From Gautieria morchelliformis (Eukaryota; Basidiomycota; Agaricomycetes; Gomphales; Gomphaceae), in contig WHVA01000530.1 of assembly GCA_015179125.1 (NCBI GenBank), forward strand, positions 1-64,000: a stretch of DNA of 64,000 nucleotides, given 5' to 3'. Shown here one piece after another: positions 1 to 64,000 of the stretch (positions are counted from its first letter, which is position 1; each line of letters opens with the position of its first letter). Position numbers and translations under genes: made by a program. The notes beneath the pieces are model-generated. The model did not search any database. It was not told the origin of the DNA and worked only from the letters and a program-made list of their open reading frames with translations.

Positions 1-1800
1 TTTGCAAAGATTTTTCACGCTCTAAATGGATAGCCAATCTTTCAAGTTGATCAGATGTTAGGTTTGTAAATGTTTTTGCTATCTCTCCAAACTTTTCACG
101 ACGAACAGTAAATATGTATGTAAGTGACACAAGCGCCGTTGATGTATGTTTAACACAATGAAAATAAAAAATCTATGATAATGGAAGACACAGGTCATTT
201 AAATCAAGGAATATTCTGCCTGGGGTCAAAAGCCAATAGGGGTGACTCGTTCTGGAACTTCTGCGTACATGAAAAAACATGCCCAATTTTTGAGGATCAA
301 ACTTGGGCTGGCCAACAAAAACAACAGATAAAAGTTTATATCACCTACTGTACGTGGCAATGAATCAGCTGTTGAAATTACATTCATCTCATGTGCACAT
401 GTATTGCCATGATAGACAAACGGATCCTCAGCATCAGAGGATTCATACAAATGTGTAACATGGGCAGTCGTTCAATAAATAGCACAACACATCTCTTCAA
501 TCCACGTCAGGTCTTGAAGATCATCAGGTAAGTGACCACGATAAAAATTGTCAGCCAATGCAAAACGTGGCATATTTGCACGTCCCAACACATTGTAACA
601 ATCTGCACATAAATTAACCACTGTACATTGGTCATTGTCTCGAAACGTAACACCGTCGTGACATAGTAATAAGCCATTCAATACAGGGGAAGAATATGAC
701 ACATCGACATAACTCGTGCGAGAAAAATAATCAAATAGAAAAGGATCTGAACAGTGAAGGATGGACAAGTTATGAGGCAATCGCCCATAAGGATGCACTG
801 TAATCGAATAAATCCGTTGGCCGTCACGTGCACGAGCGCAGCATGCACAAGGGGAGGGCAAGACATAACAAGTTTGTGTTCTATATGACCTTAAACATTC
901 TCGAATGACAGAAGTCGAAACCGTCTGTGGCCAAGAAGCGATAACAACCAACTTTTGATTGAAAACTTCTTCGTCTATGTCGTCACAATTACGTGCACGC
1001 AAGAGTTTTCGATCGCTTGCTTGATACGAAATGTTACTGTCATGAGTCATAACGCGACAGACATCACTCCCATATTCATGACACAAAATAGAAGTAATTA
1101 ACAGTCTTCGTTTTAATGCAAATCGTGTCTGAAAAGGTTCATAACACAATAAGATTTGTACGAGTGAAGGGCGATCGTACTTCTGAAGGCCACGACAACG
1201 ATCTCGAAAGGCATTTATTACATTATCTGCCAAGGATGGAAAATGATTGCCGATGTTAGGCCTTCTCGACACGTGCAATCCGCAAAGACAGGTTTTCATG
1301 CGAGAGTTATTTAACACTTGACAAGAAAAGGAAAAGGTGTCCGAAAATAAGTCATTATATGGCAACTTAACCAGATCATCGTCGCCCCCATGGGGAAACT
1401 CCGTAGGAGGCTGTCGTAACAGGGGAAATATACAGGGGCCATAAATCCATTCAAAAATCATACCTAACAAAGAAGAACAAGGCATGTCGTCCTTACATTT
1501 CACATCCAGTGACCTAAGATGAGAGATTATTTCCCTCATTGAACAATTTGCAAAATATTGACAGTGATCGTAATAAAAGTCCACGATAATGAGTCGTAGC
1601 TCCCGGATAGAATATTGAACATAGGAACGACAAGGCCTAACTGTACACATGCACGCTAGTAAGTCTTTCTTATGGGTTGAGTCAAGCGACAGAAGAGGAT
1701 GATGATTGTCGAATATCATCCATGATGGGTTAACATCGCAAGAAGGTTTGACGTTGGACATGTTTGTCAACTTTAAGTCATTTAAAATATGAAATTTCAA
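1..1800 (-). pseudogene. Helitron Rep/helicase, N-terminal part, broken and cut by window edge
   Basis: Reading leftwards from an ATG at 1800 (or the internal ATG near 1761), the frame is open to a TGA at 472-474. Its C-terminal segment (MPRFALADNFYRGHLP, then DLTWIEEM) matches the DUF6570-type region that precedes the Rep domain in Agaricomycete Helitrons. The same frame resumes directly after the stop (TTAHVTHLYESSDAEDPFVY, then CAHEMNVISTADSLPRT), so the TGA is a nonsense change; CGA (Arg) is the likely ancestor. A frameshift follows at about 340, after which the family sequence continues (LLSVVFVGQPKFDPQ), and more family sequence (FTVRREKFGEIAKTF) runs to base 1. The HUH nuclease and helicase domains would lie outside the window. 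This Helitron differs from the family at 8-39 kb. Identification rests on recalled family sequence. Confidence 0.8.
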
Positions 1801-3789
1801 TTATTATGGCATTGATCATAAGCAACGCAATCGCAATGGCACGGTCAGTCACGAACCGGCGAAGGGAATGCGATTTTGACTCACATGGGATGGGTAGGAA
1901 AAGAGATTTGGAGGATGTCACGAAAATGGGTGAGTTCATCGAAACTTATGAGAGGAGGAAAGGGAAACACGCAACAAGACTCGGAGGGGGTGGAAGTAGG
2001 AGCATCCGCGTATTACCTTATCCCACCAGATATATATATACAAGAAAGACGCCTTCGTCCCCCTAACATGTCTCAGTGTGCAATGACGTCATACAACGTA
2101 CATAAGTAAATCATAAATCCTTTCAATATATCCTCAACTGTATATGTTAGAATAAATGGATAGCTATATCAAGCATTATTCTAAGGTCTATACAATCGTC
2201 TAACTGAGCTAACATCTGGGAGAAATAATCCATGCACCAGTAGCAGTGCCTGCCCTGGAAAGCAGGCACCTGGGCCCTGGTCAGAAGAAATATTGCTATG
2301 GGACTAATAGACCCATACAGGGACATCGGACACGATGGAGATTACAGTACACTGTCCTATCTATGGATGTACTGAATAGCTACCTCAGGAGAGAGGTACA
2401 GAGATGGCAAATGCCTTGCCAAGGCTGCTGTAGGCACACAGCACAGGACACACATGATTTCTTTTCTATTCTATTCCCCTGACCAGCTCCACTGATTACG
2501 AGCTGTATTACATGCTGAAAGGGGCTTTGTACATTGCTCCAAGGTCCCATCTTAGATACTTGTCAGTAGGACAAGTATCCCCATCATTGTTCCTGCTCCA
2601 CAGCTGTATGCAGCCTGTGGAGCATTTCCACATTATCCTGACCCATTCACTCACTATCTTGAACACTGGTAGTCACTACTATTTTAGTATAAGTAGCTAC
2701 CATAAATGTACGAACAAAACATCCAGAATATTACCCAGAACAATCCAGAATTGCTGTTTCACCTCCTGAAGTAACTGTAGACTTGTTTGATAGCTACAGA
2801 GCTTATTTCTTGATAGATTTCTCTAATTCTTTGTTGAGAGTCTATTATAACTGGCTACACTATACTGTTCCAAAAGCGAAAGCTTCGGACCCCTTGTTCC
2901 TCTGTTCTCACCTGTTTCTTCCTCGACTCGGTCACGTGACCTACATCAATCAGTGACGCACTCGCTCCACAGAGCTTAGTCAGCTCGCGCATATACGGTG
3001 CACAGGGGTGCACGAAGAGTCCCAACTCCCTGAGTCATCAAATATATCACTTCTGATATATCTAATCTATTATTCCTAAAAGTATAAAGGAGCAAAGCAT
3101 GGGAAATTCATAATATCGACAGCTGTCGTGAACAGACAAAGGAAAAGGACAAGCAAAACATACTTACTGTACATATAGAAGTACAAACTCGAAAATGCCC
3201 AGATAATGCGAGGGGCTAACCATGGACGGAAAACAGAAAATGGAAACGTACAGTACACATATACAAACTGGCAACCACCACGACAACGTTCCCCCATCTT
3301 AAGGTGTAAGGACCGCCCATCATTTACCGCTCCTAGTCGTAAGATTGGAAGGGTCAGCCTGGGAGGACGCATCCGGTGAAGAAGAGTGCCATCCGAACGA
3401 AGTCCTAAAGTAGGCGAGGAGGATCGACGGCCTTCCTCCTTCGCCACTGCTACGGCAAACTTTCTGGGACGTCGGGTGATTGACCGTCCGTACTGGGGGG
3501 GGGGGGGGAAGGCCGCCACGATTCGGACCACGTAGCGCCAAGGTGGCTTGTCCCACATTCAACGCCACATTTTCGACGAGAATACTCAAGTTACCCTGCC
3601 CATTAACTCCTTCAGGGCTCCATAGACATAAATGGCCATGTTAACATTGGGACTAGGAGCGGACTCCAGCCAACCATGTTCCCATCATACAAACATCTGC
3701 CATACTATAGGTCAGTAACATAGCCCAAAAAAACGAAATAAAATATAAAGTAATTTCAAAACGACACCAGAAAGGCACACACTCTATAA
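1801..3789. other. intergenic, no gene recognised; contains a G14 run
   Basis: No frame resembles a known protein. TATATATA at about 2030-2040 lies upstream of the Helitron start on the other strand. A run of 14 G residues occupies 3495-3508. A TCACGTGA palindrome occurs near 2933-2940. Confidence 0.5.
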
Positions 3790-4134
3790 AGAACGGTTTA
3801 GAGCCCTCTCTAATGTAATCGGCAACGGCGAGATTGAACCTGCGTGTACTTGAATCGGCGCCATGCATGGTGTTGTTCAATACGGCACCGATCGCCCAGA
3901 CCTTACTGACGTATCATTGGGGAGGTTATCATCATACTCTTCTGAGGAAGCATCCCCTGGATATGGTATGATGGAGAAAGCATCCATCATTACATTTCCG
4001 GATGCAGGAGCGAATATCCGTCTGACCACGCAGGCAACGGTGTCGTCCACTAGGAAACCGTCACCAGGGGGACTATACAAACGAATATCCATGGGCACCC
4101 TGGGGCCTGTCAAAGTCTGTTTGGAACCCTTCAA
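3790..4134 (-). pseudogene. fragment of a conserved basidiomycete protein of unknown function
   Basis: On the minus strand the segment DGFLVDDTVACVVRRIFAP, followed by SGNVMMDAFSIIPYPGD, SEEYDDNLPN and, after a one-base frame change near 3880, RRFNLAVADYIREGSKPF, reads like a multicopy Agaricomycete protein family with a (D)DTVA.V..R.(F)AP.SG...L(D)A....PGD..S..Y(D)..(P)D pattern. Only about 110 residues remain, with no visible start or stop context. I infer a decayed copy. The function of the family is not known to me. Confidence 0.45.
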
Positions 4135-4924
4135 GACTTTGTGTTATTGCTAACACTTCAATCTATCAGAACATGTTGGTTACGAGACTCAAAGAATATT
4201 AAACAATGCTGCAGCACAACTCCGGAAATAATTTAATATTTTGTACCTTGGTTGCAATCCGCGTAAAAACTAGTCCAAGTTAATATGGATGGAAGGCAAT
4301 GCGTTTCTTAGCAGCACTGAACAATAAACTAAAAGAATGTAGGTTAAAGGACACTATTGGGGTCCAAGCATATTCCAAAATATAAAGGAATGTACTTAGC
4401 AGGCGAGTTTATAAATGGACTGCCCTGATAATCTACCAGTGCACAGCAATAAAACGAGGGATGAACGAGTTTTAGAAGTGACTTGTGAAAGTCTCTAATC
4501 AGGAAAATCGACTGATCAGATCGTCTTGGGTATTGGAGTGCAAATGGCAAGACTATCAATTGACAGACTCACTCTGTAGAATTACACCCGTAGGATTAGT
4601 CCAAGTGGCTAAGCAGTAAAGTAACTACTTAACAAGGAATTAGACACTAAAGTAAGTGAATAACCCTAGCTGGGATTAGCAGCTTAGTAAGATGCAATCA
4701 CATGAGGTCACGTGGATAGAAGATGTTAGATTGCTAGAATGATGATTCAAGGAGGTCAGAATGGCCTCCTTTTATATTGTAAAATACACAGGATTACATA
4801 AAATGGGGTTCTTCTATCTATTAGGCGAGTGATGTCATAAGTAAATATTTGCACACCCTCGTAACTATTGCGGCGTGTTTGTGCAAAGAAATTGGAAATA
4901 GATAGCCAATCACCTTCCCTGGTT

Positions 4925-4984
4925 TGCACAGCCTTACACAGCCTTGCACAGCCTTGCACTGCCCTGCACAGCCCTACACAGCCG
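4925..4984 (+). repeat. 10-bp minisatellite, six units
   Basis: Six consecutive units of about TGCACAGCCT, with single-base variants (TACACAGCCT, TGCACTGCCC, TACACAGCCG). One more isolated unit (TTGCACAGCC) occurs near 5112. Confidence 0.85.
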
Positions 4985-5233
4985 CTATGACATCAAGGGC
5001 CTATTTGGTGTCGTAGCGTTGTGTTTGGAGGATCCATTCATCGAATAGGCTTTATCAAACCTGCACCCTAGTTTTGGCTTTGTACATCTTTGTGTGACTT
5101 TGTACGCAGCCTTGCACAGCCATGGTTGCTATGATGCAAGTCATGTGCCAGCTGGGTTTGAATTGTACAGGCTTGTGTAAGCGGTAGAGGACACACCCAG
5201 TCTCAGTGGCTGAGTTTGAGTGAGCCAAGGTAC

Positions 5234-5267
5234 CGGAGTTGCAGGTGCTTGAGTGCCTGCAACTCCG
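5234..5267. repeat. perfect 12-bp inverted repeat, 10-nt loop
   Basis: CGGAGTTGCAGG (5234-5245) is the exact reverse complement of CCTGCAACTCCG (5256-5267). It is not followed by a CTRR tetranucleotide within about 12 nt on either strand, so it is not an obvious Helitron 3' end. Confidence 0.85.
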
Positions 5268-6599
5268 AGTTTACGGTTCGTGGGAAGCTCCGGTCGGAGT
5301 TTGAAACTGAGCGGCTGTGGCAGAGTTGTGGACGTGTGTGGGTTCATAACTCTGCCTGACAGAATAAGGAGTTTTTGAGCCAGGGAAGCCCAGTTAAATG
5401 GTGAAAAAATAAGAGGAAATTCAAGGAATATTTGAATAGAGTTCTACGTGTATTAGCTACTATCAGCTGGGAAAACAGGGTTTTAAAGCAAATTTTAATC
5501 CTTTTTTCGCGAGGCTTTTCATTAGCAACGGTTCCCAACAAAGGCTGCAATACGGTATCATAAAACGAATAATAAGTGGGAGACGTCGTCTGACGACGTC
5601 CACCACGAAGGCAAACGTTGGCCGATAAAGTTATGGTAGACATCGAATACGGTTAAAGGAAAGAAAACTACAACTCAGATGTAAATACAGGGAACAGTGG
5701 ACGTTGGATAAGACAGGGACGTACCGGGTAAATTATGGACTGGGGATGGACATCATGCGGCAGGAAAGGGCGCCCGAAAAAAGCGGATTGGACAGCAGAC
5801 AAGGCTAAGAAAGCTGACGACAACCCCGGCCAAGCAATCCACGGAAGAGGAAGCACAGGACATCACAAGTAAGTAGAAGGACGAGTGGACAATGAGGAAG
5901 GCAGGTGTCATGACGCGTTTACTTCCCATACTCAGAAGCTCAGTTTTCCTATTTTCTCACCCCACCTTCGTGTTCGTTCCGATCACCATTGTCATGTTCG
6001 GCAACCAATTCTCGCTGTTCGCACCAACTACCATAGCCACGCCGTCAAACGCACGATCGACATCTTGGGACTGACTCGGCAGTCATCGCTGGGTCTACCA
6101 CCTCCTCTGCGCGACCCTCTTCCAATGGTGTTCTGGTAATTGGATTGTCATGACCTGTGTATTTCCCTTTCGCTACTCCTCCCCAGTGTTCGCTCGGCTT
6201 CGCCCCCACCTCGACCTCTCCTCCTCTATGTCACCTCTGTTCACCCTTCCTCGTATTTCGCTGAACGACCGTTCACTGCTCGCATCATTCGCCAGCAGGC
6301 ACACCATCAAATCACGATCAACATCCCTATCCGGCATGATGGCTCATCAGTAACTCCATCAGCTTCTCGATCCAAACCCCCTTTTGGTGTTCATATGAGC
6401 AGGGTGCGTGCGCGGGACGTCCTACCCGTGGGTCGTGTGGGATCAACCCAGTAGGTGAAGAACCCATGCAGGGCAGTGTATATGCGGGCCCCAAGACATG
6501 ATTTCGTACACAGGTGTCTTCGCCACCTGCACCCTCCGTTGTTTCATGTTCTCCCTCTTCTCTCATTTCTATTGTATGTTTATTTCATCTATGTTGTAT

Positions 6600-8010
6600 C
6601 ATGACTGCGCACCCCTATGACGTACCCACTCGCCCTCTCCATGTTTGGGAGCTTCGCTCCTAGGGCCACCCCGACTACCTCGGCCTTGAATACAGTGTGT
6701 TCATTTTCCATCCGAGATACAGCCTCACAGTCTTCGCCTCTACCCTGTTCCTGTAGAGCACTGCTGCCGCTCCTACTCCTCTTCTACACACGACCCATCC
6801 GAGAAGACCTGTATGCTGGTCTGAGCGGCTGCTACTTCTGCGATCGCTTGGCTCTCGCTTGGGGGTATTCGTATGTTGAAGGCGGGTATCCATTTTGGGC
6901 CATAGGTGACTGTCTGGATCTTCTCCATGTTGTGCGGTTCCACACTGAAGGCTCGCATGATTTCATGCAGGGGGCTTCGGTGTTTCTTCACATAGCGGCG
7001 CGCCGCCTTCTGGACTTTAGGTGCGAGTGGGTGTTTATCCGGGAGACATGCTAGGCGTATGGCTGCGCGGTGGATGAGCTTTGATACAAGCAGTCGGAAC
7101 GGTAATATGTTGGCGTGCGTGTCTATGATATCCATAGCGGTAGTTCTCATAGCCCCTGTTATCATCAATCCAGCCTGTCTCTGGATCCTAGAGAGCTTGT
7201 TGATGTATCCTTTTGACCCTTTGTTGCTTTCTGTGCTCGGCACAAGGAACACATCTGCCGTGTACAGCACTCTTGGTACTGCAACTGTTAGGTAGAACTG
7301 TTGCATGTGTCTGGCCGTGGCCCCCTTGGTCGGTTTGGCTAGCCTCTTTTATTGTCCTACGAATCTCTCGCCCTTTGCTAGGGCATAATTGACATGCTCC
7401 TTGAAGCAGAGCTCTTGGTATACTATGACACCTAGGAACTTATGGAAGGCGCAGGGGTTTATCATGTGTTGGCCAAGTTTTATCAGAGGGTGCGTCAGTG
7501 GTCTTGTTTTTCTGGTGCATGACGGTCCGGTTCTCGCTTCCTGGTGAAGCCTATCAGTGCGAACGTTTCCACTGCGAAGTGGAACTCATGGGTATCCGCC
7601 CAACTCATGGTGCCGCCTCTTCTCATCATCATGTCCTCAAGCTTACTGAAGGCCTCGCGGAAGACCTTTCCCTCTGCGATTAGGGTGGTGTCGTCCACGA
7701 ATCCCATGCAGTCTTCACCGTTCTTGCGGTTCACGATTTCAATTAGGTCGGCGTTATAGTACTGGTAGGCGATGGCTGAGAGAGGGCATCCTTGGTCCAT
7801 GCCTCGCCCTATCTCCCACATGTGCGTACCATAGTCATCGAAGCTCACCGTTGTCCTACGACCCTGTACCTTTCACCTAATCCATTCTGTGTATTCCTCC
7901 GGTATGCCCCTGCAGCACATATTGTGTACGAGCCTTCCAAGTGTGATGCTTGGGAATGTGCCCTTGATGTCTAAGAATAGGGCCCCTAGCACATTCCCTC
8001 TCCTCCAGGC
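6600..8010 (-). pseudogene. LINE (non-LTR) reverse transcriptase plus RNase H fragment
   Basis: The minus strand carries in order: AWRRGNVLGALFLDIKGTFP (8005-7945), SFDDYGTHMWEIGRGMDQGC then PLSAIAYQYYNADL (fingers/palm with the GxxQGCPLS motif), GFVDDTTLIAEGK (YxDD box as FVDD), LGVIVYQELCFKEHVNYALA, VAVPRVLYTADVFLVP (thumb), and the start of an RNase H domain (IQVFSDGS). These match Tad1-like fungal LINEs. The frame is broken at least four times: near 7860, a stop near 7350, and twice in the RNase H between 6690 and 6780. The element lacks its ORF1 and endonuclease and stops abruptly at both ends, so it is a dead fragment. Its 5' side joins Helitron sequence at about 8010. Confidence 0.85.
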
Positions 8011-9113
8011 ATCCATATGTAAAGCTGGGCATACTTTGCATCGTCTTCATTGTCAGGGAGGAGAGAGCCATGGAGATGATACAGTTCACCCTGTAGCTTG
8101 AGCACATATGGACCACAACCCTCCTGAAGCAAATCTTGGTCAAAGTCGGCCCCCACAGGAGTGAATGCAAATGCAGCATTATACTGCCTGATATTCTGGC
8201 GAAATCCTTTTGCCTCAGGGTCCTGGCCTTCTAAGAGCTGTTTCAATGGCTGAGGGGGCTCTGGCAGGTCTTCCAGCTGCACCTTTCCTTCCATACAGCA
8301 ATCACAAAATCTGGGCCGCACATTTGAGGATTTCTGCAGACGTTCTGCCCTCCAGTGGAATGCTCTACAGTCAGGGCAGGGAACATCCATGCGGCTCAGA
8401 TCATGAGGCTGCACATCAGCCTCAATTATTCTAGCACAACCAAGTGGAATAGGAGGAGGTTGCTGAGGATGCCGTCGAGGTGCAGGGAATGGCTGAGGAG
8501 GTGCAGGGAGTCGCTGAGGAGGCTGAGGTGGTGCAGGGAGTTCCTGAAGAGGCCGCAAAAGCGCAGGGAGTAGCAGAGGCATTGGGCTTATTGCATTGGC
8601 CTGAGCATGCAATGCTGCCACTCATGCAGAACCTACTACAGGAGGATTAGCTGCCTGTCTACCTCTTCCCAATTGCTGCAATATAGCAGACTGCTCAGCA
8701 GCCTGAGCACGCAATTGTGCAATTCCTGCAGAACCAACCACAGGAAGATTGGGAGGTGGCTGTATCGGCTCCTGCCTGTATCTTCTCAAGGGCTGTGCTG
8801 CTGGGATTGCTGCTAACTGAGCACAAAGGGCTGCCACCTGCTGTCCAGGACTGGGATCAGGAGGACGTAATGGCCCTGCAGCAGGTTGTTGAAAAGGATC
8901 AGCCGCATTGCTTCTAGGATGAGGGTGAGGGATGGCAAACGGAGGCGGTGGAAGGGGTGGCTGGTTCCGAGCTCTGGCAGCAGCCACAGCAAGGTCACGC
9001 GCTCTCCAATCAGTAGGCGATGTCATACGACCCTCCTGCTCCTCCCTCGCCCTTTCATGCTCCTGCTGACGATTTCTCTCTGGAGTAGATGGATCCCTGA
9101 GAAATGCAGGCAT
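8011..9113 (-). pseudogene. Helitron N-terminal protein, truncated, one nonsense codon
   Basis: Starts with MPAFLRDPSTPER like the two other copies. A low-complexity Pro/Ala-rich region with VVGSA..A.LRAQ repeats is followed by a Cys-rich motif (VPCPDCRAFHW ... FCDCCMEGKV, four cysteines, plausibly zinc-binding), then NIRQYNAAFAF and the GPYVLKLQGELYHLHGSLLP segment. A TGA at 8622-8624 replaces the GGA present in the other copies (G to T). The protein ends at YAQLYI, where Helitron homology stops, so the Rep and helicase domains are absent. Confidence 0.8.
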
Positions 9114-9987
9114 AAGCTTAGAGGAACAATCAAGCTACACCACTTCAACTTACATTTGCAAGCAGATACTGTTGTTGGTATTTCTCTTGGGCAAAGTCAG
9201 GGGAATTTATTAATTTCTAACTAAATAAATGTCAGACGGCTCACACCAGACCACAGAGAAATACATACATACCAAGGAAGGGACGGGGAGTTTGTTTGTT
9301 AGGCAAAGTCAAGGGAATTTATTAATTTCTATTTAAAAAATAAATAAAAATGTCAGATGGCTCACACCAGACCACAGAGAAATATATGTATCAAGGAAGG
9401 GATGGGGAATTTTTTTGATGAAAATATCCAAGTCTTCTTCAGCTATCCAACTGGAATAATTCCAGTAAAATGTCCTGGTCCTGGGGAGATGTCTTCTTCA
9501 GCCACCAGTAGTGCAAGTCAACACTAAGAGAACTGCAATGCAATTGTGGCTCCCTCTAAGGCAGCCTGGGATGACTACCTGGCTCCTTAGCAGAGAAAAA
9601 GCTGCCCCACTGAAGAGGTCAACCCCAATAGTTCAATGCAGAGATCTCCCTGGGAAGAGATCTTTTGTGCTCTACACTATATAGGCTATCTATTATTTCA
9701 CTCTCACGCAATTTTATTCTATCTAGTGGGCAGAGAGGAGAGGAGGGTGGTGGCGGGGTGTGCAAAGCTGCTGCGCAGCGTTCTGCCAGCGCAGTGCTGC
9801 TTTGAGGGCCTGAGCCGGCACACCGGCGTGAACCGCTGATAGGGACAGGGGCTCACGGCTGCACAGCCTCGAGCGCTGGAGCCAGCAGACCGGCATAAAC
9901 CGGTGATAGGGCCAGGGGCTCGTGCGCTCCGCTGACAAACTAATGACCAAGCATTGGTCAGCCCACCCACAACCTCCCACCAAGCTA

Positions 9988-11023
9988 AGGTAGCGGCCAT
10001 CCAAACCCAACTACCCTTAAGCGCTTGTTAACCCTAGTTAAGCCTATTACATAAGCTGTTAGCAACTTGGGGTTATGGCAGGGAAGGTTCGGTAGAATTC
10101 TTAGAAAGCTAGAATCAAATTCACTACATGATTTTCAGTCAACATGCTATGAAAATACAAAGAATACTACTCGCCTCTCTGTGAATTTATTGTCACTGAG
10201 AGAGGAGCACTATCCTGTCTCAGAAAGCATATACGTGCACCCGGCCCTTTAGCGCTCAAGAGCTCGCGCGTCAAAGTCATTTCAAACTCCGCTGGGTGCA
10301 GCCACCTGTGAAAAAAGAGATAACAAAATGAAATGGAGAGGTAGAGAGTGACTGGAAAATTTCGAAAATAATCAGAAAAGTGAATGCATGGTACAAGAAC
10401 AATGTGAGAAGAGATTGAAACACCATACAATAAATTGAATACATTATGCTTGATTTTGGTGCAGGAGCATAAATGCACCCAACATAAGTGGCCAAAATCG
10501 GTAGTTCAGATTTGGGGTTTAGGTATTTAAGTGTAACTAGGGGTCTAGACCCATGCTTTCACACTGGGATAACCCTGGGTTGGGTACAGTACTGGGTAGA
10601 GACCACCAGGGCCCATGGTTGGGTTGAAACTCAGTGGGGGTTAGACTGCCAGGTACCGGTGCCGTGCAAATTACGTAAATATATTACATAAAACACCCAC
10701 AAGGACCCCACATGCAACTTTATAAACTCCACTGGGAACATCCAGGTGGCCAATATCTGTCAGGTCAGAAATTGTCAACCCGTTTCTATGGGTCTAAAAC
10801 GATGTTTAAAGACAGTTTCAAGAATAAAAAAGTTTTTCTCTTCTGTGTGACAATGGTCATGTATCTTAGTTAAGTAAAACCACCAAGTTCTTTGTATGTA
10901 TGCTAGAAACAATTCTATGGTTACTGATTTATTTATTTGTCCAAGTGCGCAAAGCAGTAGGCAGCCTACCAAGGCAGCCATAATGGGCGCTTAAGGGTAG
11001 CTGAGTTTGGATGGCCGCTACCT
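9988..11023. mobile_element. 1,036-bp non-autonomous DNA transposon with 37-bp TIRs and TA duplication
   Basis: The left end (9988-10024, starting AGGTAGCGGCCATCCAAAC) is the inverted repeat of the right end (10987-11023) with 2 mismatches in 37. Both ends are flanked by TA (9986-9987 and 11024-11025). Joining the flanks across one TA recreates a Helitron 5' end like those at 39560 and 30110 (CCCACC..GCTACTTTCA), so an empty-site comparison supports insertion at a TA dinucleotide. No transposase gene is visible inside. TA duplication suggests a Tc1/mariner-type mobiliser; this is an inference. Confidence 0.85.
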
Positions 11024-11269
11024 TACTTTCATACATAGTAATAGTAATACTGTTTTCGATGGTATGGGTGGTCAGAGTGAGTAGACAGCCAAATATTCTA
11101 TGGCAACTAATTCCAGAGTGCTGCAATATATTGGTAAATTGGAAAGGTGAGAATGGGATAAGTCTTTGCATCTTGACTGCTGGGAGGTTTGTATTGGAAT
11201 TGCAGTTATGATGCATTAGCTTGAATGCTGTCACCAAACTGTGCTGGTCTTCCAGACTCTACCTAACCA

Positions 11270-13035
11270 TTAACCAGTGCCTACAGGACACATAAACTGC
11301 TCACTGGAGAGAATAGGCCCCACCATTTCTACATCTCCAGCACATCCAGTCGCCCAAGGAAACTCACCCAACTCTATCCCAGCAGGCCCAGCCTCTTCAT
11401 GCTCACTTTCCTGAACAGCTATATCATCCTCCAAGGTCTCAGCACTAAAATCCCAGCTCAAGTCTGGGTTCCCAAATTCAGCAACAATGGCATTGTGAAC
11501 ACTTTGTCTGGCAGCTTGGAAGGTGGAGAATGAAAGAGTAGGTAATGAGGGGCTGTGAAGTTGACTGTGTCTCTCTTGGAGAGTTATATGGAACCGGCAG
11601 ATGATAATCACCGACAAGCTATATGTACAATCATATCTTTCTGCTTAACTTGATGGGAATATACCTGTTCTGTAAAGGGGCTAAGATGCCATCAATGCTT
11701 GACTTTATATCACCGAGGAGCTGATATTAGCCATTTTGTCATCATGATCGCTACCTTACATACCCTTAACACCTATATCAAGAGACACCAAGTGAACTCT
11801 GAAGTGCACAGGTTATAAGTACCATACCTTCTGTGTGGTAGTACCAGCCAAACTAATTGTAAGCACAAATCTGAATATAAATCAGATATATGAAATGTCA
11901 AGGAACAATATTTCATACCCATATCTGACAAAGCCTTGCCTGTATATTAGTCATATGTCTACACATAGAAGCAATATGCTGTATACTCACCTTGGTAAAT
12001 CACTAGCCTAATGAGAGATTTCTTCTCCTGAATTTCACCTTTCCGCCAAAGCATCAAGGTTTGAATTGGGCCCAGAATGGTTACTATGACAACTCCAGTG
12101 TCAAAAAGGATTACAGAAACATTACCAATGGTAGCCACTGTCAAAGGTATTCAGTGACAGATTGGACAAGTCCAGGCCTCTATATCTTACACCTGAAGAA
12201 TCTTTTAGTATAAATCTAGGTAGAAAGTCCTAGTCCATACTGACAAATTTAATGTATTAACTTGTGAACTAGTGGGATTGCAATTGTCCAAAATAGACCT
12301 GTACTATATCAAGTTAAATGAATTTATGCCATTTATACAAAGTCTGTACAAGGACATACCACTTCAGTGATAATAGGACCAAGAATAAGCAGCCCAAGAA
12401 CACCCAAAACTCTTTGATTCTGAAAGGAGATAGCATAGGTGCGAGCTAGCAGAAGGCCTAGACAAGGAAATTGTGTTAATCATTCTACTTGAAAAGTATA
12501 TGGCATTATTGCTCACCCTGTACTGCAACCACAGGAGGGACATTGAAAGCACTAGCCAGATGAAGGATATTCTTACATTTCCTTCAAACATGTGAGTCAC
12601 TATGTTGCTTCTTCATAAGGAATGAAAGTCGTACTAGATCCTCGTTCAAATCAGTAGGGTTGTTACACATGAAAACCTCGGGGATCACCTCAAGGGATAT
12701 GTTAGATAGATTGTCATATATAAGAATAAGAAACAAAACCAAGGTCAGGTAACGAGTGAGTATATAGAGGATGGTGCCGATTTTGACGTTCTTGCACCAA
12801 ATGTGCCTGATCTCAGATGGCAGTGTGAGAAGAGTGTCGTATATGAGCAATGCTGTGTAACAAGCTATGTAAATTGTGGAATTAGACGGGACATGTACGC
12901 ATACCAAGCGCTGCGAAGTCGACAGAGTTGATCACAAAGCTAGTTCAGGTAAGTTCTTCTGCATCTCACTAATGCGCTAAGCACGTACGTGTCTGATAGC
13001 ACCTGGATGACAGCCGAGGGGTCCGCCTGTGACAT
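11270..13035 (-). CDS. DUF6533-type multi-pass membrane protein
   Basis: I found this gene by splicing. The start ATG is at 13035. Exons that keep frame are 13035-12989, 12939-12905, 12864-12669, 12581-12517 and 12457-12360. A later exon is 12137-11991, and the last exon ends at the stop at 11270. The spliced protein has the DUF6533 signature (VDFAAL, ALLIYDTLLTLPSEIRHIW, ILYILTRYLT), then PPVVAVQGLLLARTYAISF, NVSVILFDTGVVIVTIL, SLIRLVIY and SVIIICRFHITLQER, the order normal for this fungus-specific family of predicted seven-helix proteins. The C-terminal tail is acidic and presumably cytosolic. The role of the family is unknown. I could not resolve the junction between 12360 and 12137 or the exon(s) between 11991 and 11640. 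Intron 2 is only 40 nt, so minor damage is possible. Confidence 0.7.
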
Positions 13036-13439
13036 GATATAAGAAAGGAAACTGGGATGCAGACGAGGGACTAAGTTTTGCGTAGCGATGTGGGGTAGGA
13101 GTAGCAGACCGCGGAAGGTGTCTCTACATAGGATTCTAGCCACGGGTGCTACCAGGTCAACAGATATTCATAGCATCCTATATCAGTGCCGAAACATGGC
13201 ACAATTGGCAAGCGGAAGGGTCGGATAGACGAATATCATATGGAAGAATTAAAAGTTAGTTATACTACGGGGAAGCATCAGATATAGTTAGCCTGGCTCA
13301 GGGAGTAATTGAACCCTGGCTTCTTGCCAGGAATTGGTCGGCACATACGATTTGCCTGGGCGGCATGGTCGCCAAGATCCGTTTAAAACTTGTCGCCATG
13401 TAAGCAGACTTGGCACTCATTGACGACTCAATGCCATGT

Positions 13440-14160
13440 CAGCGCAACACCGCATGAAAACCAACTGCGATAAGCTCACTGGTGTATGTTAAGATGTCGC
13501 TTCTCTAGTGTGTTGTTGAAGAGGAAGTGAGATGAGATGATATAAGAGATCTAGCCTGGCCAGCTCAACGCCATGCATGTGGCTGAATTCTACAGTGACG
13601 CTGGATGATCTCGGCAGAGGTATCAGCTACTGTCAATGTTGATGGTTACTGTATGGGGCCACGCGTCGATTCTCATTTTGGCGCCAAGTCCTGTGCGACA
13701 TGAGAAGAGGTTGTATGAAGAGCCCATCGAATTTCAAATGGATCACCATGACATGGTATCCCGGATATTGTGCACTCAGGGTATCATCTGTGATGGTGTT
13801 ATCAAGCTGTGCCCGGTGGCCAGAAAGCTACTGAGGTGATCTGCGACGTGGTTGCAGTTATAACTTAGTACAATATATTAGTATGGAGACAAGACCACCT
13901 AACAAGACTACACTGTATTGGACTTCTGGCATGCTTTTGTCATCCGCTGTCAGCTCCCTTAGAACACCGGTAACAAACTAACCTGGTTGGATCCACAGTC
14001 ACCAAAAGCAACATTCTCCAGACATACAGCACATTTCCATCGCATTTTGTAATGGTTCCTTGCGTTATCGCCCGGATACTGGTCATTCTGAGCGAATAGA
14101 GATTTCGTCGTGCGTGGCCACATCAGAATGTTGGCAAGGGCGAGCGCTACCAAACCAAGA
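13440..14160. repeat. diverged duplication, copy A
   Basis: This stretch is repeated in the same orientation at 15070-15790. Shared landmarks are AAGCTCACTG, GAAGCGAGATG/GAAGTGAGATG, GGTATCAGCT.CTGTCAA, the shared ATATTGTGCACTC, TACTGAGGTGATCTGCGACG and ACACCGGTAACAA.CTAACC. No protein is recognised in either copy. Confidence 0.7.
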
Positions 14161-15069
14161 CATCATGCGGGGCGCCGGCTGTTGTAAACATGTACAACCC
14201 GTTGTCTATTACATGAACAACCTGTTGTAAAATATATGCGTATTCTAATCACACGCGCCTACACCTACGGATCACCTGAACCGTCCCCTCGCCTCTCGGC
14301 TCTCGGTGCTCAGGAACCGTCAGTCGCCTCTCCGCTCACGGTGTCCTTGCACCGTCCGCGACCGCATCCGCATACGGCACACAAGCACCGTCTGTGCAGG
14401 CGGCGGCAGATGGTGCATGTACACCGTAAGCCGCCGCCTCCACAGACGGTGCACTTGCCGTCCGCGACGGCTTCCGCATACGCACCGTCTGTCCCCTCTG
14501 AGCTTACGGTGCACATGCACCGTAAGTCCGCTCTCAGCTTACGGCGTACATGCACTATCTGCCGTCACCCCCACATACCCATGCACCGTCCGCAGCCGCA
14601 TCCGCATACCATGCACTCCGCGGCCTGGTCCACTCACGGTGCCCAGGAACTGTCCGTCGCCTCTCGGGCTCACGGTACATACATACGTCAGCGCGCGAAT
14701 AGACACCCAGATGCGGTGCTCCTCGCACAGCGGCGCGCGCTCGAGGCAGAACTCTCTCCGCTCCAGCGCCCGAATCCACATTGCGAAGCGCATGTGTTCC
14801 CGATCGCGCAGCCATTCCCCACGACAGTCCGCCATGCCACGCGCGGCCTCATCAACGTATCGCCTGGCGCCAGGTGACGAGCGCGGATGGTATGAAGAAA
14901 TTCTCAGGGAAGAGATTGGAAGTGTGGATGAAGGCGAGGGTGCTGGGGACGATAGAGGTGGGGCGAGGGCGAGCGGTGGATCGTGGTCGAGCTAGTGGTG
15001 GGGTGAAGGATCACCGGGGGCTATGAACGAGTAAAGACAGAATGAATCATGCTATCTTGAGTATCTGCA
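14161..15069. other. GC-rich stretch with ACGGTGCA/TGCACCGT palindromes; no confident gene
   Basis: From 14270 to 14680, ACGGTGCA, TGCACCGT and CCGTCCGCGACCG-like words recur in both orientations, and 14503-14526 is an inverted repeat (CTTACGGTGCA, CA, TGCACCGTAAG). Long open frames on both strands (for example plus 14236-14877, His/Arg/Pro-rich) follow from the repeats. A minus-strand segment at 14690-14835 (ERREFCLERAPLCEEHRIWV) could be a short remnant of a real protein, which I do not recognise. Confidence 0.4.
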
Positions 15070-15790
15070 AGTCTTACATGAAAGCACTGCAACAAAGCTC
15101 ACTGATCTGCGTTAAGATGACGCATCTCCAGTGGGTTACCTAGGAGGGGAGCACGAGGAAGCGAGATGGTATGAGATATCGAGCTCAATACCCAGAGTGT
15201 GCAAATGGCTGTAATTTTATAGCGGTGTTGGAGCGGTATCAGCTCCTGTCAACTTGAACGTTGGGGGATATGGCGACACGAGACCATTTTTTTATCCTTT
15301 TGGTGACATGTCCTGTACGGCGTGGGAAGAGGCCGTATGAAGAGACCATCGTATTTCAACATGGAGCACAACGACCTGGTAATCGCGATATTGTGCACTC
15401 GGCGTATCGGCTGTGACAGCGATGTAGTAGATCTTGCTACCGGTGACCCGGGAAAGCCCAGGAAGTTACTGAGGTGATCTGCGACGTGGTTGTAGTTTTG
15501 TTTAGTAAGATATTATTAGAATGGTGACAGTGCGAGCTAGGGAGAATTAACGGTATTGGACGTCTGGCGTGTTTATACAGTCATTCGATAATTCAGGTTG
15601 GAAAAATTTGTAGCACCGGTAACAAGCTAACCTGGTTAGATCCAGAGTCAAACATAAACAACCTTATCCAGATATACAACGAATTTGATAAACACTTATC
15701 GACCAGATACCGATACCTCTGAGCGAAGAGAGGTAACAGGCTTCGTCGTGCATGGTCAGGAACCCACCAAAACAAAGACAAACATGCTCA
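15070..15790. repeat. diverged duplication, copy B
   Basis: Second copy of the 13440-14160 sequence, same orientation, about 1.63 kb downstream, with many substitutions and small indels. Confidence 0.7.
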
Positions 15791-17084
15791 CTGGCGCCCG
15801 ACCCGATACCCTGACGTCGTCGTTTCAAAGTAAAAACATGTACGCACATGTCGTCCCGTCCTTTCTGCCCACACCATCCACACCCTCATCTTTCACGACA
15901 TTACACGCATTTTACTCGTTCACTCTAAATGTCGGTTCACCTCCCCTTACATAACACTAACAGCCTCCCCTCCCAGGTTTCATATCTCCCGCCGCCCTCT
16001 CGAACCCGCCACGGACATGAAGTTATAATAATGTTTCCGGCGTGTATTTTCCAGATGGTGTAGATAAGGCCAGAAAGAGGAACAAGCCGAGTATACGGTA
16101 CTTCCCTTTGCATAAAACCTGGCCATCCATCCTGCATGAACGCGTTTGCTGCCTTCACCACGTCTCGCCATCCATCCATCCGCCAGCATGGCCCAGACCC
16201 AGACACAACACAGAGCCTGGACACACAACCCCAGCCAATGGTACGTCCTACTGCCCTGTTCCTCGTGTCTCTTACCCAGCGCCACCGCTGCTCCGTAGAA
16301 TCCACCCTCCCGCCCCTCATGTCCCTCACCGCCCTCTCCCGTGCGGCGCCTCCATCCCGCACGACACGCATGCCCATCGCGGCGCGGGAACCTTCGCCGC
16401 GGAGGACGCACGCTACCCACACGAGACGTGTGCCCGGGACGAGCTCGAGAAGAATAGGTAGCCGGCGCGCGTGGCGCGGGACGTTGGCGTGGTTCGGCGT
16501 GCGGGAGCGCGGGACGGGGCCGGGCGCGCGACGATACCGATCTACCCAGACGGCGGGAGTTCTTCAAGACGGTGCCTGCGCGGGAGTTCAGCAGCGCCGC
16601 CGAGCGCGACTTTCAGTCGACAGGAAGCGTGTGCGCGAGAGTGCTGCGGCGGGGCCCGGGGACGAGGGGACGAGAGGACGATCCCCCGAAGCGGCGCACG
16701 GGGCTGGAGCTGGACCACGCGGGTGCGGTTGATAGGTTGCTGGGGACGCTGCGCCTCTCCCGGGGGCCACGTGTGCGACGCACATGAGCATGTGCACGCT
16801 GGCGCACCGCACATCCCCGCACCGCGCACACACACGCCGCCGCCGCCAACCACAGCCGCACCTGCAGCGCCGCACACGCCCCTCACCGCTAACTCTGCAC
16901 CCGCAAGCCCCCCCTTACCCGCGCCTGCCACCGCCACCGCCACAGTAACCTTACCTTTACCCATACGTACCCCCCCACGCACGCACACATGCTCTCGCCG
17001 CTGCATTCCTCGTGCCCGCAAGCACACCGTGACCCGCCGCAGCACCTGAGCGCAAATGCAAACAACGCAAACGCGAGCCACAAC
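15791..17084. other. GC-rich intergenic DNA, no gene recognised
   Basis: At 16400-17050 the sequence is very GC-rich with CGC/CAC-type simple sequence, giving overlapping open frames on both strands whose products are Arg/Pro/Ala-rich and resemble nothing I know. No splice-consistent gene could be built. Confidence 0.35.
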
Positions 17085-18495
<1,411 letters not shown>

Positions 18496-19404
18496 ATTCT
18501 ACCAAGCGCTCTAATTATTGAAATAATAATAATTAGGATCTTGTGAAGTTTGACGACTGTGGAATATATCACAATCTTATTACGTATCGGCGACCGCAGT
18601 CTCTACCGCAGTCTCTAAGTATGGAGGCTGAGAGCACTCACTTCTCAACGGCAAAGCTCGCATAGTGAATTTCCCGCTTGGAACACTCCCAATCCAAGTG
18701 CATCATATATTGCCATTTTTCACATACATCAGTGCGCGACGATGATTGTCTTCCGAGTTGCAGCACCAGCGGCGCTGCATGGATGCAACGTGACGCAGTT
18801 CATCATGGGTTCGTCCTTGATGCTTTGTTCGATTATTTCAACTTTACCAGAGCGCCTCATAGATGAGTGGAACACACTCAGCCTCGGACTTCAAGTTCGT
18901 TTCCATGCCACTGCTTCCTTGGTCCGACTCAAAGATGCCTCAGAGGTTCGTGAGTACTTATGAGTCCGCAGTCGCTTACATATATCCCTGAAAGCGGTGC
19001 ACATACAATTACCCACCATCCGTGGGGATAATGCCTAGCCAACTATTTCCAAAAGCAAAGGGCATTGCCGGCACTTCAGTTGCCTCAAGAGGGTGAAACA
19101 ATGTTTCCATTTCCCGAATAGAGTTGAGACCCTTTATTTTGTCTTCGCATGGACTGGGAAAGCCATATGGTAAACCGTGATGTATCAAATATTGCTCGAA
19201 TTGATAATCATATCTCAGAACCATTCCCGTTTAGCCATTCTGCATATGCGCAGGCTGTCAGCTCCATTTCTCAACTGTTTTAATTGCTGCGCAGTCGAGC
19301 GAGGAAACCTATAAAAGCGCATGCTTTCCTGCCTGGATACTCAGTCCCCGAGTCGAAACCTTGACGCATTTCGATAATCTCTTAAACACACCGAACCGAT
19401 AGCC
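18496..19404. other. intergenic, no gene recognised
   Basis: Short open frames at 18742-18963 (plus) and 19009-19224 (minus, containing HHGLPYGFPSPCEDKIKG) have natural-looking composition but no recognised family and no splice context. An ATTATTATT/AATAATAAT inverted repeat lies at about 18514-18534. Confidence 0.3.
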
Positions 19405-19931
19405 ATGAAGGTCGCTCGGTCTAACATTTCATATATAGACTTGAGCTCACGCCGTCCATTATCTAGTACACTGCTTTCGTTGCTCTCGTTGCCATCCTCC
19501 CCGCTGCTTTTGCAAAGGCGGTCGATAGTCCTGTATGTTGTTTTGCTATTCAGGCTGGAAAGGATAACTGATTACTGTGTATTAATAGCTTGGAAAGAGG
19601 CGTGTCCGATAGCCCTGTATGTTGTTTTACTATTCAAGCGGGAAGGATAACTAATTACTATGTATTATTAGCTTGAAAAGAGCGTGTCCGATAGCCCTGT
19701 ATGTTGTTTTGCTATTCAGGCTGGAAAGTATAACTAATTCCGTGTATTATGCTTGGAAAGAGCGTGTGTGCCGCCACTGCCTGCCCCTGCCACGGAGCTC
19801 CGAACGCTGCTTTCTGCGGTGACGGGCTGTCCAATTGCATCCATGGACACCTCTACCAGTGCGGTAATGACGGAAAGAGCTCTTGCGACCTCGGCGCCAG
19901 GCGGACTCTTGTCCCCAAGCTGCAGGGCTAA
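19405..19931 (+). pseudogene. small secreted Cys-rich protein gene with tandemly repeated exon-intron unit
   Basis: Splicing 19405-19410 to 19467 gives a signal peptide (MKYTAFVALVAILPAAFAKA). The last exon (about 19760-19931) encodes a compact Cys-rich domain (ACPCHGAPNAAFCGDGLSNC, then GHLYQCGNDGKSSC) of the kind found in fungal small secreted proteins. Between them an approximately 83-bp unit occurs three times (introns at 19533-19588, 19617-19671 and 19699-about 19751). Each has donor GTATGTTG, branch CTGAT/CTAAT and acceptor TAG, except the last, where TAG reads TATG. The repeated 27-28-nt mini-exons carry a stop in frame, and the first donor (GTCGCT) is weak. I infer a broken gene. Export from the cell would be expected of the intact form; the function is unknown. 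Confidence 0.5.
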
Positions 19932-20009
19932 AGTGAAGCCTTCAGACCACGTCTTAGCTACATTAAACAGGAAATTATCTGTCGTTAATTTAGAATGGTT
20001 CTACTAGTA

Positions 20010-21892
20010 TTTGATCTCGTGGGTTGTACAACACCCATATGTCATGCACTGTACTTGTGTCAATTTTGTTCCTTTGACCGTGTCTGATGCATTCGAAATA
20101 TCTGTTCAATTCAAGTCCCATGGTCGTTCGTTGCCAACCATGTGCCTCATTATGAAAGGCGTGACGGACATGGAGATGGCGTGAACTCGCATGAAAACAT
20201 GTTGCTCGTGAATTTCCCGTTCCTACTCTTAGACTTTGATCACCTATGCAAGCTTCCCGTATCGCAGGACCGGCCTGGGGACTCCCCGCGAGTACGCACA
20301 TGAAAAGCGGCACCAGGCTTGTCAGCCACCGGTATGGGTAGTGATGGCGGGTATTGTGAGCGAGGACTAGATGGAGTTGTTTAGGCAGACCTTACGTGGG
20401 GGACGAGAATGGAATGGCATTGCCGAGTCGATCACAGCCGGAGTTAGCGCCCGCGACGATCTTCTTCGCTGCTATATTTAGACGCCCGTGGCTGTGTCAG
20501 GACGACAGCTTCCTGCCAGACTGTGATCGATCACGTCGATCATGTCGATCGTGGAAGACGAAAATCGCCATTTATAGCATGACGTACAATTAGGTGACTA
20601 AGAATGCGGGGTCTGACGCGACTTGGAATCATCGGCTCACTGGCAGGGTATGCACTCAACAATCCAACCAGGCTCTGTATACCATCATCAACGTGCGTGT
20701 CGTTGCCCAAGTTATATACGCCTCCTTATACTCGAAAGGGACTGCATTGCACTCGTGTCTGCTAAAAGGAACTCGTGATAATAACCTGACAAGAGCATGA
20801 AGTCTACTCACTGAAACACTACTTGTCACCAGGCCCATCGCTGCTGACGACGGTGAGGACAGCGCTGGTAATCGTGGATAGGGCTGCGCGTCGAGACATT
20901 TGGATGTCGACGAAACAGTGATGGTGGGGAGTAGGTAATCGAAGAATCAATGAAATTTGAGAGCGAGCGAAGGCAGACCATATGGGGAACGATTCCATTG
21001 GAAAGGCTACTGAATGGCGGTGCACGTGGCGATGTCGCCTTCGCGACTATATTTAGATACACGCCATCACGACTGCTTCTGGCCAGGGCGGGCTCGATAA
21101 GCACAAGCGCTTATCAGGAATGCTCCTGACAGCTTCTGCGATCAGAGTGATGCGTGATAGATCATGCCGATCATGTCAATCGCCTAAGTTTGCCATTGAT
21201 AGAATCAAGTGATGTCACATACATTACTAAGAATGCACGTGATATGATTCTGAGCAAAGGTCACGATGAAATTTGGAGTATAACCGGGACATGTCCTCAC
21301 TAACGGTATAACGTGGCAGATGTTTCTTCGTCTTGATGGATATATCAATGCCATATCACACGCAACGGAGTTGACTACCCAGTCCTTTCTTTTCTGTCTC
21401 CTCATACTCAAACGTACACTAGCTCTCAGACCGTGCTGTCTTGTTAGGATTCATGGTGTGGGCCATTCAAGATGTCATAGCGACAAGTTCGGGTTATTCG
21501 TCAGTTCTCACACAATACCTGGACATCTGGGGCGTAGAACTCGTTTTGGAGTAGTGGTTAGGCTCACCAGGTGCCCTCTGTAGACAGCTGAATGCTGTGG
21601 GACTGGGTTCAAGTCGAACAGCTGGGTCCACGCCACCGCTACTGGCCTCGTCAGCGCCATTCCCATACGGTGATGCCGAGTCTCACTGCACAGCATGCCT
21701 AGGTCTGGATCAATGGATGGTTCCGCACCTCACTTAAAGTTTTCCACTCGCTGGCGAAGTGAGGGATCCTCTGTATTCACCCAGCACATAGTTGCGGGCC
21801 TAATGTGTGAAAGATTAAGAGCAGTCGATGATGATGTAGATGTGGATTCAGACTTCGGTTTGAAGTCGAATCGAGTGGGGTTGTAAATGCAG
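20010..21892. other. intergenic; diverged direct duplication and a tRNA-promoter-like stretch
   Basis: 20440-20610 and 21030-21235 share diverged blocks (CTATATTTAGA, CAGCTTCTG/CAGCTTCCTG, GATCATG.CGATCATGTC, ACTAAGAATGC). At 21552-21615 there are A-box-like (TAGTGGTTAGG) and B-box-like (GGTTCAAGTC) words 54 nt apart, without a cloverleaf. At 21730-21892 the minus-strand frame of the neighbouring Helitron continues into foreign sequence (FDFKPKSESTSTSSS). No host gene is recognised. Confidence 0.4.
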
Positions 21893-24106
21893 ATAGATAG
21901 AGCCTCTATGGCATGGCGATGCTGCATTGCAGCCTCATCCCAAATGATGAGCCTGGCCAGTCTCAGCATATCAGCCTGGTCAGAGTTCTTTTTGATGGAG
22001 GAGAGAGAGCCCTCATGGACAGGAATTGGAATTCCAAGCATGCTGTGAGAGGTTGTCCCATTAGTGAGGATAAGTGCAGCCATTGCAGATGAGGCCACAG
22101 CAAGCACAATGAGACTCTCCGCTCTACAGGAGTGGATTAGGGTGTTCCATGTGAATGATTTCCCAGCGCCCCCTGAGCCAGTGACGAAAAACATTTGTCC
22201 GTTAGGTTTCCCCTGAGCATCTATGTCCAGTGCCGACCGTAATATCTGGTCATGCGCAGACCTTTGCCCTCATTCAGCTTGGGAACCTCCTCATCAGCCA
22301 TCTGCCTCTCTTGAACAGGGTCATAGTCCCTCTGCTCAGCTATGAACCTGTTCCAATCAGGACCTCCCACTCGCCTACACCCGAGGCATATCTTTAAAGC
22401 TGCTCAAGGACATTCCATTATGCTGAAGGAGTTTATCCAAGAGAAAGAGGCCAAAATCATAGACCTGATCATCCCTGGCTCCTGGATATTGTGTCTGACT
22501 TGGAGCTGATGTCTGAGATCATCACATATGTGCTCCTTGAAGCGTCCCATAGTCTGTCAGGTTGTGAGGGAATGCAATGACCAAGGATGGTGGCAAAGAA
22601 ATGTCTGAGCTGAGCGCCTGTTTTCATGCCACTGGCTTCCTGGAGACACAACCTCCACTCCTGATCATCCTCCAGAAGTCCCCTGGCAAGACAGGCCTCC
22701 TTGTAAGTAGCACATTGTATGCCATCCACCGTCCTAAGCTCCTCAAAGGATCTGGCCCCCTTGATCACCGTGAGGAGAGTGCGCAAATAAAATCTCTCTC
22801 CTGATTTTGGGCTTGCAAAGTGAAGGTGTCCAATGCTATATCCCCTTTGACGTGGTGTCCATACCCTTTCCTCTTTTTGCCAGGTAAAATGCTCAGGAAA
22901 ATCCACATAGAGCACATCGCGCGCATGAGGGTAGGCAGCATTGGCCTCAAAGTAGGCCATGAGCACTGTCTTTGACCCCTCGACCCTGTTCATGATGGTG
23001 AGCGGATCAGCATCAGGATTGAAAATGACTGATTGCTGGTCTTTTTCATGGACTGGCAGTGCCATGACTGCAGGCACCTGGGTGTGGATTTCCCGCTCCA
23101 GCAACCTCCAACAGGCCTCATGAGCACTGACATAGCGAGCATCCAGGTACTTCTTTATCTCATCATGGTTGACACCAAACTCCATCGTGGTCCGATCGTG
23201 GCCCTTGTATAGATACTTGTGGATATACTTGACGCACCTCACACTGAAGGTGAATTCAAGGTTGATGTGACACCGGAGTTTGAGCAAGAGCAGAGGAGAG
23301 TATGGCACAACCCATCTGTTGTCCAGCATGTCACCTCTGACATTGTGCAGCCTTCCATCATTGCGACGACGATATTTTGGATATCCATCTACATTCACAA
23401 TGGTCTCCTCACAGAATGGCTTTGGGAAGTTTTTCTTGCACTTGCCCTCTTCCATGCAGGGTGCATCTCGATGTCCCTGTCCACAGGGACCATGTGTCAT
23501 CAGCTCACAGACCAACTGGTGGAGCACAGGATGTGTCTCTGGATCAGGGAACTCTTCTGAAACCATAGAATCCACCTCATGTGGATGTTTGACTTTGGAG
23601 TCCCTATTGAACCAGATAAGCAGGTGCATGTGTGGGAGCCCCCTCTTCTGGAATTCAATAGTGTGAACACGAGCGACAGTTTCTCCAAAGATCTTGTCCT
23701 TGACTATCAAGTCAATGAGGTATTTCTTTTTGAGGTGAAACACCCGCGACACCAGGTCAGGTCTGTCCTGAGAAGTTTGTCCAGGGAGCAACTCGGCCAA
23801 TATCTCATCCCACTTTGGATTGGCAGTCATGGTAAGAAACAAATCAGGGGGACCCTTCTTTGTTGTAATGGCTAGGGAGTTCTGGCAGTTTTGATTCATG
23901 TCCCGTGTACTTCCTTGAAATGTCGCAGGCAGAATGACTTTTATGCCCAAGCTGTTTGCATCTCCAATGTCATTGTCCAAGCCTCTATATGAATCTACCA
24001 TCTGGTTATACTGCTCAGCACGCAGAGTGTGTTGATTATCTCTGATCCACCTCAGTCTGCTTTGCTCTGCAGCAGCCCAGGAGTCTACAATGTACTGCTG
24101 GAACAA
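21893..24106 (-). pseudogene. Helitron Rep (HUH) domain plus truncated helicase, copy 2
   Basis: From MFQQYIVDSWAAAEQ at 24106 the frame holds the HUH nuclease motif (HTIEFQKRGLPHMHLLIW), a Cys-His segment (CELMTHGPCGQGHRDAPC), and the catalytic two-tyrosine motif (KYIHKYLYKG). A one-base deletion near 22546 and further changes to 22200 break the frame before the helicase. The helicase restarts at 22194 with Walker A (FVTGSGGAGKSFTWNTLI) and Walker B (LIIWDEAAM), then runs into unrelated sequence after HAIEA. As broken it cannot encode a working transposase. Confidence 0.85.
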
Positions 24107-25884
24107 TTTGCCACCACGCAGGAGTGTTGTAGGTCCTCTCGCTCTCTGGAACAGACGATACGCATGGTACTGTATTTGGGTGACCTGTCTCCGTCTGTTT
24201 GGATTGGCCTGCTGAGCACACTCTGGCTCACGATAAGGAATACCTGGCTGCCATCCAACTCTCCCTTGGGAAAGAGCAAGACATAGTGTAGAGAGGCATA
24301 ATTCGCATTGGTATCCAATACCCTTCTGAAAGGTCCACCTCTGAGCTGGACAATAATATCCCTAGGTTCAGGGTCGATGCCATCTCCAGGAAGAACGACT
24401 GCAATCTCATCTGCAGTTGGGACATTATATCTCCTAGGATCCCTGTGCGCCCTGTTTGTGAGCCTTGCCTGGATGTTACCATTCTGTTCTTGAGCTCTGA
24501 GCCTCTCAGCTGCTTGTTTATATGTGGCGACATGAGGATTGCACAGCAGGAGCATTTCCTGCAAGTCTCCCAGGATAGTTGGAGACAGACGCTCATTATG
24601 ATTTTTCCTCTGTGCCAAAGCCAGTGCAGGATCATATATGTAAAGCTGGGCATACTTTGCATCGTTTTCATTGTCAGGGAGGAGAGAGCCATGGAGATGA
24701 TACAGTTCACCCTGTAGCTTGAGCACATATGGACCATGACCCTCCTGAAGCAAATCTTGGTCAAAGTTGGCCCCCACAGAAGTGAATGCAAATGCAGCAT
24801 TATACTGCCTGATATTCTGGCGAAATCCTTTTGCCTCAGGGTCCTGGCCCTCTAAGAGCTGTTTCAATGGCTGAGGGGGCTCTGGCAGGTCTTCCAGCTG
24901 CACCTTTCCTTCCATACAGCAATCACGAAACCTGGGCCACACATTTGAGGATTTCTGCACGTGTTCTGCCATCCAGTGTAATGCTCCACATTCAGGGCAG
25001 GGAATAACCATGGGACCCAGATCATGACGCTGCACATCTGCCTCAATTATTCTAGTGCGACCAAGTGGAATAGGAGGAGGAGGCTGTGGAGGTGCAGGGA
25101 GTGGCTGAGGCGGCTGAGGAGGAGCAGGGAGTCGCTGAGGAGGCTGAGGAGGTGCAGGGAGTCGCTGAAGAGGCCACAAAAGCGCAGGGAGTAGTGAAGG
25201 CATTGGTCTTATTGCATTGACCTGAGCATGCAATGCTGCCACTCCTGCAGAACCTACTACAGGAGGTCTAGGAGCTGGTTGTAAAGGTGCCTGCCTGTGT
25301 CTTCCCAAGGGCTGTGCTGGGATAGGCTGTATCCCAGCAGCCTGAGCACGCAAATCTGCCACCGCTGTAGAGCCTACCACCGGATGTTCAATTCCAGCTG
25401 CCTCAGCACGCAACTGAGCAATAGCCGCTGAACCTACTACGGGAGCGGGCTGTACAGGGTCTGGCCTATTTCTTCTCAGGGGCTGTAATGGTGGGATAAC
25501 TGCTAACTGTGCACGAAGGGCTGCCACCTGCTCTCCAGGACTGAGATTAGGAGGACGCGATGGTCCTGCAAGCATAGGAGGACGTGATGGCCCTGCAGGC
25601 ATAGGAGGACGTGGTGGCCCCGCAAGCATAGGAGGACGTGATGGCCCGGCCACAGGTTGTTGAAAAGGATCAGCGACATTGCTTCTAGGAGGAGGGTGGG
25701 GGATGGCAAAAGGCTGTGGTGGAGGGGGTGGCTGGTCCTGAGCTCTAACAGCAGCAGCAGCAAGTGCACGTGCTCTCCGATCAGTGGGCGACGTCATATG
25801 ACCCTCCTGCTCCTCCCTCGCCCTTTCACACTCCTGCTGATGATTTCTCTCTGGAGTAGATGGATCCCTGAGAAATGCAGGCAT
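24085..25884 (-). pseudogene. Helitron N-terminal protein, copy 2
   Basis: A 599-codon frame starting MPAFLRDPSTPERN. The first ~280 residues are Pro/Ala-rich with VVGSAAIAQLRA-type repeats and four LAGPSRPP-like units. Next come a Cys motif (IPCPECGALHW ... FRDCCMEGKV), NIRQYNAAFAFTS, GPYVLKLQGELYHLHGSLLP, YAQLYIYDP, RRYNVPTADEIAVVLPGDGI and YASLHYVLLFPKGEL. These are the usual order in fungal Helitron proteins, where they are fused to Rep. A frame change just after FPKGEL (near 24250) separates it from the Rep frame; the last ~45 codons are out of frame and meaningless. The same lesion is present in the copy at 36.8-38.6 kb. Confidence 0.8.
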
Positions 25885-26690
25885 AAGCTTAGGGGAACAA
25901 TCAAGCTACTACAATTCAACTTACATTTGCAAGCAGATGCAGCTGTTGTTAATTTTTCTTGGGCAAAGTCAGGGGAATTTATTAATTTCTAATTAAAATA
26001 AAATAAATAAATGTCAGATGGCTCATACCAGACCTCAGAGAAATATATACGTACCAAGGACGGGACAGGGAATTTGTTTGTTAGGCAAAGTCAAGGGAAT
26101 TTATGATTTTCTATTTAAAATAAAATAAATAAATGTCAGATGGCTCACACCAGACCACAGAGAAATATATATACGTACCAAGGAAGGGATGGGGAAATTG
26201 TTTGATGAAAATATCCAAGTCTTCTTCGGCTATCCAACTGGAATAATTCCAGTAAAATGTCCTGGTCCTGGTCCTGGGGAGATGTCTTCTTCAGCCACCA
26301 GTAGTGCAAGTCAACACTAAGAGAACTGCAATGCAATTGTGGCTCCCTCTAAGGCAGCCTGGGATGACTACCTGGCTCCTTAGCAGAGAAAATGCTGCCC
26401 CACTGAAGAGGTCAACCCCAATAGTTCAAAGCAGAGATCTCCCTGGGAAGAGATCTTTTGTGCTCTACACTATATAGGCTATCTATTTCACTCTCACACA
26501 ATTTATATTGTCTATCTAGAGCTGGTGGGAAGAGAGGAGAGGAGGGTAGTGGTGGGTTGAGAGCGTGCGCAGAAGCGGCTGCACAGCGTTCTGCCAGCGC
26601 AGCGCAGCTTCAAGCGCTGGAACCAGCAGACCGGCGTGAACCGGTGAGACCGGTTTGGGCCAGCTGTGCCACTCACATCCCTGACAAATT

Positions 26691-27379
26691 GGTCAAGGAG
26701 GTCACATGACTGTGAACACTCTGTGAGGAGCACAGCTGCACTGTCCATTTTCGAAAAAATTGCAAAAAAATATACATATATATTAAAATAATAACTTTGT
26801 GTAGCAGTGTCTGGCAAATTAATCTATATCTATTTGCAAAAGAATTTAGGAAAAAACAATATAAAATACATATGTTACAATACATAAAAATCCAAAGAAA
26901 AAAAGGCTATTCATTGATATCTATTTGCAAAAAGAAATTGGGGAAAAATAAATTTAAAAAAGCGAAAAAAAATAAAAATAAAAATAAAAAAGGCAAAGGA
27001 TAAAACATACCACCAAAAGAAGGAAGCCAGCACCAGAGCCAGAGCAAGCAAAAGATCCATAGCAGGAGCCCACAGCCAGACACAGAAAGCCCCAGTAGCG
27101 CAGGGTAGGCCTAAAGCAAGAGACACACGGGAGGTGAACTGAGCGGTTGCCCAGTCTTTATACCGTGCGCGCGTGTCATGCACGGACCACGCACGAATGG
27201 GTCACATGACCGCTGCGCAGCATTCATTGCCAGTGCAGGGTTGAGCGCTGGAGCCCACAGATCGGCGTGAACCGCCAGGGGCTTGCAGCTGCGCCGCTTG
27301 CCGCTGACATAAATTTTACATAATATTATTTGTCAGTGGCACCCACAACCTCCCACCGAGCTGCTTTCATATGGTGTAA
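26691..27379 (-). mobile_element. 5' part of a Helitron-related non-autonomous element
   Basis: The right edge abuts the CTAG of the next element (27380-27383). Reading leftwards there are TTACACCATATGAAAGC, GGTGGGAGGTTGTGGG, the CTGAC...GTCAG inverted repeat with AATATTATTT, a GCTGCGCAGC palindrome and GGTCACATGACC at about 27189-27210, then A/T-rich DNA with the ATCTATTTGCAAAAA motif typical of the array members. It merges into Helitron copy 2 at about 26690. The relationship between the two is not clear. Confidence 0.55.
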
Positions 27380-27390
27380 CTAGGTGGATA

Positions 27391-27407
27391 CCCGCGCTTC
27401 GCGCGGG
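27391..27407 (-). other. Helitron 3'-terminal hairpin (E4)
   Basis: On the minus strand CCCGCGC GAA GCGCGGG, followed after seven bases (TATCCAC) by CTAG and then T: the canonical Helitron 3' end layout (hairpin, short spacer, CTRR). Confidence 0.85.
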
Positions 27408-27592
27408 GGTGCAAGTCAAGCGCATCAGTAAGGTCAAATGCATCAGCAAGGTCAAACACATTGGGTGAATCAAACTTGGGATAACTCAAACACATTCCAA
27501 GGTAGGTAATGTTATGACCATACTGGTTGACCAACTCCAGTACCTCCACACCTCCTCTAACTCTATTCCACAACATCTGCACTTTGACCTTT

Positions 27593-28149
27593 TGATCCCC
27601 TTGTTCTTTCCTATTCACATGCTTCCCCCTATGCCTCTATTCACCGGCTTTCCGTACTCAACTGTCAGCACAGCAAGTCCGGATCATCAGAAGTTCCATT
27701 TGTTTTGCTATCAATTAGACCTACACACCCCTTGTTCTTTTGCCCATCGTTCTTAGTTCTACCCTGCACCCCCTGGTAGTTCCTCTTGTTCCACATTAGT
27801 TACTTACTCCATGTATCCTAGTGACTTTCGCTTGCACTGGAATTGCTTACCTCTCTACCTTCTGACATGTTGTCTCAGCTCTTTGTATAAAACCCAGTCA
27901 CGTATGCCTCTGTTCTACATTTAGATAATCAACTTTAATATGTGACTCCCTTTGCACTGTTTCCTATTCTTAGCAGAGCAAGTACTTGCAAGGCCTCTGT
28001 CTCTCTGACCTCCGTCTTCCAACTCGATTTCTGATATCCAACTTCACTTAATTCTTGAACCCTTACCTCTTCAGTTATAATACTTGACCTCTTCCAACTT
28101 CCAATCTCCAATCTCCAAAATACTTAGGATGATAGTTGGGGGCGCAACA
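27593..28149 (-). repeat. LTR-like repeat, copy 1 (inside Helitron E4)
   Basis: On the minus strand it starts TGTTGCGCCCCCAACTATCA and ends CAAGGGGATCA. It is homologous, inverted, to 62999-63512. TG...CA ends and a size of about 0.5 kb suggest an LTR. No matching target-site duplication is seen around it, and no retrotransposon coding sequence adjoins it here. Confidence 0.5.
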
Positions 28150-28269
28150 TATAAGTTGAAGCCGCAGTCATTTTAGAGCCAAACCTGATACATAACAGGT
28201 AATGACTCTACACATTTCTCCCATGTCTGTGTGTCCCCTACCTCATGTGTAGCATGTACTCACCTGTAG

Positions 28270-28985
28270 TTGTCATCACACTTCTTCTGTCCTCACACAT
28301 ATCGCATCCTCACACGTAGTGTGTCCTCACAGGTGGCATGTCCCCACATGTACTGTGTCCCCAAGTATAGTGTGCATAGTGTGTCCCTCAAGTATAGTGT
28401 GTGTAGTGTGTCCCTTGTTTGTAACGTGTCCCTACGTATAGTGTGCATAGTGTGTCCCCACATGCAGCATGTCCCCAAGTACCGTGTGTGTGGCATGTGC
28501 CACATGCATAACATATCCCTCAAGTATTTTGTGTGTAGCATGTCCCTAAATTATAGCATGTGTGTCCCCCATGCATAGCGTGTCCACATGTGTAGCATGT
28601 CCCTACACATAGTGTGTGTAGCCTCTCCCTCAAGTATAGTGTGCAAAGTGTGTCCCCCAAGCATAGTGTCTCTGTCCCCAAGCATAGTGTGTCCCCAAGC
28701 ATAGTGTATCCCACCATATAGTGTGCACATCCCCATGCATAGTGTGTGTGCCCATGCATAACATGTGTGTCTCTACGCATAACATGCATGTCCCCAAGCA
28801 TAGCATGCGTGTCCCCATGCACAACATGCATGTCTCCACACCTAACATGCATGTCTCCACGCCCAACATGCATGTCTCCATGCATAACATATGTGTCTCC
28901 ATGCATAGCGTGCGTGTCCCCATGCATAGCGTGCATGTACCCATGCATAGTGTGTGTAGCATGTCCCAATGGCATGTGTAGCATA
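28270..28985 (-). repeat. degenerate minisatellite (ATAGTGTGTCCCCA-type units)
   Basis: Dozens of imperfect units of about 14-18 bases built on CATAGTGTGTCCCCA / GCATGTCCCCATGCATA. All six frames are open over long stretches because of the repeat; the Met-His-Gly-Asp-Thr-rich frames are not genes. Confidence 0.85.
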
Positions 28986-30132
28986 TCCCAAGGGCCTCAA
29001 AGTGAAGCAAGCAGAGGCTGTCTTTTCATTAACTTTTAGCAAACTCAGGGACATGTATCAATATCTATTTTGTGACATACAGATATAAATAAAATAGTAA
29101 AGGAAGCCATATTTAAGCAGCTGCTGTCATTAATTTTAGCAAAGTCAGGATTATCTATTTTTTGAAAAATGTCAAAACAAATGTCCAGTACATTTAAGCT
29201 GAAGTTATTATTAATTTTAGCAGAGTCAAGATATCTATTATTCGAAAAATGTCAAAAAAATGCACTGTACATTTAAGCTGGAGCTGTTGTCAATTTTCAC
29301 AAAGTCAGGATAATTTATTGACATCTATCTGTGAAAAAATGTCAAAAAAGTACAGTACATTGAAGCAGAAGCTGTTATTAATACCCAGCCAAAGCCATAG
29401 TAACAGCCACCAGTATAGCCAGAGAAGGAGTGCCTGGCAGCTTTACAGTAAATAAAACAACAAAAAAAACCACATTTAAAAGTAGAACCTTTTGTCATTA
29501 ATTTTAGAGGAAACTGTCAATTTTCGAAAAAAAAACCTGAAAAATATATATATAAAAATACTTTTTTTTGGCAGTCTTGGGATTTTATTTAAATCTATTT
29601 TTCGAAAAAATTCACAGAAATATAAAGTACATGTGACAATACAATATGATGAAAAAAAAATGGAACCAATAAAATTACAAACACAAATAAAATAAAATAC
29701 ATGGGAATGCATTAAAAAAGAGATATTACTTACCAATAGAAAGCCAGCCAAGCCAATAGATAGCCAGCCAACCAAAGCCATTGACAGCCAGCCAGCTCAA
29801 GGAGGAGACACCAGAGAGCACAGCAGACAGCAGACAGTGCAGACACAGCAGACAGCAGAAAGCAGACACAGCAGAGAGAGAAGAGAGAGCAGCCAGCAGA
29901 GTGAGGAATTGCCAGTCGGGCATATTCCTGGCATTCCATCCTACCGAACTGCCTTTATATACCGCGCACGCGTGTCACGCACAGACCACGCGCGAATGGG
30001 TCACGTGACCGCAGACGCTGCTGCGCAGCGTTCATTGCTTGCGGCTGCGCTCGCCGCTGACCTAATTTTTACGCAATATTATTTGTCAGCAGCGCCCACA
30101 ACCTCCCACCGAGCTGCTTTCATATAGTGTAG

Positions 30133-31681
30133 CTAGGTGGGTACCCGCGCGAAGCACGGGGGTGCAGGTCAAACGCCTCGGTAAGGTCAAGTGCATTGGG
30201 GTAAATAGCATCATGCAAAATATATCCCTGTTCATATAGTATCATGAATCATGTATGCACCCATGGAACAGCCAAACATGCAGAGCTCTCTCTCAACCTC
30301 TGGGATGGCCCTCCCAGCGACTCTAGACATGAAAGTGGTAATGGTCTTGACTGAATCATCAGAGATTATAAGTTGCGCCTATTGTCATAATCCACAGGTT
30401 TCAAAGCTTGTGCATTGTGAAATAGATCCAATAGTGATCTTGGGGATCCTGAATGTTGACAATGTGATTACATCGATATGCCAGCTGATCCTCCGGTGAC
30501 ACTCTCACAGAACCAGAAACAATACCAAAATCAGAAATGGGGGAAGACCCAAAGTGCAGTTGGATAGCATGTCCTCACACGTAACGTGTCCTCACAGGTA
30601 GCGTGTCCTCACAGGTAGCGTGTCCCCAAACGTAGCGTGTCCTCACACGTAGTGTGTCCCCACAGGTAGTGTGTCCTCACAGGTAGCATGTCCCCACACG
30701 TAATGTGTCCCCACAGGTAGTGTGTCCCCACAGGTAACGTGTCCCCACAGGTAGCATGTCCTCGCACGTAATGTGTCCCCACAGGTAGCGTGTCCTCACA
30801 CATAACATGTCCTCACACATATCAGGGACATGTATCAGTATCTATTTTGTGACATATATAGACATAAATAAAATAGCAAAAGAAACCACGCCAGCAGCTG
30901 TTGTCATTAATTTTAGCAAAGCCTGGATAATTTAGTGATATCTACCTTTTGAAAAAATGTCAAAAAATGTACAGTACATTTAACCTGAAGCTGGTATTAA
31001 TTTTAGCAAAGTCAGGATAACTCATTGATATCTATATTTATTTTTCAAAAAAAGATAAAAAAAAACACACTACATTAAAACAGAAGTTGTTATCAACTTG
31101 AGCAAAGTCAGTATAAGTTATTGATATCCATTTGCGAAAAAATGTCAAAAATATTTACAGGATAGTTAAGGTGGCTGAGGTTAGCCAGTTAGATTTATTG
31201 ATGTCTATTTGCGAAAAAATAGCGAAAAATGTACAGGATATGTAAGTTGGCTATTGTTAAGGTTAGCAAGTTAGGTTTATTGATAGCTATTTGCGAAAAA
31301 ATATTGAAAAAATATACAGGCCATTGAAGCAGAAGCTGGTGTCACTTCACAGCCAAAGGCAGAGACACCCAGAGCCAAGCCAAAGCAATAGTAAGCCCAC
31401 CAGTACAACCAGAACACAGAAAGACACCAGTGGGGAGTGCGGTGCTGCAGCATCGCTCTCTTTATACTGAGCGAAGGGTTGTGCACGGACCACCCTCGCG
31501 TATGGTCGCGACGAACGCGAACCGGTCACGTGACCTGGGACGCTGCTGCACAGCGTCAATGGTCTGGCCAGGGGCCTAGGGCTCGCCGCTGCACCGCTGA
31601 CATAATTTTTATGTAATATTATTTGTAACATTATTTGTCAGCGGGCCCACAACCACCCACCCCCCGCGTTTAACTCTTAGA
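30133..31681 (-). mobile_element. array member E3: non-autonomous Helitron, 1.55 kb
   Basis: 3' CTAG at 30133-30136 with hairpin CCCGTGC TTC GCGCGGG (30144-30160, one mismatch). The 5' end at 31681 reads TCTAAGAGTTAAACGC on the minus strand and touches the CTAG of E2 (31682-31685). Internally: an ~0.3-kb possible captured fragment (30220-30540) shared with E2, a 17-bp minisatellite (30568-30815), A/T-rich ~100-bp units, and promoter-side GGTCACGTGACC (near 31525) with GCTGCTGCACAGC. Confidence 0.8.
30568..30815 (-). repeat. 17-bp minisatellite in E3
   Basis: About 15 units of GTGTCCTCACAGGTAGC and close variants (CCCCACA, ACACGTA). The same family expands to 0.56 kb in E2. Confidence 0.9.
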
Positions 31682-31692
31682 CTAGGTGGGTA

Positions 31693-31709
31693 CCCGCGCT
31701 TCGCGCGGG
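31693..31709 (-). other. Helitron 3'-terminal hairpin (E2)
   Basis: Minus strand CCCGCGC GAA GCGCGGG, then TACCCAC, then CTAG followed by T. Confidence 0.85.
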
Positions 31710-31798
31710 GGTGCAGGTCAAATGCCTCGGTAAGGTCAAATGCATCAGTAAGGTCAAGTGCATTGGGGTAAATAGCATCATGCAAAATATATCCCTGT

Positions 31799-31999
31799 TC
31801 ATATAGTATCATGAATCATGTATGCACCCATGGAACAGCCGAACATGCAGACCTCTCTCTCAACCTCTGGGATGGCCCTCCCAGCGACTCTAGACATGAA
31901 AGTGGTAATGGTCTTGACTGAATCATCAGAGATTATAAGATTGCGCCTATTGTCATAATCCACAGGTTTCAAAGCTCGTGCATTGTGAGATAGATCCAA
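31799..31999 (-). pseudogene. unidentified coding-like fragment shared by E2 and E3
   Basis: The minus strand reads NARALKPVDYDNRRNLIISD, then SVKTITTFMSRVAGRAIPEV and EREVCMFGCSMGAYMIHD. Composition is protein-like and unlike the flanking A/T-rich or satellite DNA. A near-identical stretch lies at 30240-30440 in E3 with a one-base difference that breaks the frame. Upstream codons in another frame (VRVSPEDQLAYRY) suggest the fragment is longer and frameshifted. It is not part of the autonomous element in this window, so gene-fragment capture is a reasonable inference. The source gene is not recognised. Confidence 0.4.
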
Positions 32000-32137
32000 T
32001 AGTGATCTTGGGGATCCTGAATTTTGACAATGTGGTTATATCGATATGCCAGCTGATCCTCCGGTGACACTCTCACAGAACCATAAACAATACCAAAATC
32101 AGAAATGGGGGAAGACCCAAAGTGCAGTTGGATAGCA

Positions 32138-32700
32138 TGTCCTCACATATAACATGCCCTCACAGGTAGCGTGTCCCCACACGTAATGTGTCCCCACAGG
32201 TAGCATGTCCCCACATGTAATGTGTCCTCACTGGTAGGTAGCATGTCCTCACAGGTAGCGTGTCCTCACAGGCAGCGTGTCCCCACACGTAACGTGCCCT
32301 CACAGGTAGCGTGTCCCCACACATAATGTGTCCCCACAGGTAGCATGTCCTCACACGTAACGTGTCCTCACTGGTAGGTAGTGTGTCCTCACAGGTAGCA
32401 TGTCCTCACAGGCAGCGTGCCCTCACAGGTAGCGTGTCCCCACACATAACGTGTCCTCACAGGTAGCGTGTCCCCACACGTAACGTGTCCTCAAAGGTAG
32501 CATGTCCTCACACATAACGTGTCCTCACAGGTGACATGTCCCCACAGGTAGTGTGTCCTCACACGTAATGTGTCCTCACAGGTAGCGTGTCCCCACAGGT
32601 GACATGTCCCCACAGGTAGTGTGTCCTCACATGTAACGTGTCCTCACAGGTAGCGTGTCCCCATACATAACGTGTCCCCACAGGTAGCATGTCCTCACAC
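32138..32700 (-). repeat. 17-bp minisatellite in E2, about 33 units
   Basis: Consecutive units of GTGTCCTCACAGGTAGC and variants, with higher-order alternation of the CAGGTAGC and CACGTAAC types. Confidence 0.9.
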
Positions 32701-33622
32701 ATATCAGGGACATGTATCAGTATCTATTTTGTTGACATATATAAAATAGGAAAAGAAACCACATTTAAGCAGCTGTTGTCATTAATTTTAGCAAAGTCAG
32801 GATAATTTATTGATATCTATATTTATTTTTTGAAAAAAGATAAAAAAAAAAAAACACTACATTAAAACAGAAGTTGTTATTAACTTTAGCAAAGTCAGAA
32901 TAAGTTATTGATATCTATTTGCGAAAAAATATCAAAAAAATGTACAGGATATTTAAGTTGGCTGTTATTAAGGTTAGGAAGTTAGATTTATTGATTTCTA
33001 TCTGCGAAAAAATATCAAAAAAATGTACAGGATATTTAAGTTGGCTATTATTAAGGTTAGCAAGTTAGGTGTATTGATAGCAATTTGCGAAAAAATATCA
33101 AAAAATATACAGGACATTGAAGCAGAAGCTGGTGTCAATTCACAGCCAAAGAAGCCCAGAGACACACAGAAAGACACCCAGAGACACACAGAAAGACACC
33201 AAGACCCCAGCCAAAGCAGTAGTAAGCCCACCACAGCCAGAACACAGGAGGACACCAGTGGGGAGTGCGGTTCTGCAGCATCGCTCTCTTTATACCAAGC
33301 GAAGGGTCGTGCACGGACCACCCTCACGTATGGTCGCGAACCGGTCACGTGACCTGGAACGCTGCTGCGCAGCGTTTGTAACTCGCGGCTGCACCGCTCG
33401 CGTGCTCCGCTGACAAACTAATGACCAAGCATTGGTCAGCAGCGCCCACAACCCACTGAGCCCGTTTCACTCTTAGACTAGGTGGATACCCGTGCTTCGC
33501 GCAGGGGTGCAAGTCAAATGCCTTGGTAAGGTCAAACACATCGGTAAGTCTAACATATCAGTAAGGTCAAGTGCATTGGGGAAAATCAAAGTAATCAATT
33601 TGCATCAAGTAGATATCAGAAA

Positions 33623-36600
33623 TCAAGGAGCTCTAAGTAATACATCTTTATATACAATGTTGGTTGTGTTCAAACCCTCCTCAAGCAAGACCTTCACTTT
33701 GTTCCAGCTTGTTCCACTTGAAACACCAACATACAACTGACCATGTTCAAACACTGGATATCTCAGGTCCAGCCCAACCATACCCAAAGACTGTCCCTGA
33801 GACTTGTTGATGGTCATTGCAAATGCCACACGCACTGGAAACTGTCTCCTCTGCAGCACAAATGGTAATTCTCCCTCTGATGGTGAAATAGTGATCCTGG
33901 GGATGAAAGCAGTATTTCCTGCATGTGGACCTGAGATGATCCTGACCTCCAACACTCCATTCCTCATCCTCACCAACCGCAACCTTGTCCCATTGCATAG
34001 TCCTTGCTTCTTACCCAAATTGTGCAACATCATCAGAGGCACTCCAGGCTTGACTTCCAAGTGAGCAGGAGGAAGACTGCCCATCTCTATGGAATTCAGA
34101 TACTCCACAGGATACTGCTCTGCAAAGTCGGTTTCCTGATAGAATCTGCACAGTGGAAGACCTGAGCATCACCTGGAAACTGCCTCAACACCATGGAATT
34201 GATCTCATTGACCTCAGTATTTCTGGGACAGAGGATGGCCCGCTCTAAAAAATGATTGTCCTGGGCAGGGATTGCATTGCCAATGCCAGGGTATATTTCC
34301 TGGATCAGCTCTGCAATTCCAGGGCCACAAACCATGTTTTGAGGGAGTGAGAAGGTATGATCTAGTGGGAGATCCTTTCCCTGACCCACATTCTGCAGCC
34401 ATTCTGCAAACCGGGCTCTGTCAGGGTCATTTCTCACCCGCATGGTCTCTGTCAGATGGAGGACCTTGATCTTTGGCCACAGATATGACTTCTGAAGGGT
34501 AGCTCCCACGATATCCTCCTTTGAGCCTTTGGGGACAATTGGGAGAGTCTTCTGAAAGTCACCTCCAAAGGCAACCGGATGCCACCAAAGGGTCGGTCAG
34601 GCTGGTCAAGGAAATCCCTCAGTGTCCTGTCAATGGCCTCTATGGCATGGCGATGCTGCATTGCAGCCTCATCCCAGATGATGAGCCTGGCCAGTCTCAG
34701 CATATCAGCCTGGTCAGAGTTCTTTTTGATGGAGGAGAGAGAGCCCTCATGGACAGGAATTGGAATTCCAAGCATGCTGTGAGAGGTTGTCCCATTAGTG
34801 AGGATAAGTGCAGCCATTGCAGATGAGGCTACAGCAAGCACAATGAGATTCTCCGCTATACAGGAGTGGATTAGGGTGTTCCATGTGAATGATTTCCCAG
34901 CACCACCTGAGCCAGTGACGAAAAACATTTGTCCATTAGGTTTCTCCTGAGCATCTATGTCCAGTGCCGACTGTAATATCTGATCATGTGCAGACCTTTG
35001 CCCCTCATTCAGCTTGGGAACCTCCTCATCAGCCTTCTGCCTCTCTTGAACAGGGTCATAGTCCCTCTGCTCAGCTATGAACCTGTTCCCAATCAGGACC
35101 TCCCACTCGCCTATCACCCGAGGCATATCTTTAAAGCTGCTCAAGGACATTCCATTATGCTGAAGGAGTTTATCCAAGAGAAAGAGGCCAAAATCATAGA
35201 CCTTATCATCCCGTGGCTCCTGGATATTGTGTCTGGTTTGGAGCTGATGTCTGAGATCATCACATATGTGCTCCTTGAAGCCGTCCCATAGTCTGTCAGG
35301 TTGTGAGGGAATGCAATGACCAAGGATGGTGGCAAAGAAATGTCTGAGCTGAGCGCCTGTTTTCATGCCACTGGCTTCCTGGAGACACAACCTCCACTCC
35401 TGATCATCCTCCAGAAGTCCCCTGGCAAGACAGGCCTCCTTGTAAGTAGCACATTGTATGCCATCCACCGTCCTAAGCTCCTCAAAGGATCTGGCCCCCT
35501 TGATCACCGTGAGGAGAGTGCGCAAATAAAATCTCTCTCCTGATTTTGGGCTTGCAAAGTGAAGGTGTCCAATGCTATATCCCCTTTGACGTGGTGTCCA
35601 TACCCTTTCCTCTTTTTGCCAGGTAAAATGCTCAGGAAAATCCACATAGAGCACATCGCGCGCATGAGGGTAGGCAGCATTGGCCTCAAAGTAGGCCATG
35701 AGCACTGTCTTTGACCCCTCGACCCTGTTCATGATGGTGAGCGGATCAGCATCAGGATTGAAAATGACTGATTGCTGGTCTTTTTCATGGACTGGCAGTG
35801 CCATGACTGCAGGCACCTGGGTGTGGATTTCCCGCTCCAGCAACCTCCAACAGGCCTCATGAGCACTGACATAGCGAGCATCCAGGTACTTCTTTATCTC
35901 ATCATGGTTGACACCAAACTCCATCGTGGTCCGATCGTGGCCCTTGTATAGATACTTGTGGATATACTTGACGCACCTCACACTGAAGGTGAATTCAAGG
36001 TTGATGTGACACCGGAGTTTGAGCAAGAGCAGAGGAGAGTATGGCACAACCCATCTGTTGTCCAGCATGTCACCTCTGACATTGTGCAGCCTTCCATCAT
36101 TGCGACGACGATATTTTGGATATCCATCTACATTCACAATGGTCTCCTCACAGAATGGCTTTGGGAAGTTTTTCTTGCACTTGCCCTCTTCCATGCAGGG
36201 TGCATCTCGATGTCCCTGTCCACAGGGACCATGTGTCATCAGCTCACAGACCAACTGGTGGAGCACAGGATGTGTCTCTGGATCAGGGAACTCTTCTGAA
36301 ACCATAGAATCCACCTCATGTGGATGTTTGACTTTGGAGTCCCTATTGAACCAGATAAGCAGGTGCATGTGTGGGAGCCCCCTCTTCTGGAATTCAATAG
36401 TGTGAACACGAGCGACAGTTTCTCCAAAGATCTTGTCCTTGACTATCAAGTCAATGAGGTATTTCTTTTTGAGGTGAAACACCCGCGACACCAGGTCAGG
36501 TCTGTCCTGAGAAGTTTGTCCAGGGAGCAACTCGGCCAATATCTCATCCCACTTTGGATTGGCAGTCATGGTAAGAAACAAATCAGGGGGACCCTTCTTT

Positions 36601-36845
36601 GTTGTAATGGCTAGGGAGTTCTGGCAGTTTTGATTCATGTCCCGTGTACTTCCTTGAAATGTCGCAGGCAGAATGACTTTTATGCCCAAGCTGTTTGCAT
36701 CTCCAATGTCATTGTCCAAGCCTCTATATGAATCTACCATCTGGTTATACTGCTCAGCACGCAGAGTGTGTTGATTATCTCTGATCCACCTCAGTCTGCT
36801 TTGCTCTGCAGCAGCCCAGGAGTCTACAATGTACTGCTGGAACAA
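33623..36845 (-). pseudogene. Helitron Rep (HUH, two-Tyr) and SF1 helicase, E1
   Basis: From 36845 a 797-codon frame carries the HUH motif (GLPHMHLLIWF, His159 and His161), the Cys/His cluster, the two-tyrosine motif (KYIHKYLYKG), and the PIF1-like helicase Walker A (GSGGAGKSF) and Walker B (LIIWDEAAMQHRHAIEAIDR). A one-base loss near 34580 ends it after PFGGI. The next frame (34509-34096) continues with VLHLTETMRVRNDPDRARFA and ILCPRNTEVNEIN. Another one-base change near 34150 leads to 34108-33623, with VKPGVPLMMLHNLGKKQGLC, AFAMTINKSQGQSL (motif V) and GQLYVGVSSGTSW (motif VI position). In relatives motif VI reads LSRVTS; here the arginine is missing. It would replicate the element by rolling circle if intact. 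Confidence 0.88.
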
Positions 36846-38635
36846 TTTGCCACCACGCAGGAGTGTTGTAGGTCCTCTCGCTCTCTGGAACAGACGATAC
36901 GCATGGTACTGTATTTGGGTGACCTGTCTCCGTCTGTTTGGATTGGCCTGCTGAGCACACTCTGGCTCACGATAAGGAATACCTGGCTGCCATCCAACTC
37001 TCCCTTGGGAAAGAGCAAGACATAGTGTAGAGAGGCATAATTCGCATTGGTATCCAATACCCTTCTGAAAGGTCCACCTCTGAGCTGGACAATAATATCC
37101 CTAGGTTCAGGGTCGATGCCATCTCCAGGAAGAACGACTGCAATCTCATCTGCAGTTGGGACATTATATCTCCTAGGATCCCTGTGCGCCCTGTTTGTGA
37201 GCCTTGCCTGGATGTTACCATTCTGTTCTTGAGCTCTGAGCCTCTCAGCTGCTTGTTTATATGTGGCGACATGAGGATTGCACAGCAGGAGCATTTCCTG
37301 CAAGTCTCCCATGATAGTTGGAGACAGACGCTCATTACGATTTTTTCTCTTTGCCAAAGCCAGTGCAGGATCATATATGTAAAGCTGGGCATACTTTGGA
37401 TCATCTTCATTGTCAGGGAGGAGAGAGCCATGGAGATGATACAGTTCACCCTGTAGCTTGAGCACATATGGACCACGACCCTCCCGAAGCAAATCTTGGT
37501 CAAAGTCGGCCCCCACAGAAGTGAATGCAAAGGCAGCATTATACTGCCTGATATTCTGGCGAAATCCTTTTGCCTCAGGGTCCTGGCCTTCTAAGAGCTG
37601 TTTCAATGGCTGAGGGGGCTCTGGCAGGTCTTCCAGCTGCACCTTTCCTTCCATACAGCAATCACCAAACCTGGGCCGCACATTTGAGGATTTCTGCAGA
37701 CGTTCTGCCCTCCAGTGTAATGCTCCACAGTCAGGGCAGGGAATAACCATCGGACCCAAATCATGACGCTGCACATCTGCCTCAATTATTCTAGAGCGAC
37801 CAAGTGGAAGAGGAGGAGGAGGTCGCTGAGGACGCTGCCGAGGTACAGGGAGCGGCCGAGGAGGTGCAGGGAGCAGCTGAGGAGGTGCAGGGAGCGGCTG
37901 AGGAGGTTCAGGGAGTGGCTGGGGAGGCTGAGGAGGTGCAGGGAGCGGCTGAGGAGGTGCAGGGAGTCGCTGAAAAGGCCGCAAAAGTGCAGGGAGTAGC
38001 GGCGGCATTGGTCTTATTGCATTGGCCTGAGCACGCAATCCTGCCACTCCTGCAGAACCTACTACAGGAGGTCTAGGAGCTGGTTGTACAGGTGCTTGCC
38101 TGTGTCTTCCCAAGGGCTGTGCTGGGATAGGCTGTATCCCAGCAGCCTGAGCATGCAAATCTGCCACCGCTGTAGAGCCTACCACCGGATGTCTAATTCC
38201 AGCTGCCTGAGCACGCAACTGAGCAATAGCCGCTGAACCTACTATGGGAGCAGGCTGTACAGGGTCTGGCCTATTTCTTCTCAGGGGCTGTAATGGTGGG
38301 ATAACTGCTAACTGTGCACAAAGGGCTGCCACCTGCTCTCCAGGACTGAGATTAGGAGGACGCGATGGTCCTGCAAGCATAGGAGGACGTGATGGCCCGG
38401 CCACAGGTTGTTGAAAAGGATCAGCGACATTGCTTCTAGGAGGAGGGTGGGGGATGGCAAAAGGCTGTGGTGGAGGGGGTGGCTGGTCCTGAGCTCTGAC
38501 AGCAGCAGCAGCAAGTGCACGCGCTCTCTGATCAGTGGGCGACGTCATATGACCCTCCTGCTCCTCCCTCGCCCTTTCACGCTCCTGCTGACAATTTCTC
38601 TCTGGAGTAGATGGATCCCTGAGAAATGCAGGCAT
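36824..38635 (-). pseudogene. Helitron N-terminal protein, E1
   Basis: A 603-codon frame starting MPAFLRDPSTPERNCQQ, with the same order as copy 2: Pro-rich repeats, Cys motif (IPCPDCGALHW ... FGDCCMEGKV), NIRQYNAAFAF, QGELYHLHGSLLP, YAQLYIYDP, PTADEIAVVLPGDGI and LHYVLLFPKGEL. A frame change right after that point (near 36987) separates it from Rep, in the same place as in copy 2. The Pro-rich linker is expanded (about 37,810-37,970; LPAPPQP/LPEPPQP units) and differs between copies. In relatives this region and Rep form one polypeptide. Confidence 0.82.
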
Positions 38636-39579
38636 AAGCTTAGGGGAACAATCAAGCTACCACAATTCAACTTACATTTTCAAGCAGATGCAGCTGTTGT
38701 TAATTTTTCTTGGGCAAAGTCAGGGGAATTTATTAATTTCTAATTAAAATAAAATAAATAAATGTCAGATGGCTCACACCAGAGCACAGAGAAATATATA
38801 CGTACCAAGGATGGGACTGAGAATTTGTTTGTTAGGCAAAGTCAAGGGAATTTATGATTTTCTATTTAAAATAAAATAAATGTCAGATGGCTCACAGCAG
38901 ACCAAAGAGAAATATATACGTACCAAGGAAGGGACGGGGAAATTGTTTGATGAAAATATCCAAGTCTTCTTCGGCTATCCAACTGGAATAATTCCAGTAA
39001 AAGGTCTTGGTCCTGGTCCTGGTCCTGGGGAGATGTCTTCTTCAGCCACCAGTAGTGCAAGTCAACACTAAGAGAACTGCAATGCAATTGTGGCTCCCTC
39101 TAAGGCAGCCTGGGATGACTACCTGGCTCCTTAGCAGAGAAAAAGCTGCCCCACTGAAGAGGTCAACCCCAATAGTTCACTGCAGAGATCTCCCTGGGAA
39201 GAGATCTTTTGTGTTCTACACTATATAGGCTATCTATTAATTCACTCTCACGCAATTTTATTCTATCTAGTGGGCAGAGAGGAGAGGAGGGTGGTGGTGG
39301 AGTGCGCAGATGCGGCTGCGCAGCGTTCTGCCAGCGCGTTCTGCCAGCTCAGCGCAGGGTTGAGCGCTGGAGCCGGAAGATCGGCGTGAACCGCCAGGAG
39401 CTCGCGGCTGCGCCGCTCGTGCTCCAGGTTCACGCCGGTCTGCCAGTCACGTGACCGCTGCGCAGCGTTGGTGCTCGCGGCTGCGCCGCTCGCCGCTGAC
39501 ATAAGTTTTATGTAATATTATTTGTAAGTGCGCCCACAACCTCCCACCGTGCTACTTTCACCTATAGGAATGTAATAGA

Positions 39580-39640
39580 CTAGGTGGATACCTGAGCTTC
39601 AAATGGGGGTTAGGTGACATGTATTGGTCAGGTCAAATGC
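39580..39640 (-). mobile_element. 3'-terminal remnant of another Helitron (E0)
   Basis: CTAG at 39580-39583 (minus-strand 3' end), the conserved TATCCAC spacer and a decayed hairpin, then one GGTCAAATGC subterminal unit. Homology ends at about 39640, where copia sequence begins. Confidence 0.6.
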
Positions 39641-40560
39641 AAAGCAGCAAACATGCAGAGTTTCCATGCAGTTGGAACAGGAGAGTTGATAATTGACATA
39701 CCTTATGGTGCCAATATCTCTCAGCTTCGACTTACAGAGGTGCTATATTCACCTGAAGTTGGTTATATGCTTGTCTCTGTCAGACACCTTGACTGTGAGG
39801 GCAACACTAATGACGAAGCCACAACCAAAGATACTCAAGGAGATAAGAGCCGATACTAGGACAATGACCAACTGTGTAGTGGGTATCCTCAGTTTATAAC
39901 TCTACCAACGATAGTTACATGGGGACTTGCCTGTGTAGTGGGTATCCTCAGAGATCAAGCTGAGGAAACGCCACCACACGGGCTACAGTCTTATAGCGCT
40001 GGCAAGGCTTACATAATAGGGGAGACGGAAACTTGTAGAAGGTTATGGAAGGTGACGGAATGTTATGGAAACTGACGGAAGGTAACGGAAACTCATGGAA
40101 GGAAATAGAAACTTGTGGAAGGAAATGCGTGAACCCTGACATTGACCAAACTGGACTTTCAATCATGTTTGGAGATGGGGAGTGCACTTTAAAGATGAGT
40201 GTCGGGAAGCAGATTGGCCAGATACAAAGATCTGGCCATGGCTTGTATCAGGTCACACACAATGCTGATACAGAAAATTCTGCTGTTGAGATACTAACAC
40301 TTCATCTGTTCTACCGTCACATGGGTTGTATCTCACCTGAGACAGCTAAGCGACTTGTCGCTAGAGGGTTTGTTACAGTAATTAAGCTCGATGTGTCACC
40401 AACAGGTGAGCTGTTCTTCTGCGAGTCTTGCATATCTGTGAAGGCCACATGCAAACCTGTCCCAAAAGTCAGGGAAGGCAATCGTGCCTCTGCCTTTGAA
40501 GATGAGGTGCACAGTGACCTGTGGAGGCCTGGCACATACATAAATAAGGGAATTGTAAAT
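39641..40560 (+). pseudogene. Ty1/copia polyprotein fragment (protease to integrase N-terminus)
   Basis: At 39655-39805 the plus strand encodes MQSFHAVGTGELIIDIPYG and RLTEVLYSPEVGYMLVSVRH, the segment after the copia protease active site. At 40140-40560 it encodes LTLHLFYRHMGCISPETAKR, LVARGFVTVIKLD and FFCESCISVKATCKPVPKVR, the GAG-pre-integrase zinc-binding region (H...H...C..C type), then EDEVHSDLWRPGTY at the integrase start. About 0.34 kb of unrelated DNA separates the two blocks; it contains a 21-bp direct repeat (39872-39892 and 39931-39951) and GGAAACT.A(C/T)GGAAGG-type repeats. The rest of integrase, RT and RNase H is absent. Confidence 0.85.
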
Positions 40561-41060
40561 GCAACCCTAGTTGGCTGTGAAGGTCACACTACCACACCAC
40601 TGACAAGGGGAAATCTAAAGTACACATAAATGAACAGAATACACCAGAAAGGGGAAATCTGAAGAGAAAAGTCTAAGGACCCCCGATGTCAGCGAGCCCG
40701 GTTTTTACTACGCTAGTCTGCAGCCAGGGACAACACTCAGCACTCGCCATCAACCCTGCATTGCCCTGACCCCTGATCCTTGACCGACTCCTGATGCCAC
40801 CTGCTATATGAGTCACTTGACTCCCGACACTGTGCTGAAGGTGGAAGTTGGAGAGTGGAGTGGAATTGGCAGAGTGAACAGATCTGGTGGGAGCTCCCCA
40901 AGAAGCAGAACCATTTCTGAAAGCAGAGTCGGAGATGGAGTTGGAACTTAGGGTGCTGTTGGAACTAGAAAACAGGGTGTCCCCTGACAGGAATATACAA
41001 TAGAAGGGAATCTCACCTGACAGAGGTGGAATCCAAGGAGAAAGGACTACAATCATAGTC
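40561..41060. other. no gene recognised; between copia and gypsy fragments
   Basis: The sequence has no recognisable protein. It may be degenerate gypsy sequence, because the following block is part of a gypsy polyprotein. Confidence 0.3.
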
Positions 41061-41195
41061 ACTCCCTTGGAATGGAAGACATCATTCTCAGCTTCCCGTG
41101 GTTCCAAGATCACAACCCAGAGATTGACTGGCAGTCCGGCAAGATCTCTATGAGCTGCTGCCTGGATCAGTGCCATGCCTGCCAAACCAAAGAAT
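41061..41195 (+). pseudogene. Ty3/gypsy polyprotein fragment (protease-RT junction)
   Basis: The plus strand encodes MEDIILSFPWFQDHNPEIDW followed by QSGKISMSCCLDQCHAC. This is the D(I/V)(I/V)LG.PWL..HNPEIDW..G.I....C...C segment found between protease and reverse transcriptase in fungal gypsy elements. Only about 45 residues remain. Confidence 0.75.
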
Positions 41196-41334
41196 GGCAG
41201 AGCAGAGGGAGCAGAGGAAGACTTCGGACATGCAGCTCAGGGCCACACATGAGGATTGTCAATGGGACTGAAGGGATGAGTGATCAGGCCGGGACCGACA
41301 GCTCAGGGACCCTGGACTCTGAACAAGAGTGCAA

Positions 41335-41525
41335 AGAGGGGCTCTTTATTTATGGATTTTGTTGTACGGTTACTCTAGAAGACGCTTTACATTGACTGTT
41401 ATATCGCAAAGGACGACGGTGTGTTGTCCCAAGCCAGAACAGAGAAATCTAGTGCATAGTGTGCATAGTACGGGTGTATGGAAGGTGCAGCTAAAGTGCT
41501 GCGTGAAGGAGGGTCTTTTAACGTG
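41335..41525 (-). repeat. dispersed ~190-bp repeat, copy 1
   Basis: Homologous in the same orientation to 54530-54718 (shared TTTATGGATTTTGTTG.ACGG, TGACTGTTATATCGCA, GAGAAATCTAGTGCATA, GTGCTGCGTGAAGGAGGGTC). On the minus strand both copies keep an open frame with FTLKDPPSRSTLA and SIHPYYA.YALDFS. It could be a solo-LTR or SINE-like piece; the type is not determined. Confidence 0.75.
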
Positions 41526-42120
41526 AACGTCATCCCGTGAAGAGAGCCCGGGCGCGGGCCACTGATCTTCCCCATGAGCCTCTCCATCAGGGAGAACGGC
41601 GCACCAACAGCCTCAGAAGGGTCAAAGACCCATCCATGAATCTGCGGAACAGGCAGCGTCTGGTCGCGATGTCCCAGCAATCCGAGGATGAGAATCTCCC
41701 GCGTAAGCCTATATATCGTGGACCCACTGCGTCCGTTTTCAAGTTGTACCTGATCCTGGCGACCAATAGGTCCTCATCCGCCATTTTTAAGCCATACAGT
41801 AAGCCTTTGCAAAAGATGTGTTGTCTCGAGGAGAAAAACTGGAAAAAAGGCACCGCGATGCGAATTACCACGTTGAGAAAGCTGTGTCCAAGGCGTGTGC
41901 CTTCGAGGATTTCTCGTCCAAGCAAGCGGTAGATGGCGGATTTCAGGGGTTTGAGATTAGGAATTGGGCTGTTGGGGTTGTAAATGGATCGCGCCATTAA
42001 TTGCAGCGATATATAGCAGGGCATTTAAGCAAGCTCGAAGCGTTAATAGCAAAATAGTCACAGCGTGTGTAGGTAACCTTAGTAGTATCCATGTTCAGAC
42101 AAGCCCAAACATGATGGGCA
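41526..42120. other. unrecognised open frame on the minus strand, no known family
   Basis: A minus-strand frame (42024-41587, 145 codons) reads naturally in places (AIYRLLGREILEGTRLGHSF), but no family is recognised and no splice context was found. The rest is anonymous. Confidence 0.25.
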
Positions 42121-42124
42121 AGCC

Positions 42125-42545
42125 GCACGCAACACTCCCGCCCGCGCCCGCGCACACCGCACCAAATGCATCACATGCACATAACATAGGCCGGGCGACG
42201 AGGGAGATGGGAGATACGCGGATGCGAAGTGGCAGTGTCCCATCTGGAGCAGCACGCACAACAGGCATATACGCATACGTGGCTATCAATCCTCACCGGT
42301 GGGTTGGCATGTGGCATGCGGCATGTGCGCGCCAGCGCCCTGATCGCCGCCTGCAAGCATATTCCAACGCCCACGCCCGCGCCCGCGCACGCCAAATGGC
42401 TCACATGCATGCGGGCAGGCAAGGCGACGAGGGGGATATATGGGTGCGGAGGGCGGTGTCCCTCTGGCCCTCCGGAGCAGCACGCGCAAGACGCACGTAC
42501 GTGCGCATTCGTCCGGGCGACGAGTCACGCCTGCCCAGGAATAGC
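42125..42545 (+). repeat. two diverged ~245-bp tandem units
   Basis: 42125-42300 and 42370-42545 share CGCCCGCGCCCGCGCAC, CACATGCA, GGCGACGAGGG, GCGGTGTCCC..CTGG and GGAGCAGCACGC in the same order. GC-rich, no recognised coding function. Confidence 0.65.
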
Positions 42546-43187
42546 GAATAGCGAGATAGGGTGGATCGAGACGAGACGGATCCGCGTGCGAGGGGGGGGT
42601 GTACGTTACCTCGCCGGGATGTGCGATGAGGCCTGAGCCGCCATGCGGGGCAGCAGAGTCACCTGGGACTAACGCGGGCGAGAAGGGCAGGGCACTGGCA
42701 TCTGATATGATGTTCGTGCGTTGTGAGGTGGGCGGGGGGCCCTCTCCTCAGTCGCACTGGTGCCGTGAGGCGCCTGTGTCTACCCTTTCACCGGTCACCA
42801 CTCATCCCTGTACGGTTGCTAGAAGTGTCGCTGTCGGTATATGCTCGCCATCTTTGCCAGATGGCAGACATCATTGTCATGTACGCACAGGGCACGGCGG
42901 TGCCGCCTAGGTGTGCCATGGCACCGGGCACGGCCACCAGAACTCGAAGCAATGTAGAAGACACGTTACTTCTGTGCTGATGGGGAAAACGCCCGAGTCA
43001 TCTCTGCGACTGCATCAGGCAAACAACCGGGGTTGTGGTGTGCATCAGGACTGGCAGATTGATATGTGTGTGCTGTGTCGGTGCTGGGCTGGAGCTGTCA
43101 GGACAATGCATCGATATGGATATGGACAGGGATGTGGATAGGGATAACGAATAACGAATAGGCAGTGTGCAATCACCAGATAGCACA

Positions 43188-44960
43188 AAGTGACTCACAA
43201 TACAATTAACTGCGGAGCCGAAAGAGCATCGGGCGATAAGATACGAGATGGCTCGTCTCACACCTGCATTCGACTGCGATTCCCATCCAATTCCAATCGG
43301 ATAGACGCGATGCCGTTTTTAGCAAGGCTCATGCTCCCACCTCAGGCAAGGCGGTATGTACAGGATGTGCGTGGGCAAGCCTATTCTACAGACCCTAGGA
43401 CGCGGAGACGATCCATGCCCATACACCATACAGACGAGGCACATTACGTGTGCACGATCCACACCTGGCCAGGGGCGGACTCGCACATCGGGGGTTAATA
43501 CTTAATTTCATCTGCCGGGAGCAATTACTGTAAAGAACACCGGCTGGCGGCTGGTGGTGGGAAACAAGGATGAGAAGTATACGTGCGGCGCATATCATGA
43601 TGGGGGCAGGGTCGGCGAGTCATTAGGGCGCGTTAGACCAGCGGTTGCTCCTTTTTGTGGTATCGGGGCTTGTCCCCTGTGGGCTGCAAGCATTCCTTTG
43701 ATAGGGTGCCGTGTGTTGACCATCGAGGGATGGGGATGAGTGCGATTACAGGAGCGCGTGTGATTCGAGCCCTGTGGTGTATTTTTTCGACGGCTGCCAT
43801 GGCACTTTTGATCGCACTGCATCCGCATCTGCACAGCGTTCGCGATGTCTGTGAGCTTGCGATACTTCTAACACCATTAACAGCATTGTTACGCCAGAAT
43901 TGATGGGGATCATGGCGTTTTCGAAAGACCCACGAACAGAATCAGAATCAGAGACGTGCCATGCCCACGCCTTTGTTCTTCGGGCAAGTTCCATTGGGAA
44001 AACAGGAAACCTTAACGTAGTGAAGGCGAAAGACCCAGCGAACCGGGAACAGAACGCGAGGCAGCATGGAGTGACTCACATTAATTGCGGAGCCGAAACG
44101 AATCGGGCGATAAGATACGAGATGAGATGGCGAGTCTCACACCTCGATTCCAATTGAATTGGATAGATGTGATTCCCGTTTTAGCAAGGCTGCCACCAGG
44201 CGGTATGTACTGTATAGGATTTGGGCGGGCCTATTCTATAGACCCTAGGACGCGGCGCGCGACGATCCACGCCTATACGGACGAGGGACATTATGTGTAC
44301 AGGATCCACAGGTGGCCTGTCACGTTGGCGTAATTCCACCTGCCGGGAGCAATTAGAGAACGCCGGACTCAGGCCGGGGAACAATGGAGAAGTACGTGCG
44401 GCAAATAAAGAGGCAGCCTGAGTCATTTAGAGCAGGTTAGGCCAGCAGTTGCTCCTTTGTGTTACCGGGGCATGTCCCCTGTGGCCTATAAGCGGTATTC
44501 CCTTGATAGGGTGCGGTGTAATGATCGTGATCGTCGGGGGATGGGGATGAGTTGGGATAACTTACAGGGTGATACGATCTCTGAGGTGTTCCTTTTTCTG
44601 ACGGCTGGCATGGCACTTTGATCTGGCACCTGCACCGGGCTAACACATCAGACCCACTCTCACACTGAGCTCGCGATGCGTCTGACAGCAGGGACAGATG
44701 GAGAGATGGGGACGCGGCAGAAACAGAGGGCGTGCCATGCACGCCTGCTAGGTATGCCCCCTAGGCGGAAGATGCAGCGACGCATGTGATCCTGCCACAA
44801 AGGAGCAGGCATGCCAACGCGCGTCGTGACTCACCCCCTCGCGCGTGACGTCACACCGGTGACACAGCGGGAAATTTCCCTTTCAGGGCCTGTGTCGCCA
44901 TGCATTTTCAAACTCAGCGGGGTATGGAAAGGCGTGATCTGGCAAGACGCCCGTGCGGTA
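43188..44960 (+). repeat. two diverged ~0.88-kb tandem units
   Basis: Unit 1 (43188-44068) and unit 2 (44069 to about 44960) share, in order, GTGACTCACA, TTAACTGCGGAGCCGAAA-like, CGGGCGATAAGATACGAGATG, TAGACCCTAGGACGCGG-like, TGCCGGGAGCAATTA, CAG.GGTTGCTCCTTT-like, GATAGGGTGC, GGATGGGGATGAGT and GGCATGGCACTTTGATC-like blocks. They are many percent diverged with small indels. No open frame is conserved between the units, so the duplicated DNA looks non-coding. Confidence 0.75.
44827..44833 (+). promoter_or_regulatory. TGACTCA, GCN4/AP-1-type site
   Basis: Perfect TGACTCA about 1.3 kb upstream of the bZIP coding region; a CRE-type TGACGTCA follows at 44846-44853. Further TGACTCA copies sit at the start of each tandem unit (43191-43197 and 44072-44078). 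Confidence 0.5.
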
Positions 44961-45926
44961 TATAACGAGCCCAGATGGCCCCTCTGTATCCTCGGTTGCC
45001 CGCTTCGCCCGCCTGGGATTGCCGGGGTGTGCTCTGCTGCTTTTCTCTGCACGATGCGTTGGTCTGCGATGGGATGGCTGGGGCTGGTGGGGCTGGCTGG
45101 GGGGTGAGTGTGTTTCTGCGCGGTTTTGCGTCTGCGGGCGGGGTTTCGGTGCTGAAGTGGGGCAAATGCGGAAATGTGCGTGCTTTTCGTCGCTTTGGTC
45201 CGCGGTGGTCTGCGCAAGCGCTCGCTTTGGTCCGCGTGCATTCTTTACTGTGACTTCCGCTCTTTGGGCCGGGACCTCTGTTCTCGACGACGCGGTCCCA
45301 TAGACGGAGGCGCCGCTCAGTGTGGAATTACCCGGCATGGGCTGCTTGCGCGCGCGTTTCTTCTTTGCTGAGGCTTTGGTGCTTTCGTTCTGTGAGACCG
45401 GCCCCGCGGGAGCGCGGGTGGATCCGAGGACCGCATGGACCAGGCACGCCTGCGGGACACGGGTCACGCACCGTGGATGCGCTCTGGGACAGGCCGTGTT
45501 CCCCACGGCTTGCGGCTTGGGGTTCGAGCAGCGTAGTGAGACTTTCTCGGGCCGCCGACCCGTAGCGCGACTTTCTCCGGTCATATAGCACAGGCGGTGC
45601 ATCGCCCTCTGCCCAGGGTGCAGGGCGCGGTCACGGGGCACGAGGCGGTGCCCACTGCGTGCTCCCAGGCGCCGCGCGTGCGTGTCTGCGACGATGCGCA
45701 GCGGGCCACGCAGGACGTGCCGCGCGTGCGTGTCCGCAACGATGCGCAGCCGCCGCACACGTATCCCCGCGCGGCCCCCTTCCAAACGTTCTCGCGATGA
45801 GACCCAATCACGGCCGCGGGGGAGACACAACGGCCGTCGGCTCACGAGGCACCGGGCGCCTCGCGCACTATATGATTGGCGCTCCATGTACTTAGCGAGT
45901 TTAAATGCGGACGGGCGGTGCCGGTG

Positions 45927-45933
45927 TGAGTCA
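45927..45933 (+). promoter_or_regulatory. TGAGTCA, GCN4/AP-1-type site near the bZIP promoter
   Basis: Perfect TGAGTCA about 45 bases before a TATA-like CTTTATAA (about 45974-45981). This is the best-placed candidate for autoregulation of the downstream bZIP gene. Confidence 0.55.
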
Positions 45934-46078
45934 GACTGTGCTTTCCAGCTCCGATAAGCGACGGGTGCTTTTTCTTTATAACCCTCGAGTCACCGCGCGA
46001 TCTCCTGTTTCCCTACACCCATCTGACAGACCCCCCGGCTGCGCACGTCTCCCTGAGCCGTCCGCTGCCCTACCTCGG

Positions 46079-46085
46079 TGAGTCA
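46079..46085 (+). promoter_or_regulatory. TGAGTCA in the leader, overlapping a possible splice donor
   Basis: TGAGTCA is preceded by G, so GTGAGT could equally be the 5' splice site of a leader intron. The same ambiguity applies to GTGAGTCA at 46690, which I use as a donor. Confidence 0.35.
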
Positions 46086-46145
46086 CCTGGAAAACATGCG
46101 TGTCGCCCGCGCGAGCCTGAGCTCGCCCCGTAGTGTACCCCCAGG

Positions 46146-47796
46146 TTGCAGTCCCCTGCGCGACCTGTAGATACTCTTCCCGGCGCCCCCGTTCGCGCGA
46201 CCGACATTTCGCCCCACCAGAACTCCTCTTTGCATCAATACGACCAAGATGTCGTTCGCGAACTAAGTATTCCGCCCGACTCCTCCAGTCCGTCAGCAAA
46301 CACCCGTTCTCTGCACCCCCACTCAAATGGCTTCCCTACCACCCGTCCACCCGCAGGCCCGCCCTCGCACTACCCCACCAGCCCGCTCCCGCACCATGTC
46401 TCGCTAGCGCCCCCGCCGCACACCCGTCCTCGGACACAGTCAGTTCCCGTAACCCAGCCCAGCCTCTTCGCACACCATGGCCTCCCCGTGTCTCTCCCGC
46501 CCCACCCCCGCACCACGTTCTACAACACCCAGCCCCCCCAGATACCACCCCCCGAGCCCGTCCCCGAAGCCGACAACATAGTCTCCTACTTTGACTCCCT
46601 GCTCCGCGGATCGTATTCCTCCATGTTGTCAGCCAAACCAGAACCAGAAAACCCCGTCTCGAGCTGTGCGTCCGGCTCCCCGTCCGGAGGTGAGTCATTT
46701 TCCCGTGCATCGCCGTGCGCTGCCTCAGCCGACGTGTGTCCCTCTGCCCCCGCGTGCGCTGCGCTGCCCTGCCACGCGTAGCCGAACTCACCCTCGGCGA
46801 CATGCTGCGCCAGGACTACCTCGACACGCACCCGTACGATGAGTTCCTCACGTCCCCGCTCCTCCAGGACGACTCCCCGGAGGAGACCCCGTTCCTCGCG
46901 ACCCCCGGCGAGGACACGTGGACCTCCCCCATGGTCGACGCCGCCGATGACTCCTTCGGCTTCGGCGAGATGCCGCTCTTCGGGGCCGTCGTCAAGCGTG
47001 CCGATGCGGCGGAGCCCCAGCCGAAGCAGGTCGAGTCACTCAACATGCTCCAGCTGCTGCAGCTGTACACCCCGAGCACACTGCCCCGCCGTCGTTCGAT
47101 CCCTCAAAAGCGGACGCCGCGCCGCGCGCGGGGGAGCCGCCCGTTATGTATGTCTTCCCCCCCACCCCTGCGCTCGCGCCCATGTCGTTATATAATGAGC
47201 CCCGCCGCCCGTCGACGCTCCCCCTTGCGCCGGCGTCCGCCGCCGCCACCACCACCACCACCACCACCACCACCATCGCACCCTCCGCCACTGCCTCCAC
47301 ATCCACATCCACCAGCGCCTCCGCACCCGCCGCATCCTCGTCCACGTCCGCCCAGCCGCGCCCCACGAAGCCCCTGCCCACCGGCACGCGCCGCAACATC
47401 ACCCCCGCGGAGCTCCTCCCGCTCGACGCGCCCACGCAGCACAGGCAGTACGTCACCCCCTCCGCGACGTCCCGCAAAGCGCTCCCCGCCGCCTTCGCTA
47501 AAGGCAAGAAGCGCGCGCGCTCCGAGGTGGACGGCGGTCCCGGTCTCGATGCCGACGCCTCGGCTTCCATGGGCGATGACCCCACGTCTGTGAGCGCGGA
47601 CCCGGAGACGCAGGAGGCGATCGAGGCGAAGCGGCGGCAGAACACGCTGGCGGCGCGCAGGAGCCGGCAACGGAAGCTCGCGCACGTGCGGGTGCTGGAG
47701 GAGAGCGTGGAGCGTATGACGGCGGATCGCGATATGTGGATGGCGCGGGCGTACGGCGCGGAGGACAAGTTGCGCGCGAACGGCCTCGAGCCGTGA
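46146..47796 (+). CDS. bZIP transcription factor, GCN4/Cpc1-like
   Basis: Exons 46146-46689, 46782-46997 and 47063-47796 keep frame (497 codons if the start is 46146). Introns begin GTGAGT (46690) and GTGCCG (46998) and end TAG and CAG. The C-terminus is a clear bZIP: basic region EAKRRQNTLAARRSRQRKL with the N-x7-R DNA-contact pattern, then a short zipper (VRVLEESVERMTADRDMWMA). Acidic/hydrophobic segments upstream (LRQDYLDTHPYDEFLTSPLL, DSFGFGEMPLFG) look like activation domains. A Thr/Ser/Ala-rich run follows. By family it would bind TGASTCA and control amino-acid biosynthesis genes in the nucleus. The 5' end is unresolved: an alternative start at 46327 with an extra intron is possible, and short upstream frames occur at 46096-46170 and 46249-46266 (MSFAN), reminiscent of translational control of GCN4 homologues. 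Confidence 0.8.
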
Positions 47797-48535
47797 CCGC
47801 TCCCCCACCAACGCCCACGTTTTGCTTTGAATCATCCAGAATCCCGATCGCGATCGCAAGAGTTCCAGCGCAGCCACTTCTTGAATCCAGTCCCAGAAAC
47901 CAAGTCTATTTTTTTGTTTTTTCCTCAGGTGCTCCGTGTAGATTAATTCCACCCCACCCCCACCCCTAGTCCCCAGTCCCATTCCCCATCCCCATCCCAT
48001 TCCCCCCACCAATTGTTAGGACACCTGCCCCCCCAGCCCAGGCCCCCTTTGCTTTCCCGTGCGCACGCACGCGCCCCTCTCACAGTCTCACAGTAGTTCA
48101 CAGTTATACCATCTAGTCTAAGAGGAAGAATTTCATACAAGTACGAGGCGTGTGAGAATCAGAAATATAAAGTATACGATTTTTCGTTTTTTGGTGTTTT
48201 TGTTTTTTTAAGTGTTGTGACGGAGCTTGAATTTACGTGTATGTAGTTTGCAAGTTTACGCGAATAAATATGGAAAAGGCGTTTTGTTAACAGTGGAATT
48301 GGAATTCATGCGGGCGTGGTTGTTTTTCCTCCCGGCGTTATTATATTAGGTATGTTTGTACTTAATTCCCGATGGCTAGCGCGACGATAAGAGCTCTTGC
48401 GTTATTTTACAAACCTGTAAATCTGGTGTAAATTTGTGCTTACCCCAAGACTTACCAGCACTTCTGTATGCATAGTATAATAGCATGCGTAGACATTGCT
48501 GCTAGCTACTTTTTACTGTTAACGGCAAGCTTGTA
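47797..48535 (+). other. 3' UTR and downstream spacer of the bZIP gene
   Basis: Turns from C-rich to A/T-rich, with a T-rich tract (48180-48215) and AATAAA at 48262-48267 that could direct polyadenylation. No gene is seen. Confidence 0.4.
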
Positions 48536-48539
48536 TGTA

Positions 48540-49500
48540 TGCTCACCTCTGGCGCGAACCGCCCGGTACCTCGGCGGCTTTCAATGTGACGGACGGAAGT
48601 GACCGTGCGGGCTGTGCTGAATATTCCTCCAACATCGTCTTGCTGCATGGACGCGAACATACCTGTACCCGGATGGACACTACCGGACGCAGTTCATGCT
48701 TCAGTCAGCTTGGGGAGCTGAGGAGCTTAGGACGAAGCTTCCGTCCTCTGACTATTTGAAGCGCACCCCCCAACAGTACAGTACACTTCCCGCTGGTGGG
48801 CCACGAGTGCCGTAGCGGCCTCTGTGCGGATGGCGATAGACACCGTGCACGCGCACGGACCGTTCACTCCCCCTAGGCGCAGGCTCAGAAGCAGCGACTC
48901 CTAAACAGGTCTGGAAGGGCGAGCGGTCGGGGTACTGTAGCGGTAGCCCCCTCACGAGACCTTTCGTCGGGTCGAAACCGCTACATACACACCCGTCTCC
49001 CCTGGCAACCCTCTTCCCTACCAGCGGAAGCCCAGTCCTGGGAGACGGCTGTCTGCGGTAGGTGCACAGGTTGTGGTGCGCTCTGTTGGACGCAGCGACC
49101 CGCGGCTTCGCTCGCAGGTAGCATAGCTAAATTCCTGCCTCTCGCTTGCCGCATCGCACCACCACTGCGTGGCATGAATGCCCGCGCTCCTGCACGGGAC
49201 ACGCAACTCGCTCGACTCGGGCGCCGCCGCGGCTGCTTCCACGGCGCTCGCGCGTCCCCACGCGCGCTCCAGCACAACACGTATGCGCAGCCACGCACTC
49301 AGGGTCCTCCCGCGCACGCCCCACACGCACACGCGCCGCTGCGTAGGCCGTTTCGGTGGAGGCTGCTCGGTGTGGGGGTCGTCGTGGTGTGCGTCGCCGT
49401 GTGGGCGATGGGCCCGCGGGTGTTGTTGGGGCAGGTGCGGCTAGGTGTGTGGTGTCCGTTCTGTGTGTGCGTGCGTGCGTACGTGCGTGGCTGATGGAAG
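48540..49500 (+). pseudogene. partial duplicate of the GDPase gene 5' end
   Basis: 48540-48665 and 49135-49500 match the region upstream of and including exon 1 of the GDPase gene (51210-51760): the GGTACCTCGG, GTGACGGA.GGAAGTGACCG and GGGCTGTGCTGA block, then the start codon region at 49178 (MPALLHGTRNSLDS), the RRPFRWRLLGVGVVVVCV membrane segment, and the start of intron 1. About 0.47 kb of unrelated DNA sits between the two blocks. A frameshift separates the start from the membrane segment, and no downstream exon follows, so it is a dead 5' fragment. Confidence 0.85.
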
Positions 49501-49634
49501 GCAGTGCCTGTGTCCTATGGCCTCTAGTCCGATGTTTCGTGGCGTTCTTCAATTTGGCTCGCCTTGAACAATTTCTGGGCCCAACGGCTGTCCGGGTTTC
49601 ACTAATCTAATACGTTCGTTTACTCGCCCCCGTG

Positions 49635-50870
49635 ATGTCGTTCGCCGACCTCTTCCTCAACAATCTCCCGCTGCGGCGCTGCCGTCCCTCCCATCCTACC
49701 TTACTCACTATGAGCTGGGCCCTACCCCGCTTTCTACATGGTCCTCCGTGACCGCGGCCCCCGTAGCATATCCCATGGTCATCTTTGGCTCATGCGCTCT
49801 CGCCAAGCTCTCAAAACGACTGCTCTTTTCCAGCTCCATAATATAGTCCTCAGTTCAGGCAGGCTCCTTTTACTCGTGTTAATTGTCGAAGAGATTGCTT
49901 GCGCCCATAGTTTCCAGACACGGCCTATTCGATGGGATCTGCGCAAAAGATGCATGGGCACCGGTAAGTCCGCAGTCATTGTCTAGCCTACATGGTCTCA
50001 TTCGTGCACACAGCGGCTCGAGTTTTACTACGTGGTCAACTATTATATCAATATCTGGAACTACTCGATACCATTTTATTAGTCCTCAAGAAGAAACCTT
50101 TGGGTGGGATATTCCGTACAAAACTCTTCGATTCTACCTCTCACCGGACATAAGCTTTTTTACATGTTTTCCATCATTCCGCCACGGCCTTACTCTGTTA
50201 CACTCAACGGAATGGGAGACCCAGCGTGGTGTGTACCATATCGTGCTTCTTATCCGTGTCCTTATTTTCTGTCAAGTCCTGGGTGCCCATCACGCTCAAC
50301 CGTACTGTTCACGTTACGATGTGTATGTCGCATCTTGTTCTGTATTTGATGTGTACTGACACCTGTCTAGATTATTGTTACTATGCAACCCCCGGTGGTC
50401 GTACGATCTGGGTTCGCTCGACGACTGGTCTGTGCTTTGTGAGAACTGACCTTGCGGACAGTGGAAGAAGTATCTTACGTCAATGCAAATCACGCAATTT
50501 ATCATCGACCTTTGCGTCGGCTATTTCGTAAGCACGTATCTTGTTCTTCAGCGTTCGCATCGTCCTTTTTCTTTCTTCGTCTTCGGACCTTTCCATCCAC
50601 ATATCTCTTACGCACACTCCCCCACATTCCCCCCCACCGCCCACGTCATTGTGTAAAACGAATCACTAATATCTTTCCCTCTCGTGCGTTGATCGTTTCA
50701 ATACAGTCCGCACCCCTGCAGGGTACTCGTACTTTCCAAGAATACCGAACCCAGGTCCATGCTCAGGATCCGAGGGCAATGTCGTTTTTGGCTGTAGCTT
50801 GCTCACTAGCTACCTGTTCCTGTTCATTTCGCGAACGGACACGCTTATAGTGCGGCGAATGGAAACGCCA
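49635..50870 (+). pseudogene. ELO-family very-long-chain fatty acid elongase pseudogene
   Basis: In order the plus strand encodes MSFADLFLNNLP, LPSYLTHYELGPTPLSTWSS, LFQLHNIVLSSG, SRHGLFDGICAKDAWAP, RLEFYYVVNYYI, YLELLDTILLVLKKKPL, AFLHVFHHSATALLCYTQR (catalytic HxxHH box), SWVPITLN, YYATPGGRTIW, WKKYLTSMQITQFIIDLCVG and CSGSEGNVVFGCSLLTSYLF. Introns with good signals remain at 49964-50013, 50104-50154, 50229-50276, 50323-50370 and 50412-50461, so this is an unprocessed copy. The frame is broken near 49670, 49810, 49905, 50050 (YYI/YLELL, one base) and after 50525, and the usual C-terminal tail is lost. The family makes very-long-chain acyl-CoA in the ER. An intact copy elsewhere is likely. 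Confidence 0.88.
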
Positions 50871-51013
50871 CACCGTATGTTTTTATGGCCTTTGGTGCAT
50901 TTCCACTGATCGCTTTGTGGCATCATAGTGACTTCAGGCGGGGTAAGTAATATCATAGGGATGACCCGGGATGCCTGGATGCACGACCTACATAGACACG
51001 TTTGCCGGCCCAC

Positions 51014-51060
51014 AAAAGCGCAGCGGCCAAGTGGGACTCCCACTTGGCCGCTGCGTTTTT
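51014..51060. repeat. near-perfect 23-bp-stem palindrome
   Basis: CGCAGCGGCCAAGTGGGA (51019-51036) and its exact reverse complement (51038-51055) are separated by one base. The stem extends by one G.T and four A.T pairs to 51014-51060. It lies between the elongase pseudogene and the GDPase gene. No function is evident. Confidence 0.9.
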
Positions 51061-51404
51061 GAGCGCTTTCATATTGTCATGTCCTACCACTCGCTTGACG
51101 CCTCGTATTACTGATTAATATTGTACCATATGAATAAGTGCTATGATCGAGATATAGATTACTTGTCTTGATGCTTTGGGATTAATGGTCAACTGCTGAG
51201 CATTTGGACACCCATCTGCGAACCGTCGCCCGCCGGTACCTCGGTGGGGCGCCGGCAACACCCCGCCGTGACCCTGACCCTGGCGAAGTAAGAGTAATGT
51301 GACGGAAGTGACCGGTGTGAGTGGGCGCGGGCTGTGCTGATTCCCAGTTGCACGTTGTATTGCTGCTTCTCGCTTGTCGCATTGCACCACCGCGCGTGGA
51401 ATGA

Positions 51405-53473
51405 ATGACCGCGCTCCTGGACGGGGCACGCAACTCGCTCGACTCCGCCGCGGCTTCCACGGCGCTCGCCCGTCCCCATACGCACGCCCGCTCCACCACC
51501 ACCAGCACAACACGCATGCGCAGCCACGCACTCAGCGTCCTTCCCCGCCTTGCACGGCACGACGACGCCCCACACGCACACGCGCACGCGCCGCTGCGCC
51601 GGCCGTTTCGGTGGAGGCTGCTCGGTGTGGGGGTCGTTGTGGTGTGCGTCGTCGTGTGGGCGATGGGCCCCCGGGTGTTGTTGGGGAAGGTGCGGCCAGG
51701 TGAGTGGTGTCTGTCCTGTGTGCTGTCGCGTGCGTGCGTGGCTGATAGAAAGGCAGGGCCGGCGCATTTTGATTTTGAGGAGGAGATGAAAAAGGGGGGC
51801 GGGACATACCCAACCCCGCCAGAGACATACCCACCCACACAGCCAGAACCAGAGAAATACCCAGAGCCAGCCCCCGCCCCGCCGGAGCCAGACACAGACA
51901 GCCCTGCGCGCCCCCCCGGCGCGCCCCCCGCGCCGCCTACCTTCGCCACCGACCCCGACCCCTCCAAATCCGTGCACTGCACCGCGCCCTACGCGCCCTC
52001 CTCCCCGCTCGTGCAGTGGGCGCTCATGCTCGACGCCGGCTCCACCGGCTCGCGCATCCACGTCTACAAGTTCAACAACTGCGGCGCCGCGCCGCAGTAC
52101 GAGTACGAGGTGTTCCGCAAGGTCACGCCGGGGCTGTCGGCGTTTGAGGGGGACGCGGAGGGCGCGGCGAGGAGCTTGGATGAGCTGATGGAGGAGGCAG
52201 TGGGCGCGGTGCCGGAGGGGGCGAGGGGGTGTGCGCCCGTGGCGGTGAGGGCGACGGCGGGGCTGAGGGTGCTGGGGGCGGAGAAGAGCAGCGAGATATT
52301 GAGGGCGGTGCGGGCGAGGCTCGAGACGAGGTACCCGTTCCCCGTGGCGAAGGAGGATGGGGTGACGATCATGGACGGGAAGGACGAGGGTAAGCCGTGC
52401 CGCCATGCACATGCACGCGAGGAGTTGACAACGTATTCGACAGGTGTCTATGCGTGGATCACCGCGAACTACCTCCTCGACACGCTCCGCGCGACGACGC
52501 CGGGCCCGGGCCCGAGCTACGCCGTCCTCGACCTCGGCGGCGCGTCCACCCAGATCGCGTTCGAGCCCGCCGGCGCCGCCACGGACGCGGGCGCGCACGC
52601 GCACCGCGTCGTGTTCGGCGGGCGCACGCACGTGCTGTACCAGCACTCGTACCTCGGGTACGGGCTCATGCATGCGCGGAAGCGCGTGCACCGGCTTGTG
52701 GAGTTTATGTATGAGGCGCGCGGAGGGGAGGGCGGGGGCGAGGAAGAGGGGGAGGTCGCGAACCCGTGTTTGGCGCGGGACACGGCGCGCACGGTCGAGC
52801 TCGAGGACCCGCTGCGCACCGTGCGCATGGTGGGCGCGGACGTGGGCGGGCTCGCGGCGTGCCGCCGCGTCGTGGAGCTCGTCCTCGCGAAGGATGCGTG
52901 CGTGCCCCGCATTCCGTCGCTCGCTGCTTATGCTTACTGAACGTCCTTACTTATATTTTTTCGATTCTGATTACTTTGCCGCACAGGTCCTGCCCCGTTG
53001 CGCCCTGCTCGTTCGCCGGGGTGTACCAGCCCGCGATGCACGACGCGTTCCCCGCGAGCGCGGGGCACGTGCTCCTCCTGTCCTACTTCTACGACCGCCT
53101 CGCGCCGCTCCTCCCCGCGGGCACCACGACGCTCCCCCTCGCCACCATCGCCACGCTCGCCGAGCGCGTCTGCGCCGGCGCCGAGGCGTGGGCCGAGCAC
53201 TGGGGGCCCGGTGCTCCCGCTGACGATGGCGGAAACGCCGCTGAGGACGCGGAGCACGCCGCGGCCGCGATGGAGGAGCTGCGCGGGCGCCCGGAGTACT
53301 GCCTCGACCTCACGTTCATGCACGCGCTGCTCGGCGTCGGGTACGGGCTCGCGCCGGAGCGGGAGGTGCGCATCGCGAAGCAGGTGGCGGGCACGGAGAT
53401 GGGGTGGTGTTTGGGCGCGGCGATTGCGATGGTGGAGGGGGCGGGGGAGGGGTTGGCGGGGTGTGCTGCGTGA
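51405..53473 (+). CDS. GDA1: GDA1/CD39-family nucleoside diphosphatase (Golgi GDPase type)
   Basis: Exons 51405-51699, 51757-52389, 52444-52897 and 52987-53473 keep frame and give 622 residues. A ~70-residue cytosolic tail is followed by one membrane segment (RWRLLGVGVVVVCVVVWAM), a Pro-rich stem (PPETYPPTQPEPEKYPEPAP), then the apyrase conserved regions: ACR1 LDAGSTGSRIHVYKF, ACR2 PVAVRATAGLR, ACR3 DEGVYAWITANYLLD, ACR4 VLDLGGASTQIAFEP and ACR5 YQHSYLGYG. This is the type II topology of yeast Gda1, which converts GDP to GMP in the Golgi lumen so that GDP-mannose import can continue. The C-terminal domain (CSFAGVYQPAMHDAFPASAG, EMGWCLGAAIAMVEG) is complete. Introns are GTGAGT...CAG (57 nt), GTAAGC...CAG (54 nt) and GTGCGT...CAG (89 nt). 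A partial duplicate of its 5' end lies 2.2 kb upstream. Confidence 0.92.
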
Positions 53474-54529
53474 GGCGAGGGGCGTGGGGGGAGTATGTAG
53501 AGGTTTTTTTGTTTTTTTATTGTAGATGGGGGGATATACCGTATATACCGTATATATTTATTTCGTGGGACACACCGGGGGGTGAACATCGTTACTACAG
53601 TGAGTGTTATGTAGTGTAGGTGCGTGTAGAAAGAACGTTAACGACGCGCGCGGAGGCGTGCGTCTGTGCGCCGTTTCCATACCCATTGCCCGCTGTACGC
53701 CCCGCACACCGCACACCGCAAACCCCTCATCATAGGACCTGGAATCCCTATCCCTACCCTGCAGCGGGCCAACTCGGCGACCGTGCTGCGGATATGCCGC
53801 CCGTGCGCAACAGGACGGCGCGGACGTGCGCCACTGGCAGCCACGCCGCGCCGCCATCCCATCGTAGCTCTAAGCGTATCAGGTGTCCACGCTGTCAAGG
53901 CGGGGCGGCATGGGTCTTGAGGGGTGCGTGCATGCGGGGTTTACGGCGCAGGGTGAGTATGGGGAGGGGTGGGGAAGAGCATGAACGCGGGGCCACAAGG
54001 AGGGGCATGGGGTGCAGATTAATCGGACGGCAGCGCATGAGGGCGCCGAGGCCGATATCACTCCTCACGTCGCCCTCGGACGCCACACCGCGCCGCATGC
54101 ATCTTCTTTCATCGTCTTCACGCTCCACGCTTCATCACCAGGATGGGTCGTGGGTTCTTTGTGAGATTGTCCCGTGGAGGGTTTCGTGGGGGTTTTGATG
54201 GCTTCCTGGTTTGGAGGCGGCTGTTTCGCAGAGGGTTGCGTTTGGCTTTTGCGTGAGGGTTGGTTGGCAAGGGGGACGATAAAGGGTGGGATCGGTCGTA
54301 CCCCGCGTTGAACGCACCAAGCAGACCTGACGCCCTCTTCACATGGCGGCCTACCCCAAAGGTACCGTGAGAGGTGTACGTAACTGAAATATTCTGAGCT
54401 TCACGCACGGGCACGGAGTCTTTATAGAACGAGTCTCTCGACCGTGGTTGCTTATGGTCCTATCCCCAGTACGATGGATGAAGTATGGTTTTGGAGATCA
54501 TGTCACAGTGCCGGCCTCTGGGAACGAGT
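53474..54529. other. intergenic, GC-rich, no gene recognised
   Basis: T-rich tract at 53505-53520 and TATATACCGTATATACCGTATATA (53534-53560 region) follow the GDPase stop and may include its 3' end. Open frames at 53620-54414 on both strands resemble no family. Confidence 0.35.
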
Positions 54530-54718
54530 TTATTTTATGGATTTTGTTGGACGGTTACTCTAGACGACGTTTTACAATGACTGTTATATCGCAGAGGACG
54601 ACGGTGTATTGCCCCAAGCCAGAACTAAACATAATAGAGAAATCTAGTGCATACTGTGCATAGTACGGATGTATAGAACGCTGAGCTAAAGTGCTGCGTG
54701 AAGGAGGGTCTTTTAGTG
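54530..54718 (-). repeat. dispersed ~190-bp repeat, copy 2
   Basis: Same-orientation homologue of 41335-41525, with a 12-base insertion (CTAAACATAATA region). It lies 135 bases upstream of the NLR-like gene start, so it may contribute to that promoter. Confidence 0.75.
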
Positions 54719-54853
54719 TGAACGATCCCCACCCTTCATGTACCTTTGGGGTAGGCCGCCACAGGTCGTGTCTTCTTATTCCCACGTTCTCGCAGCAACG
54801 GTTGCCTCGCACTGCCTCCTTTCCCAGAGACCACGCTGACCTCTAACTCCTGC

Positions 54854-57800
54854 ATGGACCATAATCAGCAGATTTCCAAAGCTTCCACTTCATCCAGGCA
54901 TGGCGAAACGCCGCCGATCGTAAAGCCGTCTTTGGTGCCGTCAACGGTAAGCAAAGTTTATTCCGGGACCCTAAATAATCAAGGGAACTGACTATCTCAT
55001 GAATCTTTATGAACAGGCCAAACCACTGTCTACTTCTGGACTTGCCGCAGGGAGAACGGACATCGAATCTACCTCCACGACGCAAACCGATCAGCATCAG
55101 CGGGCCGGGCTTAGGTTGCTTTCACTCGGTAATGTTTTCATGCCTGTTAGCTACTACCTTCTAACTCCCTCAGCAGATGGCGGCGGAATCCGTGGCTTGT
55201 CCGAACTCCTCATACTGCGGGAAATCATGCGACGAATCCAGCTCGAAGAAGGGCGACCCACCGCCCCCCTTCCTTGTGAATATTTCGACCTGATCTGCGG
55301 TACGAGTACAGGCGGGTAAGTTACTTTCTTCTCGATCCCCGTCGTTCACTAATACGTTCCATGCAGACTCATAGCACTCATGCTGGGCCGCCTTCGCCTG
55401 CCCGTAGATAAAGCGATCGATGCCTATGGCACATTTGCCGAGCAAGTCTTCTCTGAGAAGAAACCATTTTGGAAGGACGGAAGGTTCAAGGCTAGCAATT
55501 TGGAGAACGCTATCAAGACAATCATCAAGGAATCAACTGGCGACCCTGAGGCACGCATGTTCGATCCAGGACCGAGCAGAGAAGTGTGCAAAACGTATGT
55601 TCATGTTGCCGCTCGTTCTTGACTTGATACATGGCTGACCGTAGCCCAGTTTCGTCTGCGCGATGCCCGCAAATAACATCACCGCACCCCGCCTCTTTCG
55701 TACGTACAGCGTCGGCAAATACGAATCATTCGACTGCGCGATATGGGAGGCCGCCCGTGCTACGTCTGCCGCTCCTACTTTTTTCAAACCGATTTTCATC
55801 GGCAAACCACCTACGCGTGAACCCTTTGTTGATGCCGGCCTGGGTTGCAACAATCCGATCAAGCAAATCCTCAGAGAAGCAGAACACATCTTTCCGCATC
55901 AACATATTGCTTGCATTGTCAGCATCGGCACTGGACATGTCACCACTGCCAGGCTGCCGGCATCTAGTCTGCTTAATAACATCATACCGTTAAGTGTAGC
56001 TGAGGTATTGAAGAAGATCACCACAGAATGTGAGACAACAGCGGAGGAAACTGAGCAGCGCTTCAGATCTGCACCAAACGTCTACTTCCGGTTCAATGTG
56101 GAGCAGGGAATGGAAAGTGTAACATTAGCAGATTGGGAAAGGTCACCTGAGGTGACAACACAAACATTACGCTATCTTGGGTGGCCACTGGTAGATGAGC
56201 AGGTAACGGCTGCTGCCATTGCTCTCAGGGAGCGCCGGGAAGTGATACCCTCTGCATACCTCAGTGCGTACAATGTGCAATGGGTCCCAGCTGATGACAT
56301 ATGTTGTATGGTAGACACTGTAGGCACAGGCACTGTCAACCGACTATCAGGTAAACAGAGAGCTCGCCGTAGGGCTTGTCCTCTACCAACGCGGAGATTT
56401 ACTGGAAGACATGATATTCTTTCACAACTTGAGGAATACTTCTTCCCAAAACAAACATTCATTGCTAAGGAGCAACAGCACATCTTTGTCTTGTATGGGC
56501 TTGGTGGGGTGGGAAAAACACAGATTGCTTTGTCATTCATTGATGAGTTTTATCAATGGTGTTGTAGTTTATCCAGGGCTGTTATGTATTGACTAATCTG
56601 TTTTATATTTAGCTTTTGGAGGGTGTATTATGTGGATGCAAGTAGTGTGTCCACTATAGAATGTGGCCTAGAGGACATTGCTCGGGATGAGGGCATTGGT
56701 GAGACTGCTGAGGATGCTCTTCTATGGCTTTCTGGACAACACCAAGGGTGGCTACTCTTGCTGGACAATGCTGATGATGGAGATATAAAGCTTCAAAAGT
56801 ACTTCCCAGCATGCAAGCATGGAAACATCATTGTGACAAGTCGCATTGTAAAGTGGTGTGCACATGCACTCCGCTCCAACTGTCATGTATCAGGCATGGA
56901 GGCTGCGGAGGCAATTGATTTGCTCCTCATGTTCTCTACAGCCAAAGATTGCACAAAGGATCATGGCTTGGCAACTCAGATTGCTGAAGAACTTGGTTAT
57001 CTTGCCCTGGCCATTGTACAAGCAGGTGCCTATATCTCAAATGGATGCAGCTTCAATGGATATCTGGATATTCTTCAGAAGGAGCGGGCTCAGCTAATGA
57101 GCAAGCACTCTGACATGATAGATGATTATCAGTTGGCAGTCTATGCAACATGGGAAATTAGCTTTAAAGAGCTAAGTCTCATAGCACAAAGGCTGCTACA
57201 CCTGTGTGCATTTCTCCATTATAGTAGTATTTCCAAGAGCATCTTTAAAAAGGCAGCGCTCATGGATCCAGATGAGGATGATATAAAACAGTTTCTGGAT
57301 AAGTTTCAAACTGCAGATGGTAGCTGGAGTGACTTTAAATTTCAGGAGGTCATTAATGAATTAACTTCTTACTCATTGATCACCACTAATGAGGGAGATT
57401 ATACATTTTTCCTTCATCCACTGGTACATGCTTGGGCTGGAGAAAGGTTGGAGGAGGAAGAGCAGGAGCATAACCAAGGGTGCATGATGCAGATATTAGC
57501 ACTTTCTATCCCATTGGGAAAGAGTACAGCAGACCACACCTTTAGGAGAACTCTTCTCTCTCATATTAATGAGCGACATAGAAAAGGTGCAAATGCAGAC
57601 ATGGCAAATAAATTTGCACAAGTGTTTCATGAAGCAGGGCGATGGATGGATGCTCGAGAGCTGTATGTTAAGGTCATGGAGACAAGGAAGATGGACCTTG
57701 GTGAGGAACATCCCAACACATTGACTGCCATGGGCAGCCTTGCTGCAACCTATCGGAGTCTGGGCCAGTGGAAGGATGCTCAGGGGCTGCAGATTAAAGT

Positions 57801-60015
57801 CGTGGAGGGAAGCAACAGGGTCCTTGGTGAGGAGCATCCTGACACACTGACTGCCATCACCAACCTTGCTACAACCTATCGGAGGCAGGGCAAGTGGAAG
57901 GATGCGCAGGAGCTGCAGATTAAAGTTGTGGAGGCAAGCAAGAGGGTCCTTGGTGAGGAGCATCCTGACACACTGACTGCCATGGGCCGCCTTGCTTCAA
58001 CCTATCGGAGTCTGGGCCAGTTGAAGGATGCTCAGGAGCTGGAGATGAAAGTCATGGAGGGAAGCAAGAGGGTCCTTGGTGAGGACCATCCTGACACACT
58101 GGCTGCCATGGGCAGCCTTGCTGCAACCTATCGGAGGCTGGGCCAGTGGAAGGATGCTCAGGAGCTGCAGATTGAAGTTATGGAGGCAAGCAAGAGGGTC
58201 CTTGGTGAGGAGCATCCTGACACACTGAATACCATGAACCGCCTTGCTACAATCCATTGGAATCTGGGCCAGTGGAAGGATGCTCAGGAGCTGGAGATTA
58301 AAGTCATGGAGGGAAGCAAGAGGGTCCTTGGTCAGGAACATCCTAGCACGTTGATTACCATAGGCAACCTTGCTGCAACCTATCGGAGTCTGGGCCAGTG
58401 GAAGGATGCTCAGGAGCTGGAGATTAAAGTCATGGAGGCAAGGAAGAGGGTCCTGGGTGAGGAACATCCTCACACACTGGCCGCCATCACCAACCTTGCT
58501 GAAACCTATTGGAGTCTGGGCCAGTGGAAGGTTGCTCAGGAGCTGCAGACTAAAGTCATGGAGGCAAGCAAGAGGGTCCTTGGTGAGGAGCATCCCAACA
58601 CACTGACCGCCATGGCCAGCCTTGCTGCAACCTATCGGAGTCGAGGCCAGTGGAAGGATGCTCAGGAGCTGGAGATTAAAGTCATGGAGGCAAGGAAGAG
58701 GGTCCTGGGTGAGGAACATCCTAACACACTGACCGCCATCACCAACCTTGCTGCAACCTATTGGAGTCTGGGCCAGTGGAAGGATGCTCAGGAGCTGCAG
58801 ATTAAAGTCATGGATGCAAGCAAGAGGGTCCTTGGTGAGGAGCATCCTGACACACTGACTGCCATGGGAAGCCTTGCTACAACCTATCAGAGTCTGGGTC
58901 AGTGGAAGGATGCTCAGGAGCTGGATATTAAAGTCATGGAGGCAAGCAAGAGGGTCCTTGGTGAGGAGCATCCTGACACACTGACTGCCACAGGAAACCT
59001 TGCTGCAACCTATCGGAGTCTGGGCCAGTGGAAGGATGCACAGGAGCTGCAGATTAAAGTCGTGGAGGAAAGCAAGAGGGTCCTTGGTGAGGAGCATCCT
59101 GACACACTGACTGCCATGGGCAGCCTTGCTACAACCTATTGGAGCCTGGGCCAGTGGAAGGATGCTCAGGAGCTGCAGATTAAAGTCATGGAGGCAAGCA
59201 AGACAGTCCTTGATGAGGAACATCCCTACACATTGACTGCCATGGGTGGCCTTGCTGCAACCTATCGGAGTCTGGGCCAGTGGAAGGATGCTCAGGAGCT
59301 GGAGATTAAAGTCATGGAGGGAAGCAAGCGGATCCTTGGTGAGGACCATCCCAACACACTGACCGCCATCACCAACCTTGCTACAACCTATTGGAGTCTG
59401 GGCCAGTGGAAGGATGCTCAGGCGCTGCAGATTAAAGTCATGGATGCAAGCAAGAGGGTCCTTGGTGAGGAGCATCCTGACACACTGACTGCCATGAGAA
59501 GCCTTGCTACAACCTATCGGAGTCTGGGCCAGTGGAAGGATGCTCAGGAGCTGGATATTAAAGTCATGGAAGCAAGCAAGAGGGTCCTTGGTGAGGAGCA
59601 TCCTGACACACTGACTGCCACGGGAAACCTTGCTGCAACCTATCGGAGTCTGGGCCAGTGGAAGGATGCACAGGAGCTGCAGATTAAAGTCGTGGAGGAA
59701 AGCAAGAGGGTCCTTGGTGAGGAGCATCCTGACACACTGACTGCCATGGGCAGCCTTGCTACAACCTATCAGAGTCTGGGCCAGTGGAAGGATGCTCAGG
59801 AGCTGCAGATTAAAGTCATGGAGGCAAGCAAGAGGGTCCTGGGTGAGGACCATCCCAAAACACTGATGGCCATGGGCAGCCTTGCTGCAACCTATCGGAG
59901 TCTGGGCCAGTGGAAGGATGCTCAGGAGCTGGAGGTTCAAGTCATAGAGGTAAGAAAGAGGGTCCTTGGTGAGGAGCATCCCAACATACTGACACAAGCC
60001 CACACCTATGGATAG
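54854..60015 (+). CDS. NLR-like protein: patatin phospholipase, NB-ARC, TPR
   Basis: Exons 54854-54946, 55017-55128, 55177-55315, 55367-55594, 55650-56558 and 56613-60015 keep frame and give 1,627 residues. Residues ~64-290 are a patatin domain: oxyanion loop LSLDGGGIRG (69-75), nucleophile GTSTGG (Ser112) and catalytic Asp252 in VDAGLGCNNP, all present. Residues ~430-750 are NB-ARC: P-loop GLGGVGKTQ (474-482), Walker B LLLLDNADD (541-549), sensor NIIVTSR, LGYLALAIVQAGAYI, and HPLVHAW near the end of the winged-helix part. From residue 856 there are 18 full 42-residue TPR units plus a partial one. This is the architecture of fungal NOD-like receptors such as Neurospora PLP-1, which triggers cell death on non-self recognition. 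By analogy, ligand binding by the TPRs would release NB-ARC oligomerisation and activate the lipase against membranes. The ligand is unknown. No partner gene of the SEC9 type is seen nearby. Confidence 0.93.
57697..60012 (+). repeat. 126-bp TPR-coding repeats, 18 full units plus partial
   Basis: Units begin exactly every 126 bases from 57697 (LGEEHPDTLTAMGSLA, TTYRSLGQWKDAQELQIKVM, EASKRV). Every unit is 42 codons, with no indel over 2.27 kb. Units 9-13 (58705-59334) and 14-18 (59335-59964) form a duplicated five-unit block; units 11 and 16 encode identical peptides. The last unit breaks off at LGEEHPNILTQAHTYG and the stop. Confidence 0.95.
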
Positions 60016-61109
60016 ACACAGGCTAGGCTTTCCCCACTACTGGTGGCATAGAAGAATTTTTAGTTTGAAACACTGTTTAAAAGACAGCTAAGATTTTTAT
60101 AAAAATGGTAGGGTCTATAATGTAACAAAACACTTTCACCAAATTTAGTCTTTTCTCAATCCCAAGCAAGTGTGATAACATTGCAAAAAATAAGTGCAAA
60201 AAGCTATAAGAAACACTTGTCAAAGTTATAGTCTTAAAAAGAAAGAGAGAGTAAATGTTATAAAAACATTGGAACATGCCACTACATTCACTATAACAAT
60301 GTGGATGGTCACATGATCTGATCAAGGGACATGACATGGCGAGTTGACCCTGCATGTGTCTCGACCATATCTCCTATTTACTTTCAACCCCAAATTCCCT
60401 TTCCACCATTATGCTTTACACTTTGTCACATCCTGCAGACATGTCATACCTATCCCTCAGCTCTTATACACATCCCAGCCGCTCCATCTGTAAATTCCTT
60501 TGTTCCAGCTTTATAACACACAAGGAACCCCAGTGTTTTTCTAACTAGTTAAATACCTTCATCTGTATGCTACATTCGATAGTGAAAAACATTCACCTGA
60601 TCTTTCGAACTACAATCTATCAATACTATAGTAAGATGCATATACCTTGATTCATCAGACTTCACTCGATTTGACTTCTACTAGAAGTTTAAATCACATC
60701 TCTATTAGTTTTACTCTTGACACTATAACTAACAAGAGTAAATATATTTATCTGCTTCCACAACACTAGCAAACTCACCAAGAAATGTGGTAACTAAAAT
60801 TTAAACCTCCATGGACAATGAGGATGATGAAGAAAGCCAGGGTCAGAGGCCTCCTACCAAGAAACACTGACAATTTAAGCTTGGCGTGCATGAGGGGCTT
60901 CAAGCATCCCAGAAAACCCCCGGTTCCGCCACTGGTATTCCAACCCCCCATCAGCTCAACCCGTACCCCGGCGCCAAGCCATTGGTGCTGGCTGAGGGCA
61001 TTCCCTATGAACTGAGTGCTGAACCCCAGAACCGAGTTATCCTGGCGATGGTGGTGGAGGTGGTGATGACTCTGACCCTGAGCATAATTGTCAGGGGAAC
61101 ACCAATCAC
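60016..61109. other. 3' flank of the NLR-like gene, A/T-rich, no gene recognised
   Basis: A/T-rich spacer to about 60790, then a plus-strand stretch (60880-61090) with natural-looking codons (PPVPPLVFQPPISSTRTPAP in one frame) that could be the upstream part of the decayed gypsy gag region, but no family match is certain. Confidence 0.35.
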
Positions 61110-61306
61110 ACACTGTGTATGATCGCACTGTGCATGATCGCACTGTGCATGATCGCACTGTGCATGATCACACTGTGCATGATCGCACTGTGCATGATCA
61201 CACTGTGGATGATCGCACTGTGCATCGTCGCACTGTGGATGATCGCACTGTGGATGGTCATACTGTGCATCGTCGCACTGTGCATTGTCACACACTGCAT
61301 CATCAC
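61110..61306 (+). repeat. 15-bp minisatellite, about 13 units
   Basis: Units of CATGATCGCACTGTG and variants (GGATGATCGCACTGT, CATCGTCGCACTGTG, CATGATCACACTGTG). All frames stay open because the unit is a multiple of three; the Cys-Asp-His-Ala-rich frame is not a gene. Confidence 0.9.
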
Positions 61307-61739
61307 AGCGTGTTGTTGGTGGCCCTGAGCTTCTCCTAGCCTTTAGCATCCTTCTGTCTTGTGTTCTGTTTATTTCCCTTCCTGTTCTGGCCCCTTCCGA
61401 CATCATTCCTTCCTTATCTGTCCAGCCCTGGTATCGCTGGCATGATTGCTTATGTAACTCGGGCATTCGGTGATCGGGCTAGCATGCCCACGTTTGCTTA
61501 TAGTTGTAGTTAGGTGGTGAAGGGGTTCCTTAGAGTTTTCTCTTTGGACCCCCCTTCGCCAGGTATGTCTATGTCCTGTATATAGTTCTCTATCTCACTT
61601 TGGATCCCCCTTTGCCAGTTCGCCGCTTGAGTGTAGAGCGTCTGCCCAGGTTGCCCTTATAATAATTCTGATCCTGAAGTAGCAGACCTGAGACCTAATC
61701 CCAACCTGAATGCAGCGGCAAGTGGCGAGTAACAGGTTG
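61307..61739. other. intergenic, no gene recognised
   Basis: Two related lines near 61528-61620 (TTTCTCTTTGGACCCCCCTTCGCC and TCTCACTTTGGATCCCCCTTTGCC, about 58 bases apart) show a short duplication. The rest is anonymous and may be the untranslated leader of the decayed retroelement. Confidence 0.35.
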
Positions 61740-62625
61740 GGCAACTGCTCATGGCTTTGGAAAGGCTCACTGATAATGGACCTGGTGGTGGAGACCAGAA
61801 TGACTCCAAGGCAAAACTCCAGGAACCAGACCAGTTTGACGGCTTGGACTTGAAGAAGCTCTGAGGATTCCTTCTCCAGCGCAAGCTGAATTTCCAGGCC
61901 AAACCCCAAGCTTTCCGAGATGGTTCTATGAAAGTGAACTATGTTTTGTCCTTCCTCAAGGGGACTGCTCTAGATTATTTCGAGCCCTACCTTGCAGATG
62001 ACCCTGCTGATGAACCCGCATGGGCTTCAGATTATATGGCATTTACAGAAGAGCCCTATCTGAACTACAATCAGGTTGCTGATGCTGAAATTGAGCTAGA
62101 GAATCGGTCATGAAGGATAACTACAAGGCAACTCGGTTTTTTTTCAATTTCTACAGGCTTGCATCCATCCTCCAATACAATGATTTGGCTTTGCATCACT
62201 GAGCTTACCTGGATTTGCCCAAGCGAGCAAAGGTGAGATGGTGCATTTTGACAAACCCTGACCACCTCTGAGACCTCATTCAGAACATTGATCAGAGGTA
62301 TTGGGAACCTCGTGGCAAAGTATCTTGTGAAACCCATTCCACTCCCAAAACTGAAGCCAAGAACGACAGGTCAGCCAACCAAAAGCAAGTTCCCAGAACA
62401 ACAACCAACATCAAGGTCAAGGTTCAGACAATTCTAATGCTAATGCTGGTAGCAACCAAGGCAAAGGCAAAGGCAAAGATAAGCTGAAAGGGAATAGCCA
62501 ATCCAAGGGTCAGAAAACACCCGAACTGGATAAACTCGGCAAGGACAACAAACTCACACCCAGGGAACGCCAATGCCACATGGATAAAAACCTCTACTTA
62601 GTATGTGCTGTGATGCTTTGTTCAG
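61740..62625 (+). pseudogene. Ty3/gypsy gag remnant
   Basis: The plus strand encodes, over several frames, EPDQFDGLDLKKL, AKPQAFRDGSMKVNYVLSFL, KGTALDYFEPYLADDPADEP, AWASDYMAFTEE, VADAEIELENRS, then DLIQNIDQRYWEPRGKVSCE and KLGKDNKLTPRERQCHMDKN followed by LYLVC, the start of the CCHC zinc knuckle. This is the retrotransposon gag layout of fungal gypsy elements. There are stops (for example after ENRS at 62111-62113) and frameshifts, and the zinc knuckle is cut off at about 62625, with protease and RT missing. Confidence 0.85.
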
Positions 62626-62998
62626 GCCTGGTGGTAAATGAAGGGTATAGTTTAGGAGGGAGCTGTGCGAGTGAGAGGGGGTCTAAAAGAGGATCTATTT
62701 CGGTGGACACTTGTACTACTTATAGTCTGAGAGAACAAAGAAATCTAAGAATAGTATGGTTCTTAAGGAACTGTGGACATGATGTGAATAAGCTAGGTGG
62801 ACAAGATATGTGGACAGGATATGTGGACAAGATATCCTTGTCCACAATCTGCAGCTGTTTGTGGGTGCTTGTGTATGCATCATCCGCAACTAGACAGCTG
62901 CGCTGTCTTACAGTGTGCAGAGCGGCCACCATGTGAAGGTGTTACATATCGAGATTTCCGCAAGTTGGAACTAGAAAGGACAATGGCTTCAACTTATA
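62626..62998. other. anonymous stretch with a 10-bp palindrome
   Basis: Repeated GTGGACAAGATATGTGGACA words around 62796-62830 and a perfect inverted repeat TGTGGACAAG (62822-62831), ATATC, CTTGTCCACA (62837-62846). No coding function. Confidence 0.4.
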
Positions 62999-63512
62999 TG
63001 TTGCGCCCCCAATGAACTATCATCCTAAGTATTTCAGATCACGAGTCGGAAGTCGGAAAGTACCAAACTAAACAGAAGTTGCAACTTGAGTCGGAAGGTG
63101 GAAAGGTGGAAGGCGGAGAGACAAAGGTCTTGCAAAACTCGCTGTGCTAAGAACAGGAGATAGAGCAAAGGAAATCACATATCGAAGGCGATTATCTGAT
63201 TGCAGAATAACGAGCATACGTGAGGGGCTTTTATACAAAGAGCTGAGACAACATGTAATGGTGTAGTACTAAGCAAATTCCGGAGGGAGCAGAAGTCGGA
63301 TAGACATATGGGGTAACTAACTAATTGGGAACAAGGGGAATACAAGGGGGGTGCAGGGTAGGGTAGAACAATGGCAAAAGAACAAGGGGTCAGAATGTAT
63401 ATCTGACATAAAGAAACAACGAGACTCCAACGGGGGCCAGACATATGGTCTTGCTGTGCTGCAAGTTGAGTCTGGTGGGTCTGAGTAATAGAGTTGAAAG
63501 AACAAGGTGTCA
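62999..63512 (+). repeat. LTR-like repeat, copy 2
   Basis: Starts TGTTGCGCCCCCAATGAACT and ends AAGAACAAGGTGTCA. Homologous (inverted) to 27593-28149; both are preceded by GGCTTCAACTTATA. Its position after a gypsy gag remnant suggests the 3' LTR of an internally deleted element. Confidence 0.55.
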
Positions 63513-64000
63513 AGATTGGTTTTTAGGCGTTAATATCATGTATTAGTGAACACAGCGAATGCCTGAATAACTTGTGTGAATAAGTATGCCGTTCGGCGAA
63601 GAGGATGAACCAATAAATGTTCGGAAGATAAGAGGGCTGCCCGAACGGAGCTCGCCCTATCTACAGTCATAGCGAAATAGCCCGTGGCACTTGACGATGT
63701 AACATGCAAGGTGTCACGGAAAGGTTGTCTAAGTGGCGACAATCCTTTCACCGGCGAAGGCACTCCTTTGGAGCCCTTCGCTGACAGCAGAGAAAATAAT
63801 TCGAAGGCTAAGGTAATGAAGATGAAGTATGAGAACTCACCAGTGATGCCTAAGTCTTCTTCTGGTCGAAGATAGCAATCTAAAGGAGAAGGCTCCAGAC
63901 GATGGTCACAGCGAGGTCAAGTTTGCACAAGATGGACGTATGATAATTGAACTGAAGAATATACATGCAAATGTAAACTACTTATACTGAATACTTGTAT
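63513..64000. other. no gene recognised to the window edge
   Basis: Short frames at 63536-63763 (minus) and 63684-63875 (plus) overlap each other and match nothing known. Confidence 0.3.

Follow-up and report, generated by a model that had tools for sequence, protein, structure and literature searches.

A patatin/NB-ARC/TPR receptor gene of Gautieria morchelliformis is part of an expanded NLR family and carries an inverted upstream segment

The plus-strand gene at 54854–60015 of the analyzed window, i.e., the whole 64-kb stretch of DNA, encodes a patatin/NB-ARC/TPR receptor of 1,627 aa in six exons. Judged by its sequence, it is a fungal NLR with the architecture of Neurospora PLP-1, a receptor type that is already known. 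The overall reading that we favor, and regard as probable, is that of an NLR with a TPR sensor, an NB-ARC switch, and a patatin effector, which belongs to an expanded family and has an inverted segment upstream. No further NLR pieces were detected outside this gene in the window (tblastn, E 1e-3). The coding sequence comprises 4,884 nt (1,627 codons plus stop) without internal stops, and the five introns measure 48–70 nt each and are all of the GT..AG type. The gene and its exons are located as follows:

54854..60015, + strand: focal gene, patatin/NB-ARC/TPR NLR, six exons (gene model, Pfam, paralogue comparison)
54854..54946, + strand: exon 1 (gene model; splice sites checked against paralogues)
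55017..55128, + strand: exon 2 (gene model)
55177..55315, + strand: exon 3, bearing GTSTGG with Ser112 (gene model)
55367..55594, + strand: exon 4 (gene model)
55650..56558, + strand: exon 5, bearing Asp252 of VDAG and the P-loop (gene model)
56613..60015, + strand: exon 6, with the remaining NB-ARC, DUF7779, and the TPR array (gene model)

Exon boundaries were transferred by alignment to related loci. Seven of 24 loci were set aside, five by a preset list and L023 for an unmatched exon 1, and in 15 of the resulting 17 colinear paralogues all five introns retain an AG acceptor together with a permitted donor, GT or GC. The following domains were recognized upstream of the repeats:

55119..55866, + strand: patatin domain, aa 66–263, across introns 2–4 (Pfam PF01734, E=4e-24; PDB matches CapV, patatin-17, and iPLA2beta)
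56467..57045, + strand: NB-ARC domain, aa 464–638, with the P-loop at 56497–56520 and a Walker B-like motif at 56752–56769 (motifs, Pfam, profile search)
57160..57462, + strand: DUF7779, aa 677–777 (Pfam PF25000)

The patatin domain contains DGGGIRG (69–75), GTS112TGG, and VDAG (D252), and the NB-ARC domain contains the P-loop GLGGVGK480T and LLLLDN (541–546). An N-terminal patatin domain with a Ser–Asp dyad, a P-loop plus Walker B, and a C-terminal TPR array, i.e., the features of a patatin/NB-ARC/TPR NLR, are thus all present. The NB-ARC scores of the focal gene (21.2 and 21.3) lie below the Pfam curated cut-off of 23.5 bits, which was exceeded by all five paralogues tested (24.5–29.4 bits; five of the seven with open frames). 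Profile relatives of the NBD are AfsR, Roq1, and RPP13-like protein 4, the last of which we take to be ZAR1. By sequence, the nearest solved patatin domain is that of CapV, a bacterial CBASS patatin effector (E 8e-17), and the alignment pairs GTSTGG with GTSIGG and DAG with DGG. CapV is a phospholipase that serves defence by cell death; it differs in being activated by cGAMP, according to its entry name, and is not known to have NB-ARC or TPR. The C-terminal part of the focal protein is formed by the repeat array:

57613..57738, + strand: initial TPR unit, degenerate and orthologous to unit 1 of the paralogues (anchor motifs; unit-by-unit comparison)
57739..60006, + strand: 18 TPR units of 126 bp (TRF, anchor motifs, unit comparison)
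58754..59139, + strand: 386-nt block, copied at +630 nt (59384–59769) with 6 mismatches, 147 nt identical (block comparison)

TRF called the array at 57643–59993 with a period of 126, 18.7 copies, and 0% indels, and 19 anchor motifs spaced by 42 aa throughout correspond to one degenerate and 18 good units. Pfam TPR_10 matched 18 stretches, with an E-value of 3e-229 for the whole protein, far beyond chance. Mean pairwise identity among the 18 units is 88.3% at the nucleotide level (77.8–100); at the amino acid level it amounts to 77.1% pairwise (57–100) and 85.4% to their own consensus, so that their standing relative to the HiC class criterion of Dyrka et al. 2014 (>85% over at least 100 aa) depends on the identity measure. 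An earlier note on this DNA had described intact catalytic patatin residues, P-loop, and Walker B, a six-exon model in frame over 1,627 codons, and eighteen TPR units of exactly 126 bp, all of which is borne out by motif inspection, the stop-free coding sequence, and the in-register 42-aa units that follow the degenerate first one. Its remark that the units differ at few positions is generous in view of these identities, above all those of the protein.

In the mechanism that we propose, the C-terminal TPR superhelix would act as the sensor, with a ligand groove formed by the canonical helix-A positions 2, 5, 9, 12, and 13, the set given in the available part of PMC1261162. The NB-ARC domain would serve as an ATP-dependent oligomerization switch, and the N-terminal patatin, as a predicted phospholipase (Ser112/Asp252), would upon receptor assembly damage membranes and kill the cell. 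Cell death by PLP-1 requires both patatin activity and the P-loop (PMC12881547, in the part available), and by analogy the focal gene may have a role in non-self-triggered cell death. The two share the order patatin–NB-ARC–TPR and intact lipase and P-loop motifs, which is a likeness by architecture, not by sequence; they differ in that PLP-1 recognizes SEC-9, whereas the type described here exists in about 80 copies and has its upstream region inverted in the focal copy. It is quite conceivable, if just short of an even chance, that the receptor instead detects microbes or hosts, in xenorecognition or symbiosis, rather than non-self from its own species. The accessible portion of a review (PMC10197012) reports NLR overexpression in Laccaria symbiosis as well as differential expression of NLR or patatin-domain genes in Gigaspora and Suillus mycorrhiza, which speaks for such a role; against it stands that PLP-1, a functionally tested patatin/NB-ARC/TPR NLR, controls allorecognition through SEC-9 according to the text available of PMC12881547.

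The focal gene is not singular, but a member of an expanded family of about 80–100 loci in the genome, several of which are broken. In the same 122-Mb genome, 90 patatin loci were found, and 81 of them are followed by a related NBD downstream. The patatin loci derive from 129 stretches at E ≤ 0.001 (12 below the Pfam cut-off), which were merged if less than 1.5 kb apart, and a few of the 90 are supported solely by a weak stretch. For the NBD, 111 of 149 candidates were scored. The NBD loci were compiled from 147 rows, of which 49 at already-listed loci were omitted, leaving 98 and, after one merge, 97 loci. An earlier survey found patatin NLRs to average 1.7 per species carrying them (PMC4986451), as compared to the 81 patatin-NBD loci here; known fungal NLR repertoires can, however, reach into the hundreds (PMC10197012, available part). 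A stop before the TPR array was found in seven of the 17 colinear paralogues, and likewise in C970 and C792, the nearest relatives of the focal gene. These frame breaks hinge on the transferred exon boundaries, and tblastn also shows frame changes in several paralogues. In C113, similarity to the focal gene starts only at 56039, and inspection by eye revealed no alternative N-terminal effector among its upstream ORFs; a domain swap was therefore set aside, and the locus is treated as a truncation, which is not proven.

Upstream of the focal gene, the comparison with the family revealed an inverted segment flanked by short repeats:

54344..54739, − strand: family-conserved upstream segment, inverted relative to the gene (paralogue matches; base-level alignment with four paralogues)
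54344..54365, + strand: left 22-bp inverted-repeat arm, derived copy (repeat search, paralogue alignment)
54740..54761, + strand: right 22-bp inverted-repeat arm, ancestral position, with a C792 counterpart at 3 mismatches (repeat search, paralogue alignment)

The orientation of 54344–54739 is opposite in all 22 related loci that have a matching segment. The 35 upstream pieces comprise the focal one, 24 opposite pieces at these 22 loci, nine that were omitted for want of a gene start within 3 kb, and C792:32046-32080, which lies outside the inverted segment. Gene-start anchors of C417, C278, and C194 were placed by hand (C278 being a rearranged fragment without a clean gene start), and the piece at C130:230655 lies 2.2 kb from its gene. 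Base-level alignment showed both flanks of the segment to be colinear with four paralogues, with the reversed match reaching 54735. A MITE with 22-bp terminal repeats was considered and rejected, as what lies between the repeats is upstream sequence typical of the family, only reversed, and the flanks are colinear with the paralogues. An assembly error at the inversion is unlikely because ordinary reads would span a repeat of 22 bp. The segment also contains a TATA-like motif, which reads TATAAAG in the focal copy and TATAGAG in the four aligned paralogues.

The earlier description as a complete receptor thus holds for the protein, whose frame and motifs are intact, whereas expression of the focal gene is doubtful because about 400 bp of conserved upstream sequence are inverted. 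Inversion of this putative promoter would probably change or abolish transcription while the reading frame stays intact, and the gene may be switched off or misregulated. A stronger version, in which the copy has been silenced by the inversion and its intact coding sequence is becoming a pseudogene retained as a donor of repeat units, is possible, though we lean against it. In line with silencing, the inversion is confined to the focal copy among the loci compared, the two arms are identical and the event possibly recent, and both closest relatives belong to the paralogues with a stop before the array. Conversely, the frame is open across 1,627 codons, and lineage-specific dN/dS is 0.49 for the NBD (17 changes) and 0.74 for the patatin domain (10 changes), with no stop gained, both values resting on few changes; moreover, the upstream segment could act in either direction.

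Turning to the sensor, the array shows signs of evolution by repeat turnover, as the earlier note had proposed. Among loci with any units, 3 to 24 were detected per locus; counting the degenerate first one, the focal gene has 19, as compared to 8 in C970, 7 in C792, 15 in C450, and 24 in C460. Unit 1 is orthologous in these four closest paralogues (identity of 94%, 91%, 95%, and 88% to C970, C792, C450, and C460, respectively), and the last unit is orthologous in C792 (99%) and C450 (91%), with no counterpart in C970 (64%) or C460 (68%). Core units lack collinear positional counterparts across the four, and the within-array identity of 89.1% is barely above the identity to their arrays (87.7–89.1%). 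Along its NBD, C450 is a mosaic, with identities of mostly 92–98%, then 83–88%, then 93%. The paralogues of this one genome thus vary in repeat number and show exchange of units within and between them, and the proposal of repeat turnover finds support in the unit numbers (7–24), the non-collinear cores, and the 386-nt block copy. Arrays in the family diversify via gain and loss of units, block copying, and exchange between paralogues, with orthology being preserved in unit 1 and in the N-terminal region. The NLRs of Dyrka et al. 2014 (TPR, ANK, and WD) likewise combine similar repeats within a gene, variation in repeat number, and variable sites on the concave TPR face (PMC4986451). In the Podospora hnwd family (HET-D, HET-E, HET-R), too, repeats evolve in concert, both inside a gene and among paralogues (PMC4986451). 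This family differs in that WD repeats take the place of TPR and, in five members, a HET domain that of patatin.

Variability was assessed over 259 pooled units, after 29 of 288 had been dropped for an internal stop or a score ≤ 30. The four most variable of the 42 positions are the canonical positions 2, 9, 12, and 13 (chance 4.5e-5), and groove position 5 ranks eighth; their placement on the concave face follows from TPR numbering. Groove dN/dS exceeds that of the remaining codons both in the near clade (1.34 vs. 0.68, Fisher p 0.004) and over all loci (1.00 vs. 0.56, Fisher p 4e-5), with the parsimony counts from recombining units not being independent, and the pooled groove test against neutrality gave p=0.02. 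Alternatively, unequal crossing-over and gene conversion may have produced the similarity within arrays passively, with relaxed groove constraint and no role in recognition, which we consider unlikely. This reading would agree with several observations: no single codon reached significance for dN>dS after Bonferroni correction, pS is raised at groove codons in several arrays (0.248 vs. 0.104 in the focal one), the most variable positions of the focal array are unit positions 35, 41, and 42, with groove position 5 (unit 41) as the only groove position in the top four, and groove positions vary across TPRs generally (PMC1261162, available part). It is at odds with the near-clade groove dN/dS above 1, with the constraint on structural codons (dN/dS 0.15–0.25 at unit positions 17, 21, and 37), and with groove pN, which exceeds that of the other codons in all 23 arrays having five or more core units; in this set, groove pN/pS was not above the rest in three arrays (L009, L011, and L021) and undefined in L032.

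As to the origin of the inversion, both arms occur within 3 mismatches at the focal locus only, and C792 carries just one of them, the gene-side arm. Across ten other paralogue upstreams, the best arm matches have between 8 and 11 mismatches, which is no improvement on shuffled arms (minimum 6, mean 9.2), and none of the 11 upstreams checked is two-armed. A pre-existing invertible switch is therefore unsupported, and a reversible promoter switch flanked by the 22-bp repeats (phase variation) is highly improbable. The repeats rather resemble a scar that the inversion left behind; their distribution is what a duplication arising from a staggered break or a template switch would give, as discussed in the part available of PMC7584159. 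A promoter-proximal segment of ~0.4 kb would have been inverted in place, probably by one of these routes. We give very little credence to the broader idea that promoter inversion turns individual genes within a large NLR repertoire of a fungus on and off. Coding sequences would then stay intact while upstream segments flip, perhaps in a reversible manner between nuclei or strains, and no more than a subset of the ~80 patatin death receptors would be expressed. The inversion itself predicts lower expression of the intact focal copy than of its colinear relatives. With ~80 patatin-NB-ARC loci of graded divergence, open and broken copies, and one promoter-inverted copy, the family forms a natural series that could address how NLR sensors diversify in fungi and how copies get switched off.

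A spliced model reproduced the six exons and 1,627 residues that the earlier note had assigned to the patatin/NB-ARC/TPR gene under study (window 54854-60015, + strand), with introns of 48-70 nt that are GT..AG throughout. The patatin motifs and P-loop described there as intact were all present (GGGIRG, GTS112TGG, VDAG, and P-loop K480), and the Walker B was found as a Walker B-like LLLLDN. Patatin, DUF7779, and 18 TPR_10 stretches scored above the Pfam cut-off in the window protein; NB-ARC fell narrowly under it (21.2 vs. 23.5 bits) and exceeded it in all five paralogues tested. A profile built from six nucleotide-binding domains (NBDs) was searched against solved structures, and the matches include AfsR and, from plants, Roq1 and RPP13-like protein 4 (ZAR1). 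Residues 1-879 of the window protein matched the structures of CBASS CapV, patatin-17, and iPLA2beta.

The assembly containing the window (122 Mb; 1,113 contigs) was searched for relatives. The Pfam Patatin profile yielded 129 stretches at E ≤ 0.001, including 12 under the curated cut-off, which merged to 90 loci; 81 of these carried, within 3 kb downstream and on the same strand, an NBD related to the one in the window gene. NBD loci numbered 97 in the genome (111 of 149 candidates scored). Measured against the survey of Dyrka et al. 2014, in which species possessing any patatin domain have 1.7 on average, this patatin-NBD expansion is unusual. Large NLR repertoires as such are already known, with as many as 602 in Fibularhizoctonia (PMC10197012). 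A literature search by title or start of abstract, with most subscription papers outside its scope, revealed no comparable patatin-NLR expansion. Two NLR copies with equal scores lie about 16 kb apart in opposite orientation on contig C670 (587167-588093, + strand; 604127-605053, - strand), which suggests a recent inverted duplication. Two NBD relatives with about 50% amino acid identity (loci L012 and L018) have TPR units upstream of the NBD too, possibly reflecting a different architecture or a neighbouring gene.

We read 24 paralogue loci, i.e., the first 20 in the sort order of the 97-locus list and four picked as closest. Seven were excluded as partial, rearranged, or too diverged, leaving 17 colinear loci. 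With exon boundaries transferred from the window gene by alignment, 15 of the 17 retained acceptable splice sites, GT or GC as donor with AG as acceptor, for each of the five introns. On the same transferred boundaries, seven were open from the start through all detected TPR units (9, 12, 19, 9, 10, 15, and 24 units), three had lost just the last one or two units, and seven had a stop ahead of the TPR array, including the nearest relatives of the window gene, C970 and C792.

Within the window gene, TRF detected a tandem array at 57643-59993 (period 126, 18.7 copies, no indels), comprising 19 in-register units, i.e., a degenerate first unit and 18 good ones. Mean pairwise identity of the good units was 88.3% for DNA and only 77.1% for protein; the earlier claim that they differ at few positions therefore holds better for DNA than for protein. 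A second copy of a 386-nt block (58754-59139) lies 630 nt farther downstream, showing 6 mismatches to the first, 147 nt being identical. Antisense to the array, an open frame of 668 amino acids (57997-60003, - strand) is a by-product of the TPR repeat, and its weak Pfam matches are probably spurious.

The four closest paralogues in the genome (contigs C970, C792, C450, and C460) have 8, 7, 15, and 24 units, respectively, vs. 19 in the window. The first unit of the window is 94, 91, 95, and 88% identical to theirs; its last unit matches the terminal unit of C792 (99%) and of C450 (91%), but the terminal units of C970 (64%) and C460 (68%) do not match. Core units lack positional counterparts in these four paralogues, and their best partners are frequently found within the window array (10/15, 11/16, 12/17, and 7/9). 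Since mean core-unit identity is scarcely higher within the array (89.1%) than to the four closest arrays (87.7-89.1%), repeat turnover is family-wide and extends beyond the window array. Identity between C450 and the window, mostly 92-98%, drops to 83-88% over 56802-57400 before recovering to about 93%, a profile resembling a conversion tract.

When 259 units were pooled, the four most variable of the 42 positions were canonical TPR positions 2, 9, 12, and 13, with position 5 ranking eighth. Within the array of the window gene, variation peaked at unit positions 35, 41, and 42. Magliery and Regan (PMC1261162) place the greatest TPR variability at positions 2, 5, 9, 12, 13, 33, and 34, which lie on the concave face. 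By parsimony counts, dN/dS at the five groove codons (helix-A positions 2, 5, 9, 12, and 13) vs. elsewhere was 1.34 vs. 0.68 in the near clade (Fisher p 0.004) and 1.00 vs. 0.56 across all loci (Fisher p 4e-5). Selection favouring diversity is likely but not proven, because no individual codon showed significant dN > dS, the pooled test against neutrality gave p = 0.02, and pS was elevated as well at groove codons in several arrays.

Upstream of the gene, a segment conserved in the family (54344-54739; to 54761 with arms) lies inverted between perfect 22-bp inverted repeats (54344-54365 and 54740-54761). Its left flank (53930-54343) and gene-proximal flank are colinear with the four closest paralogues at 83-85% and 90-93%, respectively, while the segment matches them in reverse at 87-92%, starting at 54344-54388 depending on the paralogue and ending at 54735. 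When 54330-54775 was searched against the genome, 35 pieces matched; many of them precede paralogues and lie, with respect to the gene, on the opposite strand. Orientation was opposite at all 22 loci with a piece ≤ 3 kb from a gene or fragment start. At ≤ 3 mismatches, both arms occur only in the window in the whole genome. C792 has a single arm, with 3 mismatches, at the gene-proximal position, and the best matches in ten other paralogue upstreams were no better than those of shuffled arms. One ancestral arm with an extra inverted copy opposite is a pattern discussed for staggered-break or template-switching inversions (PMC7584159); a scar is therefore a likelier explanation of the repeat than a switch. 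Judged by its place and conservation, the segment is a putative promoter, and its reversal puts expression of the window copy in doubt. A literature search for promoter inversion in fungal NLRs gave no fungal case, its match concerning human gut bacteria. At 41345-41536 the window holds an orphan copy of part of the NLR upstream segment (86% identity); tblastn detected no further NLR pieces in the 64-kb window. Other features of the window are as follows:

22469-25884, - strand, Helitron-like element (Helitron_like_N)
34452-38635, - strand, Helitron-like element (Helitron_like_N and PIF1 helicase)
51405-52940, + strand, GDA1/CD39 nucleoside phosphatase match upstream of the NLR gene
61109-61307, 15-bp minisatellite downstream of the NLR gene (11.7 copies at 61111-61285)
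63507-63995, ~490-bp repeat shared with 4 of the 24 NLR loci (L013, L024, L026, and L027; 79-88% identity; one strand searched)

We infer all functional steps from architecture homology with PLP-1, a Neurospora NLR whose cell death requires patatin activity and the P-loop (PMC12881547). By this analogy, the TPR array would most likely act as the sensor, NB-ARC as the switch, and the patatin domain as a phospholipase executioner. It is well supported that the window gene belongs to an already known receptor type; the new observations are the unusual size of its family and the upstream inversion.
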